A stretch of DNA of 64,000 nt from Montifringilla adamsi. Taxonomy: Eukaryota > Chordata > Aves > Passeriformes > Passeridae. The notes beneath the pieces were generated by a model that was not told the origin of the DNA, ran no database searches, and saw only the letters and a program-made list of their open reading frames with translations. Below, piece by piece: positions 1 to 64,000 of the stretch. Positions within the stretch are counted from its first letter, which is position 1. Every line of letters starts with the position of its first letter. The position numbers and the translations under genes are program-made. The stretch covers positions 8,919,609-8,983,608 of the forward strand of contig JAGGNK010008337.1 of NCBI GenBank assembly GCA_017590115.1, written 5' to 3'.

Positions 1-908
1 TAAATTAAAGTTGCAAGCAATGCTGTTTATGAGATTCCCATTGGAGAAGTTATTCCCCAATGCCCAAGACAAATTCTTTTCATCAGTGTAGGACAAGGAC
101 AACTCTTCAAAATACAATTAGCTGCAGACTTCATTTGATTACATTCATTAAATACAGTGTGTATGGTGGGGTTTAACAGCATGCTCTACCTGCTCTAAGT
201 ACAGCATGTTCCAGCTTATTTGCTGTCTCAATAAAAACCACACGATAAAAACAACAAGGACTGTGTTGGCAATATTAAATTATTATCCTATTATTGTGCT
301 CTAGCAGAGTGAACTGGGAACAGTGCTGAGAACTCATTTCTGCCTTGCCCTGGAAGCATGGGTAAATACCTTCACCTCTCTTTTCCTTTTTCTCATTTGC
401 AAAAGGAATACTGGCCATTTTTGTGAAGAGTCCTGTATAAGTAGGATGTAGAAACTAACAGTTCAGCTCCATTTGACCTGAAACATCCATTTGAACTAGT
501 CATCCTTCCTGCTCAGAAAAAAAGAAACTGAATGCTTCAAGATGAGATGCAGCTCATCTCCCAAAAATGCCTGTGTTGGCATGAGATGCACTTATTATAT
601 TCCACTGTCTGTGAATGGCTCTGGACTGCTGCCTCAGATGGGGATGAAGGTGTAGAAAAAGCTCCCCCTTTGTCTCCTTCCTTCCACAGGGCACGTGTTG
701 TGTCTGGCCAAGTATTTCAGTCACGTTTCCTTTCATTACCTGGCCACAATGTCTGCACACCCTGGGCTCCCCTGTGCTCACCACCTCGATGCACACGTTC
801 ATTTTTAAAGCAAGCACTGTGTATTGTTTATGAAAACAGTGTAAGGACTAATTAACTTCTCTCTCTTTTTTCATTTTTTTTTAAATATATTTTAACATTT
901 TTCCATAG

Positions 909-1083
909 GCTGCAGGGCTCCTACCAGAACTTGAATGGAGGCTACCTTTCAGATGCTTTAGTAGACTTCACAGGTGGAGTCCAGGTGCAGTTTTCATTGA
1001 AGGATCCACCTCCTGATCTGGAGGAGATCCTGAAAGCAGCTGACAAATCTCGGTGTCTCATGGGGTGCAGCACCTCAGTCCAG
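909..1083 (+). CDS. CAPN13: CAPN13 exon: protease core, DFTGGV segment
   Basis: This exon follows a pyrimidine-rich AG acceptor and ends at GTGAGT. It encodes [10 protein letters not shown], then [10 protein letters not shown], and ends near LMGCSTSVQ. This is the hinge between the PC1 and PC2 halves of the protease core, where calpains carry a conserved TGG. It begins with one base that completes a codon from an exon outside the window. Confidence 0.9.
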
Positions 1084-4000
1084 GTGAGTCACAGGGCTGG
1101 TCACTTGCCTCTCTTGGCTCACTGCGTTTGCACAAAGGCTGCTCTTTGGAGGGGAAAAGAAAGCCCATAATCACTCTGTAAAATAGTTACAGTTTATGGA
1201 TGCCCCAAGGCATCTTGGCAGCAGAAAGTAGATAAGATTATTTGGTAAGGACTGTAAAGGCATTTGGGCAGATGTAGATGGATTGTTCAGTCCCAGAGGG
1301 GGCTGTAGCTTCTCTCCTGGCTAATTCCACTGCAGTAGAGTGGTGTCCTCTTCCAGCAGGCCTGATTTTGGCTTCCTAAATTTGTGATCAACTCTGGCAA
1401 GGCCAAAACACACCTCTCTTCTGTAAAAGGATTCAATTCTCTCACTGTGGCTTGCAGCCTTACTGGTATTAATGCCGGGCAGTTGCAAAAGGCTTTGTGA
1501 TATTCAGCAAGCACCTTTGATGAAATGTCTCCGAGGCTTCCCCTACAGCATGTGACATGTGACAGTGAAGTGTGTGACACTGCTCCTGTGGTGCCTGCTT
1601 CCTCAGGACAGGAAGCTTGGCTGCTGCAAACAAGGCAAGAACTGTTCTCTCAGCTCAGGTGGCTGACCTGGCTGTGAGGGGCAGGGAAATTCTGAATTCC
1701 CCAGTGTGACTGCAAGTCACCCAGTCCAGGTCGTTCTGCAGTTGCAGCAGCTCTCACCGTGGAAGGACTTGCAAAGAAGTGTAGATCTGTACCATCTACA
1801 GATCTACACTTTGCAATTTTGCTAAATTTCCTGGCTCACTTGTGGCTGCAGTGGGAACAGCCACATTCCTGTGGAGTATCTCTGAGGAGCTGCTGTGGTC
1901 AGACCCGAGGCTTTGTTTAGTACCGTGGCAATGACAGTCCTGGGAGCTGGTGGCTGTGTCTTTATGGGGTGGCAGGAGCTAAAAGCTGTGCTTTCTCCCT
2001 TCTGCAGTCAAGGAGGAACATAGAGCTGAGGAATGGCATTGTACAGGGCCATGCCTACACCGTCACAGGAGCTGTGAAGGTAAGGTCAGGGACTTGTTCC
2101 TGCCTGCACATCTTGTACTGATGATCCACTACAGTGCTCTGTTCCAGTCAGAGAGATGTGAATTAGCTCCACACTCAGGGGGGATTGTTGAAAGTACATG
2201 GTTCAAATTCCAAGAGATGGAAGGACTCTGGCACATCAAAAAGAGGGAGGATATCCCAATCCATGTTGTTTTCTAATGGAAAATGCAACTGAAGTTTACT
2301 TTTGTTTTGGGACACTTCAGCAGTGCATCCCAAATACAGTACAACACCAGTGTGTCAAATACAACATTTCTGGAGATTTTTGTTCCATGCTGACTTTTTA
2401 AAAATGTTCTTTTGGTTTCAAATGCAAGTAGAAGCACTGACTGAAATTGTGGGATTTGTCATATGATGCAAATCTACATTTCTTCAGCTCAATCACAAGC
2501 TGCCAAAAATCACTGTGTGAAAAGTAAATCGCTGGTTCAAGAACAGCGTTTCTCCATCTTTTAAAGCTGCTGTACTCATGCAGAACTGCTCCTGGCTGAA
2601 TATTAATATTGATGATCTGAGAGCCAATTTATCACATGGATCAAAAGAAATTAAGGATTTTTTACAGCCAGGAGTCAGAACATGGCTTAGCCCAGTAAGC
2701 TGTAGTGCACACAGGGAGAGTTAACAGTGAAGAAAGAAACCAAACAACAGCTATGCTGTCAAGCAAGACAGCTACAAAACCTTTGAATCTTGGAACCAAA
2801 AGTGCCTTGGAAAGGGGATGTTACTTTCCCTAAGCTACTTTCTCCCTTATCCCCCTCTCTGTGTTGGTTTTCTCATGCCGTGGCATGCTTGGTGCCATCA
2901 TCACAGCCAGCATGCTGTTTTTTGGAGGCAAGGGGCTACAAAATGGAAAGAAGGGGGTTGCCAAGCTCCAGAGAAGGCCCCAGCTGTCTCTTTGCAGGGC
3001 AGGGGCAGAAGGGTGCCTGATTCTGCTGGAGGAGAAGCAGGCTGTTCCAGCCTCCTTCTGCTCCTGGTGTGTGAGAGAGGAGAAACAGTCTTTGCCCCAC
3101 TTAATGAAGTGCCAAGACATCCAAGGGGTTGTCCTGAGGGGGAATGATTACAGGCTGGGCCTTTGCCTGGGAAGAGGCTGCCATGGTATTGTTTCCAACA
3201 CTGCCTGTGTGCATCAGGAGAGCCAGAAAACAAAGGTTTGTTTCTCCTTTCCACTTCCACCATTTTGGCTTCACTGGCAAAAGTTAATAGCTTCTGAATT
3301 AGATCAGTGGCAGCAAAAGGAGGAAAGCACCAGAAACCCCAGGTGCTGGAAACCACAGCAGTGTAGATGCAGCCCCACAGGTTCTGCTCATCACCCGTGC
3401 CCTGTGCTCACTGTTGGCTTTCACTCCAGGCAGTCTGGTGACCTCATTCCTCAAAGTCCCTGCCTTTGCTGACTCACAGCATCAGATGTGCAGAATTAGG
3501 CACTGGAATTTCCCAAGGCTGTTGGGTTCATGCAGTGTGAGAGGAATGCTGCTGCCTCTCTCTGTGTCAGCTATTCAGTATCCTCAGGAAAGCAAAATGG
3601 GCGCGGTTTTCTCTCACACATCATTCCTTTGCAGTGTAGCAGAAGGCACTGATTTTTCACTGCTGGGAAAATGAGATCAGAGGTTAAATCTGGGTCTCTA
3701 AGGTGTAGAGGAAGTTCCATTTTATTACACTTCACTGAATATCACAATTGTGAAAAACTGTGACTGAGTTTGTTTTTCTTTCCTCTTTACAGATCCCCTA
3801 CAAGAATGGCTGGAAACATATCATCAGGATCTGGAATCCGTGGGGCCATGGGGAGTGGAAGGGGCCCTGGAGTGATAAGTAGGGTCTTAAAGCTTTAATG
3901 TCATAGTGAATCAATCTTTTATAAGAACCTCTGCCCTTCGCCCATTTTAACAAAATAGATATTTCCAAATCAGTTAATTATGAGCATTATTTCCATCTGC

Positions 4001-7000
4001 ATAGCAACTGCCTGCAGAAAGACAATCCGGGGAAACTAATGCAGCCTTGCTAGGCTCAGGTGTCCCTTCTTGTCTGTGCATATGCATTTTACCCAGTGCA
4101 TAATTCTACAGAAGTCATGGATGAAAGAGCTCTTATTTCCTGGAGTAAGCTCTGACCACGTCCTCAGATGCTGGCTGGCTGCTTCTGTTGAATTCTCCTG
4201 CAGAAATCACACATCCACCTTCCTCTTCTTTCTTCTGCTCCCATGAGTCTGACTCTGGGAAGAGGATGGTTAGAGGAGTCCATGGAGCAGGGCAGCATTG
4301 AACACAGATGGACAGAAAGGGTCCTTGGTTATTCCAGAGGCAAAGTGCCAGGGAATGGCTTGAACTAATCTTTTGGATCCTTCATGCAGCTTTGGACCAC
4401 TTGGCTGCCTGTGTGGATAATCTAACATCTCTTTCCTAAAGAAAGGAATGATATAGGCTGCAACAGTGTTTTGTAAATAAATAGATCTTAGTTTTCTTTT
4501 TGGAATTGCATCAGTGTTTCCATGATTAGAGAGATGTTCTTGTGTCACTCTTGGGTTGTTTAATAGCGTCCCACCCCTCCCTGTTGCTAGGACCACACAC
4601 AAGCACTCTGCTGAGAAAAGTCAGGCTGGAGTGTTGCATCTGGAAGGGTTGTGGGTTGTGTGGACATGTCTAGGGCTGGGATAACAGCTCTCTGCTCAGG
4701 CAGCATCCTCCCATCCTTTTGGAAGGGTGGATTACAATCCTAAGTGTAATTGAAATGTCAGCAGCACGTTCGCAGGTAAGCTGCACAGATCAATAAATTA
4801 TTGATTCACGTGCTGTTTATTTGTCTTAAACTCTGCAGAAAGTACAATTATCACTTAATTATAAACATGCTGCTTGGAAACAACACATTTGACTGGGTAA
4901 TGTACTCTCCACATGTCAGTGGAATATCAGTCCTTCAGAGGGCTGTGGCTTGGTGCCGCACTAACCTCTCCAGCACGGGGACAGGTGACCAGGACAGCGG
5001 GAAGGATTCCCCACCCCAGGCTGGGCAGCTCAGGCACAGCAAAGCACAGAAAGAGTTTCATTTGTTGGCCTTGGCTATGAAGGTATCACCCACAGTCCTG
5101 TTTCCAATGTGCAGTTTGTTCACCCCTCCTGATCCCTCGTGGCCTGACAGGCTGCTTAGAGGAATAAGCCAAAGATGAAAAAATGTGCCACACATCTTTT
5201 TGATTTGTTCTTTTTTGCAGCTCTCCTCAGTGGGACCGTGTTGAGCCTAAATACAGAGAAGCCCTCCTCAGAAATAAGGATGATGGAGAATTCTGGTATT
5301 TCCCTATTAATCCTTTGTCTACTGGGTTTTCTATTTGCCTTCATTATGGGAAAAGTAATTTTGGCAGTTCTCTGTTCTTGGTGGTGGCTCAAGGCACCCT
5401 GTGTTAGCTGTGTGCAAACAGCAAATTGGAGATTGTCCTGACCCTGTGGTGTCAGTGGAAACAAGACCTGAAAAAATGGAATTGGCCAAGATTAAGTGAC
5501 AGGCTGATGAAAAAAAAAAAAAAAAAAAAAAAGAAAGAAAAGTGAGAGAAGTAAAAACCCAGCCCTCTGAGACCTGGTCATTTTGTCACACCACCTCTCC
5601 TCATAAAGTGTGTAGTTTGAACCTTTTGTGTAGACTGACAGATGCTTGAAGAGGACAGCTGGCTAAGCAGGTCACTGAGCTTGTGCACTTGACTGCTCTG
5701 CAGGTGCTTGTGGTTTTTCACTGCCTCTGATTGCCCCCAGATACAGCTTAGCCATGCGTGGACTGTCCCTCAGAAAAACTGATTATTCAGAAAGTGCACA
5801 GCTGCCCTGTGGGCTCTGAGGAAAGCAGGGCAGCAGCGGGTAGGTCTGACACACACACGTGAGGCTTGAGTGAAGCACGAGCGTGGGACAGGACACTGGA
5901 GGTGCAAGGGCAAGGGACAGTGGCAGAGGTGTGATGGAGATGGCAGGGCTCCAGCAAGATACCCCTGAACGTGCCCTGTGGTTTACCCTGGGCCATTAGG
6001 GGCTGTTAGGGCAGCCCAAAATGCATTGAGAGCTGAGCTCTTCTGCAAGGTAGCAGCCAGCAGAGCTGCAGGTGCCTGCAGTGCTCTCAGCAATCTTTGT
6101 TAAAGACATGGGGTGAATGTGGATACCTAACTGGTGTCTCCACAGAATCACAGAGTGGGTCAGGCACCACAGCAGGTCACCTGGTCCAGCCTCCTGCCCA
6201 AGCAGGGTCATCCCAGAGCACGTGGCACACGATTGTGATAAGATGGTTGTGGAATATTCCAGTGAGGGAGACTCCACGCCCTCCCTGGGCAACGTGTTCC
6301 AGTGTGTGGTCAGTAAAGAAATTCTTCCTCATATTCAGGTGGAACTTCCTGTGGTTCAGTTTCTGCCCATTCCCTCTTGTCCTATTGCTTGGTCCAGCCT
6401 CTGACACCTTTCCTTCAGGTACTGACACTGATGAGGTTCCCTCTCAAGGCTGAACAGGCCCAGCTCCCTCAGAAGGGAGAAGCTCCGGGCCCTTGATCAT
6501 CTTTGCAGCCCTCCACTGGACCTGCTCCAGCAGCTCCACATCTCTTGTACTGAGGAGCCCAGAACAGGACACAGCACTCCAGATGAGCCTCACCAGGGAT
6601 GAGCAGAGGGCCAGGATTCCCTCCCTGACCTGCTGGCAATGTCCTTCTCTCTTAAACTGAACGATGAGATCTCCCTCCTTCTCTGCAGGATGTCCTGTAA
6701 GAACTTCCAGGAGCAGTTTTCATGGCTGTACATATGTAACAACACCCCAACATTCCTGGACTTTGGAGATGAGCACCGCACAACAACGTGGTCCCTGAAC
6801 AGCTACACTAACCTGTGGAGCCCGGGCCTTCCCACCAGGAGGAGCCGCTATTCCCAGGGTAATGGATGCTCACTGCTCTCTCCTGGCTGTCTCTTCCCCT
6901 CCACTGAAGTGAAACATTCACTCTGAGCGCCGAATTGCACAAGTATTGATTGCCAGGTGTTAATGCCTGCCTTTTCCCAGTGCAGCACTCGTCAGCTAAA

Positions 7001-10000
7001 GAGGCAGAAACAAAGCAACAGCGCTGGCTGCTGAGTTAAACAGGACACTCGTGATTTAGGAACCCTGGACTCCTTAAGTCAAAATGAGCTTGTATATCTT
7101 CTTTCAGCCACTTGCAGTAGGTGTTACTGGGCACCTCATCAGAAAGTCTGGTCTGGCAAATAGGCTGTTGATTTTAAAGAGCAAAAAGCACTCTGAAATG
7201 GAATGGATATGGAATGAAAAAATTGTGCTACAAAGCTCTATTTTTTAAGGTAAAAAGGTCTTTCTGGGCTGATAAGACCAGTAGTTTTACTGCCTGTGCA
7301 AGAACTCTTCTGGCATTGTAAGCTCCAATCAGTAGTAGTATATTTTTACATTGTTATCTCATCTCACTTTTTTTTTTTAAAGCTGCATCAGTGTTTGGTC
7401 TTTGTGTTTTTAATCTAGGATGGTAGTATCTGATCAGTGAAGAGGCTTCTTTTTTTTCCTGAAATGGCAATCCTTGACTTAGCAGCAACCAGGTTTTGGC
7501 TGACAGATTTCAGTCTCCTGCTCCTGACCTGATCACCAGGTCTCAAGGTGTGATAACAAAGCAGTGCCTGTGCTGCTGCGCACCACAGTCACTGGGACTG
7601 AGCAGAGAGGTGCAGGGGCAAGGGTCTTGTAGGCAAGGGGCTAGAAAATGGGAAAATGGGGGTTGCCAAGCTCCAGAGAAAACCATGAACTGGAAGTGTG
7701 CAGGCAAAGCCATTTTCCTTGGAGCTGTGTTTCCCAACAGCCCTCTAGTAAAGGCCTTGTCCAAGTACAATCATTCAAATTTGCAACTTTCAAGGTCACC
7801 CAAAACAGGGATCTGGCTCTAAATCTACTCTGCTGCCATCTCAGTCCTTTTTTCCCCACTTAGGGTAGTTCATTGCTTTTGGGGTTTTTTTTGTTTTTTT
7901 TTTTGTTTTTTTTTTTTTTTAAACCAGGAATGCTTCCTGTTAACCAAAGCCAAGAAGCAGCTATTTCCCTCTGGTGCTCGACATTCTGTCTGTCCATCAC
8001 AAGCATTAGCAGCAGGGAAGAAGAGGATAGCTTTGCTCCATTTTGTCCTTTTCTATGTGTTTATCACCTCAAAGCCACAGTCCTTTTCAGCTCAGCCTCT
8101 GGGTCAGGTGCCTGATTAAGAGCCACTGCTTTTCTGCTGCTGGGAAAGTGTGCCACGTTGCCATGTAGGTGAAGCAGGTGTAGGGGGGTTGAGAAATCCA
8201 CACGACTTCTGTGACTCTGCCAGAGATTTCTAAAATGATAAATGTGCAATTAGTTTACCTCCAGATGCCTCAGCTCCTAGTGCTAGTGTGGAGACCACGG
8301 TGCTCTGTTGTAATGAAAGGATCTTGGAGCAGTGACTGCCTGCTCCTCTGGGTCAACACAAGCAAGATCTCACACAACAGGCTACTGCTGGAACATCTCG
8401 GAGCCTACTGTTAACCTATTAACACTTTCTCAGCAGGTGCAGCTTCAACAAACCCTCAGTATTTTTTCAAAGTGCTTGATCACAACCCGAAAACCTGTAA
8501 TGTAGCAATTTCACTCATGCAAAAACACGCTGAGCATGTGCAGGATGAAAAAAACATGAGGATTGGCTTTTTCATCACCACGGTAAGCACAGTCAGACAT
8601 CACGTGGGCACTGTTGTTCTCTGGGTGGTTTATTTTACCTGTATGGGGGAATGCAAGACTGCATTGCTTTTTGGCCTGTTAAAAAGGCCAAAAAGGCCAA
8701 AGGTCAGTATGTGGTGTGAATTTCTGGGTGCCTTCTATTGTAGAAACTCAGAGTAAAAATAGAGTTAAGCAGACTTGCTTTTATTCATGTCTTAAGAAAA
8801 AGGTGACACTTTTAGTTCTGTAGCATCCCAGAATAGCCCTGGGAGACTGAGGGAGTCCCTGTGTTAGGAGATGTGCCAGGGCAATGTCCTCTGTGCCAGT
8901 AGTGCTGGTGACATGCTGTGCTGGCTGGGCACAAGGCATCACAGCCAGCACTAGCCACAGCCCTCAAGCAGCACTCCAGGTATAGCAGGGAAGCAGATTG
9001 TCTCTTGTTCCCCAAAGTGGACCTGTCTCACTCATCCTCCTGTTTTTTGTCTGAAAAGCTGTGTAGAAACCTTTACAAAACACATGAAAGCCTTAGCTCG
9101 AGACCAGTGTAGGGGAAATCCACTCAGACACCCGGGACCTCCACTACAATTTCTCTGGTTTTTTTCTTGGTGACTGTCCAGAGAGGTGCCTTTTCAAGCT
9201 CTTCTCAGAGCACTACCAGGCTTACTGAAAGCACAGTACGGATGGATGCTAGCCTTTCCCAAAGTATTTTTGTTGTTGGCTGATGACTGTGGGAGGCTAT
9301 TGTTCCAAACCCAAAGGCTAAAAAGGAAGCAGGGGTTGCTATAACCCTAATTTCTCCTCATTCTCCTCATTACTGGAGAGGTTTGCCCTCGTCCCAGACT
9401 TTAAATAATTGATGCCATAAGTTTAACAGCTCCTCTTAAAGGAAGAGCATGGCTTTGTAGCTCATAAAAAAAAAGTGTGTCTGAGAAATAAAATATTTTA
9501 TTAAAAGGGCATCCCTCCAGCAAGTGGAGCTCACAATCCCTGTGGGAGGATATCCTCTGTCCTGTGCAGGTATCAAGCCTGCAGCACTCCACTGGGCCAG
9601 CTGTGCCACTCAGAAAGAGCTGCTGCTCCTGGTGAAAGGGGAATTGCTCCTTCCAGCATCCCCAAAAGTCACCAGCCATGGAGGTCTCTGTGTGCTCTTG
9701 CATGATACACATCCACCTTGATCAGTTACCCATTTGAACAGGCATGGCCTTCACTGGGAGGTGATGATATAGGTCTTGGTTCCCTCCAAAAACGGGTTAT
9801 TTAATCAGGAAGCAGACTAGGAAATGGATTTTCTCTATTCTTGCTTTATATTTAAAATTTTTCTTCCCCCCCAGTTGATGCTCAGGTGTATTTTCTCTCT
9901 CCTGTATGAGATGGATCAAGGATGGATGAACCTCACTGAGTTTGTCAAGTCTAGATGGCATGGCCTCTGTGGGCTGCCAGCCTCAGGCTCCCTTTGGGCT

Positions 10001-13000
10001 CAGGTCACTTGGGTTTCTGGCCTTATGAGTGACCTCCTACACAGGAGCTGGAGAGCAGGGCCAGAACAGAGCATTGCTGCAGGCACCAGGATCACTGTGG
10101 AGCACCTGGGCAGCAGGGAGGGCAAGGGAGCAGTGAGGCTGCTCTGTCACACCAGAGCTTTTATCAATATAATGATATTGGTGCACATTCGTACAGAGGA
10201 TTATACAGAAAACATTCCCTCATGGACACACATATGAAATATTTTAATGTGAGAGCTGCCCTACCAGCTCCTCACAGCCAGCCTGGTGTTCCTGTCCTGG
10301 TAGCAGCAAAAGCCAAGCCCAGGAGCTAAAACCAGACTGGGTGTGAGCGCCATTCCCTCGGTTTATTTCCCAGTGTTCAGCCTCAGTGCCTGAGAGCAGT
10401 CAGAACGACTTCGGGTAAAAGTTTACAAGGGGTTTCTTTGCACAAGGAGGGTGCAGTTGGCAAGATTCATGTGGCTTCACTCTTCCCCCCAGGTCTGCTT
10501 TCTCTGCTATGATTCATGAGCAGCACCATCCGTTGTTCAGTACCTTTTGAGATGCATCAAATTGTTGCTGTGAAGTAAAAGGAGCATTATCCCTTGGCAG
10601 GATGAGGGGAGAATGCAGTGCAGGCAGGGATGCAAAGCAGAATGGACGTATCTGATAGCTCTAGGAAGCCTTTGATTAAATATAGACGTGGAACAGTAAT
10701 ACATGGCTGTGAGGGAAGTTTAATGTTGTGTGATAGAGCTGAGAAATGTATAGAGGCTGATTCTTATCTCACACCAGTTTTGATTCCATTGAGATATTTA
10801 TCTGCTTCTGCTTTTTTACCAGAAGGAATGTGGAATAAGGCTCAGAAGTGGGGGGGAAAAAGTATTACACCATTTATTTCTTTGCAGCACTGCCCATTTC
10901 TATCTGCTCAAGATCTGACCCATAATACTTGACAGTCTGTGTACCTCCCAGCCCTCTGTAGCACTAGTCATCCTCTTTTTTTTTTTTTTCCCCTTCCAAA
11001 ATAGCAGTTTTATGTTATTGTCTCCCAAAGGCATGGCTCATAAATAACTCTGCCACGCTGCATAACCATTCTAAATGGAATTTATACACGCTGATATATT
11101 TTGGGGAATATGTTAAGGAAGGGTTTTTTATTATGCTATCTTTACATGTCATCATAGTAAATAGCTGTTGCATTATATTTGTTTCATCTCAGCAAAAAAA
11201 ATACTGGAATAACAGATGAAAGATCAGAATACTGAGTTTTCTTGTGACACTTGCTAGTTTGGATTGGGATTCTTGAAGCATTGTCATCTGGGTGACATAC
11301 TTAGAGGGCTCTCCGACCTCTTTGAGTCACAGAAGATCTCAGGGAAATTTTTAGTAATAGCATTCATCCTTGATTCCTCCGTGAACTCTGCTTAATGTTA
11401 ATTGAAGCTCTCTTCAAATATCTCCTTAAGTTCATTTTGGCTTCTGTTTCTTGCAGTTTCTCCACCTTTGACCAGCTTTGATATGTCCTTGGGAAAAGCC
11501 TGTCCCCTGGCTGGGCTCTTCAGGCACGGGGGAGGTGGAGGCGTGACAGATGCAGTGTGTGTTCAGAGAGGTGTGGGGATGGCAGGCTGCTGAGACTGTG
11601 CTGTCTGATTTACTTTGGCTCCTAACAGGAAGACAGCCAGCTGTATTTTTCTTTCAGGAGAACTCCAGAGTTCTGAAGCAAACCTTTCTCCAGACTCGAG
11701 ATGTGACCAGCTACTTGATCCTGAGCCCAGGAACCTACGCCGTTGTTCCTGCTGCAGCAGAGGACCAGGAATTCGAATTTCTCTTACGAATTTTCATAAA
11801 GAATCAAGACTACCATGAGTAAGATGATACACACTCCTTAAAGGCCCCAGACTCAGTGTGCCAGGAATGAACTATTTGCTGTCAAGATAACTGATGGGGA
11901 AATTTGCTTTTAGTGGAGGGTGAGGAAGGCACAGAGGAGTGTGAAGCACCTGTTGAGTGGGATCAGGTGCACAAGGGTGGCCACTGCAGAGCAGGGCAGG
12001 AGCTCATCTGCAGCCACCCTGCAAAGGGTCTCAGCTTTGCTACAATGAGAGCAATAATTGTGAGATATGTCCTCTAGCCCTGATTGTGAGGACATTTCTC
12101 TTTGCTGAGAGGAGGATTGGGAGCTTGTTTTCCCTAATTCTTAGCAGCTGTTCGGTAGTTTCTTACGTTCTGCTGGCTGGATGCCAGATGGATCAGATCC
12201 CATTCTGCTCAGAGTGGGACCTGGAGAGGCCAAGAGCAGTGAAAGGCCTTGATCCTTCCACTCAGCCACCTCACAGACAGGCAGAGCTCCATGTGGGCAT
12301 GAGAGCAGCCTTGAAGATAAGTTTAGTGGAAAAATGGTGTCTGAGTTCACACACACTCACATTGCCAGTGAATGTGGTATTGTATTATATTTGGGTGTGG
12401 TTTAGTCCAAGTAAGCAAGCTTTGAGTCCCAGCCTCAGCAAATGACCTGCAAGCATCACTGTGCAGTGCCTTCCTCTCAGCAAGATTTAGAGTGATTGCA
12501 GCTCTTACCTCACTGCCCCATATCTTAATAATGAGATTGCTTTCTAGGCTTTGGCCCCTGGTAAAAACAGCCCAGAACCAACTGAGGTAGCTCCTTATGG
12601 AAGCAAACACAAGGAGTCCGTGCTGTGGGCTGGAGTGCCTTCAGCAGAGTGAGTCATGTGTGAGACAGCTCAGCCCGGGAAGTGAACTTTTCAGGAGAGC
12701 CTCTGACCCTCACAGACCTTCCTGAGCTCAGCCAAGTGTGGAGATGACCTTCCAGAGGTTCTCTGCAGCACTTACCTATACAGATGTTATAAAAATAGAA
12801 CCTGGCTTGTCTAATTCCTCTACTGAAAGCAAAACTCAAGTACTGAATGTGGCTGCTAAGTGTGTCTTAGCAATGGTGACCCTGGCCCAGTTTCAGGCAG
12901 TCTGCAGACATTTAGATGTTGCCTTTTAATAGCCCAGATGCTGTTTTTATTCCTGACTGTTAAGGTGAGCAAAGAGAAAGGAGGTGAAAAATTTCTGTGG

Positions 13001-15319
13001 CTCAAGGCAGGGCTCTGTGCTCTGTGTGGTGGGGTCAGTCCTGGCATGCTCAGGGTGAGACAAGCTACTTTTCTTTGCTGCTGGTGCCAACAGAGCTGGC
13101 TTGGGGAGGGCAGTGGCCCCAGAGCAGATGGAGACCCAGACCTGTCTGCACAGAGAGACCCAGGACTGGTGCAGCAGCCTTGTCTGAACCAGGCCAGGCT
13201 GGGCCATGGGTGCTGAGCATCCTGTGGGGCTGTGGGCTGGCTGAGTGCTGCTGCTGGTGCCTGCCTTCCTCCACAGCTGCAAATCAGTGCTCTGGAAAGG
13301 GCTCTTTCCTCCCAGTTTGACTCTTGTAAATCTTTTCTAGGAACTCAAGCTCCCTGACCAGCCCAGGGCTGCCGATGGTAAGAGTCTGAAAACTGGTGTA
13401 GGCTCTGGTGGTGAGCATTTGGCCACCTCTACTGACTCCTCTTCTTCTGCTCTTTTCTCCCTGTACCACCCACTGCTGTCCCAGAGTTTGACTCTGGCAC
13501 CCTGAAACCTTGCTGGGAGGGCAGGACACCTCTCTGGAGAGATGGCAGTGACAACAAAGCCCTTCCTCTTCTCATATGTCTATTTCAGAGCCTGATTTTT
13601 GAGTAAACAGGTGTTATGCAGTTCCTTTGTCAGTCTGTCCATCTGTCCTTTTCACCTCACCATCTTTAACACTTTGACAAACCAAATATAGCAGGGGAGA
13701 GAATGCTTAAAAGATTCTAATTTCTTTCAATGTCTGTAAAATGGGTATATATCTATGGGGGAGAGAGAGGGAAACTTAATTCCTATGAGTGGGATTGGAC
13801 ATGCCTTCCCCAAGGGAATGATTCAGTTTAAGTGCTCATACCCTATAAAGCACAGGAGTCCATAGGGATGAGACTCAAATCAGATTTCTGCTGCTTTTCA
13901 TCAGGATATCTTCAGAGACAGAGACATAAAGCAAACCACACTTTGAAACTGGCTGCATCTCTAGTTCAAACCTCATTTTGTGCTCTCCAGCCCAGCTTCC
14001 GTGGGTTTTTTGAGTTCTTGCTGTGAGCTGTGCACATTGCCAGGGCTGGTCCAGCCCCTGCTGGTCCCACCAGCAAAGCCCTGCCACTGAGAAGCTGCTA
14101 TTTACAACCTTCAAAGACGCAGATCTTTGAAGCCAGAGGTGTGAAGGAGAACAGAAAACGGAGTCCTTACCTTGTGATTCATTTTCCAGCCACAATTAAG
14201 CCCAATTAGGGGGTAGTGTAAATGGTGACTTTTTATCTCTTTCCACTGACAAGCTGTCAGTTTAGCTGGCTGTTGTTCTTAGCCAGTGTTTTGACTTTGA
14301 TGAATTGTGGTACCCAGAGTTTCTGCTCCTGTTCAGGTATTTGGGCTTCTTTGGTATGAAGTGTCTCACACAGAGATGAAGGCGTTGGGTCTCAGGCTTA
14401 GATTTTTTTCTGAAGACTTTATAATGTTAAGGATAATTCCCCTTAGTGCCTGGTGGATCTTTTCAATGGAAGGTTGAAAAAAATCACTTAACTATTGAAG
14501 TGCAATTGCTCAGGTATAGTCCAAGCTTGTCTTGGGATTGTGAAGGTGCAAGAGAAAGGAAAAGTCAGCTTGTGCTCTTTTTACTTGGTTCACATGAACC
14601 TCCCCATGCCCTGAGCAGTGGTCCCAACCAAGGTACACCAAAAAGGATCAGCCTTGTATCTCCATACTCAAGTATTGACTCACTGAATTCCACCCTGGAT
14701 GTGTTCTGTCATCTTCCTTAAGTCCTGAACTGCTCCTTCCTGCTCTACTAGCTGCTAACACCTGAAATATGCTTCTTCCTTCATTGCAGTAGCAGTTGCT
14801 CACTCCTAGTCTGCTTTATTTTGTGGGTGTGAAAACTGCAGCCTGTGCTGTACATTCCCTGCCCCTCTAAAGTGCTGTTTGCATCAGCAGACTTTTGCCT
14901 CCAGTTGTTTTGTAGCTGAATTATTTATGTCTGCTCTTTGTTTTCGATGCAGGATGTACCAAGGCAGAGCCAGGGCAGCTCCTATAAGGCTCTTTTCCTA
15001 AAGTACGCTAAGCAGGTACCCTCTCTAAAACATATTGTTGGAAAAAAAATAATTAAAAAAACACATGTGGACTTGTGGAAAAACTGATCTATGATGTTGA
15101 TACAAATCCATTTAGAATTTTTTTTTTTTTGGAAGTGTAGCTCCATCCTCAAGTGGATACCCTGAAAATGGTATTGATTGACCTGCCAAAACCCCCAGAA
15201 AAATGGGACATTCAGCTGGGATAGATTGTCTAGTGCCATATATCAGTGGAATATTGGGGATTTATAGTTGAGCTGGTGATGGGCTTGCATGTGTACTTTC
15301 TTTTTTTTCTTTTTTTTTC

Positions 15320-15350
<31 letters not shown>

Positions 15351-18300
15351 TTGGTTTGTTTATTTGCTGAAAGCAATTAGAAAGCCTTGGGTAGTCCCCC
15401 CCCCTCTCATCAGCATCATTTTCCATTTGCCTTCTCAGCACTTGGAAACCAGACATCAGTCAGCGTTTGAGTAATTGATTCCTGCTCTTTCAGAGCCAAG
15501 CTCTGTGTTCACAGGAGATGCTTTTAATGGTTTAATAAACTGTTATAAAGAACTCCTTGACTTAGTCAAGAGGAAAAAAATCGCTGTCAAAAGCCTCTGC
15601 ACAATGAACCTCTCGCAGTTAATGGTTACATCAATGCGTGAAGGTGAAAAGGAGCAGGGCTGCCACACACCAGGTGCCCTGGGGGTGTCTGGGATGGCTG
15701 ATGGGCAGCACTGCCTGTACTCCCAGCCCACTGACACAGAGCCTGCTGTGCTGCCCATGCACAGCTCCCCATCCCTGCAGAACAAACCCCGTGCTGGTGG
15801 CAGTGCAGCTGTAGGGAAGGACCTGGAGTGGCCCGGCAGCGTGGAGGGCCTTGTCATGCTCCACAGGGGATGCTGCTGCTCCTTTGATGTATATAAACAG
15901 GGCTCTTGGTTGCCACAGTGCCTGAGAAAAAAAGTTTTGGGCAAAAGTGACACAGGAGAAAACTTTATGCTCACAGACGTCTCTTTGTGTTTTATTTTGC
16001 ACCAGGGCTCAACTATTGATGCCTCGCAGCTGCAACAACTCCTTAATGAAGTGATCATGCAAGGTAAAGCAGCCCAACTAATGTTTTTGGTGCTTCCCTA
16101 GCCTTAGGGATTAGAGTCAATTAGACATAGGATTTAATGGTGTCCTGATGGTCCTTAAACAATCCTCACTGTGGCTTACTGCACTGTGGGATGAGAGCCT
16201 GAGAGGGGCACAGCTGTGGGGCTGGAGCCAGCTCAGCCATGCACAAGGCTCAAAGTGCTCTTAGGAGTTGCTAAATCAGCATAAGTGGCCTTTCTTGTCA
16301 CTGTCATTTCCCTTATGTCAAGAGGGGAGTGTTTCTGTCCCTGGGCAGGGACTGTGCAGAGTGAGCCCAAGCAGAGCACCTGTCCTTGGGGAAGGTAGAG
16401 GTGTCTGAGATGTGCAGATTCCCTCAGCTTGGCACAGAGCCCTTTGAGAACCTGAACCAGCTGTGTGAGCTTCAGCCTGGTGTCCTCCTTCCCTCAGAAC
16501 GGTGTCCTGATGCCTGTCACAGCCCTTGCTCTTGCTAATTCCTTCTGTTTTGTCAATCCTTGCAGATGAAATGACCAGCCTGGGAGGGACATTCAGCTTT
16601 GATTCATGCAGAGGCATTTTAGCTCTGATGGATGTATCCTTTCAGCAGAAGCAATAAACTTCCCTGGTGCTGCCCATCCTTGCCTTGAGTTATGGCTGAG
16701 CTGAGCATCCCAGTGTGAGAACCTGCAAGTAAATATTAGCCCAAATCCCCAATAAATAACTGTCCCATAGTCCATGCAGGACTTTGCTGTGTCTGCCCTG
16801 GCTCTGGTGTGTCTGCTGCCAGGTGAGGATCAACCTTCTGCTACCAGCTGAATTTTGTTCTCATTTTGCCCTCTCTGGGGCTTGGCTAAGCTTCACCCTT
16901 GGGTGGGGGTCTCAGGCAGAGCTGAGGCAAGGAGGCAGGACAGAGTTTAGGCACAGCTCAGCTGTTCTGTGGTGGTTGCACCACCAGGGTGCCAGCCTTG
17001 GGTGGCACTTTAGCAGGCTGCCAGCAATGCTGGTGTCAGGGGCAGAAACACTGTCACTGCTGAATCCCAGGCACTGGCCTCACAGGCCATCCCAGAGTCT
17101 ATTTCCAGTGTATCTCCTATTTAGCTGAATGAGTCAGTCTTTTTACTGTTAACAAGACAACACAAGAAATACATTTCTGGCCATTGTAGAACAAGAGGGC
17201 TCCTTGATGGAAACATACATCTCCCTCGTGTGCTTCTTCCCCTTTGCTTGCTCATTGTCTCTTTTCCTCCATGCCTTGAAAAAGCTTTGAGACATTTTCA
17301 GACCTTTAAAAACTGCCACAGAATGAATAAAAATGACCAGAAGTCCCTCTCTCTTTCCAGCTTTCAGCATCTAGCCAGTGAAAGAGACTTTTCCTCCTCT
17401 GTCCTGTCCTGGGATAAGTGGGCACTGTGAATGCATGGCACGTGCAAAGAGCTGAGAAAGCCTGTGCTCTGCTATAATTCAGGATGGATTTTTAATTCTC
17501 TGGCCTGCAGATAACCCATGTACAGTGTGACCTATCCTGGCCTGCAAAGCCAGGATCAGCTTTTTTCACTCAGGTTCCACGACAGCGGCATCTGTCTGCT
17601 CGTATTTCACTGGTGATGGGTTTTGCTTTCAGGGAGGTTTCACCATCCTGCACTGGGATGGGTGCTGCACGTCTGCCCAGGGCTCCTGGGGAGCAGGTTT
17701 GGGATCATCTCCTCGTGCTCTTGGCTCCTCAGTGCCTGTTCTCCTGGAGGATCCAGGCAGAGCAGATCCTGTGCAGAGGCAAGGCCATGGGGCCATGTTC
17801 ATCCACAGGGGTGTCCGTGCTCCGGGGCTAAATGTCACCACAGCTTCCCCTGTGGTTAAAGGTGCCTTATAAATAGAAACCTGTTGTGGTTTGTGAGGAC
17901 AGGCATGAGCAGCTGTGCAGTGTGACAAAGAAGGTGGATTTAAAGAGGACTGAGAGCAGGAAAACTCTTGGTTTTCTCAGCAGAAAGTGACCCACAGAAG
18001 AGGCTGCATCTTACGTGGTCAGGTCTGTGCAGGCAGCATCCTCGGCAACAAAGACAGCCAGGTTCAGCTCTCATTAAGTGCTCGATTCTTAACTAAATGC
18101 ACAGCTCAACTCGAATGGAAGACTCACCCTGCAGGAGTTCGGGAGCCTCTGGCGAAGCCTCACTAAGTACATGGTACAGGGGAGGGCTTGGCTCTCTCTG
18201 GGCTGCGGATGCTGTGGATGCTTTGGGTTATGTGGATTCTGTGGATTCTGTGGATTCTGTACCCCGGGGCTTTCCAGCAGCAGGGAGCAGCTGCTCCGTG

Positions 18301-21300
18301 CTCTCAGCCTTGCAGAGGTTGCTTGCTTAGCGGGTCAGAGTTCCCTCCTCACGCAAGGGAGGCAGTGGGGTGTGTAAAGTGCTCCAAATGAGCAGCCCAG
18401 GCTTTTCCAGCACAGAGAGCATGGAGGGAAAAGGTAGGAAGGCCAATTAGGCTCAGAATATGATGGAAATCTCCATGTCTGTGCCACCACTGGCAATTTT
18501 TTTTTTATTTTTTTTTTTTAAAAGCTTTCTAAGCTGAAATGACTTCTTGAACAGAGTCGTCTGAAAAATGTCATTTCCTCATTTCTGCAGTTTCTAGTGG
18601 AAATGTATAGGATCTGATAAAGGCTTGTCTGGGAGAAATGTTTCTGCTCCAGGATAAGCACTGGAAGCAGTGACATGGTATTTAGGGTCCCACCTAAATT
18701 CTTCAGGGCATGCATGGCAGCTTCTCTGTGTCAGGTCCTTCTCCCTCAGCCTTGGTGCAGGACAGTAGGATTTCCTCAAAACTCAGGTTTGGGTGGGCTC
18801 CAATTTGTTCCATTCCTCTTGAGATGCTCTGAGCCCACCTAGTTCCCCATCTAGACAGGGGTGCTCTTCCCACTGACAGCACCTCAAATGTGGTGTGGTG
18901 TGTTTTAGGAAAGCAAAAAGGCTTCTTCCCACCCCAAACTGTGGGTTTCTTACACAGTAGCATTCTGTCAGAGCCTTCTGAAAATGGGTCTCCCTTGTCA
19001 CAGCCACTCCATCTCACCTGTTGAACTTCTTTGCAGCATATTTATTAAGAGAGGAGAATCGGTTGTAGTAGTAAATGTGGGGAATGGTGGTAAGAGCTTG
19101 AAATCTGCCTTTGCACTGTATTTTAGGATATCTTCTTCAAGGAAGACAGGAACCGTTCTGGATTTCTTGATATTGCTGAACTGGAGAACGCTATACAGGC
19201 AGCAGGTACGCCCAGAGGGGCTGAGCAGCTCCTTTTGTTTTCCCTGTGGCACTGAGGGAAAGGATGAAAAAGAAAGAGGAGAAAAAAAAATACTTTTAGG
19301 GAGAAAGTGGCTTGGATTTCCCAGAGATGCCAGTTAGATCACAGCTCTGCTGAGAGGTCTGTGCTGGAGCCAGCAGAAAGATGCAGAGAAATGCAGCCCT
19401 GGCCAGACCTGCTTCTCGGTCATGGATGGAACATCCAGCAGGGAGGAAAGGAGAAAGGAAGAGTGGATTCTTGCACTTGGCTCACTCAGTTCCTGAAGTT
19501 TCTCTCCAAGGCAGTGACTAAATTTAGAAGGGAAAGCCCCACTGACAGGCATTTATTTAGTTTGCACTGACCTCTGTTGGCTGCTGAGTGCTGAAACTCT
19601 CAGCGAGTGCGCACGAGTGAAGCATTTCAGCTGGGTTTTCTCAAAGGAGATTTTGTGCGTGAAGTACATCTCTGACACAGCCATCCCCTTTTAATTGTGC
19701 ACTAGAGAAGCTCCCATTTGGCTGCCTGGAGCTCAGAGGGGTGCTGTCCCAGGAGGAAAGTGGTGCAGGATTGCTATCCCTGGAAGCCATCAGCCGAGGG
19801 GATGAATATATAATTTTTTTTTGCTGCTGAGAGCTGGGCAAAGCATCAGCACCTGTCTGAGAAGTGCAGCACTGATGTGCCAGATGTCAAAGGAGAAGCT
19901 GCCAGGGCCATTCTGTGAGAAAGATGCCAAAGTGTAAAACTGGGAGGAAAATTGTAAACAGAAAAGTCTTGTCAGCCAAAACAATGCAGCTGTTTGGAGG
20001 GATAAAAAGGCACTGTTAAGTGGCAAATTCAATACATGTTTGACTACAAGTAGTTCTGAGTGGGGAGGAAAATTACAAGCTCATTCTTGCTGCCCTCTGA
20101 GCCAGACATCTGGATTTGAATCTGGCTTGGCAATGGGATGATCCCTGTCCTGGCTTTTGAGCAGGAACCCCAGAAGGAGTTTGGGAGCTTGGTGCTACCT
20201 CTGGGAATGGTATTAATGTATTTAAATCCAGCTCCTAGGCAGCTGTTCCCTGAAGTGTTCAGTGCTTTCCCCAACAAAACACTGCACTGTGTGCTTAATT
20301 TTCACTGTTTTCCTAATGCTTCCAATAATAATAATGGATCAGAGTAAAGCAGGCCAGCTGCATTAACAGCAGTGCTGCCCTGAAATGCAGCAGCGTTGGC
20401 CTGATGTATTTACAAACTCCTCTTTGGCAACAGCAAATGATTCAAAATAATTTTTATAAATAGGGAAACATCAAGTCAGTAATTAACATCTTGGCCAAAA
20501 CCAGAGGGAGGAATCCAGCAGACAAAAGGTTTGGGAAGTAGTCTTACAAATCAGCTGAAAATTCTTGGGAACAGAGAGGACTGACCCTTCAGTTTTGTTG
20601 ATGAGGTTAATTGAGAGATGTTGCCAAGTGAGCAGATTTCAGAGCAAGTGTATCCTAGACTGACCTGGCCAAATTCTTGGTGTTTTACTAGGGTAAGACT
20701 TGATTGTAGCATTCCATAAGTAATATTTACTGGAATCTGCTCTCTGGAGAGAGCTTGATTGAATTCCTACTGTCTTCAAAAGGTTAAAAATAGAATTCAT
20801 TGCTCACTGCTACAGTGCTTTAAAACCAGATTCAAAGAGGACAATTAATTAGATTAATTTTTAATTTTTATCTTTATCTCATTTGAAAAGAATATAAAAT
20901 CATGTTTACCTTAATTTGAAATGTATCTTAAGCCCAAATGTATTTCCATTCTTTAATTATTCAGCATAATGTACCTGCTTCCTGCTGGAGACCTCCAACT
21001 AGGCTCATGTAACCAGAGTTTTTCAATGGTGGTACAAAACCACTTCCATCAGCTCTCTCTCTCCCTACACAGGTGTAGAGAAGCCATTTCTTTTATTTCT
21101 GCTTTTTCAACTAATTTAGCTCCATGATGAGTTCATTTGAAACGGAAAAGTTTAGAGCTGGTTGAAAAAGCAGGAAAGTTACTTCACATCCAGCTGAGCT
21201 ACTAAAACCTGGAGCGAGCAAATGAGACTTTTCTGAAGTCTCAGAGAAGGCATTAAACCAAAGCTATCAGTCCAGCTCTCTGCGGAAAATTTCCCTTTTG

Positions 21301-24300
21301 TTTTGCAAATCAGCTTTTAGTGCAAAATATATTTAAATCATTCCTCTTATATAGCCAGCACATTTAGGGTAGTTTTATTTAACTAATAAAAGAATCATTC
21401 TAAAAAGCAATTTTTGTTCATTCAATTGAATACCGATTTCCATCCAAACAGACTGCGACACAAATACTGAATAATCAACTAATAAAAAAGAAATGCACCC
21501 TTCACCATTTTCTAATAGAAGAGAAAATGTAAAAATTAAGAATCCCAGGCATGCTATGCAGCATAATAGCCTGAGCATGCAGCAATGCAGCATCTGCCTC
21601 TTTAGCAGAAAGAGCCGGTGGTATCGGAAATGCTACGCTCAGACTTTTACAGTTATGAGCCAAAGAAAAACACCCTTTCTTATAGAAAATAAAAGCTAGA
21701 AAGGCAAAGCAAGACAACCCTAGATGAGTTAGCTCAGTGTTTGCAGCTTGCTGACTTAAGCCGCAGTGGCAGTCAGTGAGTGAGGCGACTTTGGTTTTCC
21801 ATTACCCCGCCCCAACTCTTAGGCACGAAGTGGGGGAAAGGCTGCCCAGGGGAGGAGAGGGAAGGGGGCTGAGGGTGTCCCCAGCTTGCTGGCAGGCTGC
21901 AGGAGGCCAGCAGAGCTGCTGCATGCCCTCCCAGCGTGTCTTCCCTCGGCAGGTCTGGCCACCGACGCACAGCTGCTGCGCCTGATGACGCTGCGCTACG
22001 GCGATGGCACCGGCAGGGTTGGCTGCTGCGACTTCGTGTGCTGCATGCTGCGCCTCGACACCATGAGCCGTGAGTGCCAGCACCGCCAGGGCACGTGGCA
22101 GCAGGGCAGCCTGCAAAGCCAGGCTGAGAGCAGGGGCGAGGGACGAGGGACGCGACACGAGGCGTGATAACACCGGCCCAACGGCGTAGCTCGGAAGGGA
22201 CACAGCTGCCCTGGGCCAGGCAGCTCTTTGGGCAGGCTGTTTGCCAGCAGCTGGATTCGTCTCCTGTGCACTGGTATAGAAAACTAGGTGACCCCAACTC
22301 TGGGGATGATTGGCATCTGACTCCATCGATTCAGAATGCTGAACAATTAAGCACTAATGCTTTATTAAAACTATACTGTATTACAACTATATTGAAGAGA
22401 CACTATACTATACTACAAAGAATACTAAAGAAAACTCATGACTGTCTCCAGACAGCCAGGACACAGTTTTGAGCCAATTGGCCAAGGAAACAAAATCCTC
22501 AGCAGAATCCAATTGACAAATCGCTTCAGGTAAACAATCTTCCTAACACATTCCACATGTGCACAAACAACAGGAGCAGCAAGTAGAGATAAGAATTGTT
22601 TTTCTCTTCTTCTCTCTGTGCTTCTCCAGGAAAAAAAACCTGAGAGAGAGAATAATGTCTCTGTCTGTTCAGAGAATGTGAATGCCACACACTGGAGCAA
22701 CTGGCTGCTAGAGAGTAGTTCAGTGTTCAGTAAAGTTGTCTCAGTTCTTTGGTTAGGAGAAAGTCCAGTATCCTCTGTGGATGAACAAACCCATTCCCTG
22801 TGTTGCATCCAGCTATTGCCTGGCACTTGCAAGGAGGGAGTGTTTGTAAATGAGCTTTTGCCTGAATGGAAATGAAATTCTGTTTTACAGAATCGTAATT
22901 TTTGCTACTCTAATAATAAGCATTTCGACTGGAGATATTGGTAGTTAAACAAAGTCAGCAACTGTGACCCCTGTGCTAGAACATTGCTACAGCAATTTAT
23001 TTCATCTCTGGAATGAGCTGGGTTTCAACAGTGCATGGAAACGAGCGTTCATTTTCTCCCATGTGTTTTTAGCACTGATGTTTAATGGGCCAACAGTGGT
23101 CAGCAGATCTGCTTGGATGACGCTGCTGAAAATCCCATTTCAAGGGAGTACAGCAGAAGCAGCTCTGAAAGCGTTGTAAAATCAGAGCGTGTCCTGATTT
23201 TAATGCTTTCATTAAAAAAAAAAAATCTTGCAAACACCCATTTTTTGTGATTACACATGTCACTTGCTGTAGATGAAAGTTTTTGTGCCTAAATTACTGC
23301 CACAGTATTTTTTTGTTGTTTAAAAAAGATCCTTTTACATTTTAAGAGCCAATGTAAAGACAAATCCTTTGCATCCATGTGGAAAGGAGTATCTAAAAGT
23401 TTCATTGCTGTCTGTAATGAGAATCTTAAAACGCTCTCCACTCTTTCAGTTATCACTTTACAGAGGGTTTAATGTGAAATACATTTCTCAAACTTTTTAG
23501 ATCATTGCGAATAAGTTTGCTACAGGAGAGGATAAGGGTGCCAAGTGGGAATAAAAGGCAGTCAACCTTTATGATGATGTGAATGCAGCAGGGAAGATAA
23601 AATCAGTCCCATTAAATCATTATTCATCCTTTCAAGATAGCCAGAGATGAGACCCAAACCAAAAGCAGCCTCTTCTTTGCAAATTCTATTTAACTGGAGT
23701 TAATGAAGCAGTAAAGAGGCACTTACCTCTGCCCAGAGGAGGTAATTTCAGCGCTGCCACTTTTTCCTAAAAAGACTGCTGGGTGCAAGCCCAGCCCTGC
23801 AAATACAGCCTTGTCAAGGGACTGGGCACAACACGAGGATTTCCTTGTTCTGTGCCTTTCTTCAGAGCAGTGTAGGCTGGATGTGGCACCTTTCCTCCCT
23901 GCTTTAGGCCCTACAGGTAGCTCTGGTGGCCTCCTAAGGGGCAGATGAGCAATGAGCCCTTGTGCCCTGTTCCTACCCCCTCCCAGCAGCCTTTTTGCTA
24001 AGGCTGGGCACGTTTCAAAACACCTGTAATCTTTTACAAAGTCTTTTCCATCCAGGGTGGGAAACTCCAGGCTCCCAGAGAAATGTGTCATTCAGGGATA
24101 GACAGACTTAAATTTGTTTCAACTTTTTATTACTGTTATAAGAGCACATTTCTAGGAGAAAAGTAATTTCAAAATAAATAAAAACCCTCAAAATACTGTG
24201 TTTTGAGTTTATCCAAATACTTGGGTTTGAAGACTTCTCCTAGACATACTGCAATATAAATATGCACATAGAATAACAATATTTGAATGGATTTAAATTT

Positions 24301-25990
24301 CCTGATGGCAAAGTGTTCTGTCAAAAAAAACTTTCAGCAATGTTAATTTCAAACTCTAGCTGAATAACAGCAGCATCTGCATTTATATTCCCTGCAAAAC
24401 GCTTGCAAGGCATACTAATGACTTGAAGAGAATCACTTTCTTTAGGGCACACTGTGATCACTCACTGCCAGGGAGGATGGAAAAGGACCAACAGAAAGTT
24501 TCCCTGTGGGAAGATGTGTTTCATTAGTTCACCGTCCTCCTGTCACTCTTCAGGCAGGAAAACAATTGAAACAAATTAGGAGAGGAGATGAAGGCAGCCA
24601 CATTGAGCACTGCCTGTCCCTACACTTCTGCCAGATTCTGGCCCCAAAATTGGGATGCCTTCCCAGGCTGTGATCCGAGGGCCAAGGCAGAAGGGGTACC
24701 CAGCAAAGAAATGAGACATGGCCAGGCAGGACACTGAGCCAGGCAGAGCATCCCAGCACAGGGACTGCAGCTCTGCTCCTCAGCTGCCACAGCCTTATGT
24801 CTGCACTGCATTCTTGCTTCTTCTTCATGAAATAAGGGGTTTTTTTGTTCTGCTCCTAGATGCATTCCAAAACTTAGCAGAGGGCGGATCACAAATTTTG
24901 ATGACAGCAATGGAGGTAAGAATGCTCCTTCCTTCTCTTCTCTTCTCTCCAGCTCCCAGGTGGGAGCACACGTCAGCAGAAGGGTGAAGTTGAAGATGAT
25001 GTGTGATGTGTGTTGCTAGGCTTTTGTCCTAGCAAACAGTGCTGGAGGTTTTCCCTGGCTGGAAGTGCATCCTGTGTGGGAGGTGTTTCCCTGGGGTTCC
25101 CTGGCCCCACTGGAGCACAGCTCAGAGGTGCCCATCCCTGGCCAAGGCATGGGGTCTTCCCTTACTGACACCAGCCTGTCATTGCTGGAAACATTGCTCA
25201 AAGTGACTTTGAGAAAGTGACAAACAAAACCAAAAAAAAAAAATCCATGCCCTCATTTCTTACTGCCCCATCTGTTAATCCTGAATTGCAAAACATCTTG
25301 GCTTTAAGAAAGAAACAGCAGACAAATGCTTGCTGCTGCTGTTTGTCTTAAAAGCACAGCCTGAAGGATAGCTCACTGAATGGGGATACATCAGGCTTTT
25401 TATCAGCTAGTCTGAAGCAAAAATCCTGCTGTGCTCCATAGTGATATGCCTGAGTACTGCATTTTATCAGTCTGGGGACTGTTATTTGACAACCCAGTGT
25501 TTAAAAAGATTTTTTAAAAGAGCCTTTTACAATCTCACCAGCTCCCGTTTACACTCTGTGGTTAGTGCAGAGCCTCATTGTTCATTAAATCTGTTTTGCA
25601 CCAAGGGCAGAGCACAGTTTGCAAGCAGAGGACCTGGACCTATTTTATAGGGTAGTCTGTAGGACAGCCAGGTTCCCAGAAGTTGCTATCTCTTCCACTT
25701 GCAATCAGGCAGGTGCCACACTTTCCCAGCAATTGCTCCTGCAGCAGCTGCTGCAATAATTTATCATGGAAAACAACATATGGAAAGAGTTTCTGGGTCT
25801 GAATTGTAATAAGGGAAAGAGGCAGTTCCAAAATCCCTTAACTATCCCGTGCAGTACAAAAGAACTACAGTCACTGGGTCACCCCTGAAGGTCCTGAGAC
25901 AAGTCTGAGCCCTTGGTGTACCATCACTGTCTAAATGCACCTTTTCTTCTCCTTTTTTTCCAGTGGCTGACCCTTGTCATGTACACCTAG
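909..25990 (+). CDS. CAPN13: Calpain-13-like cysteine protease, 5'-truncated by the window edge
   Basis: Calpains are calcium-regulated intracellular cysteine proteases that cut substrates at limited sites. Sixteen exons with AG/GT borders join in one consistent phase: 909-1083, 2008-2079, 3793-3878, 5221-5295, 6689-6858, 8437-8582, 11658-11818, 13341-13377, 14953-15015, 16006-16063, 16566-16633, 18105-18173, 19127-19205, 21953-22069, 24860-24915 and 25964-25990, giving 485 residues plus a stop. Visible in order are the second half of the protease core (DFTGGV, LMGCS, catalytic His in GHAYTVTG, catalytic Asn in IWNPWG), the calpain beta-sandwich ([23 protein letters not shown]) and a penta-EF-hand domain. 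The family is usually near 670 residues, so about 185 N-terminal residues, including the catalytic Cys, lie upstream. The ending LVMYT and the segment [11 protein letters not shown] favour CAPN13 over CAPN14 or the classical calpains; this choice rests on remembered family sequences. A small exon may be missing between 8583 and 11657. Confidence 0.85.
1769..1816. repeat. Inverted repeat with 20-bp stem in a CAPN13 intron
   Basis: 1797-1816 is the reverse complement of 1769-1791 apart from a three-base bulge. The inner arms 1778-1791 and 1797-1810 pair perfectly around a five-base loop. No flanking duplication is obvious. Confidence 0.7.
2008..2079 (+). CDS. CAPN13: CAPN13 exon: catalytic histidine
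   Basis: A 72-nt, phase 0-0 exon of 24 codons with borders TTCTGCAG and GTAAGG. It carries [16 protein letters not shown]. The His of GHAYTVTG is the general base of the Cys-His-Asn triad, so the copy looks catalytically intact here. Confidence 0.92.
3793..3878 (+). CDS. CAPN13: CAPN13 exon: catalytic asparagine
   Basis: An 86-nt exon encoding a segment with [18 protein letters not shown]. The Asn of WNPWG is the third catalytic residue, and the following EWKG-WSD is typical of calpain PC2 domains. It ends two bases into a codon, and the next exon completes it. Confidence 0.93.
5221..5295 (+). CDS. CAPN13: CAPN13 exon: end of protease core (DDGEFW)
   Basis: A 75-nt exon after TTTTTTGCAG. 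It encodes SPQWDRVEP followed by [10 protein letters not shown], and the Trp codon is completed by the next exon. DGEFWM is the conserved end of calpain PC2. Confidence 0.9.
5510..5532. repeat. Poly(A) tract
   Basis: An uninterrupted run of about 23 A residues in a CAPN13 intron, followed by AAGAAAG. It could be the tail of an old retroposed element, but no body is recognisable upstream. Confidence 0.85.
6143..6645 (-). mobile_element. CR1 LINE fragment (3' part)
   Basis: The + strand reads AATCACAGAGTGG at the left and, further right, the characteristic antisense CR1 phrases 'CTCCCTGGGCAACGTGTTCC', 'AAAGAAATTCTTCCTCAT' and 'TGAACAGGCCCAGCTCCCTC'. The element is therefore inserted in reverse, its 3' end near 6143. 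It lies in the CAPN13 intron just before the exon at 6689. Confidence 0.9.
6689..6858 (+). CDS. CAPN13: CAPN13 exon: MSCKNF to start of beta-sandwich
   Basis: A 170-nt exon encoding [18 protein letters not shown] and a linker ending TRRSRYSQ. This position corresponds to the DF..F..L.IC motif joining the protease core to the calpain beta-sandwich (CBSW). The acceptor lies only about 50 bases from an upstream CR1 fragment. Confidence 0.88.
7873..7920. repeat. T-rich low-complexity tract
   Basis: A run of T blocks separated by G. An intronic simple repeat; no gene signal. Confidence 0.7.
8437..8582 (+). CDS. CAPN13: CAPN13 exon: beta-sandwich (NPQYFFKV)
   Basis: A 146-nt exon between TTTCTCAGCAG and GTAAGC. 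It encodes [20 protein letters not shown] and [12 protein letters not shown](Y/F) followed by a V-x-I-SLMQK strand is the hallmark of the calpain domain III sandwich. It ends in phase 0. Confidence 0.85.
8583..11657 (+). other. Long CAPN13 intron, nothing coding recognised
   Basis: This 3.1-kb intron separates two beta-sandwich exons. It contains short T-tracts and AT-rich sequence. A phase 0-0 mini-exon of roughly 12-18 codons might be expected here from other calpains, but I could not pick out one with confidence. Confidence 0.5.
11658..11818 (+). CDS. CAPN13: CAPN13 exon: beta-sandwich ([11 protein letters not shown])
   Basis: A 161-nt exon starting [10 protein letters not shown] and containing [13 protein letters not shown] and [11 protein letters not shown]. 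These match the 'L.PG.Y.VVP' and 'FLLR.F' strands that end the calpain beta-sandwich. Compared with the remembered human protein, about 15 residues before this exon are unaccounted for. Confidence 0.88.
13341..13377 (+). CDS. CAPN13: CAPN13 short linker exon
   Basis: A 37-nt exon with a good acceptor (TCTTTTCTAG) and donor (GTAAGA), encoding [12 protein letters not shown]. It fits both neighbouring phases and sits where calpains have short linker exons between the beta-sandwich and the EF-hand domain. The linker is poorly conserved, so support is mainly phase and splice sites. Confidence 0.65.
14953..15015 (+). CDS. CAPN13: CAPN13 exon: entry to penta-EF-hand domain
   Basis: A 63-nt phase 0-0 exon encoding [15 protein letters not shown], equivalent to the 'F..YA.Q' helix that opens the EF-hand region in CAPN13. 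Confidence 0.82.
15299..15348. repeat. Poly(T) tract
   Basis: About 50 bases of T interrupted by single C residues in a CAPN13 intron. It may be a reversed poly(A) tail, but no element body is evident. Confidence 0.85.
16006..16063 (+). CDS. CAPN13: CAPN13 exon: EF-hand 1 helix
   Basis: A 58-nt exon encoding [19 protein letters not shown]. The I-D/A-x-x-LQ-LLN pattern is the first EF-hand helix of calpain penta-EF-hand domains. Confidence 0.87.
16566..16633 (+). CDS. CAPN13: CAPN13 exon: EF-hand helix ([14 protein letters not shown])
   Basis: A 68-nt exon ending [14 protein letters not shown], the conserved F-S-x-x-x-CR-x-x-x-LMD helix before EF-hand 2. The donor is GTATCC, weaker than the others, but the phase joins exactly to the exon at 18105. 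Confidence 0.87.
18105..18173 (+). CDS. CAPN13: CAPN13 exon: EF-hand 2 loop
   Basis: A 69-nt phase 0-0 exon encoding [19 protein letters not shown]. Joined to the Asp ending the previous exon it forms the loop [12 protein letters not shown], with acidic or amide ligands at positions 1, 3, 5 and 12, so it looks able to bind calcium. Confidence 0.9.
18231..18259. repeat. Minisatellite-like 9-bp repeat
   Basis: Three copies of TGTGGATTC in tandem, with related degenerate units just upstream, immediately 3' of the CAPN13 EF-hand 2 exon. Confidence 0.7.
19127..19205 (+). CDS. CAPN13: CAPN13 exon: EF-hand 3 loop
   Basis: A 79-nt exon encoding [19 protein letters not shown] and then ENAIQAAG. The loop [12 protein letters not shown] is a canonical calcium-binding EF-hand. 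Confidence 0.92.
21953..22069 (+). CDS. CAPN13: CAPN13 exon: EF-hand 4 (GC-rich)
   Basis: A 117-nt exon encoding [18 protein letters not shown] and then [13 protein letters not shown]. The D/F-V-C-C-x-x-R-L pattern is the penultimate EF-hand helix of calpains. The exon is clearly richer in G and C than its AT-rich introns. Confidence 0.92.
22315..22690 (-). mobile_element. Solo LTR of an endogenous retrovirus (passerine type), diverged
   Basis: The stretch opens TGACTCCATCGATTCAGAA, has GCTTTATTAAAACTATACTG (reverse-strand polyadenylation signal) and a paired TACTATACTACAAAGAATACT, and ends in a TTCTCCAGGAAAA region. The order matches the LTR at 35043-35375 in the same orientation. No gag, pol or env coding is present, so it is a solo LTR. 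Boundaries are approximate. Confidence 0.6.
24860..24915 (+). CDS. CAPN13: CAPN13 exon: EF-hand 5
   Basis: A 56-nt exon encoding [18 protein letters not shown], the last, non-canonical EF-hand, which in classical calpains mediates pairing. The phase fits both sides. Confidence 0.85.
25964..25990 (+). CDS. CAPN13: CAPN13 terminal exon
   Basis: The acceptor CTTTTTTTCCAG is followed by WLTLVMYT and a TAG stop. Calpains end in a W-x-x-x-x-M-(Y/F) segment, so the short exon is well supported. Confidence 0.88.
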   Translation, partial: WLTLVMYT

Positions 25991-26863
25991 AGAGATGCCA
26001 GAGGTCATGGTAAGAAATCTCCTCAGTGCTAAAAAGAGAGGGTGGGGCCCTTGCAGGAAGCTCAGCCTGGAGTTATGGGGGATTCTGAGAGAAGCTGTGA
26101 GAGGAAGAGGGAAAGAGGTGAGGCCTGCAGCATGAGAAGGGCTGTAAAGGGAATTGGACTTTGGGCTATTTTTTTTTCTGGGGAATTGCTGATGACCTCA
26201 CCAGTCAAGCAGACCACCAACAGCTCAGCTAGAAACTTGCCCCCACCTAAGATAACAGATGACAGAGCATAATTTATATTTTTGAGTTCTGAGGGGTGCA
26301 ATTACCTCTGCATATTTTACACAGCAGCAAATGTATAGTCAAATAGAGGGTGGGTACACGAAGTAACTCAGATTTCTTGGTCAGTCTGATTTCACATTTT
26401 TAACAGAATTACGTGGTTTGGTTTACATTTGAACTACAGTCCTTACCTTGTGCTTCTTTTGATGTTTGGACTTTTTTCCTCTGGACTTCCCAATTTTGCT
26501 GCTTGGTTCTCATGAAAGACTCTGCCTTTTCCTGCAAAACTTGTGCTGTTTATGCACCCGAGAGCCATCTCGGCCATGGTGCTTCTGCCAACCCTCTGTG
26601 ATGCACCTGCTCCAGCTGCAGTGTTAAGGTGTTAGTGCTGCTCCCAGTGTTTGTCACTGAGGAGAAAGCAGGGAGGAAACCCTTAGTAAAATGTGCAGTG
26701 GAAGCGCAGTTGACCCCAGGAATTTGTGGAGCATCCTTGAGCAAATCAGACACTTTCCTTATCAGCCTGGTCCAAAAATGGAGTAAAAACCTCAAGCCCA
26801 TGACATTCTTTGAAATCCATTAACTGCATCCAGCTAACCCTTCCTACAGGCAGGAATTACAAC

Positions 26864-26869
26864 AATAAA
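26864..26869 (+). terminator. Candidate CAPN13 polyadenylation signal
   Basis: The first AATAAA on the + strand that I find after the CAPN13 stop, about 870 bases downstream, followed by GT-rich sequence near 26890. Support is positional only. Confidence 0.35.
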
Positions 26870-29800
26870 TAATACAGGAACAGCATCTCTGGTGTCTCAC
26901 ACCCTGTTTCTGCAGGCAGTTTGCATTGGGTGCCAGCTTTGCTGAGAAGTTGGAAGGGGAAATGCATAACTGGGGTGTAAATTACACTCCCCAGGGAGAA
27001 AACATGGAAGGTTCAGAGCCAAGGCAGGGATGGCTCCTTGTCTTTTACCTTGACTCCATTATAAGATTTGTGCCCTGCTGCTCCTCCCTCTTGGCTCCTG
27101 GTCACATCCAGTGTGTCCAGCTGTGGCAGGAGCTGGCCTTCAGCACTGTGATGCCTTCACCCCTCTGAGCTCTGCCTGCAAACAACTAATTAAGCCTGCC
27201 CTTTGCATTCAGAGCTGTGGACAGTGCAAACCTGCATTTTGATGTGTTGGTGTGTGGAAACAGAGTATTCACAACACTGCACCCAGCACTTGCACTGCAG
27301 ACTGTCATTAGGTAAATATGAGAAGGACCTCGCCTTTGGAGATGAAGTTGCTTAAATTATTACTTGCAAATTATATTCATAGTCTATTAAGTCTTTTTTT
27401 TTTAATGAATCATTCATAAACTGATCATAACTTCTGGGAATATATAATTAATCATAATTTTCACTTACTGGTTTGGAATGAAATCCTGCCTGCGGGGTGT
27501 TTGTAAGCAGCTCACTTGAGCAGTTTAGCAGACACTTGCAGCTGGAGCCTGGGCAGTCGTGGCACAGGACCCTCAGAGGATCAGAACTGGTAAAACTGGA
27601 GCCTAACAAACTGTGATTGATGTGGGAAAACACACTTGGCATTCGCTAAAAAAGCTCTCTTGGCAAAAATATTCCCGTTAGTGATTCCTAAAGGCTGACC
27701 TGAAGCTGGCTGTGGTCTGAGTGAGTCTCTTTACCTCTGTTTCAGGTGACTTTTCTTCCTCCTCACAGAGCAGTGGCCAAGGCCACCCCATACAAAAGCC
27801 ATCTTGAAAAACCACTGAAGGTGGTGAAGGAGTGAAGCCAGGCGTCCTCATGCTTGGTGGCACTCCAAGCTGCTGGGATGAAGAGTCCTTTCCAGGCAAA
27901 CTGGAGGTGCCTTGGAGAGGAAGAATTGCTAATGAAAGTACTCCATGGGCAAGCTGGTAGTACTTAGTGGTCTGGGCAAGCTGGAAGTGTTGACTGTGAT
28001 CTTCTCTCATCTTCCCATAGATAGTACAGAAGTTAGGACCAGCTCCATTAACTCCACTACGAAAAAGAACAGACCTGTGCCTTTCATGTGAAAGGAGTGT
28101 ATAAGATGTAGGTTACAAGAACAATTAAGACACAGTTTGACTTTAATTATTTCTTCATTTTCTTCTGTGCCATTTATAAGTGCCAGAAAATTATTGAAGA
28201 AATTAGTCCTAATTCATAAATAACACCAGAATCTTTTTTTGTTTTCTTTATACTTTTTATTAATAAATTAAAAAAAAAAAGTCTCAGGCATTTTTGAGTT
28301 CATCAACTATACAGATTCCATTTTATTTGCTACAGAAATTGGGTAGCATATTAGACATATAGAACAAATTGTTCAGTGCTTTTTCTGACTTCCAGAATCT
28401 ATACTGGGACTGTTTGGGAGTAGAAAAGTTTATCTGAACTGCATTCTCTTCCTTTGTCCTAATGTATTTAAAAATGTAGGGCTTCTTCAGACATAATTCC
28501 TGCTCAAAAATTTAACTTAAACCTTCAAAACAACTGTAATCATTCTGTACCCACACATGAACTTCACTTTCATACTTTTTCATCATGTCATTGACATTTT
28601 AACAGCAAATTTAGTGATCTATTCCACTCAGATATATCAAAAAATAAAAAAGAAAAGAAGACTCTATTTGTGAAAATGCCAAAAAAGAAGGATGCAAATG
28701 TCAATGGATGAAAGAAATCCCAGTTTGCCATGGCAATATAATTCACACCATGCCTCACCCAGACCCTCTGCCCAGGTTTCCACTGAGGCATCCACACATT
28801 AGCAACAGATTTACCCATTTGCCAGGGAGATGCTGCACACTGGAGCAACAACTACATCACCAAGTAAAGATGCAACCCAGATCTCTGTTTCCATGAGGAC
28901 AGTCTGTGTTGTGCCACTGCCTCGCTCACCAGCTTGGAGAGCATTGCTCAGCTAGGTACATCCTGGGCAAGAGGGGCCACTGAACCTACTCTTCCACTGA
29001 AAATTAGAGATCAGTAAAATTAGACTATTTTAATATTTTTTTCAGTAATTTTTGAACAAACTGATTCTTTCTGCCAAGCAGGACTTACACATCCCACCTG
29101 AAATCGTTAATCACTAATTAAGCCCTCTGCAAGTGGTGGCAAAGAGAGAAGATAAAAAGGGAGCCATGGAAAAATAAATAAGCTTTGCTAAAAAGGTTTA
29201 TTAGTAGGATCATTTCAGAGGAAGGTTTATGTAGCTTAGCCTGGGATAATTAAAAAACTTCAAGTACTTCTGGATGACTTCCACCACACAGTTCAGTGGT
29301 GCTCAAGATGGCTCAGACCTGCTGGGAACAAGCTCTTTGTAGCTACAGAGAAGTCATCTCTGTTCAAGCTGCAAAATTCAGTTCAAGTCAACTGGATTAA
29401 ATACTTAAATTCTTGCTGTGTGAAAGTCTCATCTCTAAAAATACCGAGCCATTAAGATTAATCTCAAAAATCTTAATTTGCAGCCCATGTATTACTTCTC
29501 CTTTTGTTGAGATGCGTAATTGCCTTTCTGTGGAAGGCAACTCTGCCTGTCAGGAGACAAAGATCCTTGTCTCATATCTCAGCCTGGCCACAAACTGAAA
29601 TGTCTCCTCTTCACTGAAAAGCAGGCACAGCCACCAGGCACCCCTCCATGAGTTGTCTCCCTGTGGGCAGCTGCTGGGGCTGGTGCTCTGGGCAGTGTCC
29701 CCAGGCACAGAGGCCGCCTTCAGCTCCATCCCACCAGCCCTTCACCCAGCTGTGTGTGGCTCTGCACTCTCAGGGACCAACCCACGGCCCCTCTGGCTTT

Positions 29801-31599
29801 GCAGGCTGGTGCCTGCAGGCTGATCCTGCACTGGGGCAGAGTAATAACTCACTGCTGTCAAGCTGAGCATGGCTGCCTGTCTGTGGCATTGGAAGAATTG
29901 GTATTCCACTTGATTTATACTTCCAACCAAGCTAATTAAGCAACAATTCAGGAGGAATCCATCATTGTGACAGACTTGTTGATTAACCATCCCACAAACA
30001 AAGTCAAGGGTGTTTGGTAGCCTGAAGAAAAAAAAAAGGGTCAATAAGGGAGAAAAGCAATGATTTGGCCATAATACAGTGGTGACTGTTATTTCCAAAA
30101 GCAACAAGAAGCTTAATACATTTCACAAATCCTGGGGCCAGCACTGAAAACAAAGGCAGCTCAGATCAGTGGGGTGTTAGATAAAGAGAGAAAACTTCTA
30201 CATTTCATCTTTGTGTGATTAAGCTGTGAAGGCCAACTTTATGGGGATGGTGCCCCTATTGAAATCTTCAGGCCCCTTCATCTGTGTTTGCCTGCTCTGA
30301 AATGTGAGTGCAGTCCCCATGAGGTTTCTGGCACTTGTGAAGGCTCAGAGATTCATCCAATTATGATAATATCCTCTCTAATTTTTTTGATTAAAATCAG
30401 TTCCTAGTCCTCAGGGACACAAGTCTAAAAAACCCTAAGAGAATCTGCTGTTAGAAATGGAAGAGAAGGACCTCAAACAAATGCTCTATTTTTAAACCTT
30501 CATGAGGCTAAAGCCCTCAAGAGGGTAAGAAGCAGGCTGAGGCAGATGAGATTAGTGATGCTCAACTCCCTAGCACAGGAGATGGGATATAGAGCTGATG
30601 AAATTAGGTGGGATCTAAGCCAAGCATCAGCTTTAGAAGGACTTTGGTGCAGAGTGCTGACAGCTGACCCAGCAAGAATAATCTCTGCATCTCTGGATCT
30701 TGGAGCCCTCCTGTTTACTGGCCTTCTCCTGAGACCCATGTCTTACATCTGCCTGCCAAAGGCTGTGCCCAAATCATGCCAAGATGGACAGAGGAGGAAG
30801 TTCTCACATGTCTTACCTACTACAGGGCCTGTTTCCTGAGCAAGCAGCCTGGGTCAAGGCTTCCCAGGCACCTTGGAGGCTGTGGTTTGATGCCCACACC
30901 TCAGTGAACACATCTTGCTGTTGTGGCATGGGAGACTGGGGCTGTCCATGGCCAGGTTTGGAGCAACTGAACCTCCCTCTCCACCTTGGGCTGTGCCTCA
31001 GGTCTCTCACAGAGAAACTGCTGCTGCAATTTATAGAGGAAAAACGATAAAAATTTCCAAGGAAAAAAAGGCTCATTATTCCACAACACGGCTGGAGAGG
31101 GGAAAGCTGGGTGAGACCCTGTCTCTGAGCAGCCCAGTGGCCTTGTGCACTTCACGGTGTGCACTCATGATTTTTGGTTTTGTTTCTCAATGCAATGCAT
31201 TTCTCAAAGCAGGGAACACCATGCCACAGCAAATGTCCTGGCTGTGGGCTGCAGACTCACAGGCCTGACTCAAGCAGGGCTGCAGCAGTGAGGGACTGGT
31301 ATTCCAGTGGAGGAACACCAGCCTGGAGCGGTGCCTGGGAACACTCAGGTCTGGCTGCTGCCCTCAGTGGGATGGTGACCCCTGCAGGAATACAGAGTGA
31401 CAAAATTATCCTTTGTCTCTTTATAAAGGAAAAAAGCCCTGAAGTTTCTCTCCTCAATTAGGTAAAAAGACACCTCATAGGACCTTGGGGACTTCACCTC
31501 AAACTTAAGGATAGCCAACTGGACAGGAGCCAAAAAGTCCCAACTGGGCAATTTACTAGAAAAAGAAGAGAGCAAAGGAACTAATTGTTTTTGTGAGGT

Positions 31600-31720
31600 G
31601 TTTTACCAGGAGCAAGAGCCTCTTGCACCTGGCTCAGATTTTCTCTGTAAAGAGCTTTGTTATTTTGCCTTTTATTAAAACTTTTCTGTTTCCAACACTA
31701 CCACAGAAGCCATCCCACTA
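31600..31720 (+). mobile_element. Possible LTR end fragment
   Basis: The sequence AGCTTTGTTATTTTGCC, then TTTATTAAAACTTTTCTG and GTTTCCAACACTACC, resembles the R/U5 end of avian retroviral LTRs with an ATTAAA signal. No matching body is recognised upstream, so this is a weak call. Confidence 0.3.
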
Positions 31721-33795
31721 ATTTTATGCCATCTGAGGTAGCTGAGCCATCTTGGGTGTGATACAGATCTCCAAGAGCTTATAAAACCTAGCTTGAAGAG
31801 ATCATTACATCAGACCCTTTCTCAAAAGAGGTACTTGTCCTTCTCTGAGTAGGAAGCAGACGAAGTTCTCTCAAGAGAGACCCCTCCCCATGTCCAGGTG
31901 GCTCAGCGGGGGCACAGACAAATATTGGGATCATTTCCCATTGGGTGGGGGGTGCCAGCTCTGTCTGGCACTATGGAGCTCAGCCTTAGCACCTGTCCTT
32001 AGCATTTCTTTGCTGCAGGGCTGCAACTGAAACATTTCAGTCTTCCCTGGCAATTCCTCACATGAAATACCTGAAGCTGCAATTTCTGGCTGCATTCCCC
32101 GCACCTGGTCCCACCCTGCAATAGCTGCACCTTTTCAGCCCTGGGGAAGGCAGCCCCAAAGCACAGCAGCCTCTTCACAGCAGGTTTCCCAATGCCCCCC
32201 ACCAGGCTGCCCACTGCCACCCTGTGTCCCTGCTGCCAGCGGTGCCACCGCAATGTCCCCAGCCCGCCGTGGCTCTGGGGTCCCTTTCTGCTGTCTGGCA
32301 GTGACATCTAGAGGCTCCCTGCCCTCAGCTCCTGTCTCACTGCCATCAGCTCTTGGCACACAGAAACCTGTTCCTCACAAAGCCCCCGGGAAGGTTGGAG
32401 TACTCAAAGGAAGGAGGTGCAAGGCTTAAATCCAAGTCTTTCCCGTGCCCCTCCTTCCCTAAGCCACCGTGGGAAGGATCTTTGTTGTAGCACCCCAAGA
32501 AAATCTGACATTGTTTCTGGGATACCAAAGGTCTGGGAGAGCCAGCCTGTGTCCTTTCCCTGAGGGAAGAAGTGGTCCACACAAGGCTGGTGCTGGTTAA
32601 ATAATACATACAGCTTTCCACTTGAGGAAATATTATTTCCTTGCTTTACAATGCCATCCATTAGATTTGATGCCATCCAGCATCAAAGGCAAAGCTGCCA
32701 CAGAAATACCTCTGTATCATGGCTGGCTGTGCAAGATGAAAGATTATTGTGCAAACAGTATTATGCATTTTAAAGCAATGCATTCGAGGAAAGGGGAGGA
32801 AATATATCATCTCCATAGGCTGAATTATTCAGCCAGATGATGAATGCATCTCCTGAAGCATTCCCAGGAACTGAGCTGAAATACCTACCATGGACAGAGA
32901 GAGGGAATACTATTGCCTATATGAAAGGTACTTGGTATTCAGTAGAATGTGTATTCTCTAGGGTGATATTCCACAGGCATTTTGAGTCAGCAGAGCAGAT
33001 TGCAAATGATCTTCTAGCCTGAAATCAGGGAAAAGGCAGCTTAGTGGAGTAGAGCTTTCTCACAATAAAAAAAATCTGCAGGAATATTGCAGTGAAAAGT
33101 GGGAGGAATGGCTCTTGCCCATCCTGTGTCTCAGACCCACCCTCCTCTCCTCTTTATCCACTGTGTCTGCCTGATGCTGAGGAGCTGGGCTCTGATGATG
33201 GTTCCCAGCTCCACCAAGGGAGAAATGCCAAGACAAGGTGGGAGGCCCAGCTGTGTGGTGAACCTTCTCCATCACCCTGGGATTTCATGGCCTAAAACCC
33301 CTTCTCCTTATCTCCAAGGGATGCAAGTTACATCTCCATCCATGGAGCAGCAAGGTGCTTTGCTTACCAGTGGTGTATGTGATTTGCAAGACCTAAATAC
33401 AGTCATTAACTGGTAGAAATATTAATGTGTCAAGTTGTTTGGGTTTTTGGTTTTATTTTTCAAACCAGCATTCCATGTCCTCTAGAACTCAGAGGTGATA
33501 GGAGATATGAAATGAAACTGAGATTGTCAGGCAGTCTTGATTTTTCTGGATTGAAGGAAGAATGGTGAAAAGAAAATTGTAGCTTTGAGTGCCAGATTTT
33601 TCTTTTTCTGATAATTTTTTTCCTCCTTTTTAGACACAGGCATAAAAGTTCCCCTTTTTCATTATTATATCAGATGAAACCAAAGGATTTTTTCCCCCAC
33701 AATAGAAAAAAATAAACAGTTTCAGGCTTTTAGGGTAATCAGTGAAGGCCAGCACAATGTTTCATCAAATTCAGAAGATGAATTGGACACCTTAC

Positions 33796-34019
33796 CCATA
33801 GCTCCTTGATATCATTGGTTACCACAGACGTCCCTTGGACAAAGCCTGCCACATCAGTCCGAAGATGTGAGGAAGCCAACAGGAACAATGTGCTGTGGTG
33901 GACCTGGACATTTTCTTCTGGGCCCTGGCTGCCAGGCAGAATTCTCTTTAAAGGAAGCAGAAGGGAATTCTGGACTTCTTTAGTGGCCTTTGTAACACTC
34001 AGCATTTCAAACTCCTCAT
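33796..34019 (-). CDS. Candidate exon of unknown gene
   Basis: On the minus strand a 224-nt open stretch is bounded by ACACCCAG at its 5' end and a strong donor GTAAGG at its 3' end. It encodes about 74 residues including EEFEMLSVTKATKEVQN and GFVQGTSVVTNDIKELW, with a balanced composition unlike a low-complexity frame. I do not recognise the family and found no partner exons nearby. It could be a stray open frame with chance splice-like sites, or an exon of a small unannotated gene between CAPN13 and CUL9. Confidence 0.25.
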
Positions 34020-34368
34020 CTGGGTGTTGGCTCTGGCCTGGGGAGGGGCTGACATCATCCCTCCTTCCCAAAAGGAGGCATCAGAGAAACTGCCAGCACT
34101 TTCATGGGGCAGGAGGACACCAGGTGGCCTGGCTGGAATAAAAAAAGAGGAGAGGGAGTGTGAAGCTGAGCATGGCTGGGCCTGGGCACAGGAGAGCAAA
34201 GGCAGCACTTTCTGTGCCACTGCAGGAGTCTCACCAGCCCCTCCAGCAAGTGCCTGTGCCAGAGGTGACTGCAGAGATGCTCTGGGGAGGTTCCTGTGTT
34301 TTACTGCCCTGGAAAAATCACGGGGCCTGGGAAAGTCACACCAGGCAAACTAGGAGATCTTGGCACAC

Positions 34369-34436
34369 TCACCACATCCATGGGAAAATGTTTCCTGCAG
34401 GGCCTGGGTCACCACATCCACGGGAAAATGTTTCCT
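34369..34436. repeat. Two-copy 40-bp tandem duplication
   Basis: TCACCACATCCA followed by GGGAAAATGTTTCCTG occurs twice with a 40-base offset and one difference. Intergenic. Confidence 0.8.
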
Positions 34437-35042
34437 GGTGCTGGCAGGGAGAACCTTCTGGAGGGCTTACAAAGCCCATGTCCCTCCAGACAGCTTACCT
34501 GAGAGCTCCACGCTAACAGGTGCTGGGAACCAGCCCCTCTGGCTCAGCTTTGGCAGTAGGTGATGGATCCAGCTCTCCTACTTCATGTTCACTTCATTTG
34601 AGCAAGTCCTAGGAAAGGCAGACATCTGCAATCACTCAGCTCTGCTGCTCAGATGTGAAGGCATGGCTTTGCAGGCACTTCTCAGGCAGCAGGCTATGGA
34701 ATCAGAATATGGAATAGAAGAAGCCTTTTCCCATTACAGCACATTTGTAAAAATAATTTCTGGGCTTTTACCCTTGTGCAATTTCACTTTAAGGCCTTAT
34801 TACTGTCCTTGTCCCCAAGGTTGGGAGAGGGTCACGCTGTGGGACAGCAGTCACATCCAAGAGGCAGCAGGCTGAGCAAACAGCTTTGCTTTGTCAAGCT
34901 GGAAGCACCAAACTGAAGAAGGCAAGGGCCAGGAGCTGCTTGCAAAGCTGCTGGAAGGTTCAGGAAGCTGTGGCATCATCACTGAGCCAGCAGGGCTGTG
35001 CCTCAGGATATGGTTGTGTTTGAGGGTCCCAGGACAAGGGAA

Positions 35043-35375
35043 GAGATGAGAATCTTGACTCCATGTTTCAGAAGGCTTATTTATTATATTATGATATTAT
35101 ATTACACTATAAACTATACTAAAAAGAATAGTGAGAAAAGATCCTTCAGAAGGCTGGAAAGGAGTAGAATGCGTAACAAAATCTTGTGACTCTCACAGCC
35201 TTGGCACAGGTGGCTGTGATTGGTCATCAATCGAAAACAATCCACATGGACCAATGGAAGATGCACCTGTTGCATTCCACAGCAGATAGTTATTGTTTAT
35301 ATTTCTTTCCTGAGGCTCCTCAGCTTCTCAGGAGAAAATCCTGTCGAAAGGATTTTCATAAAATGTCATGATGAC
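35043..35375 (-). mobile_element. Solo LTR of a passerine endogenous retrovirus
   Basis: The + strand shows GAGAATCTTGACTCCATG, TTATTTATTATATTATGATA, CTAAAAAGAATAG, GTGGCTGTGATTGGTCAT, TGCACCTGTTGCATTCCACA, CTCAGCTTCTCAGGAG and a TTTTCATAAAATGTCATG end. This combination is familiar from an abundant songbird LTR family, in reverse orientation (TTTATT being its polyadenylation signal). No internal viral genes remain. Family assignment is from memory. Confidence 0.75.
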
Positions 35376-36059
35376 ATCAGGATGTGCCCCCTGAGCTGCC
35401 AGGCTGGTGGTGGATTGGCACACATTCCCACTGACCCACATTAAAGGGATTAATGAGTAACACATCCAAAAAAAATCATTTCTGTAATGAACAGACTGCT
35501 GTTACTGAGATGGGAATCTTGTGTGAGATATTAAGCAAGCACCTTTGATTATTTGAATATAATGATGTACTTCTAACATAGCCTTAACAAAAAGTAACTG
35601 GCATTAGGCCTTTATGCAGACATTCATGGCTTTCAAGACACTTTATGGATTAATTGATTCTGTTCAATCAACCAAGGCATACAAGAATTATTTCCTTCTC
35701 TAGCTCCAAAGTGAGTCAATAAAAAAGGGGACTGAATTTCCAAAACTCCCTTTTACTTTTGACTGAACAATGGAAGAGCCTTTATAGAGGCCTGAGACTC
35801 AAGAGTACCCAGTGGCAGAAAGTCAGATGTAGAAAATTTTAGGTCAGGAACAGATTGTTTCTCTTTCATTTTGATGAGATATGATTTAATGTGATTTAAT
35901 GAAGACTTCATCAATCCATGGATGTGCATGTCATACTAATACAGGAGCTCAGATGGATGGAGCACAATGTTCTCCTCCAGCACAGGGATCTGAAGTGGTG
36001 AGGTCTGGATGGGGATGGTGACAGCTCCCAGAGTTACACTGGGATCCAGCTGGGCATGG

Positions 36060-36152
36060 CTCAGAGGAACACACCAGCAGAAGAATTGGTTTAGTGACAG
36101 GGGATTGATCTTTAAGGTCCCTTCCAACCTAAACCATTCTATGATTTCATGA
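36060..36152 (+). mobile_element. CR1 LINE 3' end fragment
   Basis: GATCTTTAAGGTCCCTTCCA and then ACCATTCTATGATTTCATG is the typical CR1 3' terminus in sense orientation. The 5' part is too diverged to follow. Confidence 0.8.
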
Positions 36153-36396
36153 ACAAAGCATTGTAGGCATGCAAAGTTTGGGCAAATTGAAATTTCTTGG
36201 GCAAAGTATTTGAACAAACTTTTTTTTTTCCCCCTCTGGAAATGGACAGATTGTGTAAGAACTTCTGGGAAACAACACTGCTAAAAGTTCATAAGCAGAC
36301 ACTCCCCCAAGGCTAATCTCATCTTAATTTGTCAGGAGTGTGTGTTTTAACTACTTAATCATTCGATAAAAGACTTTATCTCATTTACAGTATATC

Positions 36397-36429
36397 CACT
36401 CCTCTTCAAGCCCTGTTTGAAGAGGAGTG
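36397..36429. repeat. Perfect 13-bp hairpin
   Basis: Arms 36397-36409 (CACTCCTCTTCAA) and 36417-36429 are exact reverse complements with a seven-base loop. Intergenic; function unknown. Confidence 0.7.
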
Positions 36430-38439
36430 AATTCCTCAGGGAATTTTAACCCCGGAAGCTTCACCTGAGGAGGTTATTGCAAGGAGGGGTGGTTTGCCCA
36501 CCAAACATCTCCTCCAAGCAGGAGATGCTGCCGCAGTTCCAGCCGGGAGCTGCAGATGTCAGGATTGAACTGCAGACTGCTCCCACCAGCGCTCTCTGCT
36601 CTCCCAACCAGCAAACGCCTGCTGGCACCAAGGTACACGCAGCACCGTGCAGGTGAGACTGGGAATGCTCAAAGCTTGCTTTGGAGGTGTAAAACCCCTC
36701 TTGAAAAACGATTATTTTCCTCCACAAACGCAGAGCCAATGTTGGTACAACAGGGGTTGCCCTGAAGGCGCTGCACCCACCTCCTTCCACACACAGAAGA
36801 GTAAAAAAAATGCACAGAGAAAGTTAATCAAAGTCTTCTGAGCAGCTTCTGGTTGAGGAATCATTACATATATAAGGTTGTCTCAGTCTGAAGAAGAGCT
36901 GCTTACAATGATGGCAGAGAGCAGGTGGATCAAAAAAAGACCATTTTGTCCTGTACTATAAGAACCAGGAGCAGCAGATAAATCTCTTGCTGGTGTGTTC
37001 AGATAGGCCAGATGAGGTACTGCTTTCCATGGCCTGCAATGGTAGAGCTCATCTCTCTGAGGTGCTGGGGCTGCCAAACCTTTGCAGAGCTTTGAAAAGT
37101 GATTGAGCAGTTTCACAGAGAGGAATCAATCAGGGGGTACCACGCTCAAAGGCATTCCCTCCTGTTCATGAGGAAATTAAGCCCTTCCCAGAGTCTGCTG
37201 TTGGAGTCAGGAGACTTTCAGCTGGCCTGATCCTGGAAGGAGTAGAAAAAGCATCCAGCTTTGCCACCATTCCTACCTCAAGACATTTAGATATACCCTC
37301 AACTGGGACCTGGCAGGAATAAACAAGTCAAAATGATGGAGCAGATTCGCACTGGATGGGGAATGCAAAGGGAACTGTTGAGGGAGAGACCATGTCACAT
37401 ATTTGACACCTCTCCCCTCATGCTCATTCCTCTGCAAGTGTGGCTGCATTCCCACCTGGCATCCACATGTTTGACATCAAGATGTTCTGGGGTGCCACTG
37501 CCTCCCCTGGCCTTTTGGATGCCATGGGAGTGGGTTTAGATCACTGCTCTCTCCCTGCCCCTAAGGTGTCTCACAGCCAGTGCTGATCTCCAGCCATGTC
37601 CCCACAAAGCCATTCTGCAGGATCTCCAAACCTGCTTGTCTCAAGCCCCTCATTTCTGTCAGGCTGAGCCTTGCTCACAGGGGAAGAAGTGAGTTGGGTG
37701 AACTCCCACCTTTACAATCAATCCATCTAATGGGTGTGGCACTCGAGGGGAATAATTTTTAATTATTGAGAAAATTTCTTTGGTTTCATTTTTCATGGAA
37801 CTAGCCTGTGTTTAATTCCCCTGGGCAGTGTTGAGTTAGCAAGTCTGAAGGGAAGGATGGAAGGCTTCGTTGGTTAGAGGTGAAAAAAGATTCCTTGCAG
37901 CTGGCCTTCTTTGCATCCACCAGAGAAACCCACACAGCTGTGACTGCTATTTCTGCAAACCACAAAGACCTCCCAGCCACCAGGCAAATGTTATTGGTGT
38001 TTCTACAGCACCATAATACCATCCTCAGTGTTGGACCCAACCAGCAAGCAGAGGAAAAATGGGAAATTTATCTGTAGTGACACCCAACATTGATGGCAGA
38101 GAAAGCAACAGGACTTGCATCTCATGGCCACGTCCAATTTGGGGTCAGCTGTGGCCACAGTCCCTGTCCTGGCTGACAGTATGAGGGATTTGGCCACTGT
38201 CAAAAAGGAGAAAGCAGAGTAAACTACTGATAGAATGTTGTGATGCCATGGGTGTACTTGCAGGATCATCTGTAGCTGTCAGCCATCTACTCTGATACAG
38301 AGCCAGCACTGTTTGCAGAAGGCAATGGTTTGCAGGGATGGAGTTGCCGCCCTGCTGCAAAAGCTGGGAGGAAATCTGAAGCAGCAAAATGCCATTTTGG
38401 CTCAACCCCAGCCCAAATTCTTTATCCTTCCCCTTTCAC
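36430..38439. other. Intergenic sequence, nothing recognised
   Basis: Mixed unique sequence between the 36.4-kb hairpin and the mitochondrial insertion. Short open frames occur on both strands but none has splice borders or a recognisable domain. Confidence 0.5.
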
Positions 38440-38716
38440 TGCAATTGACCAAACCACCAAGAGAAAACTGTTCAATGTCCTCCAAGAACCCACTTTGACA
38501 TCAGTGTTGTATCAGAACATCCTAAAGGAGCAGCTACTCTTAGGGAATTGTATATTCAAGCTGTGTTCAGACCACAGCAATCCAGGTACTTTCCTCTCTA
38601 CAATGAACTTTTGCATTTACAAAAGGACAAAAAAAGTGAGTACAAGCAATCCTGAGTAATAAACTCAATTAAACTACCAAGTGAGTACTATCCCCTGTCC
38701 TGGGAAAGGTCTGCTC

Positions 38717-38787
38717 CCATAGCAGAGGTCAGAAAATAGAGAAGGTTTAATCTTGTTATCCAGAGGTTCAAATCATCTCCCTACCTC
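38717..38787 (+). pseudogene. Decayed mitochondrial tRNA-Leu(UUR)
   Basis: It lies exactly between the 16S-like and ND1-like pieces and ends with the T-arm sequence CAGAGGTTCAAATCATCTCC. The 5' half is diverged, so it is a relic inside the NUMT and not an active tRNA gene. Confidence 0.7.
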
Positions 38788-39100
38788 CTCTTTTTTCCCA
38801 CCATAGTTACTCTTGGGCTGACCTTCTACTTTTAAATATCTTTATTTTATCATGCTCCTATGCCCACGGTATTCTAATTCTAATTGCTTCAGCCTTCTTA
38901 ATATTAGAAGAATGAAAAATCCTACATACAATCCAAATAAGGCCCAAACATTGTAGACCCCTTTGGGTTACTCCAGGCAGTAGGAAATGGAATCAGTACT
39001 GGGCTGTTCAGTACTGAGCCTCTTTGGAAGGTGAATCCAAGCTGGAATAGAGCAGGCACCAGCACACCAATCAGCTGTGCAGCCCTGTCTCACTCCTCAA

Positions 39101-39160
39101 GGATATGTGCCTGAACATAAAGAATCACTGTGGTAAGGTGAACCGGGAGCTGTAACGTGC
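39101..39160 (+). pseudogene. Decayed mitochondrial tRNA-Ile
   Basis: AGGATATGTGCCTGAACATA followed by GAATCACTGTGGTAAGGTGA resembles the 5' two-thirds of avian mitochondrial tRNA-Ile, including the GAT anticodon-like region. It precedes ND2 with tRNA-Gln and tRNA-Met missing. Confidence 0.65.
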
Positions 39161-39164
39161 AAAG

Positions 39165-40250
39165 TGAATCTCCTCCTCAAGCTTAATTCTAGGAGCAATC
39201 ATTACAATTTTGAGCAACCACTGAATAACATCTTGAACAAGAATAGGAATTAACACCCTCACTATCATTCCACTCATCTCCAAATCTGCAAATCCCACCA
39301 CCCACGAGCCACTGAAGCCATAATCAAATACTTCCCCAGTACAAGCAGCTGCCTCAACATTCGTTGTCTTTTGAAGAAGAACCACTGTGACACTAACAAA
39401 TTAAACCACACAACGTCCTGCCCCTACTGACAACAGCAACTGCAGTCTAACTAGTCCCAGTCCCTTTTCAATCCTGATTCACAGAAGAACTTAATCCCTA
39501 ATCACTGCTATCAACAAAAATTAAATTCACTGCCACCCATTCTTGTCCTAAATCACTCTACTCAAAATTATTAAACACCATAATCCTTGCCTCAGCAGCT
39601 CTAGGAGACTGAACTGGACTAAATCAAACACAGATTTGAAAAGTCTTAAGCATTCTCACTTGGGTTGAATAGCCTAATAATTATTATGGCAGTAATAGCC
39701 AAACCCCCCCTACTTATCCTTCCTTATAACTGCCACAACAGTCCTCGCTCTCAACACAAACAAAGCTCAAAAAATACCAATGATAATGGCCTAAAGAACA
39801 AAAATATGGGTGAGGGCACAGGAGACAGAGTCTACTCACCCCAAACTTCAGGTGGCAACAGAAAACTTCACTTTCCCAATCCCTCCCTTAACAGAGCATT
39901 TGAAAGACCCAGTCTGGATGCTCTCATTGGTTTGAACCCCACTCCCCTTCAGGTCCTGGCCAGTGAGATGGCTGCAGCCTTGGGAGATATTTGGTTGGCC
40001 AACACCCTTGTCAATCACTGTAACATCCATATACACACTAAAATCTCACTATTACTCTTAGGCTCCCTAGCAGGACTTCCCCTGCTACCAGGATTCCTGT
40101 TTAAACGACTTATTATTGAAAATCTTACTAAGCACGTAATGACCAAAACAGATACAGTCATTGTCATACTCTCACTACTAGGATTGCTCCTGTGCCTTCC
40201 CCTCACATAATATTCGCCAGACACACTGCCGCCACTCCAAAGAAAAGCCC
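39165..40250 (+). pseudogene. ND2 pseudogene within the NUMT
   Basis: NADH dehydrogenase subunit 2, a membrane subunit of respiratory complex I, is recognisable from its middle (SHHPRA-like CCCACCACCCACGAGCC near 39293; GGACTGAACTGGACTAAATC near 39608) to its end (LLLLGSLAGLPLLPGF and LTKHVMTKTD near 40045-40145). Numerous substitutions and stops are present. A stretch of about 220 bases at roughly 39807-40028 has no mitochondrial similarity and splits the gene. Confidence 0.85.
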
Positions 40251-40319
40251 TAACTATAATTCTAACCAAAATCCTGCCAAACAAAATCCATAAACCTAGA
40301 TTACCATATCGCTAAAAAC

Positions 40320-40675
40320 TAACAAAAATAAACCCTAACAATGGAAACTGCTACAGTTAATTGAGTTAAGCTTAAATATAACTCTAGCATTAACCCTAAC
40401 GACTATATCTCTATCCCTAAAAATATTTCAACTAACCCCTCACCTTAAATTTAAGCCAAACACTTGTCCTAACCCTAAATGTAAGCAAAATTACTGTAAA
40501 TCTCCACTACCTAATGCTATCCCTATAAACAGTAACCCTAACCCTGAACTCAAAGCTAACTCTAACTTTATCCCTCATGACTGTAACCCTAACCTTCAAG
40601 CCTAACCATAATACAAACCCTTCACCTAAAACCCTAACGCTGACCATAACCCTAACCCTCTCTTTAGCACCATTT
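40320..40675. repeat. Degenerate interstitial telomere-like (CCCTAA) tract
   Basis: Over about 350 bases the + strand repeatedly shows ACCCTAAC or close variants (near 40331, 40393, 40470, 40532, 40587, 40631 and 40650, with many one-base variants between). This is decayed vertebrate telomeric repeat, C-rich strand. It begins right after the NUMT. Confidence 0.75.
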
Positions 40676-41600
40676 GCTGTACCGAAACCTAATGACTCAA
40701 ACAAAACCCCACACAAAGGGGCTACAAAAGGAAGGTGAGGACTCACAGAAAGTGCCTCACCAGTACCCTTGGGACCATGCTCCCTCAAGTTTGCAGAATC
40801 CTGGGACTAAGGACCACAGAGCCTACAGGGCAGGCAGCCCTGAGTCCCACCAGCATGGGGTTGGGTGTGATGCTGGGTGCTTTGGAGCCTGGGATTATGT
40901 AATCACCAAGTCCTCTGAGCAGGGATCCCTGGAGGATGATTTTGATGATCTCTTCGGAGTGACTGGGTAGAATTTTTCCAATCCTTCTTTTGTTGGCAGC
41001 AGAACAAAGTGCTGATTATGTCTTTTGATCCTGGGTTCCTGATCTGCAGAGCAATGCCCACTGAAAGGTGAGCAACAGACTCTCAGCTAGGAATTACCTT
41101 GTGGGGTATATTGCTCATTCTAAATAGTAAGGCACTAATAATTTTCTTGTTGGGAATGCCTCCAATGGATGGAGAGAAATTTTAATGCATTCCAGTTGCT
41201 TTCCAAAGCTGGCAATGTGGGAAGATGGGTAAGTTTGGTGTGTGCCTCAGGGGGATTTGATTTTCAGTGATAATGGGCAGTGAATTAAATTGTATTATGT
41301 TAATTGTTATATAACACTGTACATTACTGCTTCTTTCACTTATGTTCCTGGCATGGCAATCTAGTACAGTGCAAAAATTCATCCTTCCTCCAGTCACTAC
41401 ATCTCCAAAGGATGGTATTTGGAGACAAAGCCTTCCATTTAGAGACTAGGGTCTCACCACAGACTGCCTCTGGAATGCTACTTTTTTGGTTCCAGACTGA
41501 TGAAATTTGGTTTTCCCTCCTCCTGGAGAAATCCACAACTTGCTGAATTAATTCTCTATGCCTTCTCAATGAACTATCAATTTTATAGTTTTAGCAGAGG
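40674..41600. other. Sequence flanking the telomere-like tract, nothing firm
   Basis: An open frame at 40674-40970 ends in an acidic DDFDDLFGVTG stretch but has no family match I recognise and no splice context. The rest is unassigned. Confidence 0.4.
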
Positions 41601-41619
41601 AGTTGGCAGTTTGGTGCAG

Positions 41620-41905
41620 TTAATTTGCATTTCCATCTCTTTCCCAAGGGCTGAGGTGAGGCTGACTGGCCTGGTTTCCTGTGTTGTCCTTCTTGACAAT
41701 GGATATATTATCTGCCTTCTCCCAGTCACTGGGAGCATCCTCTTCATTGATGTGACCTTTTAAGGATGATGAAAAGTGGCCTTGTGGCATCTGCCAGCAC
41801 TTTCAGTGCTCTCAGGTTCACCCCATGTGGTACAGAATCACAGGAGTGTTGTTGTGGGTCACTTGGTCCAACCTCCATTCTCAAGGAGGGTGGTCCCAGA
41901 GTGTT
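41620..41905 (-). mobile_element. Two abutting CR1 LINE fragments
   Basis: 41645-41826 matches antisense CR1 coding-region text (GCTGAGGTGAGGCTGACTGG, AAAGTGGCCTTGTGGCATCT). 41832-41905 starts at TACAGAATCACAGGAG, the CR1 3' end. Their order is reversed for one antisense element, so at least two insertions or a rearrangement are implied. Confidence 0.75.
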
Positions 41906-42039
41906 GGAATCCTGGATGCTGAGAATTTTAAACTTGATGTGTTTAAAGGCACAGACCCACAAGAGAACACTGTATTTGACCTGAGGCTGTGAAGAAGGCT
42001 TCCAAAATTGATTGATAGCACTGGGATTACAGGTGTGTA

Positions 42040-42440
42040 GTTGGTTAGAAGTGTGTTATATCACAGGGATAGAGTTTGGGATTTTAGAATATAGAAATAA
42101 ATATGAAGCAAGATGGAGGTTTTAGTGTGGAGGCAGATTGTTCTTCTTTACCTTCTTCTTCCTTCTTCATGGGTTTGGGTGGCATTTTGTAATTGGGCAG
42201 AAAAGTCTGCATTGTGGGCTTCCAGGGATCAGTTATTGGGTTAAAAGGGAAAATAATCTAGGTGGCCTTTCTTAATTGGATGGTTTAATCTTAAAAGACC
42301 TTGTACCAAGAGATTGTTGGCCATTTGTGTGCCTTCTAATGAAAAGCTGCGAAACTCCTGGTTGTGAGACTGTTTTACTGATCAGAAATAATAAACACCT
42401 GAGTCTGAACATGAACTACCGTCTCCAGTGCCTTCAACCC
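42040..42440 (+). mobile_element. Probable solo LTR, forward orientation
   Basis: A candidate polyadenylation region AGAAATAATAAACACCTGAG near 42387 is preceded by an A/T-rich stretch with ATCTTAAAAGACC and GGTTTAATC. The layout resembles an avian ERV LTR U3-R. Borders are not certain and no coding remains. Confidence 0.45.
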
Positions 42441-43520
42441 AGACCCAGAGAAACCGATACCAGAGCATGTGGTACAGGAATGACAACTGAAGAAGCCCTT
42501 CTTGTTGTCCTTGACTCCTTGGCCAGTGTCAGGCAGGTAGTTTGGCTGGCACAGTACAAACTGTCCTGTTTGTCCTAACACAGGTGTCCTGTGGGCTCAG
42601 GGAGGACAGAAACCTCCCACAGAGAGGAGAGCAAGGTTTAATCATGATGTTCAGTACAAACACTCCATGAGAGCAGAGATTCACAATCCTGACTCTGGGT
42701 TTTAAGCAGACATCCAGGAGACAGTGAAGGAGGAACTGCAGGCATGAGTCTCCACCACATAAGCACCTCAGGCGTCTAGGATGTTCTGCTCCGTCCCCAA
42801 CACCCTGGGAAATTCAGGTTGCTCCTGCAAGGACTGGTCACACTGGGGAAGACAAAGCCGTCTGGGCACCCCCACCACATCTCTCCCCCAAGTGCCCCCA
42901 AGGAAAGGACCCAGAGAGGTGTCACAGGGAACCCATTGCCACATATGGGGAGCAGGGTTGGGATTTCCACCGTGACAGACTCTGCAGGACTAGGAGCTAC
43001 CAGCTGCAGGGAAGTGGAAAAACCAGTCTTCCCTCATGGTCTGTCTGGCAGTTTCTCCCTGTCCAGCAGCCCCACATCCCTTCCAGATGATATCCAAGGC
43101 CTAAGAGCCCTGTATCTCCAAAACAATCCCCAAATCAGTCCCTCAAGCCCTGATAGCAGTTCCACATATGCCTTTTGCTAGGCACCACCTCCATCAAGAT
43201 GCAGGCATCCTGTCTTGCAGTTGGGTCTCCCAAAAACACCAGCCATACTCTGTATGGCCTGGTCCCCTGCCCTCTTTCCCACTGCTCCCCACACCCTCTC
43301 ACTGTTCCCTGAACTGCCCAGGAAGGAAAAGCCACTTTGCAGGGCAGACCGCGTGGTCTGGGTGAGGATTCCAAACCCAGATTTGTGATTTCTAGCTAAT
43401 TTCACAAATAACTTCTGGCATAAGCACATCCAGGTCACGTTCTCACTTGAGGATATCCTGCTCTCCCTCCACTCCCCTGTTCCCCACAGACAACAAGAAG
43501 GCTTGTGCTAGAAGAAAACT
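42441..43520. other. Intergenic sequence downstream of CUL9
   Basis: About 1.1 kb with no exon or repeat that I can name, between the LTR-like element and the CUL9 polyadenylation signal. Confidence 0.4.
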
Positions 43521-43521
43521 G

Positions 43522-43527
43522 TTTATT
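43522..43527 (-). terminator. CUL9 polyadenylation signal
   Basis: TTTATT on the + strand is AATAAA on the minus strand, about 760 bases beyond the CUL9 stop codon. It is the only canonical hexamer I found in the downstream flank, so the 3' UTR is probably about 0.8 kb. Confidence 0.6.
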
Positions 43528-43619
43528 TTTTTAAACAGAACTTTTTTTCAACCCTCGTTCCCCAGGGTTTTTTGGGTTTTTTTTTTGCAAAGATACAGTA
43601 TTATCTGAACAACCTCTGC

Positions 43620-43668
43620 ATATATATATATATGTATATAAAATATATGTGTGTGCATATATTTATAA
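43620..43668. repeat. TA/TG microsatellite
   Basis: Alternating TATATA and TGTGTG units inside the predicted CUL9 3' UTR. Confidence 0.8.
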
Positions 43669-44285
43669 ACTTAAACAATCCTGCAAACTTGTGTCACTCA
43701 TAGTAGCCCTTCCTGCTTCATGACAGAGAAGAAAACTCCAACAAAGGGCAAAAATGCAGCTCCTCTCAACCAGAGGAGCCAAACCACATCCATCTGTGGC
43801 TGGAGAGAATCCCACCAGCTCCAGCTGGGAGGCTTTGAGTGTAAATGCATCTTTTTACAGCATTTCTAGACACTGGCCATTGCTAGACAGTGCTGTGATG
43901 GGACATGTGCCACCCACCCTGTGCCTAGCCCTTGGGGACAGCACACCAAGGACAAGGAGCAGCCCTTTAACAGGTGGCAAGTGGTCCTTACTCTGCAGGT
44001 GGCTTTCTAACTCAATTAAATACCTACAGGCAGAACTGGAGACAAGGGAAAAAGGCAAAGAGATGTCTTTCTGAGAGAGGTGGCCACAGTAACACAGACC
44101 AGCTGCCCAGAGCACGTTCCTGCACATTCAAGAGTCACTGAGCAAGAAACCTCCCAGAGGAAATATTTTGTTCCATCTGAGAGCTCCTCCCTGCCTTTGA
44201 GGAAAAACAGTAACACAAACTGGTTGACAAAAAGTAGAGGCAGAGGTCCAAGGTGGCAAGGCTAGGTGACAGAACACTTCCAGTG

Positions 44286-44487
44286 TTAGCTACGATAGCT
44301 ATCATTATCATCAAAGTAAGAATCACAATCTGAATCATTATCAATCATGAAGTTGTCTTCATCAAGGTCGTCATCATCATCATCATCATCATAGTCTTCC
44401 TGCCACTGTGGATCATATTCCTCATCTTCAACCTCCTTGCCACCTTCATCTGTGTTGGGGGAGTCACACAGGAGGATGCGTTTTTGC
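44286..44487 (-). CDS. CUL9: CUL9 terminal exon: Asp-rich tail
   Basis: A 202-nt exon starting [16 protein letters not shown] and ending at TAA (44286-44288). It holds [13 protein letters not shown], then a run of eight Asp and the ending [11 protein letters not shown]. Human CUL9 also ends in a Glu/Asp-rich tail, though the residues differ. Confidence 0.9.
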
Positions 44488-47400
44488 CTGTTGAGAAGAG
44501 CATAAAAGCAGAGTCTCTCCTGTGAGCATCAGCTGGGACCCAGCCCCACAACACTCTACTGTCATTGTCTCAGCATCCCCAGCCAAAGAAACTCAAGAGA
44601 GTCCAGGGAGAGCAACTTCCATAACTGAGTGTGCCAGTGATGGAGTTTTCTTGATCATAGCTGCATACAAACAGAGGTTTTGCTCGTTTCCCTACACCAC
44701 TACATCACTTAAATTGCTACCTCAGGGGGAAACCACAAAACCACAAAACAGGATGCAAGTAATCAGTGTTTGTCATTCACTCTTTTGTATGTCAGTGAGT
44801 ACAGAAGAAAACTCTGCTCACCTGCTTTTTGTCTGCACTCACTCACCTTTCCCTGTTACCCCACTAAGAAAACTCACCCTGTACATGCAAGGGCTGAAGC
44901 AGGCACATTTGCAAGTTTCAGCTTTCTCTGAACAGCATCTCCTGCAATCTGGAGCCCAACATGGAAATCCTGTTAGCAGCAAAGAACAGCCAAAAGAGAC
45001 AGAAACACTATGTAATTCGGGGTGTATTTTGCACCACAAACCCCAACCCTACACACACACAACCCTGAGTCTATCCCCTCAGCTGATCAAGCCCTTTAGT
45101 TTGCCCACAGTCAAATCAGACCAGAGCAAGACAAGCCACAAACAGCCACGTGGCCTTCACCTGTGTGGAGTGCCAGAGAATTGCAAAGAGACGCTCCTTG
45201 ATCTGCCGCACCAACTCCAAACCCGTGTGGAAGTGCTCTGCTTTCAGGAGCTGAAGAGAAGTGGCCAGGTCCTGGTACTGCAGCAGGGTTTCCTCTGCAA
45301 TTCAAGGCCAACAAAGTCATGCTGCATCCCACACACCTGAGTAGAGACCAAGTCCTTGGCTCTGGTTATTAAGCCAGCCATAGCTGCTTACACCTCCTGT
45401 GCAAATTCCTCTTTCAGAACAGAACATGTTGCTCATTACTGCATCAATCTCCACTGGCAGCCAAACTGCTCCAGTGGACTTCCTCAGAAATGACATCAAG
45501 CAGGCAAGGACTGGACTGGGAGAAGTGAGGCCAGCTGGGTGTTGGTATATATGCCCCACTACTGACCTGCTGCTCTTTGAATACAGCTAGAAATGCTAGT
45601 CACAACTTCAAGGAGGCTGCAGGACTTACCCAGAAGGATCTGCAGAGCATTAGTGAGCAGCTCCAGGCTCTCAGTCTGCTGTTCCACAATATCCATGCTC
45701 TCAGTGTCCTGGTTATAGTAGCTGTACACACAGGAGTAGGCCAGCACCTGGAAAAGTACACATCATCTTGTTAAGCACCCTCTTTCAGCTTCAGAGTGGG
45801 CAAGAAGGGAGCAGCATCAATCCCCTCCAGACCTCAATAGTATCAGTGGCCTCTGGCCTGTGGCCATAGCCCAGTGACCCATTATGACAAGTGACAGCAG
45901 TGCCAGGCTAACTCAAGCTACTGGTAGGATTGGAAATGAATGTGCAATTATTTTATATTGAAGTCTGAAATAACTGATTTTTCCCACCTGCAAACCATCA
46001 CAAGAACACAGACTGTAAATGCATAACAAGTGTGACTGACCAGTGGGCAAAGAGTCAAACCCATCAGCACACAGGACTAGGCAATGCTGGGCAGCCCAGG
46101 CTGAACAAAAGTGGCAGTGAACAAAGAGAATGGAGCCCAAAGGGAAGCAGGCATGGTGCTGTACAGCACCAAGAGCCCACAACAAAGGCATTTCAACAAG
46201 TGGTAAACTCCAGTTATGAATTAATGACCCCTAAAGCCATATAGGCACCCATCAGGGAATGAGATCACTGTTTCCATTTAAATAAATGAGCCAGAAAACT
46301 CAGCAGCAGCAGCAACAAGCAACAGTGATATGTACCCCAGAAATATCAGGGGCTACTACACTGAGAAGACAAAATAGGGTCAGGCACCCTTGTCCCACAT
46401 GCCTCTCTCAAAATCAAGCCTACCTGCAAAACCAAGGTGTATATGCCAAGTCAGCACTGCAAAGAAAATTCCCACCGGCCGATGTTTCAGGACAGAGCAG
46501 GCATTGCAGACCTAAGATGTCACACACAGTGGCTGCACCACAAATCCTTTTTAGTGTGGCTATGAGGACATGCAGTGGGTAACTCACTGCTTCCAAAATA
46601 TCCATATTTCATGAAATGAAGTTAAGAAAAGAAAATCCTAACACGAGCATCAAGAGGAACTTCTTGACTGCAACACAGCATCAGGAGAATTTTCAAAGTA
46701 CCTTCACTGGGCATTTCTAATAGGAATGGACCAAACCCAGTGGATGAAAACCATAAATATTGACTTTGTGTTGATTCCACGGTGTCAGCTTGAGCTGAGC
46801 TCCAAATCCTATGACCTTACTGTCAGGAACACTGGAAACAGAGCTCAACTCAGACTCAAAGCAGGGAAGGGCAGACATGAGCTCTTCCCCTGTCCTGATG
46901 CTACTCCTCCCCTCAAGCTTTCTCTGTCTCCTCTTTTTTGGAGAAGAACAAGGTTGGTGTCTCCTCACACCAGCAGAATTAAGTCTAAACTTCAGCAAGA
47001 CTGTATTATCCAGCCTTACCTTCCGTGCCTGTTCTAGCACTTTGCAGGCATCAAGAACAAAGGTCAAGTTCCTAATTTTTGGCATCTCTCTGATGGAAGA
47101 AATGCTGTTCCTCAGACTTACAGCAAATTCCTGCAAAAACCAAAGGAGGGGGAGAAAAAAGTCAGTGTCACTGTCAAGCTCCACAAGATTGAAAAAACAG
47201 CACCTTCCACACAAATAATTGCTAAGCATTCTGAAGTGTCATCCCAGAAGATGCAGGCAGCAGAAGAGCATTTAATGCATCCAACTATGACACTTCTACT
47301 GTGCCATCACTTCAACCTTTTACATCACCTCAGCTCTGAGCAGAGCTCAGCCTTCAGTCATCATTGCTTCCAACTCCTGCACCACTCTGAGCCCCTCAAC

Positions 47401-50400
47401 ACCACAAATCAGGTGCTCAGTTTCCACAACAGACTGAAAGAAAGAAAGCAGCCAAGGACTGCTCCTTAATGTCAGAGCCAGGGCAAAATGGTGATCCAGT
47501 GATTCCAGCCGGGATGTGAAGCCTGCTTCTAAGCAGAGAAGACACTGACACAACAGAAAGTGCCCTGCTCACCAGGGCTGAGCAGCAGTCAGCATCTGCA
47601 AAGGAAGGAGGAGGCCTTACCCTTGCGTGGTGATGAAAGGTGCATCTCTCGTTGTAATCCTGGAAACGCTTCTCCTGCCAAGCTGCTTTACTCACCTGAA
47701 AGGAAAGGTACGGGAACTTGTAGCAATTTCCTTCGAGTACCAGGGCTACCTGGAAATGCCAATATTACTGGCAAATTCACAAAGTCTAGAGTAAAGGGCC
47801 CAAGTGGAGATCCTTACCATCTCTGAGAGGCTACAGGGGTCTCTGAACACAAGCATGAACCACGGAGATACAGCAAACCACTCACCATAGCAGAGCAGTT
47901 GTAATAATCCTTGTGATTCGGCCTCCAGGGCTTGAGGCAGCGCCAGCAGAAGCCATGATTACACTTTGCACATGTCATACTGCAGAAGGACAATGGGAAT
48001 TGCTCAGTCCTGACAGCAACTTGCAGACAGTCCCTGACAGTGCTTCCCTACACCACAGCCAGGGACTGTGCCACTCAGTCACAAACACAGTAACAAACAA
48101 AACTGTATACTCACTGCAGGCACCCCTCATTTTTCTCTATCTGAGCCTGGCAGTTTGGGCAGTGCTTCGAAATGAGCTTAGCCAGGTGTTTGCTTTGGGC
48201 TTCACTTGTCATTCCCTCATAGTATCCATCATCATCCACCCACCGAGACATGTGGCTGCAGCTGGCAGGATAATGGGCCTGAGAGATAGAGAAAGGCAAT
48301 CAGTCAACCACACAAAAGCACAAGGGTGTGTGCCAAACCTAAGACAGTACAGCCTGTGATCCAGCTCAGCCTCACCTCTGGGAAGTTGCAGTTGAAGCAG
48401 GATATCCAGGAGCACTTGGAACAGGCTGCTCCATAACCAAGTCCATCTTTAAGGAGGATCTGATCACAGCCCTGAGGGTTGGTGCACCATGTCAGGTTGG
48501 AGCAACACTCAACATAGCGTCTGAGGAGGGCTTTTTCATACTGTAATGGGAAGCCAGGAAAGAGATTTAAGCCTGAGAAGCTGCATGGTCAGGCCTTAAA
48601 AGCAGTGTCTGGTGCTCTGGGCTCTGCATCTCACCAAACTGCTCACAATAAAACAGCACTCAGTCAGTTTACCCTTTTGTGTTCATTTTTCTATCCCCAC
48701 CATGCCATACCTGGAAGCTGTTGCATTTCATAGAATTGCTGTGGTTGGAAAGCATTTCTGGAAATAAAACCTAGTTCAACCTCTCTTAAATCAGGATTGC
48801 TCAGGATTGTGTCCAGTTGGATTTTGAATATACCAAAGCACAGAGACTAGAAACCTCTCTGCCCCAACTGGTACCATGCAGTGGGTGACACCATGTGTCA
48901 CTACCCTTACTATTGGGAAAAAAACCCCAACCCCAACAAACAGTTTTCTTATGTTTAAATATAATTCCAGCATTAGATCTTCATACAATAATCTAGTTAT
49001 TTTGAGCTCAGGATTGGACCAGAGACCTCCACAGATTACTGCAACCCAAAATATTCTATGACTGTATGTGTGACTCTGCATCAGACATTAACACTCCAGC
49101 CACACCACTTACTGATCAAAAGGAAAACATAACATTTCAGTGAGAGCATCAGAGCAACTTGTTAAAATTACCTGCTATTTATGTCAACCTGCAATAATTA
49201 TTTCTTTTTATAAAACAGTCACAGCAACAGGCTACTAAATCCTGCTTTCAGACAGGTGTGACTATGGGATTTGCAAAAGCAGTAAGGACTGACTGTCCAG
49301 ATATACGCATTAATTCTCCAAACACTTTCTATAAAAAACAAGCCAAAAGATACAACTGTCAAACAACAGAGCAGGGGAAAAGAGACTGTTCTACCCAGCA
49401 GTTAACAAAAAGAGTCTGTCATGTGACAGCTACAGCTCTGCCATTCGGTGGGGAAGGCATTCAGCCCTAAAAACTGAAAAAACAGAAAAAGTAGCTTCTG
49501 CTTTAGAACAAGCATCTATTGCTGTAGCCTGATGACCAAGGAGTAAGGTAAGCAGAGCTCAGAAAGCCTGGTTCAGATAAGTCTGTAGACTCACACAGAC
49601 TCAGAGTGAAAATTAAGTCTGATGTGGTAATTCCTGCCATCTTCACAAAAACCTGAATTGCTCAAAACCAGAGACCGATGGAAGAGAAAGGACAGAGGGG
49701 TCACTGATGCAGCAGTAAAATTAAATTGCTCATGTTTTCATTTTGCTTTAATATTATTATTATTATTATTAAATTTCTTCCAGCACACCAGTAGAGGATA
49801 CTTGTCATGAGCTGCTACCAAGGCTCTCACCTAGTCCTGATCTTATGATGTCCCTAAAATGTTGCTTGCTAGAGATACATTTAGAGGAAACACCACTGTG
49901 TTCTTTTGTTGACGTTATGCTTTCCTGAACAGCTGGTATTGACCATAATCAGAGAAAACAGACAAAATCTGGCTGGCCACCATTATGACACTGCCAGTCT
50001 TGGTAACAGGAAGGAGAAAAGCAGCAACAAAATTATCTGATAGTGCTGACCAAAATGTAAGAGAGCTTGGACAGCCAGCAGCCACCCCTCCTGCTTCACC
50101 TTGGCGATGATCTCCTCGGAGGACACGATGGAGTAGATGAAGGCTGTGGTGGGCTGAGCACGGCACTCGGATATGGGACAGGTGCAGTTGACAACCATGT
50201 TCTGCTCAATGCGAGTTGTGAGATACTCCCTCCAACAGGGCTGGCAGGGCACAAGAGCAGAGATCAGGCCTAAGCAGGACTGTGTGACCCTGGAAGCCCT
50301 CCCCAGCCAGCAGAGGGTGCACAAAACCCCATAGATCAGTACCCCAAAGCACAAAAGTGGGAATACACAAACCAGGGAGTCAAGCACCACAACAAAGAAG

Positions 50401-53400
50401 TGAGCTAAGAGAATGCACAAGCTCTGAAAAATCCCCTAATAACAACTTCAGACAAAGAACAGCTGCTCCAAGTAGACAGCAGCAATTCCCTGTCAAGTAG
50501 CAGGAACCAAAGGCCCCAGGACCTTCACCTTGCAACAGTAGTGCATGCAGCAAAGGGTTGGTGGCTTCTCAGTGGGACACAGCTGGTTCACACAGACTGG
50601 GCAGTGGGTTCCAGGGCTTGGAGGAGGCTGGACATCCTGCACTTGCAGCCCTGAGGAGATGAGCAGGGCCTCACGGTTCTCCACATAGCACTGGATCAGG
50701 AAATCCACATTCCACCTACAGTGCATGAGGAGGTGCCGAGCAACATCATCTGGTATGCTCAGAGTATCCTGGACCTGCTGTACTGTCTGGTTCATGAGCA
50801 GCTTTGCCTCCTCTGGACTGAGCGTGTGCCCCATTGGCACCTGCAGCATTGCCATGAGATATTCTTCCACCCTGTCTGTGCCAGGATTCCGCCTGACATG
50901 GAGAAATGTGCCATGTTCACACAGGGTGGAAATGCACACCCCTCCACACCTGGTGACATGCACGCTTACCAGTGCAGGCTGTCTCCGCTGTCCTCCTCCA
51001 GAGATGCCTGGGCTGGCCTGCACTGGAAAGTCATCTGTGCTTGGCCGCCAAGAGGTGCTGAGGATTCAGCAGAGATGTATTCCAAGACATGAGGCCTCCC
51101 CTCCTGGCGCCGGAGATAGCCCTGGTTCAGCAGGTGCAGGATGCAGGACAGCACGTCCACGCTGTGGCAGCAGAAGCTCAGGAACTGCACCCCTGGGCCC
51201 AACTCTCCCTTCTGACAGGCATCGATCACCTAGGGCAGCAAGAGAGCCCCAGTGCAGTGGCTGCAGCCCCCAGGCAGCTCCTGTGCCCCCTGCGCCCCCT
51301 GCACCCCCGTACCCTGAACACCAGGTTGTCGATGTGCAGCTGCTTCTCCACCTTGAGGATGCGGGTGATGAGGCAGCACAGGACGTTCCTCTTCCTTTCC
51401 AGGGCGCTCACCTCGGCCTTCTCTGTCCGCAGGTAGCGCTGCTGGGGCAGCAGCCTCAACTGGCGGCCGGAGCTCTGGGCCAGGGCTGCCTGGTTCAGCC
51501 GCAGTGCACCTGGAGCCAGCCCCAAGCCAGGCTCAGCCAAGCTGGAGCTGGGCCCTGAAGGAGCCCCAGGACACACGTGTGGCTGGGGACCCAAGCTGGG
51601 CCTCCTGCGGCTGCCTGCACCGCTGGCCACCCCAGCCCTGTCCCCCACGTGTGGCCCCAAGCCACAGCCACACACACGGCCCCGGCTCTGGCCCAAGCCC
51701 ACACACAGACCGAGACCCACCCACCCAGCCACGCTGACCCAGGCCCCGTGCATGGCCCCCAGCCCCACCCCACACATCACCCCCAGCCCTGCACTGGCCT
51801 CAGGCCCCACCCTGACACACACACCTGTGCCCCGAGCACCAACACGTGGACCCAGCCCCCTCACCAGCCCTACCAGCTCCTGCACCCTAAGCCAAGCACC
51901 CCCTGGGGGTCCAGGCCAGCCCCTACCCTGGGTGCCCCAGCCCCGTGCTCACCCCCTGGAGTGCAGCTCCCCACCAGGACGCCCTGGCCGTGGGTCAGCG
52001 GGGTCAGCGCGTGATGCACCAGGTCAGCAGGGAGCCCCGTAGCCTGCAGCAGGGCCTCCACAGCCACCTCCTGCAGCACGGGGTGGGAGGGCAATGGCCA
52101 AGAGTCACTGGCCCTGCCTAAGAACGGGGTCCTGTGCCCCAAACACCGCTGGAGATCCAACATGAAGGCAAGGGAGGACACGGCCCTGCCACGCCCCAGC
52201 CTCCACCGCCTCCCTGGCCCCACCATGGCTCCAGCCCCTACCTGGGCGCTGTTGAAGCACAGCAGGATGTACATCTGCAGCGTGGACACGTGCAGGACGC
52301 AGTCTCCAAACTGCAGCTCGGCGTGGCCCAGCCACGTCCACTGCAGCCGACGGGGCTTCGTGCACTCCCAGCCCAGCTGGCTCTGGCCTGCCGGGGACAG
52401 TGTCAGGGACGGGAACCAGCCGTGCCAGGCACTCCCAGCCCACCACCACTTGTGCCTGAGCTGCCCTCGAGGGTCTGGGCACACCTCCGGCCACAGCACT
52501 CACTCTGCCGGCAGAAGTCAGCAAACTCATCCAGTGGGGAGCTCAGCACCGCCGGGAAAAACCTCCCAGGGTTCTCCATGTAACAGAGCGGGGAAACGGG
52601 CCAGCAGCGCGGGGACAGGGCCAGCACCTTCACCTCTGGCACGTCTGCCACTGCGGCTGGTCCCAGCACCTGGGCACAGGGGCACAAGGGCAGCTCAAGT
52701 CAGGCTCCGGGATCCCACCAGGAAAGCCGGCGGCCTCTGGCCTCCCTACACCCGCATCCCTCTCACCTCATCCGGGCCCGTGTCCAGCTCCAGCAGCCGC
52801 TTGTCCTGCTCCTGCAGCTGGAAGAGGCAGAACTGCCGCTGGAGCTCCTCCGACTCGGCCAAGTTGCTCAGCATATCTTGGGGAAAGCGGCTGGGGAAGC
52901 ACAGCCCGATCTGCTCCACGATGCCTCCTTCCAGCCAAGATGGCCCTTGTGTCAGGAGCCGGTCCCCCAGGTAGTGCCTGCCGTGGCCACCAGCTCCAGT
53001 CAGGGCTGGGCCCGAGCCCTGTGGCCGTCAGCCACCCACCAGGAGACAGCCACAGGTCCGAGCCCAGAGCACCCCCTGGGGGTCCAGGCCAGCCCCTACC
53101 CTGGGTGCCCCAGCCCCGTGCTCACCCCCTGGAGTGCAGCTCCCCACCAGGACGCCCTGGCCGTGGGTCAGCGGGGTCAGCGCGTGGTGCACCAGGTCAG
53201 CAGGGAGCCCCGTAGCCTGCAGCAGGGCCTCCACAGCCACCTCCTGCAGCACGGGGTGGGAGACCAATGGCCAAGAGTCACTGGCCCTGCCTAAGAATGG
53301 GGTCCTGTGCCCCAAACACCGCTGGAGATCCAACATGAAGGCAAGGGAGGACACGGCCCTGCCACGCCCCAGCCTCCACCGCCTCCCTGGCCCCACCATG

Positions 53401-56400
53401 GCTCCAGCCCCTACCTGGGCGCTGTTGAAGCACAGCAGGATGTACATCTGCAGCGTGGACACGTGCAGGACGCAGTCTCCAAACTGCAGCTCGGCGTGGC
53501 CCAGCCACGTCCACTGCAGCCGACGGGGCTTCGTGCACTCCCAGCCCAGCTGGCTCTGGCCTGCCGGGGACAGTGTCAGGGACGGGGACCAGCACTCCCA
53601 GCCCACCACCACTTGTGCCTGAGCTGCCCTCGAGGGTCTGGGCGCACCTCCAGCCACAGCACTCACTCTGCCGGCAGAAGTCAGCAAACTCATCCAGTGG
53701 GGAGCTCAGCACCGCCGGGAAAAACCTCCCAGGGTTCTCCATGTAACAGAGCGGGGAAACGGGCCAGCAGCGCGGGGACAGGGCCAGCACCTTCACCTCT
53801 GGCACGTCTGCCACTGCGGCTGGTCCCAGCACCTGGGCACAGGGGCACAAGGGCAGCTCAAGTCAGGCTCCGGGATCCCACCAGGAAAGCCGGCGGCCTC
53901 TGGCCTCCCTACACCCGCATCCCTCTCACCTCATCCGGGCCCGTGTCCAGCTCCAGCAGCCGCTTGTCCTGCTCCTGCAGCTGGAAGAGGCAGAACTGCC
54001 GCTGGAGCTCCTCCGACTCGGCCAAGTTGCTCAGCATATCTTGGGGAAAGCGGCTGGGGAAGCACAGCCCGATCTGCTCCACGATGCCTCCTTCCAGCCA
54101 AGATGGCCCTTGTGTCAGGAGCCGGTCCCCCAGGTAGTGCCTGCCGTGGCCACCAGCTCCAGTCAGGGCTGGGCCCGAGCCCTGTGGCCGTCAGCCACCC
54201 ACCAGGAGACAGCCACAGGTCCGAGCCCACCCTCACCCCACGGCACACGGGCCTGGCAGTACACATGTGTCCCCTCCCTGTCCCCAGCAGGGAATGAGAT
54301 TCCACACACTGGCAGCATCTACGGGCCCTCCACACTCCATGATCCCGTAAAAGCAAAGCAGGGGCAGCACTGCCACAGCAGGCCAAGCTCCCACAGCACA
54401 CCAGGCCACGCTGCAGCAGGCCCCTGGTTCTGGGGAGACGCAGCAGCCTCACCTGTAGAAGTGTTCAAAGGTGTGGGCAAACTCCAGGCCACTGAAGACG
54501 ACGAAGGGCTCCAAGAATTGCTGCAGCCGCTCCAGAGGCCCCGTGCTGCCCGCAGCCCTGCGGAGCTCCTGGATCTGCACGTCAAGGTAGCGGGCAAACT
54601 GCTCACTCACCTGCAAGGGACAGGCTGGCTGCAGACAGGACTCACCAGGTGCCCACAGGGCTGGGATGGGGGAATGTCCCTGCAGGGAGCAGCCGGAAAA
54701 CTCTGGCACTCCCGGGCAGGGGCCGAGGGTGCCCAGGCACCAGCCCAAGGCCGGGCCCACACTGGGATGAGTGCCACACACGACTCGACCCGTGGTAGGC
54801 CCCACGGTCCCGAGGGCTCTGTGGCTCAGGGGGGAACAGGACACCACCCACCCAGAGCTTGTCCCAGTGCCGCGGGCCAGGGCAGCTCCCCAGCCCCTGC
54901 CCAGGCCACGGCACCGGGGCCGCGCTCCCTCAACTCACGTGCAGGGCAGTCAGGAAGGAGAGCTGCAGCAAAGCCCCCGCAAAGCCCTGGCCCAGGGCCA
55001 GCACAAAGGCGGCCTGCTGCCCGAAGAGCTCCTCCGTGGCCCCGCGCAGGCGCCGGTACAGCCGGCAGTAGCGCTCCGCAAGGTCCGGCGCCTGCCCCGC
55101 CGCCTCCAGGAACCGCTGCACCTGCGGGAGCGGCGCGAGGGCTGAGCCGCAGCGGGATGTGCCCTCGGAACATCCCCAGCCTGCCCTGCCAACACCAGCT
55201 GCCTGCTCCCCGGGACTCGGGGCCCTGCTGCTGCTGCTGCTGCGGGGCTGCCAAGGTGGGAGCGCAGCTCTGAGGGCTGCCCAGGGGCTGTGGGGGCACT
55301 ACGGAGACACAGCAGCAGCCCAGCAGGAAATAACAGCCCGGCACCGGACCTGGCTCCTGGCCTGGCTGACACTCGAGCCATGCCACAAGCGCAGCAGGGC
55401 CGTCCCCACATCGCTCCAGGCTCTGTGGAGGCCAGGTACAGCCCTGTGCCTTCCCCATGCTCCCAGGGCACTGCCAGACACCACTCCCTGCTCCAACCAC
55501 CCAGGGAAGGTCCCACACCCCTCCCAGGCAGCCCTCCAAGCTCTACCTGCTGCTGCACCACGCCACGCCAGCACTGCGAGATTCCCCACAGGCCTCTCGA
55601 TTTCTCCACCACCGCCTTTGCAGTCCTGGCCGGCACCTCCTTGTTCTTCCCCTGCTTCCCACCTGCCAAGGGTCAGTCTCAGGCTCAGTGTGGCTCCGTG
55701 GGCAGGCCCTGCACACTGACCTGCCACAGCAGGGCTGAGGGGACGCTGGGGAGGCACGGCCACTGCTGGGGCATGGCCACAAGCCTTCCCAAGCTCAGGA
55801 GCCTCTGTGCCATAGGATGCTCCCAGAGGAGCCCCATGGCCACAGCCTGGCACTCCGGAGCAGCCCCAGGGCAGGGCAGCTCCTGGCTCACCAGCTGCTC
55901 TGCTCTCCTCTGGCTCGGGGCCGCCGGGGTCCACGTGCACCAGGAGCTGGGTCAGGCGCCGCACGCAGGAACCAAAGGCAGCCCTGCGTCCCGTGGCAGG
56001 GCGGGGCAGCTCCACGCTCTCCAGGTACTCACTCAGCAGCCAGGCCAAGGGACTGACACCATTGGGGTCTGCGAGGCCAACCAGACCCTCAGCCAGGTGC
56101 CTCTGCCTGGGGCACGGCACGGCTGGCTCCCGGAGAGCGCAGGCTACCTGGGCTGGTGATGCTCTGCACCAAGGGGTTCACCAGGGCCTCCCAGAACGTC
56201 CTGCCCAGAGCCCGGGCTGCCTCATCGTCGGGAAGGAAGCGGTTGGCAAAGCCCTGCTCGTGCTGCAGCGCCCGGTTCAGTCTGCAAAGCAACCAGGCAG
56301 CACTCAGTGCCAAGGGCTGGAGAACTCCCATGGCAAAGCAGAGCGCAGTGGTGGCTCCCTGCTCTGCCCTTTGCCAAGGCACGATGGCTCCCTGGCCCCA

Positions 56401-59400
56401 CTGGCCCCCAGCAGCCAGGGAGGGCCCCTTGCTGTCCCCGGGGCCTGCCCCCAATGGCCCTCGGGGCCCTCGCAGCTCCTGCCAAATGGGGGCTGTGCAG
56501 TGCCTGTGGCCACAAGATCCTGCTGTGCCTGGCCAACCTCTGTCAGGACGTGCCAGCCCCTGGGGGGACCAGCATCCTGCCCTGGGGGGTTAGCCCAGCT
56601 TAAACCCAGATGACCCCAAGGTGGCCCTGGTCCAAGGAAGGACCCCAGGAAGAAGCAAGGGCCCCTCCCATCCAGGTGCCACAGCCAGCTGCTCCTTTCC
56701 CAGCCCTGCAGTCCCCTCGCAGGCTGCCAGCCATGTCCCCCCCGGGCCCTGGGACACCAGGGATGCGATGGCACAGCCAGGACACGACTCACCTGCCAAA
56801 GAGCTGCAGCAGCCGCCCCCGGTCTCGGCAGATCTCCTGGCTCCAGGCGTGAGCCCGAGCGGTGCAGGAGAGGAACGTCCGCCGGCACAGCTGCTCCCTG
56901 AAGATGGGCCAGAAGGTGGGCTTGGGACCCAGCACCTCGATGCCACGCACACGTGTGTCAATGCCACCCTACGGGACAGCGGGACCCTCAGTTCCTCGGG
57001 CAGGGCCCCGACGCCCCGCACTGCCCGCTGCCAGGCCCAGCCCCTGCTCCCCTACCTGCTGGCACCGCTTCACCCGGATCTGGATGACGGGCCAGAAGCG
57101 GGTCATGTTCTCCAGCAGGATCACTCTGCTGTCCGAGGGCAGGATGGTCACCTGCACGGAGGCACCGAGCCCTCAGCGTGACAGGCAGCCCAAGGAGCTC
57201 CCACAGCGCAGCTCCGGCCATTCCCACCTCCCCGAGGGCACCTCCCCGGGCCTCACACCACAGCCAGACCTCCACGGGCCACAGCAAGGACCAGCCCACC
57301 GCTCCCCCGGGGACTCACCGCATTGAGCTCCGTCCTGATGGTGGCAGGGCTGTCCCCGCCCAGCACCACCACCCTCGATGGCATATAGCTGGAGTCCTCG
57401 CTGGCCACCAGCATGCTCAGCTCCCTGCAGCACAGCAAACACGGGGCTGCCCAGCCATTCCCGCCTCCCTGCCCCAGCCCTGAGGGCACCACGCCCTGCC
57501 AGCCTCCTCCTGCTGTCCTGGGACGGGGCCACTGTGGCAGGGCTGGCACACATCCCCAAAACCCTCTCCTCCACACACAGCCCTGCTGGCCCAGCCCCAC
57601 CTGATCACCACTCCACACTGCATGTGCACAGTGATGAAGTGGGAGCCAGTGCTGCCGTTCGACTCCCAGTAGGTCCTGGGGTTCCTGTCCATGAGCTTGC
57701 TGGCCTGGTGTGAGTTGGAAGAGACCTGCACCTTCTCCCAACACTTGTCCTCCTTCACCTCCATGCTGGAGCCTGTGGGCAGAGCACATGGAGCTTCCAG
57801 CCACCAAGACTGGGGTCAGCACCCACTGCCTGCACTCACCTTGGCACAGGTTGTGCAGGAAGACATCAAAGAAGGGGATGCTGATGGGCTGGTGGCTCCG
57901 GCGGTGCTCCTCAATCTGTCCCAGGACCAGCTGTGGCATGGGGCAAGGCTCTTACCAGGAGCCCCAGATCCTCCTCCCCTCAGCCCCCGCAGGGCTGTGC
58001 CAGGCAGGGAGCACAAGGCCATCCCTTGGCAGCAGGGACAGCCTGATGCCCCCAGACCCAAATCCCCAGGCAGCCGTGCCTCCCCTGCCCACCTGGATGC
58101 AGCCAGCCAGGATGCTGCTCGTCAGCTTCTTGTAGAGGCTGGCGTACTTCTCACACTCCGCCACCAGCTCGAGCAGGGCCGGCGCCAACGACGGCACCGT
58201 GCTGTGCTTTTCCAGGGCTTTGGACAGAGCCTCGTGGGTGCCCACGTGGCACATCACCACCACACAGTCCTTGCTGGCACTGCCCAGGCGGTGCAGGAAG
58301 CCAACGACCTCCTGCAGCACCTACGGAGACACAGCCGTGAGCAGACGGGCACTGCTGGCAACTCCCCAGGGCCCCCAGCAGCCGGAGCTGCAGCTCCATT
58401 CCCCTCATCCCAACCCCACCAGCACCCACCAGAGCCTGGCCAGGCACAGCCAGGCCGGGCATGTGGCCACCAGGACACGGACACAGCCAGGACAGCCGCT
58501 CCCCACCTCTCAGTGCCTCAGACACAAGGCCAGGCTGCCACCAGTGGGGCCCTGCTTGCCCAGCCCGGCTGAGGCACAGCCGGCACAGCCACCCTGCCTG
58601 CCACGAGTCCCGGGGCCCCCTCACCTCCCAGCTGCTGCTGTGCGTGATCAGGAAGGACACGCAGGGCTCCACACACTCATGCCAGGGCAGCACATCCTCC
58701 TGGTAACTGTCCAGGAACTTGTTCAGGATCCTGGGTGACAGAGGGGGCCTGCTCAGGCTGGGCCACAGGGACAGCAGTGCTGCAGGCAGCCCTGCTTCCC
58801 TGCCCCACCTGGAAGGCACCTCTCAGGGACTGGGAACCAAGGCTCCCCTGGCACCTTGCACACCCCACCAGCACCCAGGCATGTCCTCTGCTGCCCCTGC
58901 AGGCCCCCACCAGCACCAGGCACAGCTGCTGTGGCCCCACGTGGCCCTGTGCCCCAGGACACACCAACTGGCACTCGCCTACATGCTGGGGTGCGCCTGC
59001 CCCCAGTGAAGAACACCCCCACCAGGACCCACAAACATGCACTGGGTCTCCCCACCATGACCCCCAGCACTCACACACCTCATGAGGGGGTCCCAGACCC
59101 CACTCAGTCACCCTGCACCCACCTGAGGATGCTCAGGCTCACGGCCTTCTCTGTCCCCAGCAGCTCCAAGCTGCGCAGCAACAGCCTGAAGCAGCTGTGG
59201 TCCTGCAGCAGCTGGGCCACCTGGCCAGAGGGAACAGGGCCTTGGCTGCAGAGCTGCCGCTCCAGGGCCACCACCACCTCCTTGGACAGGACGCCATCGT
59301 CCAGGCCACCCAGCAGCATCTGCACGCCCTTGGGGTCCAGCAGGAGCTCTCTGCCTGCCATGACAAGGACACGTGAGCCCAGCCCAGGCGCTCGCTCGAG

Positions 59401-62400
59401 CGACAGCAGCCCCTCAGGGTGCTCTGCCCCGTCAGGCTGGGCAGTCCCACCCGTGGTACCCGTGGGGCCATGGCACAGGCAGGGTGGGCAGCACGGTACC
59501 TGCTGCCTCCGGGCCCAGGGGCAGCCCGTGCTCTGCCAGCCGATTGATGGCGCTGAGGGCCAGCACTGCCTGGGGGCAGCCGCTGCTCTGCCCGGCCCTC
59601 CAGCAGCTCTGCAGCACCGCCAGGAGATCGCAGCTCGCCAGCTGCTCTGCCAGGCCCCGGTGCCCGTCCATCAGCATGTTCACCACCAGCAGGCCGTTCT
59701 GCACTCCTGAGGAGCCCCTGCAGGGACACAGCCGTGCCACTCTCCTCCACCGGGCACAGAGCCTCCCCTGCACCCACAAGCCACCTGCCCGCCCTGCCCC
59801 TCCTTCCCCCTGCTGATTCCGGCCAACCTCAGCCGCTCTCCACGCTTGGCCCCTACCCTGGGACCCTCTGCATGGTGCTCAGGGCAGCAGGGATGCTACT
59901 CAGCAGGCTGGCAGAGCCCTTGCTGGAGGCAGAGCCGATGCTGGCAAAGATCTCCCGCATCATCTGCGCATCGCCGTGGTTCCAGGGCAAGCACTTCCCA
60001 CCGGCGCCTCCCGGCTCGGCGTCCGCAGCTCCCACCAGCACCTTCAGGGCCTGCGAGGACGAGAGCAGCGCGCAGGGCAGCGGCCCCTCCAGCCCGCCGG
60101 GGCGGCCCGCGCTCCCTGCCCAGCCCGGCACGCCCCGGCACTCACCGCCAGCCCGGCCTGCTGCACCAGGGCCGAGCAGCCGTGCTGCTGCATGCAGCCC
60201 AGCACGGCCCGCACGCCGCCCTCCGTGGCAAAGGGCACGCGCCACTCGTAGCACAGGGCCAGCAGCACGGCCAGCAGCCGCAGCGTCACCGCCACCAGCG
60301 CCTTCTCTGACACCTCCGTGCTCAGCAGCTCCACTGACACCTGCACCAGCTTCTCCCTGCATGGGACAGGACACCTCAGGCACGGCCTCCTTGGGCCCTG
60401 ACAGCCACCTCCTTCCTGCCCACGCTGCAGTTGGGATGGCCCTGCCAATGAGCCTGCCTGGGACAAAGGGACACAAAATCCACCTTTCCTCTCGCACACG
60501 CCACCCTTCACACTCCCGCTGCCACCTCCCGCTCTTCCGGCCCAGCACCGTCCCCCACCCTGCCCACAGGGCCCCCTCAGGCAGCAGGAGGGCTGTGCAG
60601 CACCCCAGCACTCACCCAGCACTCCCGATGCCCAGCCCGCCCTGGGCTGTGCCAACTTGCTGCTCCGACTTGGGCTCCTCCTCCAGCATCTTCAGGATGT
60701 GCTTGAGCCCAGCTAAGCGCAGCCCCACCGCTGAGCTGCTGCTCTGGATCACGTCCACCACAGCTGCAACCTTGGCCAGCGAGCCGCTCTCGCTCAGCCC
60801 CTTGGAGCTGCCCAGCGGACCGGCCTCCCTGCCTCCGGTCAGGGCAGCCGTGACACCTCCAGCAGCTCCCAGGGTGTCACACACCCACAGACCCAGCGCC
60901 CACAGGCACCCCCACTTCAGGCAGCCCTGCCTGCGTGGCCCCCATGCCCTGCCCAGAGCCTTCCCCTGGGGGGCAGCAGTGCCGCTGCCAGCACCGCACC
61001 TGTGCCCCGACGTGTGGCAGGACATTACCTTGGCTCTGCTCCTCCGTCACCTCTGGCAGGAACAGCCCTTCCCTCTCCAAGAGCTCGCTGAACAGCTGGG
61101 AATCTGACTTCACTGCCACACTGCAGCCTTGGGGTCCGGGACCCCGACGTCTTTCCAGAGGGAGGGCTGCCTTGGCCATCGTGCCTTCAGGGCCGGTGCT
61201 CCTGTCACCCTCTGAGGACACTGCGGTGCTCCCTCCACCATCCTGCTCTGCTCCCCTTCCGAGGAAGCGTCTGGCGTAGACACGGGAGCCACGCAGGTCA
61301 CGCAGAGAGCTGCTCTGGCACCGCTTCTCCAGGACCTGCAGCACCTTCTGGGCCAGCTCCGCAGGTACCGACAGCTGCACCAGGGCTTCTTCATCCACCT
61401 CCGACAGCCACACCCAGGCGACAAGTTAATCTCGGGCTCCCCACGCACCCCATGCCCCTTGTGGCGGCCACTGCCACCATGGACAGAAAGGCTGCACCGC
61501 CAGAGGTACCCAGGGCCACTCCCCACTGCCACCCTCCCCTGCCTGTCCCCGGCCCAACTCCCACCAGCCCACACCTCCCACCCGTGCTCACCACCCAACT
61601 GCAACTGGCAGAATGACCCCACGGCCTTGCCTCGCCTGCCCAAACCTTGCTGGACAGTCACTCTTCCAGTCAGGGGACACTGCCTTTCCTCTCATCAACA
61701 CTCACTGCTCTGCTGGGCCGAGCTCTCCAAGCTTTCGCCATCTCCATTCACCCTCCCATTTCTGCCCCGTTCAGGCTGTCCCTGCACAGCTCACACCTGC
61801 CATCTCCTCCCTAATGTTCCCTTTGCTCCTCCCTCCCATTTCCCTGCTGCAGGCACTGGCCCCTACCTGCTCTCCCTGGTGCTGCTGGATGAGACAGGTC
61901 ATCTCTTTCTGCTCCTGTGCTTCCAGCTTCCTCACAAAGAAGAGCAGCTCCCACCACTCGGCACGGCTCAGCGTGTCTGCAGCCTTGGGCAGCCGCTGGC
62001 CCAGGTAAGGCAGGGAGTACAGCCCCCCCAAGGGCTTGCACAGGAATGGCTGTGGAACTGCAGGGGACGTCTCGTTCCTTCCCGTGACAGTCGAGACGCA
62101 ACTCCCCCGTTCTCTGCTGCACACCCCACATTTCAATTCATATTCTAAGTGGGATATGATGCCTGGAAAGAGTTATACACAGAAGTGAAACAGAGCTCCT
62201 GCTTCTCCCAAAATCAGAAAGACCATGAAAAGGAGAAATCTAACTAAGTTTGTTTTAAGTTAGACATTGCACACTGACATGAAGTTAAGCCTTTAAACAC
62301 AAGAGGTAGAAGCCATTTAAGAAACCATCTTTTCAACTGGAAATAAGAATAGTTTCAAAGTGTGCAATTAGCTGCTGATCTCATCAACACTCTCTCTAGC

Positions 62401-63225
62401 AGCCAGTAAATCCAAACCACTCTACACAAAAGATATTCTAGAAGGCCACAGCTGTGATAAAAGAGTTACTTTAATAGGTCTCCCTGGCTAGAATCATGTC
62501 AGATGCTGAACAAGAAAGGGGTATCTGAAGTCTGGATTCTGCTTTTTATTTTGTCCCAGTACAAGGGCAATGTTAAATGTTCTAGGAGATGCTGCAGATG
62601 TCTTACAAAATCAGTTCTTTAATACTTTAACACCTTGTTAAAAGCTCAACAGTATGAAGTTAAACAAATTGTTGCTATGTTCATGCTTTTAAAAATCCTT
62701 ATCACTTACTTAAGAGGACTTGAGTGCCCCCAAACAGCTTCATCTCAGAGAAATTCTAAGATTTTCTAGAGAAAGTCATGTTTTGGCAGTTCAGTCAATT
62801 AATTCAAACATAAAGTTTTGACAGTTGCAGTTTAAATAAAATTTTATGCTCTTTATATCATTACTTTCATTATACATCTTGACAGAAGTCTAGGGTTCAA
62901 AAATACTCCATTAAATCACAAGCCATGCAATTCCTTAAGTAGCTTTACATGTTCACACAAACTAATAGTGCTTTCTGAACCCAGCCTGCTACTTGCTGTG
63001 TATTTGGCCATATAAAAGGTCACTACTCCTATCCCACAGGATAATCAGAAAGAAAGAGATGATATATACATGCATCACAATCTCACCTGTGTCTAGACTG
63101 AAGCTCTTTCTCACACTGTATTCCTTCTCCTGAGCAGCAGGATCTTCCCACTTGTCCCCAAAGCCAATAATCTCCAGTATGTGCCAACGTACCCAGTAGG
63201 TCCGACCCGTTGACTGCCGTAAAAC
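44286..63225 (-). CDS. CUL9: Cullin-9 (PARC) E3 ubiquitin ligase, N terminus outside the window
   Basis: CUL9 is a large cytoplasmic ubiquitin ligase related to CUL7 that binds p53 and has a fused RBR module. Counting one copy of the duplicated block, 37 exons join with matching phase into 2083 residues plus a stop; human CUL9 has about 2517, so roughly 400 N-terminal residues lie to the right. Domains in order: CPH (63087-63225), ARM-like repeats (61398-58093), DOC/APC10 (57930-57056), cullin repeats and cullin homology (56968-51313), winged helix (51229-50970), RBR (50892-47621), helical tail and acidic C terminus (47130-44286). The RING2 motif GCLHMTC identifies the RBR catalytic Cys. CUL7 is excluded because it lacks RBR. 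The gene is convergent with CAPN13. A four-exon block is tandemly duplicated. Confidence 0.93.
44362..44393. repeat. In-frame CAT/GAT trinucleotide run in CUL9 coding exon
   Basis: The + strand shows repeated CATCAT units. On the minus strand they are GAT codons giving the Asp run. An in-frame microsatellite like this could vary in length between birds. Confidence 0.85.
44878..45747 (-). CDS. CUL9: CUL9 exons: C-terminal helical region
   Basis: Exons 45630-45747 ([19 protein letters not shown] and [18 protein letters not shown]), 45161-45294 ([19 protein letters not shown] and [11 protein letters not shown]) and 44878-44948 ([16 protein letters not shown]). The last exon starts at ATTGCAGG because only the upstream GGCTCCAG acceptor keeps the frame open; the nearer TTGCAG would run into a stop. 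Confidence 0.85.
47020..47695 (-). CDS. CUL9: CUL9 exons: post-RING2 helices
   Basis: Exons 47621-47695 ([20 protein letters not shown]) and 47020-47130 ([17 protein letters not shown] and VLEQARK). This is the Ariadne-like helical region after RING2, conserved in CUL9. Confidence 0.93.
47886..48278 (-). CDS. CUL9: CUL9 exons: RING2 catalytic domain
   Basis: Exons 48115-48278 and 47886-47979. They encode [34 protein letters not shown], then [17 protein letters not shown]. The RBR thioester Cys is the one in GCLHMTC, directly at the exon junction. The intact motif predicts an active HECT-like transfer mechanism. Confidence 0.95.
48376..48540 (-). CDS. CUL9: CUL9 exon: IBR domain
   Basis: A 165-nt phase 0-0 exon encoding [19 protein letters not shown] and [10 protein letters not shown], then [16 protein letters not shown]. 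Paired CxxC motifs define the in-between-RING zinc domain. Confidence 0.94.
48541..50099 (-). other. CUL9 intron between RING1 and IBR exons
   Basis: The longest CUL9 intron except one near the 3' end. It contains a CR1 fragment (48728-48965) and a short (TTA)n run near 49752. No other signal was seen. Confidence 0.6.
48728..48965 (-). mobile_element. CR1 LINE 3' fragment in a CUL9 intron
   Basis: The + strand begins TTTCATAGAATTGCTGTGGT and TGGAAAGCATTTCTGG, followed by CCTAGTTCAACCTCTC, the CR1 3' end in reverse. It is diverged, so probably old. Confidence 0.75.
50100..50892 (-). CDS. CUL9: CUL9 exons: UBA-like helix and RING1
   Basis: Exons 50529-50892 and 50100-50240. The first has [20 protein letters not shown] and a [10 protein letters not shown] helix, then HCPVCVNQL and LCCMHYCCK. 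The second has [20 protein letters not shown] and [10 protein letters not shown]. Cys/His spacing fits RING1 of an RBR ligase, which binds the charged E2. Confidence 0.94.
50970..51229 (-). CDS. CUL9: CUL9 exon: winged helix and linker
   Basis: A 260-nt exon encoding [20 protein letters not shown] and RPHVLEYIS, the cullin C-terminal winged helix, followed by an acidic linker. In canonical cullins this region contacts the RING protein; here the RBR is fused downstream. Confidence 0.92.
51313..51509 (-). CDS. CUL9: CUL9 exon: winged-helix start and NEDD8-site region
   Basis: A 197-nt exon encoding [18 protein letters not shown] and [19 protein letters not shown]. The Lys in RILK-V/A-x-x corresponds to the NEDD8 acceptor region of cullins. 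The position is inferred from alignment memory. Confidence 0.92.
51510..51952. repeat. C/A-rich low-complexity CUL9 intron
   Basis: The intron next to duplicate copy A has imperfect repeats of CCCAGCCCC and CACACA. It borders the duplicated block and may have favoured its misalignment. Confidence 0.6.
51895..53067. repeat. Tandem duplication unit A (four CUL9 exons)
   Basis: It begins AGCACCCCCTGGGGGTCCAG and ends CAGGTCCGAGCCCAG. The next unit starts with the same AGCACC. Length is 1173 bases, against about 1162 for unit B owing to a 10-base indel near 52415. Confidence 0.9.
51953..52977 (-). CDS. CUL9: CUL9 cullin-domain exons, duplicate copy A
   Basis: Exons 52767-52977, 52504-52669, 52242-52387 and 51953-52070 repeat copy B. 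I find one synonymous change in the exons (CAT/CAC in the VHHA segment) and a few intron changes. They fit in phase onto the next exon at 51313-51509. The set cannot follow copy B in frame, because copy B ends one base into a codon while copy A starts needing two bases carried over. One of the two sets must be skipped, or one is not really there. Confidence 0.8.
53068..54229. repeat. Tandem duplication unit B (four CUL9 exons)
   Basis: I count about seven substitutions and one 10-base gap relative to unit A, roughly 99.4% identity. Only one change falls in an exon and it is silent. Confidence 0.9.
53126..54140 (-). CDS. CUL9: CUL9 cullin-domain exons, duplicate copy B
   Basis: Exons 53930-54140 ([18 protein letters not shown] and an [16 protein letters not shown] helix), 53667-53832 ([18 protein letters not shown]), 53415-53560 ([17 protein letters not shown] and [15 protein letters not shown]) and 53126-53243 ([19 protein letters not shown]). 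These are the core of the cullin homology domain and fit in phase after the 54453-54610 exon. All splice sites are intact and no stop interrupts them. The same four exons recur at 51953-52977. Confidence 0.88.
54453..55121 (-). CDS. CUL9: CUL9 exons: cullin repeat region
   Basis: Exons 54939-55121 and 54453-54610. They encode [51 protein letters not shown] and [16 protein letters not shown]. The region matches the cullin helical repeats that precede the cullin homology domain. Confidence 0.93.
55547..56968 (-). CDS. CUL9: CUL9 exons: DOC-cullin junction and first cullin repeats
   Basis: Exons 56793-56968, 56148-56281, 55892-56068 and 55547-55662. They encode [45 protein letters not shown] and [14 protein letters not shown] with [14 protein letters not shown], followed by a Lys-rich linker and [12 protein letters not shown]. 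The 55892 exon start uses the GCCTCGCAG acceptor, which gives the conserved [10 protein letters not shown] join. Confidence 0.92.
57056..57930 (-). CDS. CUL9: CUL9 exons: DOC/APC10 domain
   Basis: Exons 57840-57930, 57601-57772, 57319-57424 and 57056-57151. They contain [61 protein letters not shown] and [15 protein letters not shown]. This beta-sandwich fold is shared with the APC10/DOC1 subunit of the anaphase-promoting complex. It is the best-conserved stretch of the gene outside the RBR. Confidence 0.95.
58093..59354 (-). CDS. CUL9: CUL9 exons: ARM-like repeats, second part
   Basis: Exons 59123-59354, 58625-58730 and 58093-58320. They encode [31 protein letters not shown] and [14 protein letters not shown], followed by [19 protein letters not shown]. 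The last matches the highly conserved CUL9 segment directly before the DOC domain. Confidence 0.93.
59500..60832 (-). CDS. CUL9: CUL9 exons: ARM-like repeats, first part
   Basis: Exons 60616-60832, 60146-60356, 59857-60050 and 59500-59717. Leucine-rich helical repeats include [50 protein letters not shown] and [13 protein letters not shown]. They form the helical scaffold N-terminal to the DOC domain and are clearly homologous in order to human CUL9. The exons are very GC-rich. Confidence 0.92.
61029..62057 (-). CDS. CUL9: CUL9 exons: linker after CPH
   Basis: Two exons, 61867-62057 and 61029-61398. The first carries [12 protein letters not shown] and [15 protein letters not shown], matching the CUL9 AEWWELLFF motif. 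The second carries [12 protein letters not shown] and [15 protein letters not shown]. The middle of the second exon is Gly/Ser/Arg-rich and poorly conserved, probably disordered. Confidence 0.9.
62058..63086 (-). other. CUL9 intron after the CPH exon
   Basis: AT-rich intron with no recognised repeat or exon. GC content drops sharply here compared with the compact block to its left. Confidence 0.6.
63087..63225 (-). CDS. CUL9: CUL9 exon: CPH domain
   Basis: A 139-nt exon encoding [18 protein letters not shown], the core of the CPH (CUL7-PARC-HERC2) domain that binds the p53 tetramerisation region in CUL7 and CUL9. Borders are CCCACAG and GTGAGA. It is the most 5' CUL9 exon in the window; no further exon is evident in 63226-64000. 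Confidence 0.93.
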
Positions 63226-64000
63226 CTGTGGGTGAAACGAATCCAGACATTCAGATCTGCTCACTTGTTCTATCCTCTTGCTACGTTTGTCCTCCCACTT
63301 CCCAAAGAAGAAGACCACACAATTTTTGTACAGATTTCAGCACTCACACTGTCCAGTTTTGAGGCATATCATCTTTACTAACTTCTTGCCTTGGTTACAC
63401 CTGGATCTTTATTTTTAAAAAAAACACTAACTTTGCCTGCAACCACTACAGATCTCAGTACAGCAGCAGAGGCATGAGTGCATCCAGTTAATCACACCTG
63501 TTCCAAAAGTGCCAAGCTGCAGGTGCCTTGGGAAAAGCAGACAAAGGGCATAACCAACACTACCTTGAGGAGATGTATATAAAGTACGTCAGGGCACTTT
63601 TATAACCTTGGTCATTCATCAACCCTCTCAAACAGGTTTTGGGCTCTTGATAAGCATGTCTCAAAAGCAGAAATTGTTTCCTCTGCTTTGTCCAAGTTGC
63701 CTCTCAAAAATCAGAAGGACTTTTTACAGCTTCCCATACCATAGTGTTACATTTAATCTTCTGAGCAAAAGGAGAACCCAGCAACAGCAAGTACAATGTC
63801 AGTAGCTTTAAAAAAACAGCAGAAAAACATATGGTTTGCCTGCTTCACTGAGCTCTTTTGGAGTTACACCAGTGTTACTATGAACCCACTGTGATGGCCA
63901 GCTGAGATGCTGACAGACTCTGGGGAAGCACAGTATGGAAGGAAGTTGAGTTAAACTACACACAACACCAAATAGTCTTCAACGTACCTCTGACCTAAGC
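63226..64000 (-). other. Upstream CUL9 intron, nothing coding recognised
   Basis: The preceding CUL9 exon, which should encode the segment before QSTGRTYW, is not visible in the last 775 bases, so it lies beyond the window. Confidence 0.5.

What the first reader, a model, noticed from the sequence alone, without database searches (positions are those of the whole stretch)
51895..54229. Near-identical tandem duplication of a four-exon block inside CUL9
A 1.17-kb unit holding the core of the cullin homology domain occurs twice head to tail with about seven substitutions and one 10-base gap. All eight exons keep open frames and splice sites. Either a very recent duplication altered a conserved ubiquitin ligase, or the assembly placed two haplotypes side by side. 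The slight divergence is of the order expected between alleles, which makes the artefact explanation serious.
Basis: seen in the sequence. Interest (0 to 1): 0.75.

Follow-up and report, generated by a model that had tools for sequence, protein, structure and literature searches.

The report
Repeated CUL9 exons, likely assembly artefact
Four exons of a bird ubiquitin-ligase gene appear twice in a row in this assembly, but the second copy would break the protein's reading frame, so it is more likely an assembly error than a real change, and it lies in a stretch that birds seem to keep nearly identical between two sister genes.

Summary
The head-to-tail repeat is there: 51895-53067 and 53068-54229, with 7 substitutions and one 10-base gap, in CUL9 on the minus strand of a passerine. 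Including all eight exons gives a stop 8 codons into the second copy, before the neddylation site and the RBR. Either copy alone keeps the frame open through the neighbouring exons. Exons differ at 1 of 641 sites, the rest at 6 of 521, which looks like two alleles or paralogues. I judge a false duplication most likely (0.7). Against it: no gap at the join; and no reads were available. No block repeat was found in 270 fetched proteins, but protein models could hide a frame-breaking one.

The locus is easy to misassemble. In five bird species CUL7-type and CUL9 proteins are 93-100% identical by bin over about 1,400 residues here. They pair by species, not by gene, except in the CPH segment: concerted evolution. 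In the window this tract coincides with a 67% GC island, 50951-62100. Searches found no report of it.

The parts
51895..53067 (-). repeat unit 1 (second in the direction of transcription)
53068..54229 (-). repeat unit 2 (first in the direction of transcription), lacking 10 bases that unit 1 has at 52419-52428
53050..53085 (.). join of the two units: GAGCCCA, one extra G, then AGCACC; no N
53930..54140 (-). exon a, unit 2 (211 nt; needs 2 carried bases)
53667..53832 (-). exon b, unit 2 (166 nt)
53415..53560 (-). exon g, unit 2 (146 nt)
53126..53243 (-). exon d, unit 2 (118 nt; carries 1 base out)
52767..52977 (-). exon a, unit 1; holds the premature stop if spliced after exon d of unit 2
52504..52669 (-). 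exon b, unit 1
52242..52387 (-). exon g, unit 1
51953..52070 (-). exon d, unit 1; only exonic difference between the units, at 52014 (synonymous)
44289..63228 (-). CUL9: tblastn pieces for Agelaius CUL9 residues 421-2505 (earlier exons would lie beyond the right edge)
50951..62100 (.). 67.2% GC island (46.0% to its left, 39.9% to its right) that coincides with the CUL7/CUL9 near-identical tract

Best explanation
A false duplication in the assembly: two near-identical versions of one 1.16-kb stretch were laid end to end inside a CUL9 gene that otherwise looks complete. They are most likely the two alleles of this GC-rich stretch; second, the CUL9 version and that of its near-identical CUL7-type paralogue. 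Shown: the repeat, its divergence, the frame break, and the open single-copy reading around the block. Inferred: that the bird's chromosome carries the block once.
For: The full eight-exon reading frameshifts and stops 8 codons into unit 1, while either unit alone gives 0 stops from the preceding exon through the two following exons. tblastn finds the rest of CUL9 (residues 421-2505) in order (splice joins away from the block were not checked). Divergence is 0.60% (95% 0.24-1.24%), within the range of bird heterozygosity (0.95% and 0.34% for two birds in PMC9516828, passages seen). Differences tend to avoid exons (1 of 641 sites against 6 of 521; P 0.035 or 0.068). By eye, each unit carries its own derived change: an unnamed 181-aa read-through protein (P0013) has the residues of the 10 bases and PLPS like unit 1 but the S of GWSPSL like unit 2. 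0 of 270 fetched proteins have the block twice (108 of them hold the motifs of exons a, b and g). Gene models of Pyrgilauda (P0001, P0004) and Lonchura (P0176) begin at the same internal Met of exon a, which suggests assembly breaks nearby. False duplications of several exons within bird genes are documented (ZBTB11, ALDH2).
Against: No N run at the join, whereas the false duplications in PMC9516828 were marked by gaps between the copies. The join has a shared CCA and one extra base (by eye), which also fits end joining. The absence of the repeat from relatives' proteins is weak: annotation pipelines may drop frame-breaking exons, and no bird DNA but the window could be searched. The exon-avoidance statistic is modest. 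No reads or depth could be examined.
Confidence: 0.7

Rival explanations
1. A real, recent tandem duplication inside CUL9, fixed or segregating. It would truncate CUL9 before the neddylated WHB and the RBR, or be tolerated because splicing uses only one unit's worth of exons.
For: Gap-free join with one extra base. 22 of 256 exon subsets stay stop-free, 5 of them with exactly one each of a, b, g, d, so skipping could save the protein.
Against: Frame-breaking when fully spliced. Differences tend to avoid exons although one copy should be free to drift. None of the 270 fetched proteins shows it, though that is weak for a frame-breaking change.
Confidence: 0.2
2. A real insertion of a CUL7-derived copy of the block into CUL9 (or a template switch) during the exchange that keeps the two genes alike.
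For: Within species the CUL7-type and CUL9 proteins are 93-100% identical by 100-residue bin over this region. The block proteins of Passer montanus CUL9 and Passer domesticus CUL7-type differ by one residue (by eye).
Against: No CUL7 sequence of this bird was available. Ordinary conversion replaces, it does not add. The frame break applies here too.
Confidence: 0.07

Closest known systems
Heterotype false duplication (PMC9516828; passages seen)
   Same: Adjacent near-identical copies at allele-like divergence covering several exons of one gene
   Different: No assembly gap at the join; depth and k-mers untested here
CUL9 (PARC), cullin-RBR E3 ligase (PMC11257990; passages seen)
   Same: Window gene has the CPH, cullin, WHB and RBR exons in order
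   Different: A block within the 4HB-to-WHB part occurs twice, out of frame with itself
Concerted evolution of paralogues by gene conversion (general knowledge)
   Same: CUL7-type and CUL9 pair by species in the core but by gene in the CPH segment
   Different: No paper on CUL7/CUL9 found (open-access library only)

Membership tests
CUL9 | Cullin homology with C-terminal RBR | tested here: met
   tblastn pieces for Agelaius CUL9 residues 421-2505 in order on the minus strand; PDB match of the block to Cullin-9
CUL9 | One open reading frame through the cullin region | tested here: inconclusive
   Open with either unit alone, not with both units spliced in; other exon joins were not checked
Heterotype false duplication | Allele-like divergence between adjacent copies | tested here: met
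   0.60% (95% 0.24-1.24%) plus one 10-base gap
Heterotype false duplication | Assembly gap between the copies | tested here: not met
   0 N in the window; so filed as a likely false duplication in general, not as a proven member of this class
Heterotype false duplication | Haploid read depth and discordant read pairs | not testable with these tools
   No reads; the search of the window's own genome was unanswered in eleven calls
Functional tandem exon duplication | Unit length keeps the frame | tested here: not met
   641 nt; 2 bases carried in, 1 carried out
Concerted evolution (CUL7/CUL9) | Paralogues group by species in the exchanged tract | tested here: met
   Core tree, 23 rows: six same-species pairs are sisters at 99-100% SH-aLRT; CUL7-type rows as one clade rejected, p-AU 9.8e-09
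Concerted evolution (CUL7/CUL9) | Paralogues group by gene outside the tract | tested here: met
   CPH tree, 22 rows: two gene groups at 100% SH-aLRT; 3 of 6 species pairs put to the AU test: Buteo 3.5e-13, Sylvia 4.5e-05, Pseudopipra 0.058 (not rejected at 0.05); the groups were seen before the test

The most novel reading that the evidence does not exclude
The duplication is real and a by-product of long-running CUL7-CUL9 gene conversion: an exchange that went wrong added a second cullin block to CUL9, cutting the RBR off unless splicing skips one copy, so that this bird lineage may be losing the RBR form while CUL7 continues.
Probability: 0.12. Interest if true: 0.6.

Novelty: not a real feature. 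Interest (0 to 1): 0.3.

Why it matters
As it stands the repeat would lead an annotator to call a truncated or two-part CUL9 in this bird, which is probably false. The surroundings matter more: if CUL7 and CUL9 really exchange sequence in birds (and perhaps turtles) while keeping distinct CPH segments and C-termini, this is a clear natural experiment on interlocus gene conversion and its possible GC bias, and a standing hazard for assembling both genes.

Tried and rejected
Functional exon duplication: rejected as the main reading because the block is out of frame with itself. The RBR-less proteins of about 1,965 residues as splice forms of CUL9: rejected, because within-species differences are scattered, the segment near residues 340-480 is only 21-80% identical by 20-residue bin in six species pairs, and the C-terminus ends in FSTFR like human CUL7 (P0231). 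Columba P0168 does not end so and sits with CUL9 in the CPH tree; it and Patagioenas were dropped before the tests (23 of 25 rows kept; Passer montanus is also missing from the 22-row CPH tree because that segment is absent from its model). P0246, flagged for internal repeats, holds a short repeat outside the block. Junction-specific peptides were sought in the fetched proteins: none, but short-read contigs would be expected to break at the join, so this says little. An exon end was set wrongly and corrected; the 6 in-frame subsets are void. A mitochondrial (ND2-like) insert guessed by eye at 39650-40210 was not supported by Pfam or the PDB. No Rfam family at gathering score and no tRNA in the window. 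Paper search for snowfinch assemblies: one paper listed, not opened.

Full report
WHAT IS THERE. Units 51895-53067 and 53068-54229 lie head to tail without a gap. They differ by 7 substitutions and a 10-base gap, all within 52014-52489 of unit 1. The left flank ends CTAAGCCA, the right flank begins CCCTCACC, and the join reads GAGCCCA-G-AGCACC. The clustering of the differences is weakly unusual (span P 0.021 for 7 independent sites, 0.046 for 6 events).

THE GENE. tblastn with bird CUL9 (P0057, Agelaius) places residues 421-2505 in order from 63228 down to 44289 on the minus strand; residues 1587-1802 hit twice. Exons in each unit are 211, 166, 146 and 118 nt with standard splice sites. The block corresponds to residues 1599-1818 of Cullin-9 in 8q7e_A. 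In human CUL9 that lies between the start of the 4HB (1538) and the neddylated K1881 of the WHB (PMC11257990, passages). The window is from a passerine. The nearest named protein is cullin-7-like of Pyrgilauda ruficollis (P0001, P0004); by eye P0001 differs by one residue beyond two that my query lacked. The species itself was not established.

FRAME. The exon before the block passes 2 bases on; exon d passes 1 base on. Hence d to a is out of frame. With either unit alone, the stretch from the preceding exon through the two following exons has 0 stops. With both units the first stop comes after ...[12 protein letters not shown], ahead of the WHB and RBR exons; nonsense-mediated decay would be expected (inference). 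Of the 256 subsets of the eight exons, 22 are stop-free, 5 of them with one each of a, b, g, d. Exon joins elsewhere in the gene were not checked.

REAL OR ARTEFACT. Exons differ at 1 of 641 sites (synonymous), the rest of the unit at 6 of 521 plus the gap. That is the pattern of two sequences both under selection, which alleles and paralogues are and a frame-broken duplicate need not be. The statistic is modest (P 0.035, or 0.068 with the adjacent pair as one event). Total divergence of 0.60% (0.24-1.24%) is within bird heterozygosity. Three protein searches gave 270 distinct proteins: 54; 120 listed of 786, where only the 7,989 candidates sharing most words were scored; 98, two of them seen before, with a like limit of 7,994. 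Of the 270, 108 hold the motifs of exons a, b and g; none holds the g motif twice. Three Varanus rows match the short b motif twice but g once, and one fish row holds an unrelated short repeat. Because the duplication breaks the frame, protein models might not show it, so this absence is weak evidence. No reads were available, and the request to search the window's own genome did not complete (eleven calls, listed in Tried and rejected).

WHY THIS LOCUS IS HAZARDOUS. In birds a second, RBR-less protein ending in FSTFR, as human CUL7 does (P0231), is 93.7-96.0% identical to CUL9 of the same species over about 1,940 residues in five species. By 100-residue bins from 500 to 1,900 it is 96-100% in four of the five and 93-100% in Pithys. 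CUL9 of different species (Sylvia and Pseudopipra) is 62-97% identical by bin. For humans the figure between CUL7 and CUL9 is 63% over 1,978 residues (PMC11257990). In the core tree (23 rows, 1,393 columns, LG+G4, quick search) the six same-species pairs, and the congeneric Vidua and Passer stand-ins, are sisters with 99-100% SH-aLRT, even in the two manakins Pseudopipra and Chiroxiphia. Holding the CUL7-type rows together is rejected (p-AU 9.8e-09). In the CPH segment the two genes form separate groups at 100%; of three species pairs tested, two are rejected and one (Pseudopipra, 0.058) is not at the 0.05 level. These groups had been seen before the test. For turtles, different species stand in for a pair: Terrapene CUL7-type is 93.4% identical to Eretmochelys CUL9 over 754 residues, above Eretmochelys-Emydura CUL9 at 87.7% over 2,513; the stretches differ, so the comparison is rough. 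A caecilian pair (Rhinatrema P0186, P0268; type of the second unknown) is 92.6% over 297 residues, and the Pogona pair only 74.5%. The simplest reading is interlocus gene conversion that spares the CPH segment. It rests on predicted proteins from assemblies, and misassembly of the same kind could inflate the likeness.

THE WINDOW BEARS THE MARK. A two-breakpoint fit puts a 67.2% GC island at 50951-62100 (46.0% to the left, 39.9% to the right). The CUL7-shared tract begins near 62049-62058 and ends about inside the exon at 51229-50969 (the residue numbers come from two different birds). GC3 is 0.55 in the CPH exon, 0.72-0.96 over residues 468-1954 and 0.34-0.79 beyond. GC-biased conversion as the cause is inference; exon density and other causes were not excluded. 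(CUL7 + CUL9 with gene conversion, or with birds) returned 0 papers in an open-access library, and the six (listing only) are on other subjects. That is no proof that it is unreported.

VERDICT. The biological reading is unlikely because the duplication breaks the frame. False duplication of alleles, or of CUL7 against CUL9, is the best account at 0.7, decidable by reads.

Noticed in passing
window 50951-62100 and bird proteins P0055-P0174: CUL7-type and CUL9 show concerted evolution in birds (and perhaps turtles) over the core and N-terminal tracts, with the CPH segment and C-termini kept distinct; the tract in the window is a sharp GC island.
   Followed up: partly
window 8415-8756 (+): One of 10 ORFs scanned (of 54 listed) matches Pfam Calpain_III (E 1.5e-07), so a calpain gene probably lies beyond the 3' end of CUL9 on the other strand.
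   Followed up: no
window 39650-40210 (+): An ORF of 186 aa looks by eye like a decayed mitochondrial ND2 insert, but Pfam and PDB searches gave no match.
   Followed up: partly
proteins P0001, P0004, P0176: Gene models of Pyrgilauda ruficollis and Lonchura striata start at the same internal Met of exon a; P0001 lies on a 1,341-base contig. This stretch may be hard to assemble in several passerines.
   Followed up: partly
proteins P0149 and P0070: The CPH region of the RBR-less Sylvia protein matches Cullin-9 in the PDB better (146.8 bits) than that of the RBR-bearing one does (109.2 bits), so the RBR-bearing gene may have the faster-changing CPH in birds (one species).
   Followed up: no
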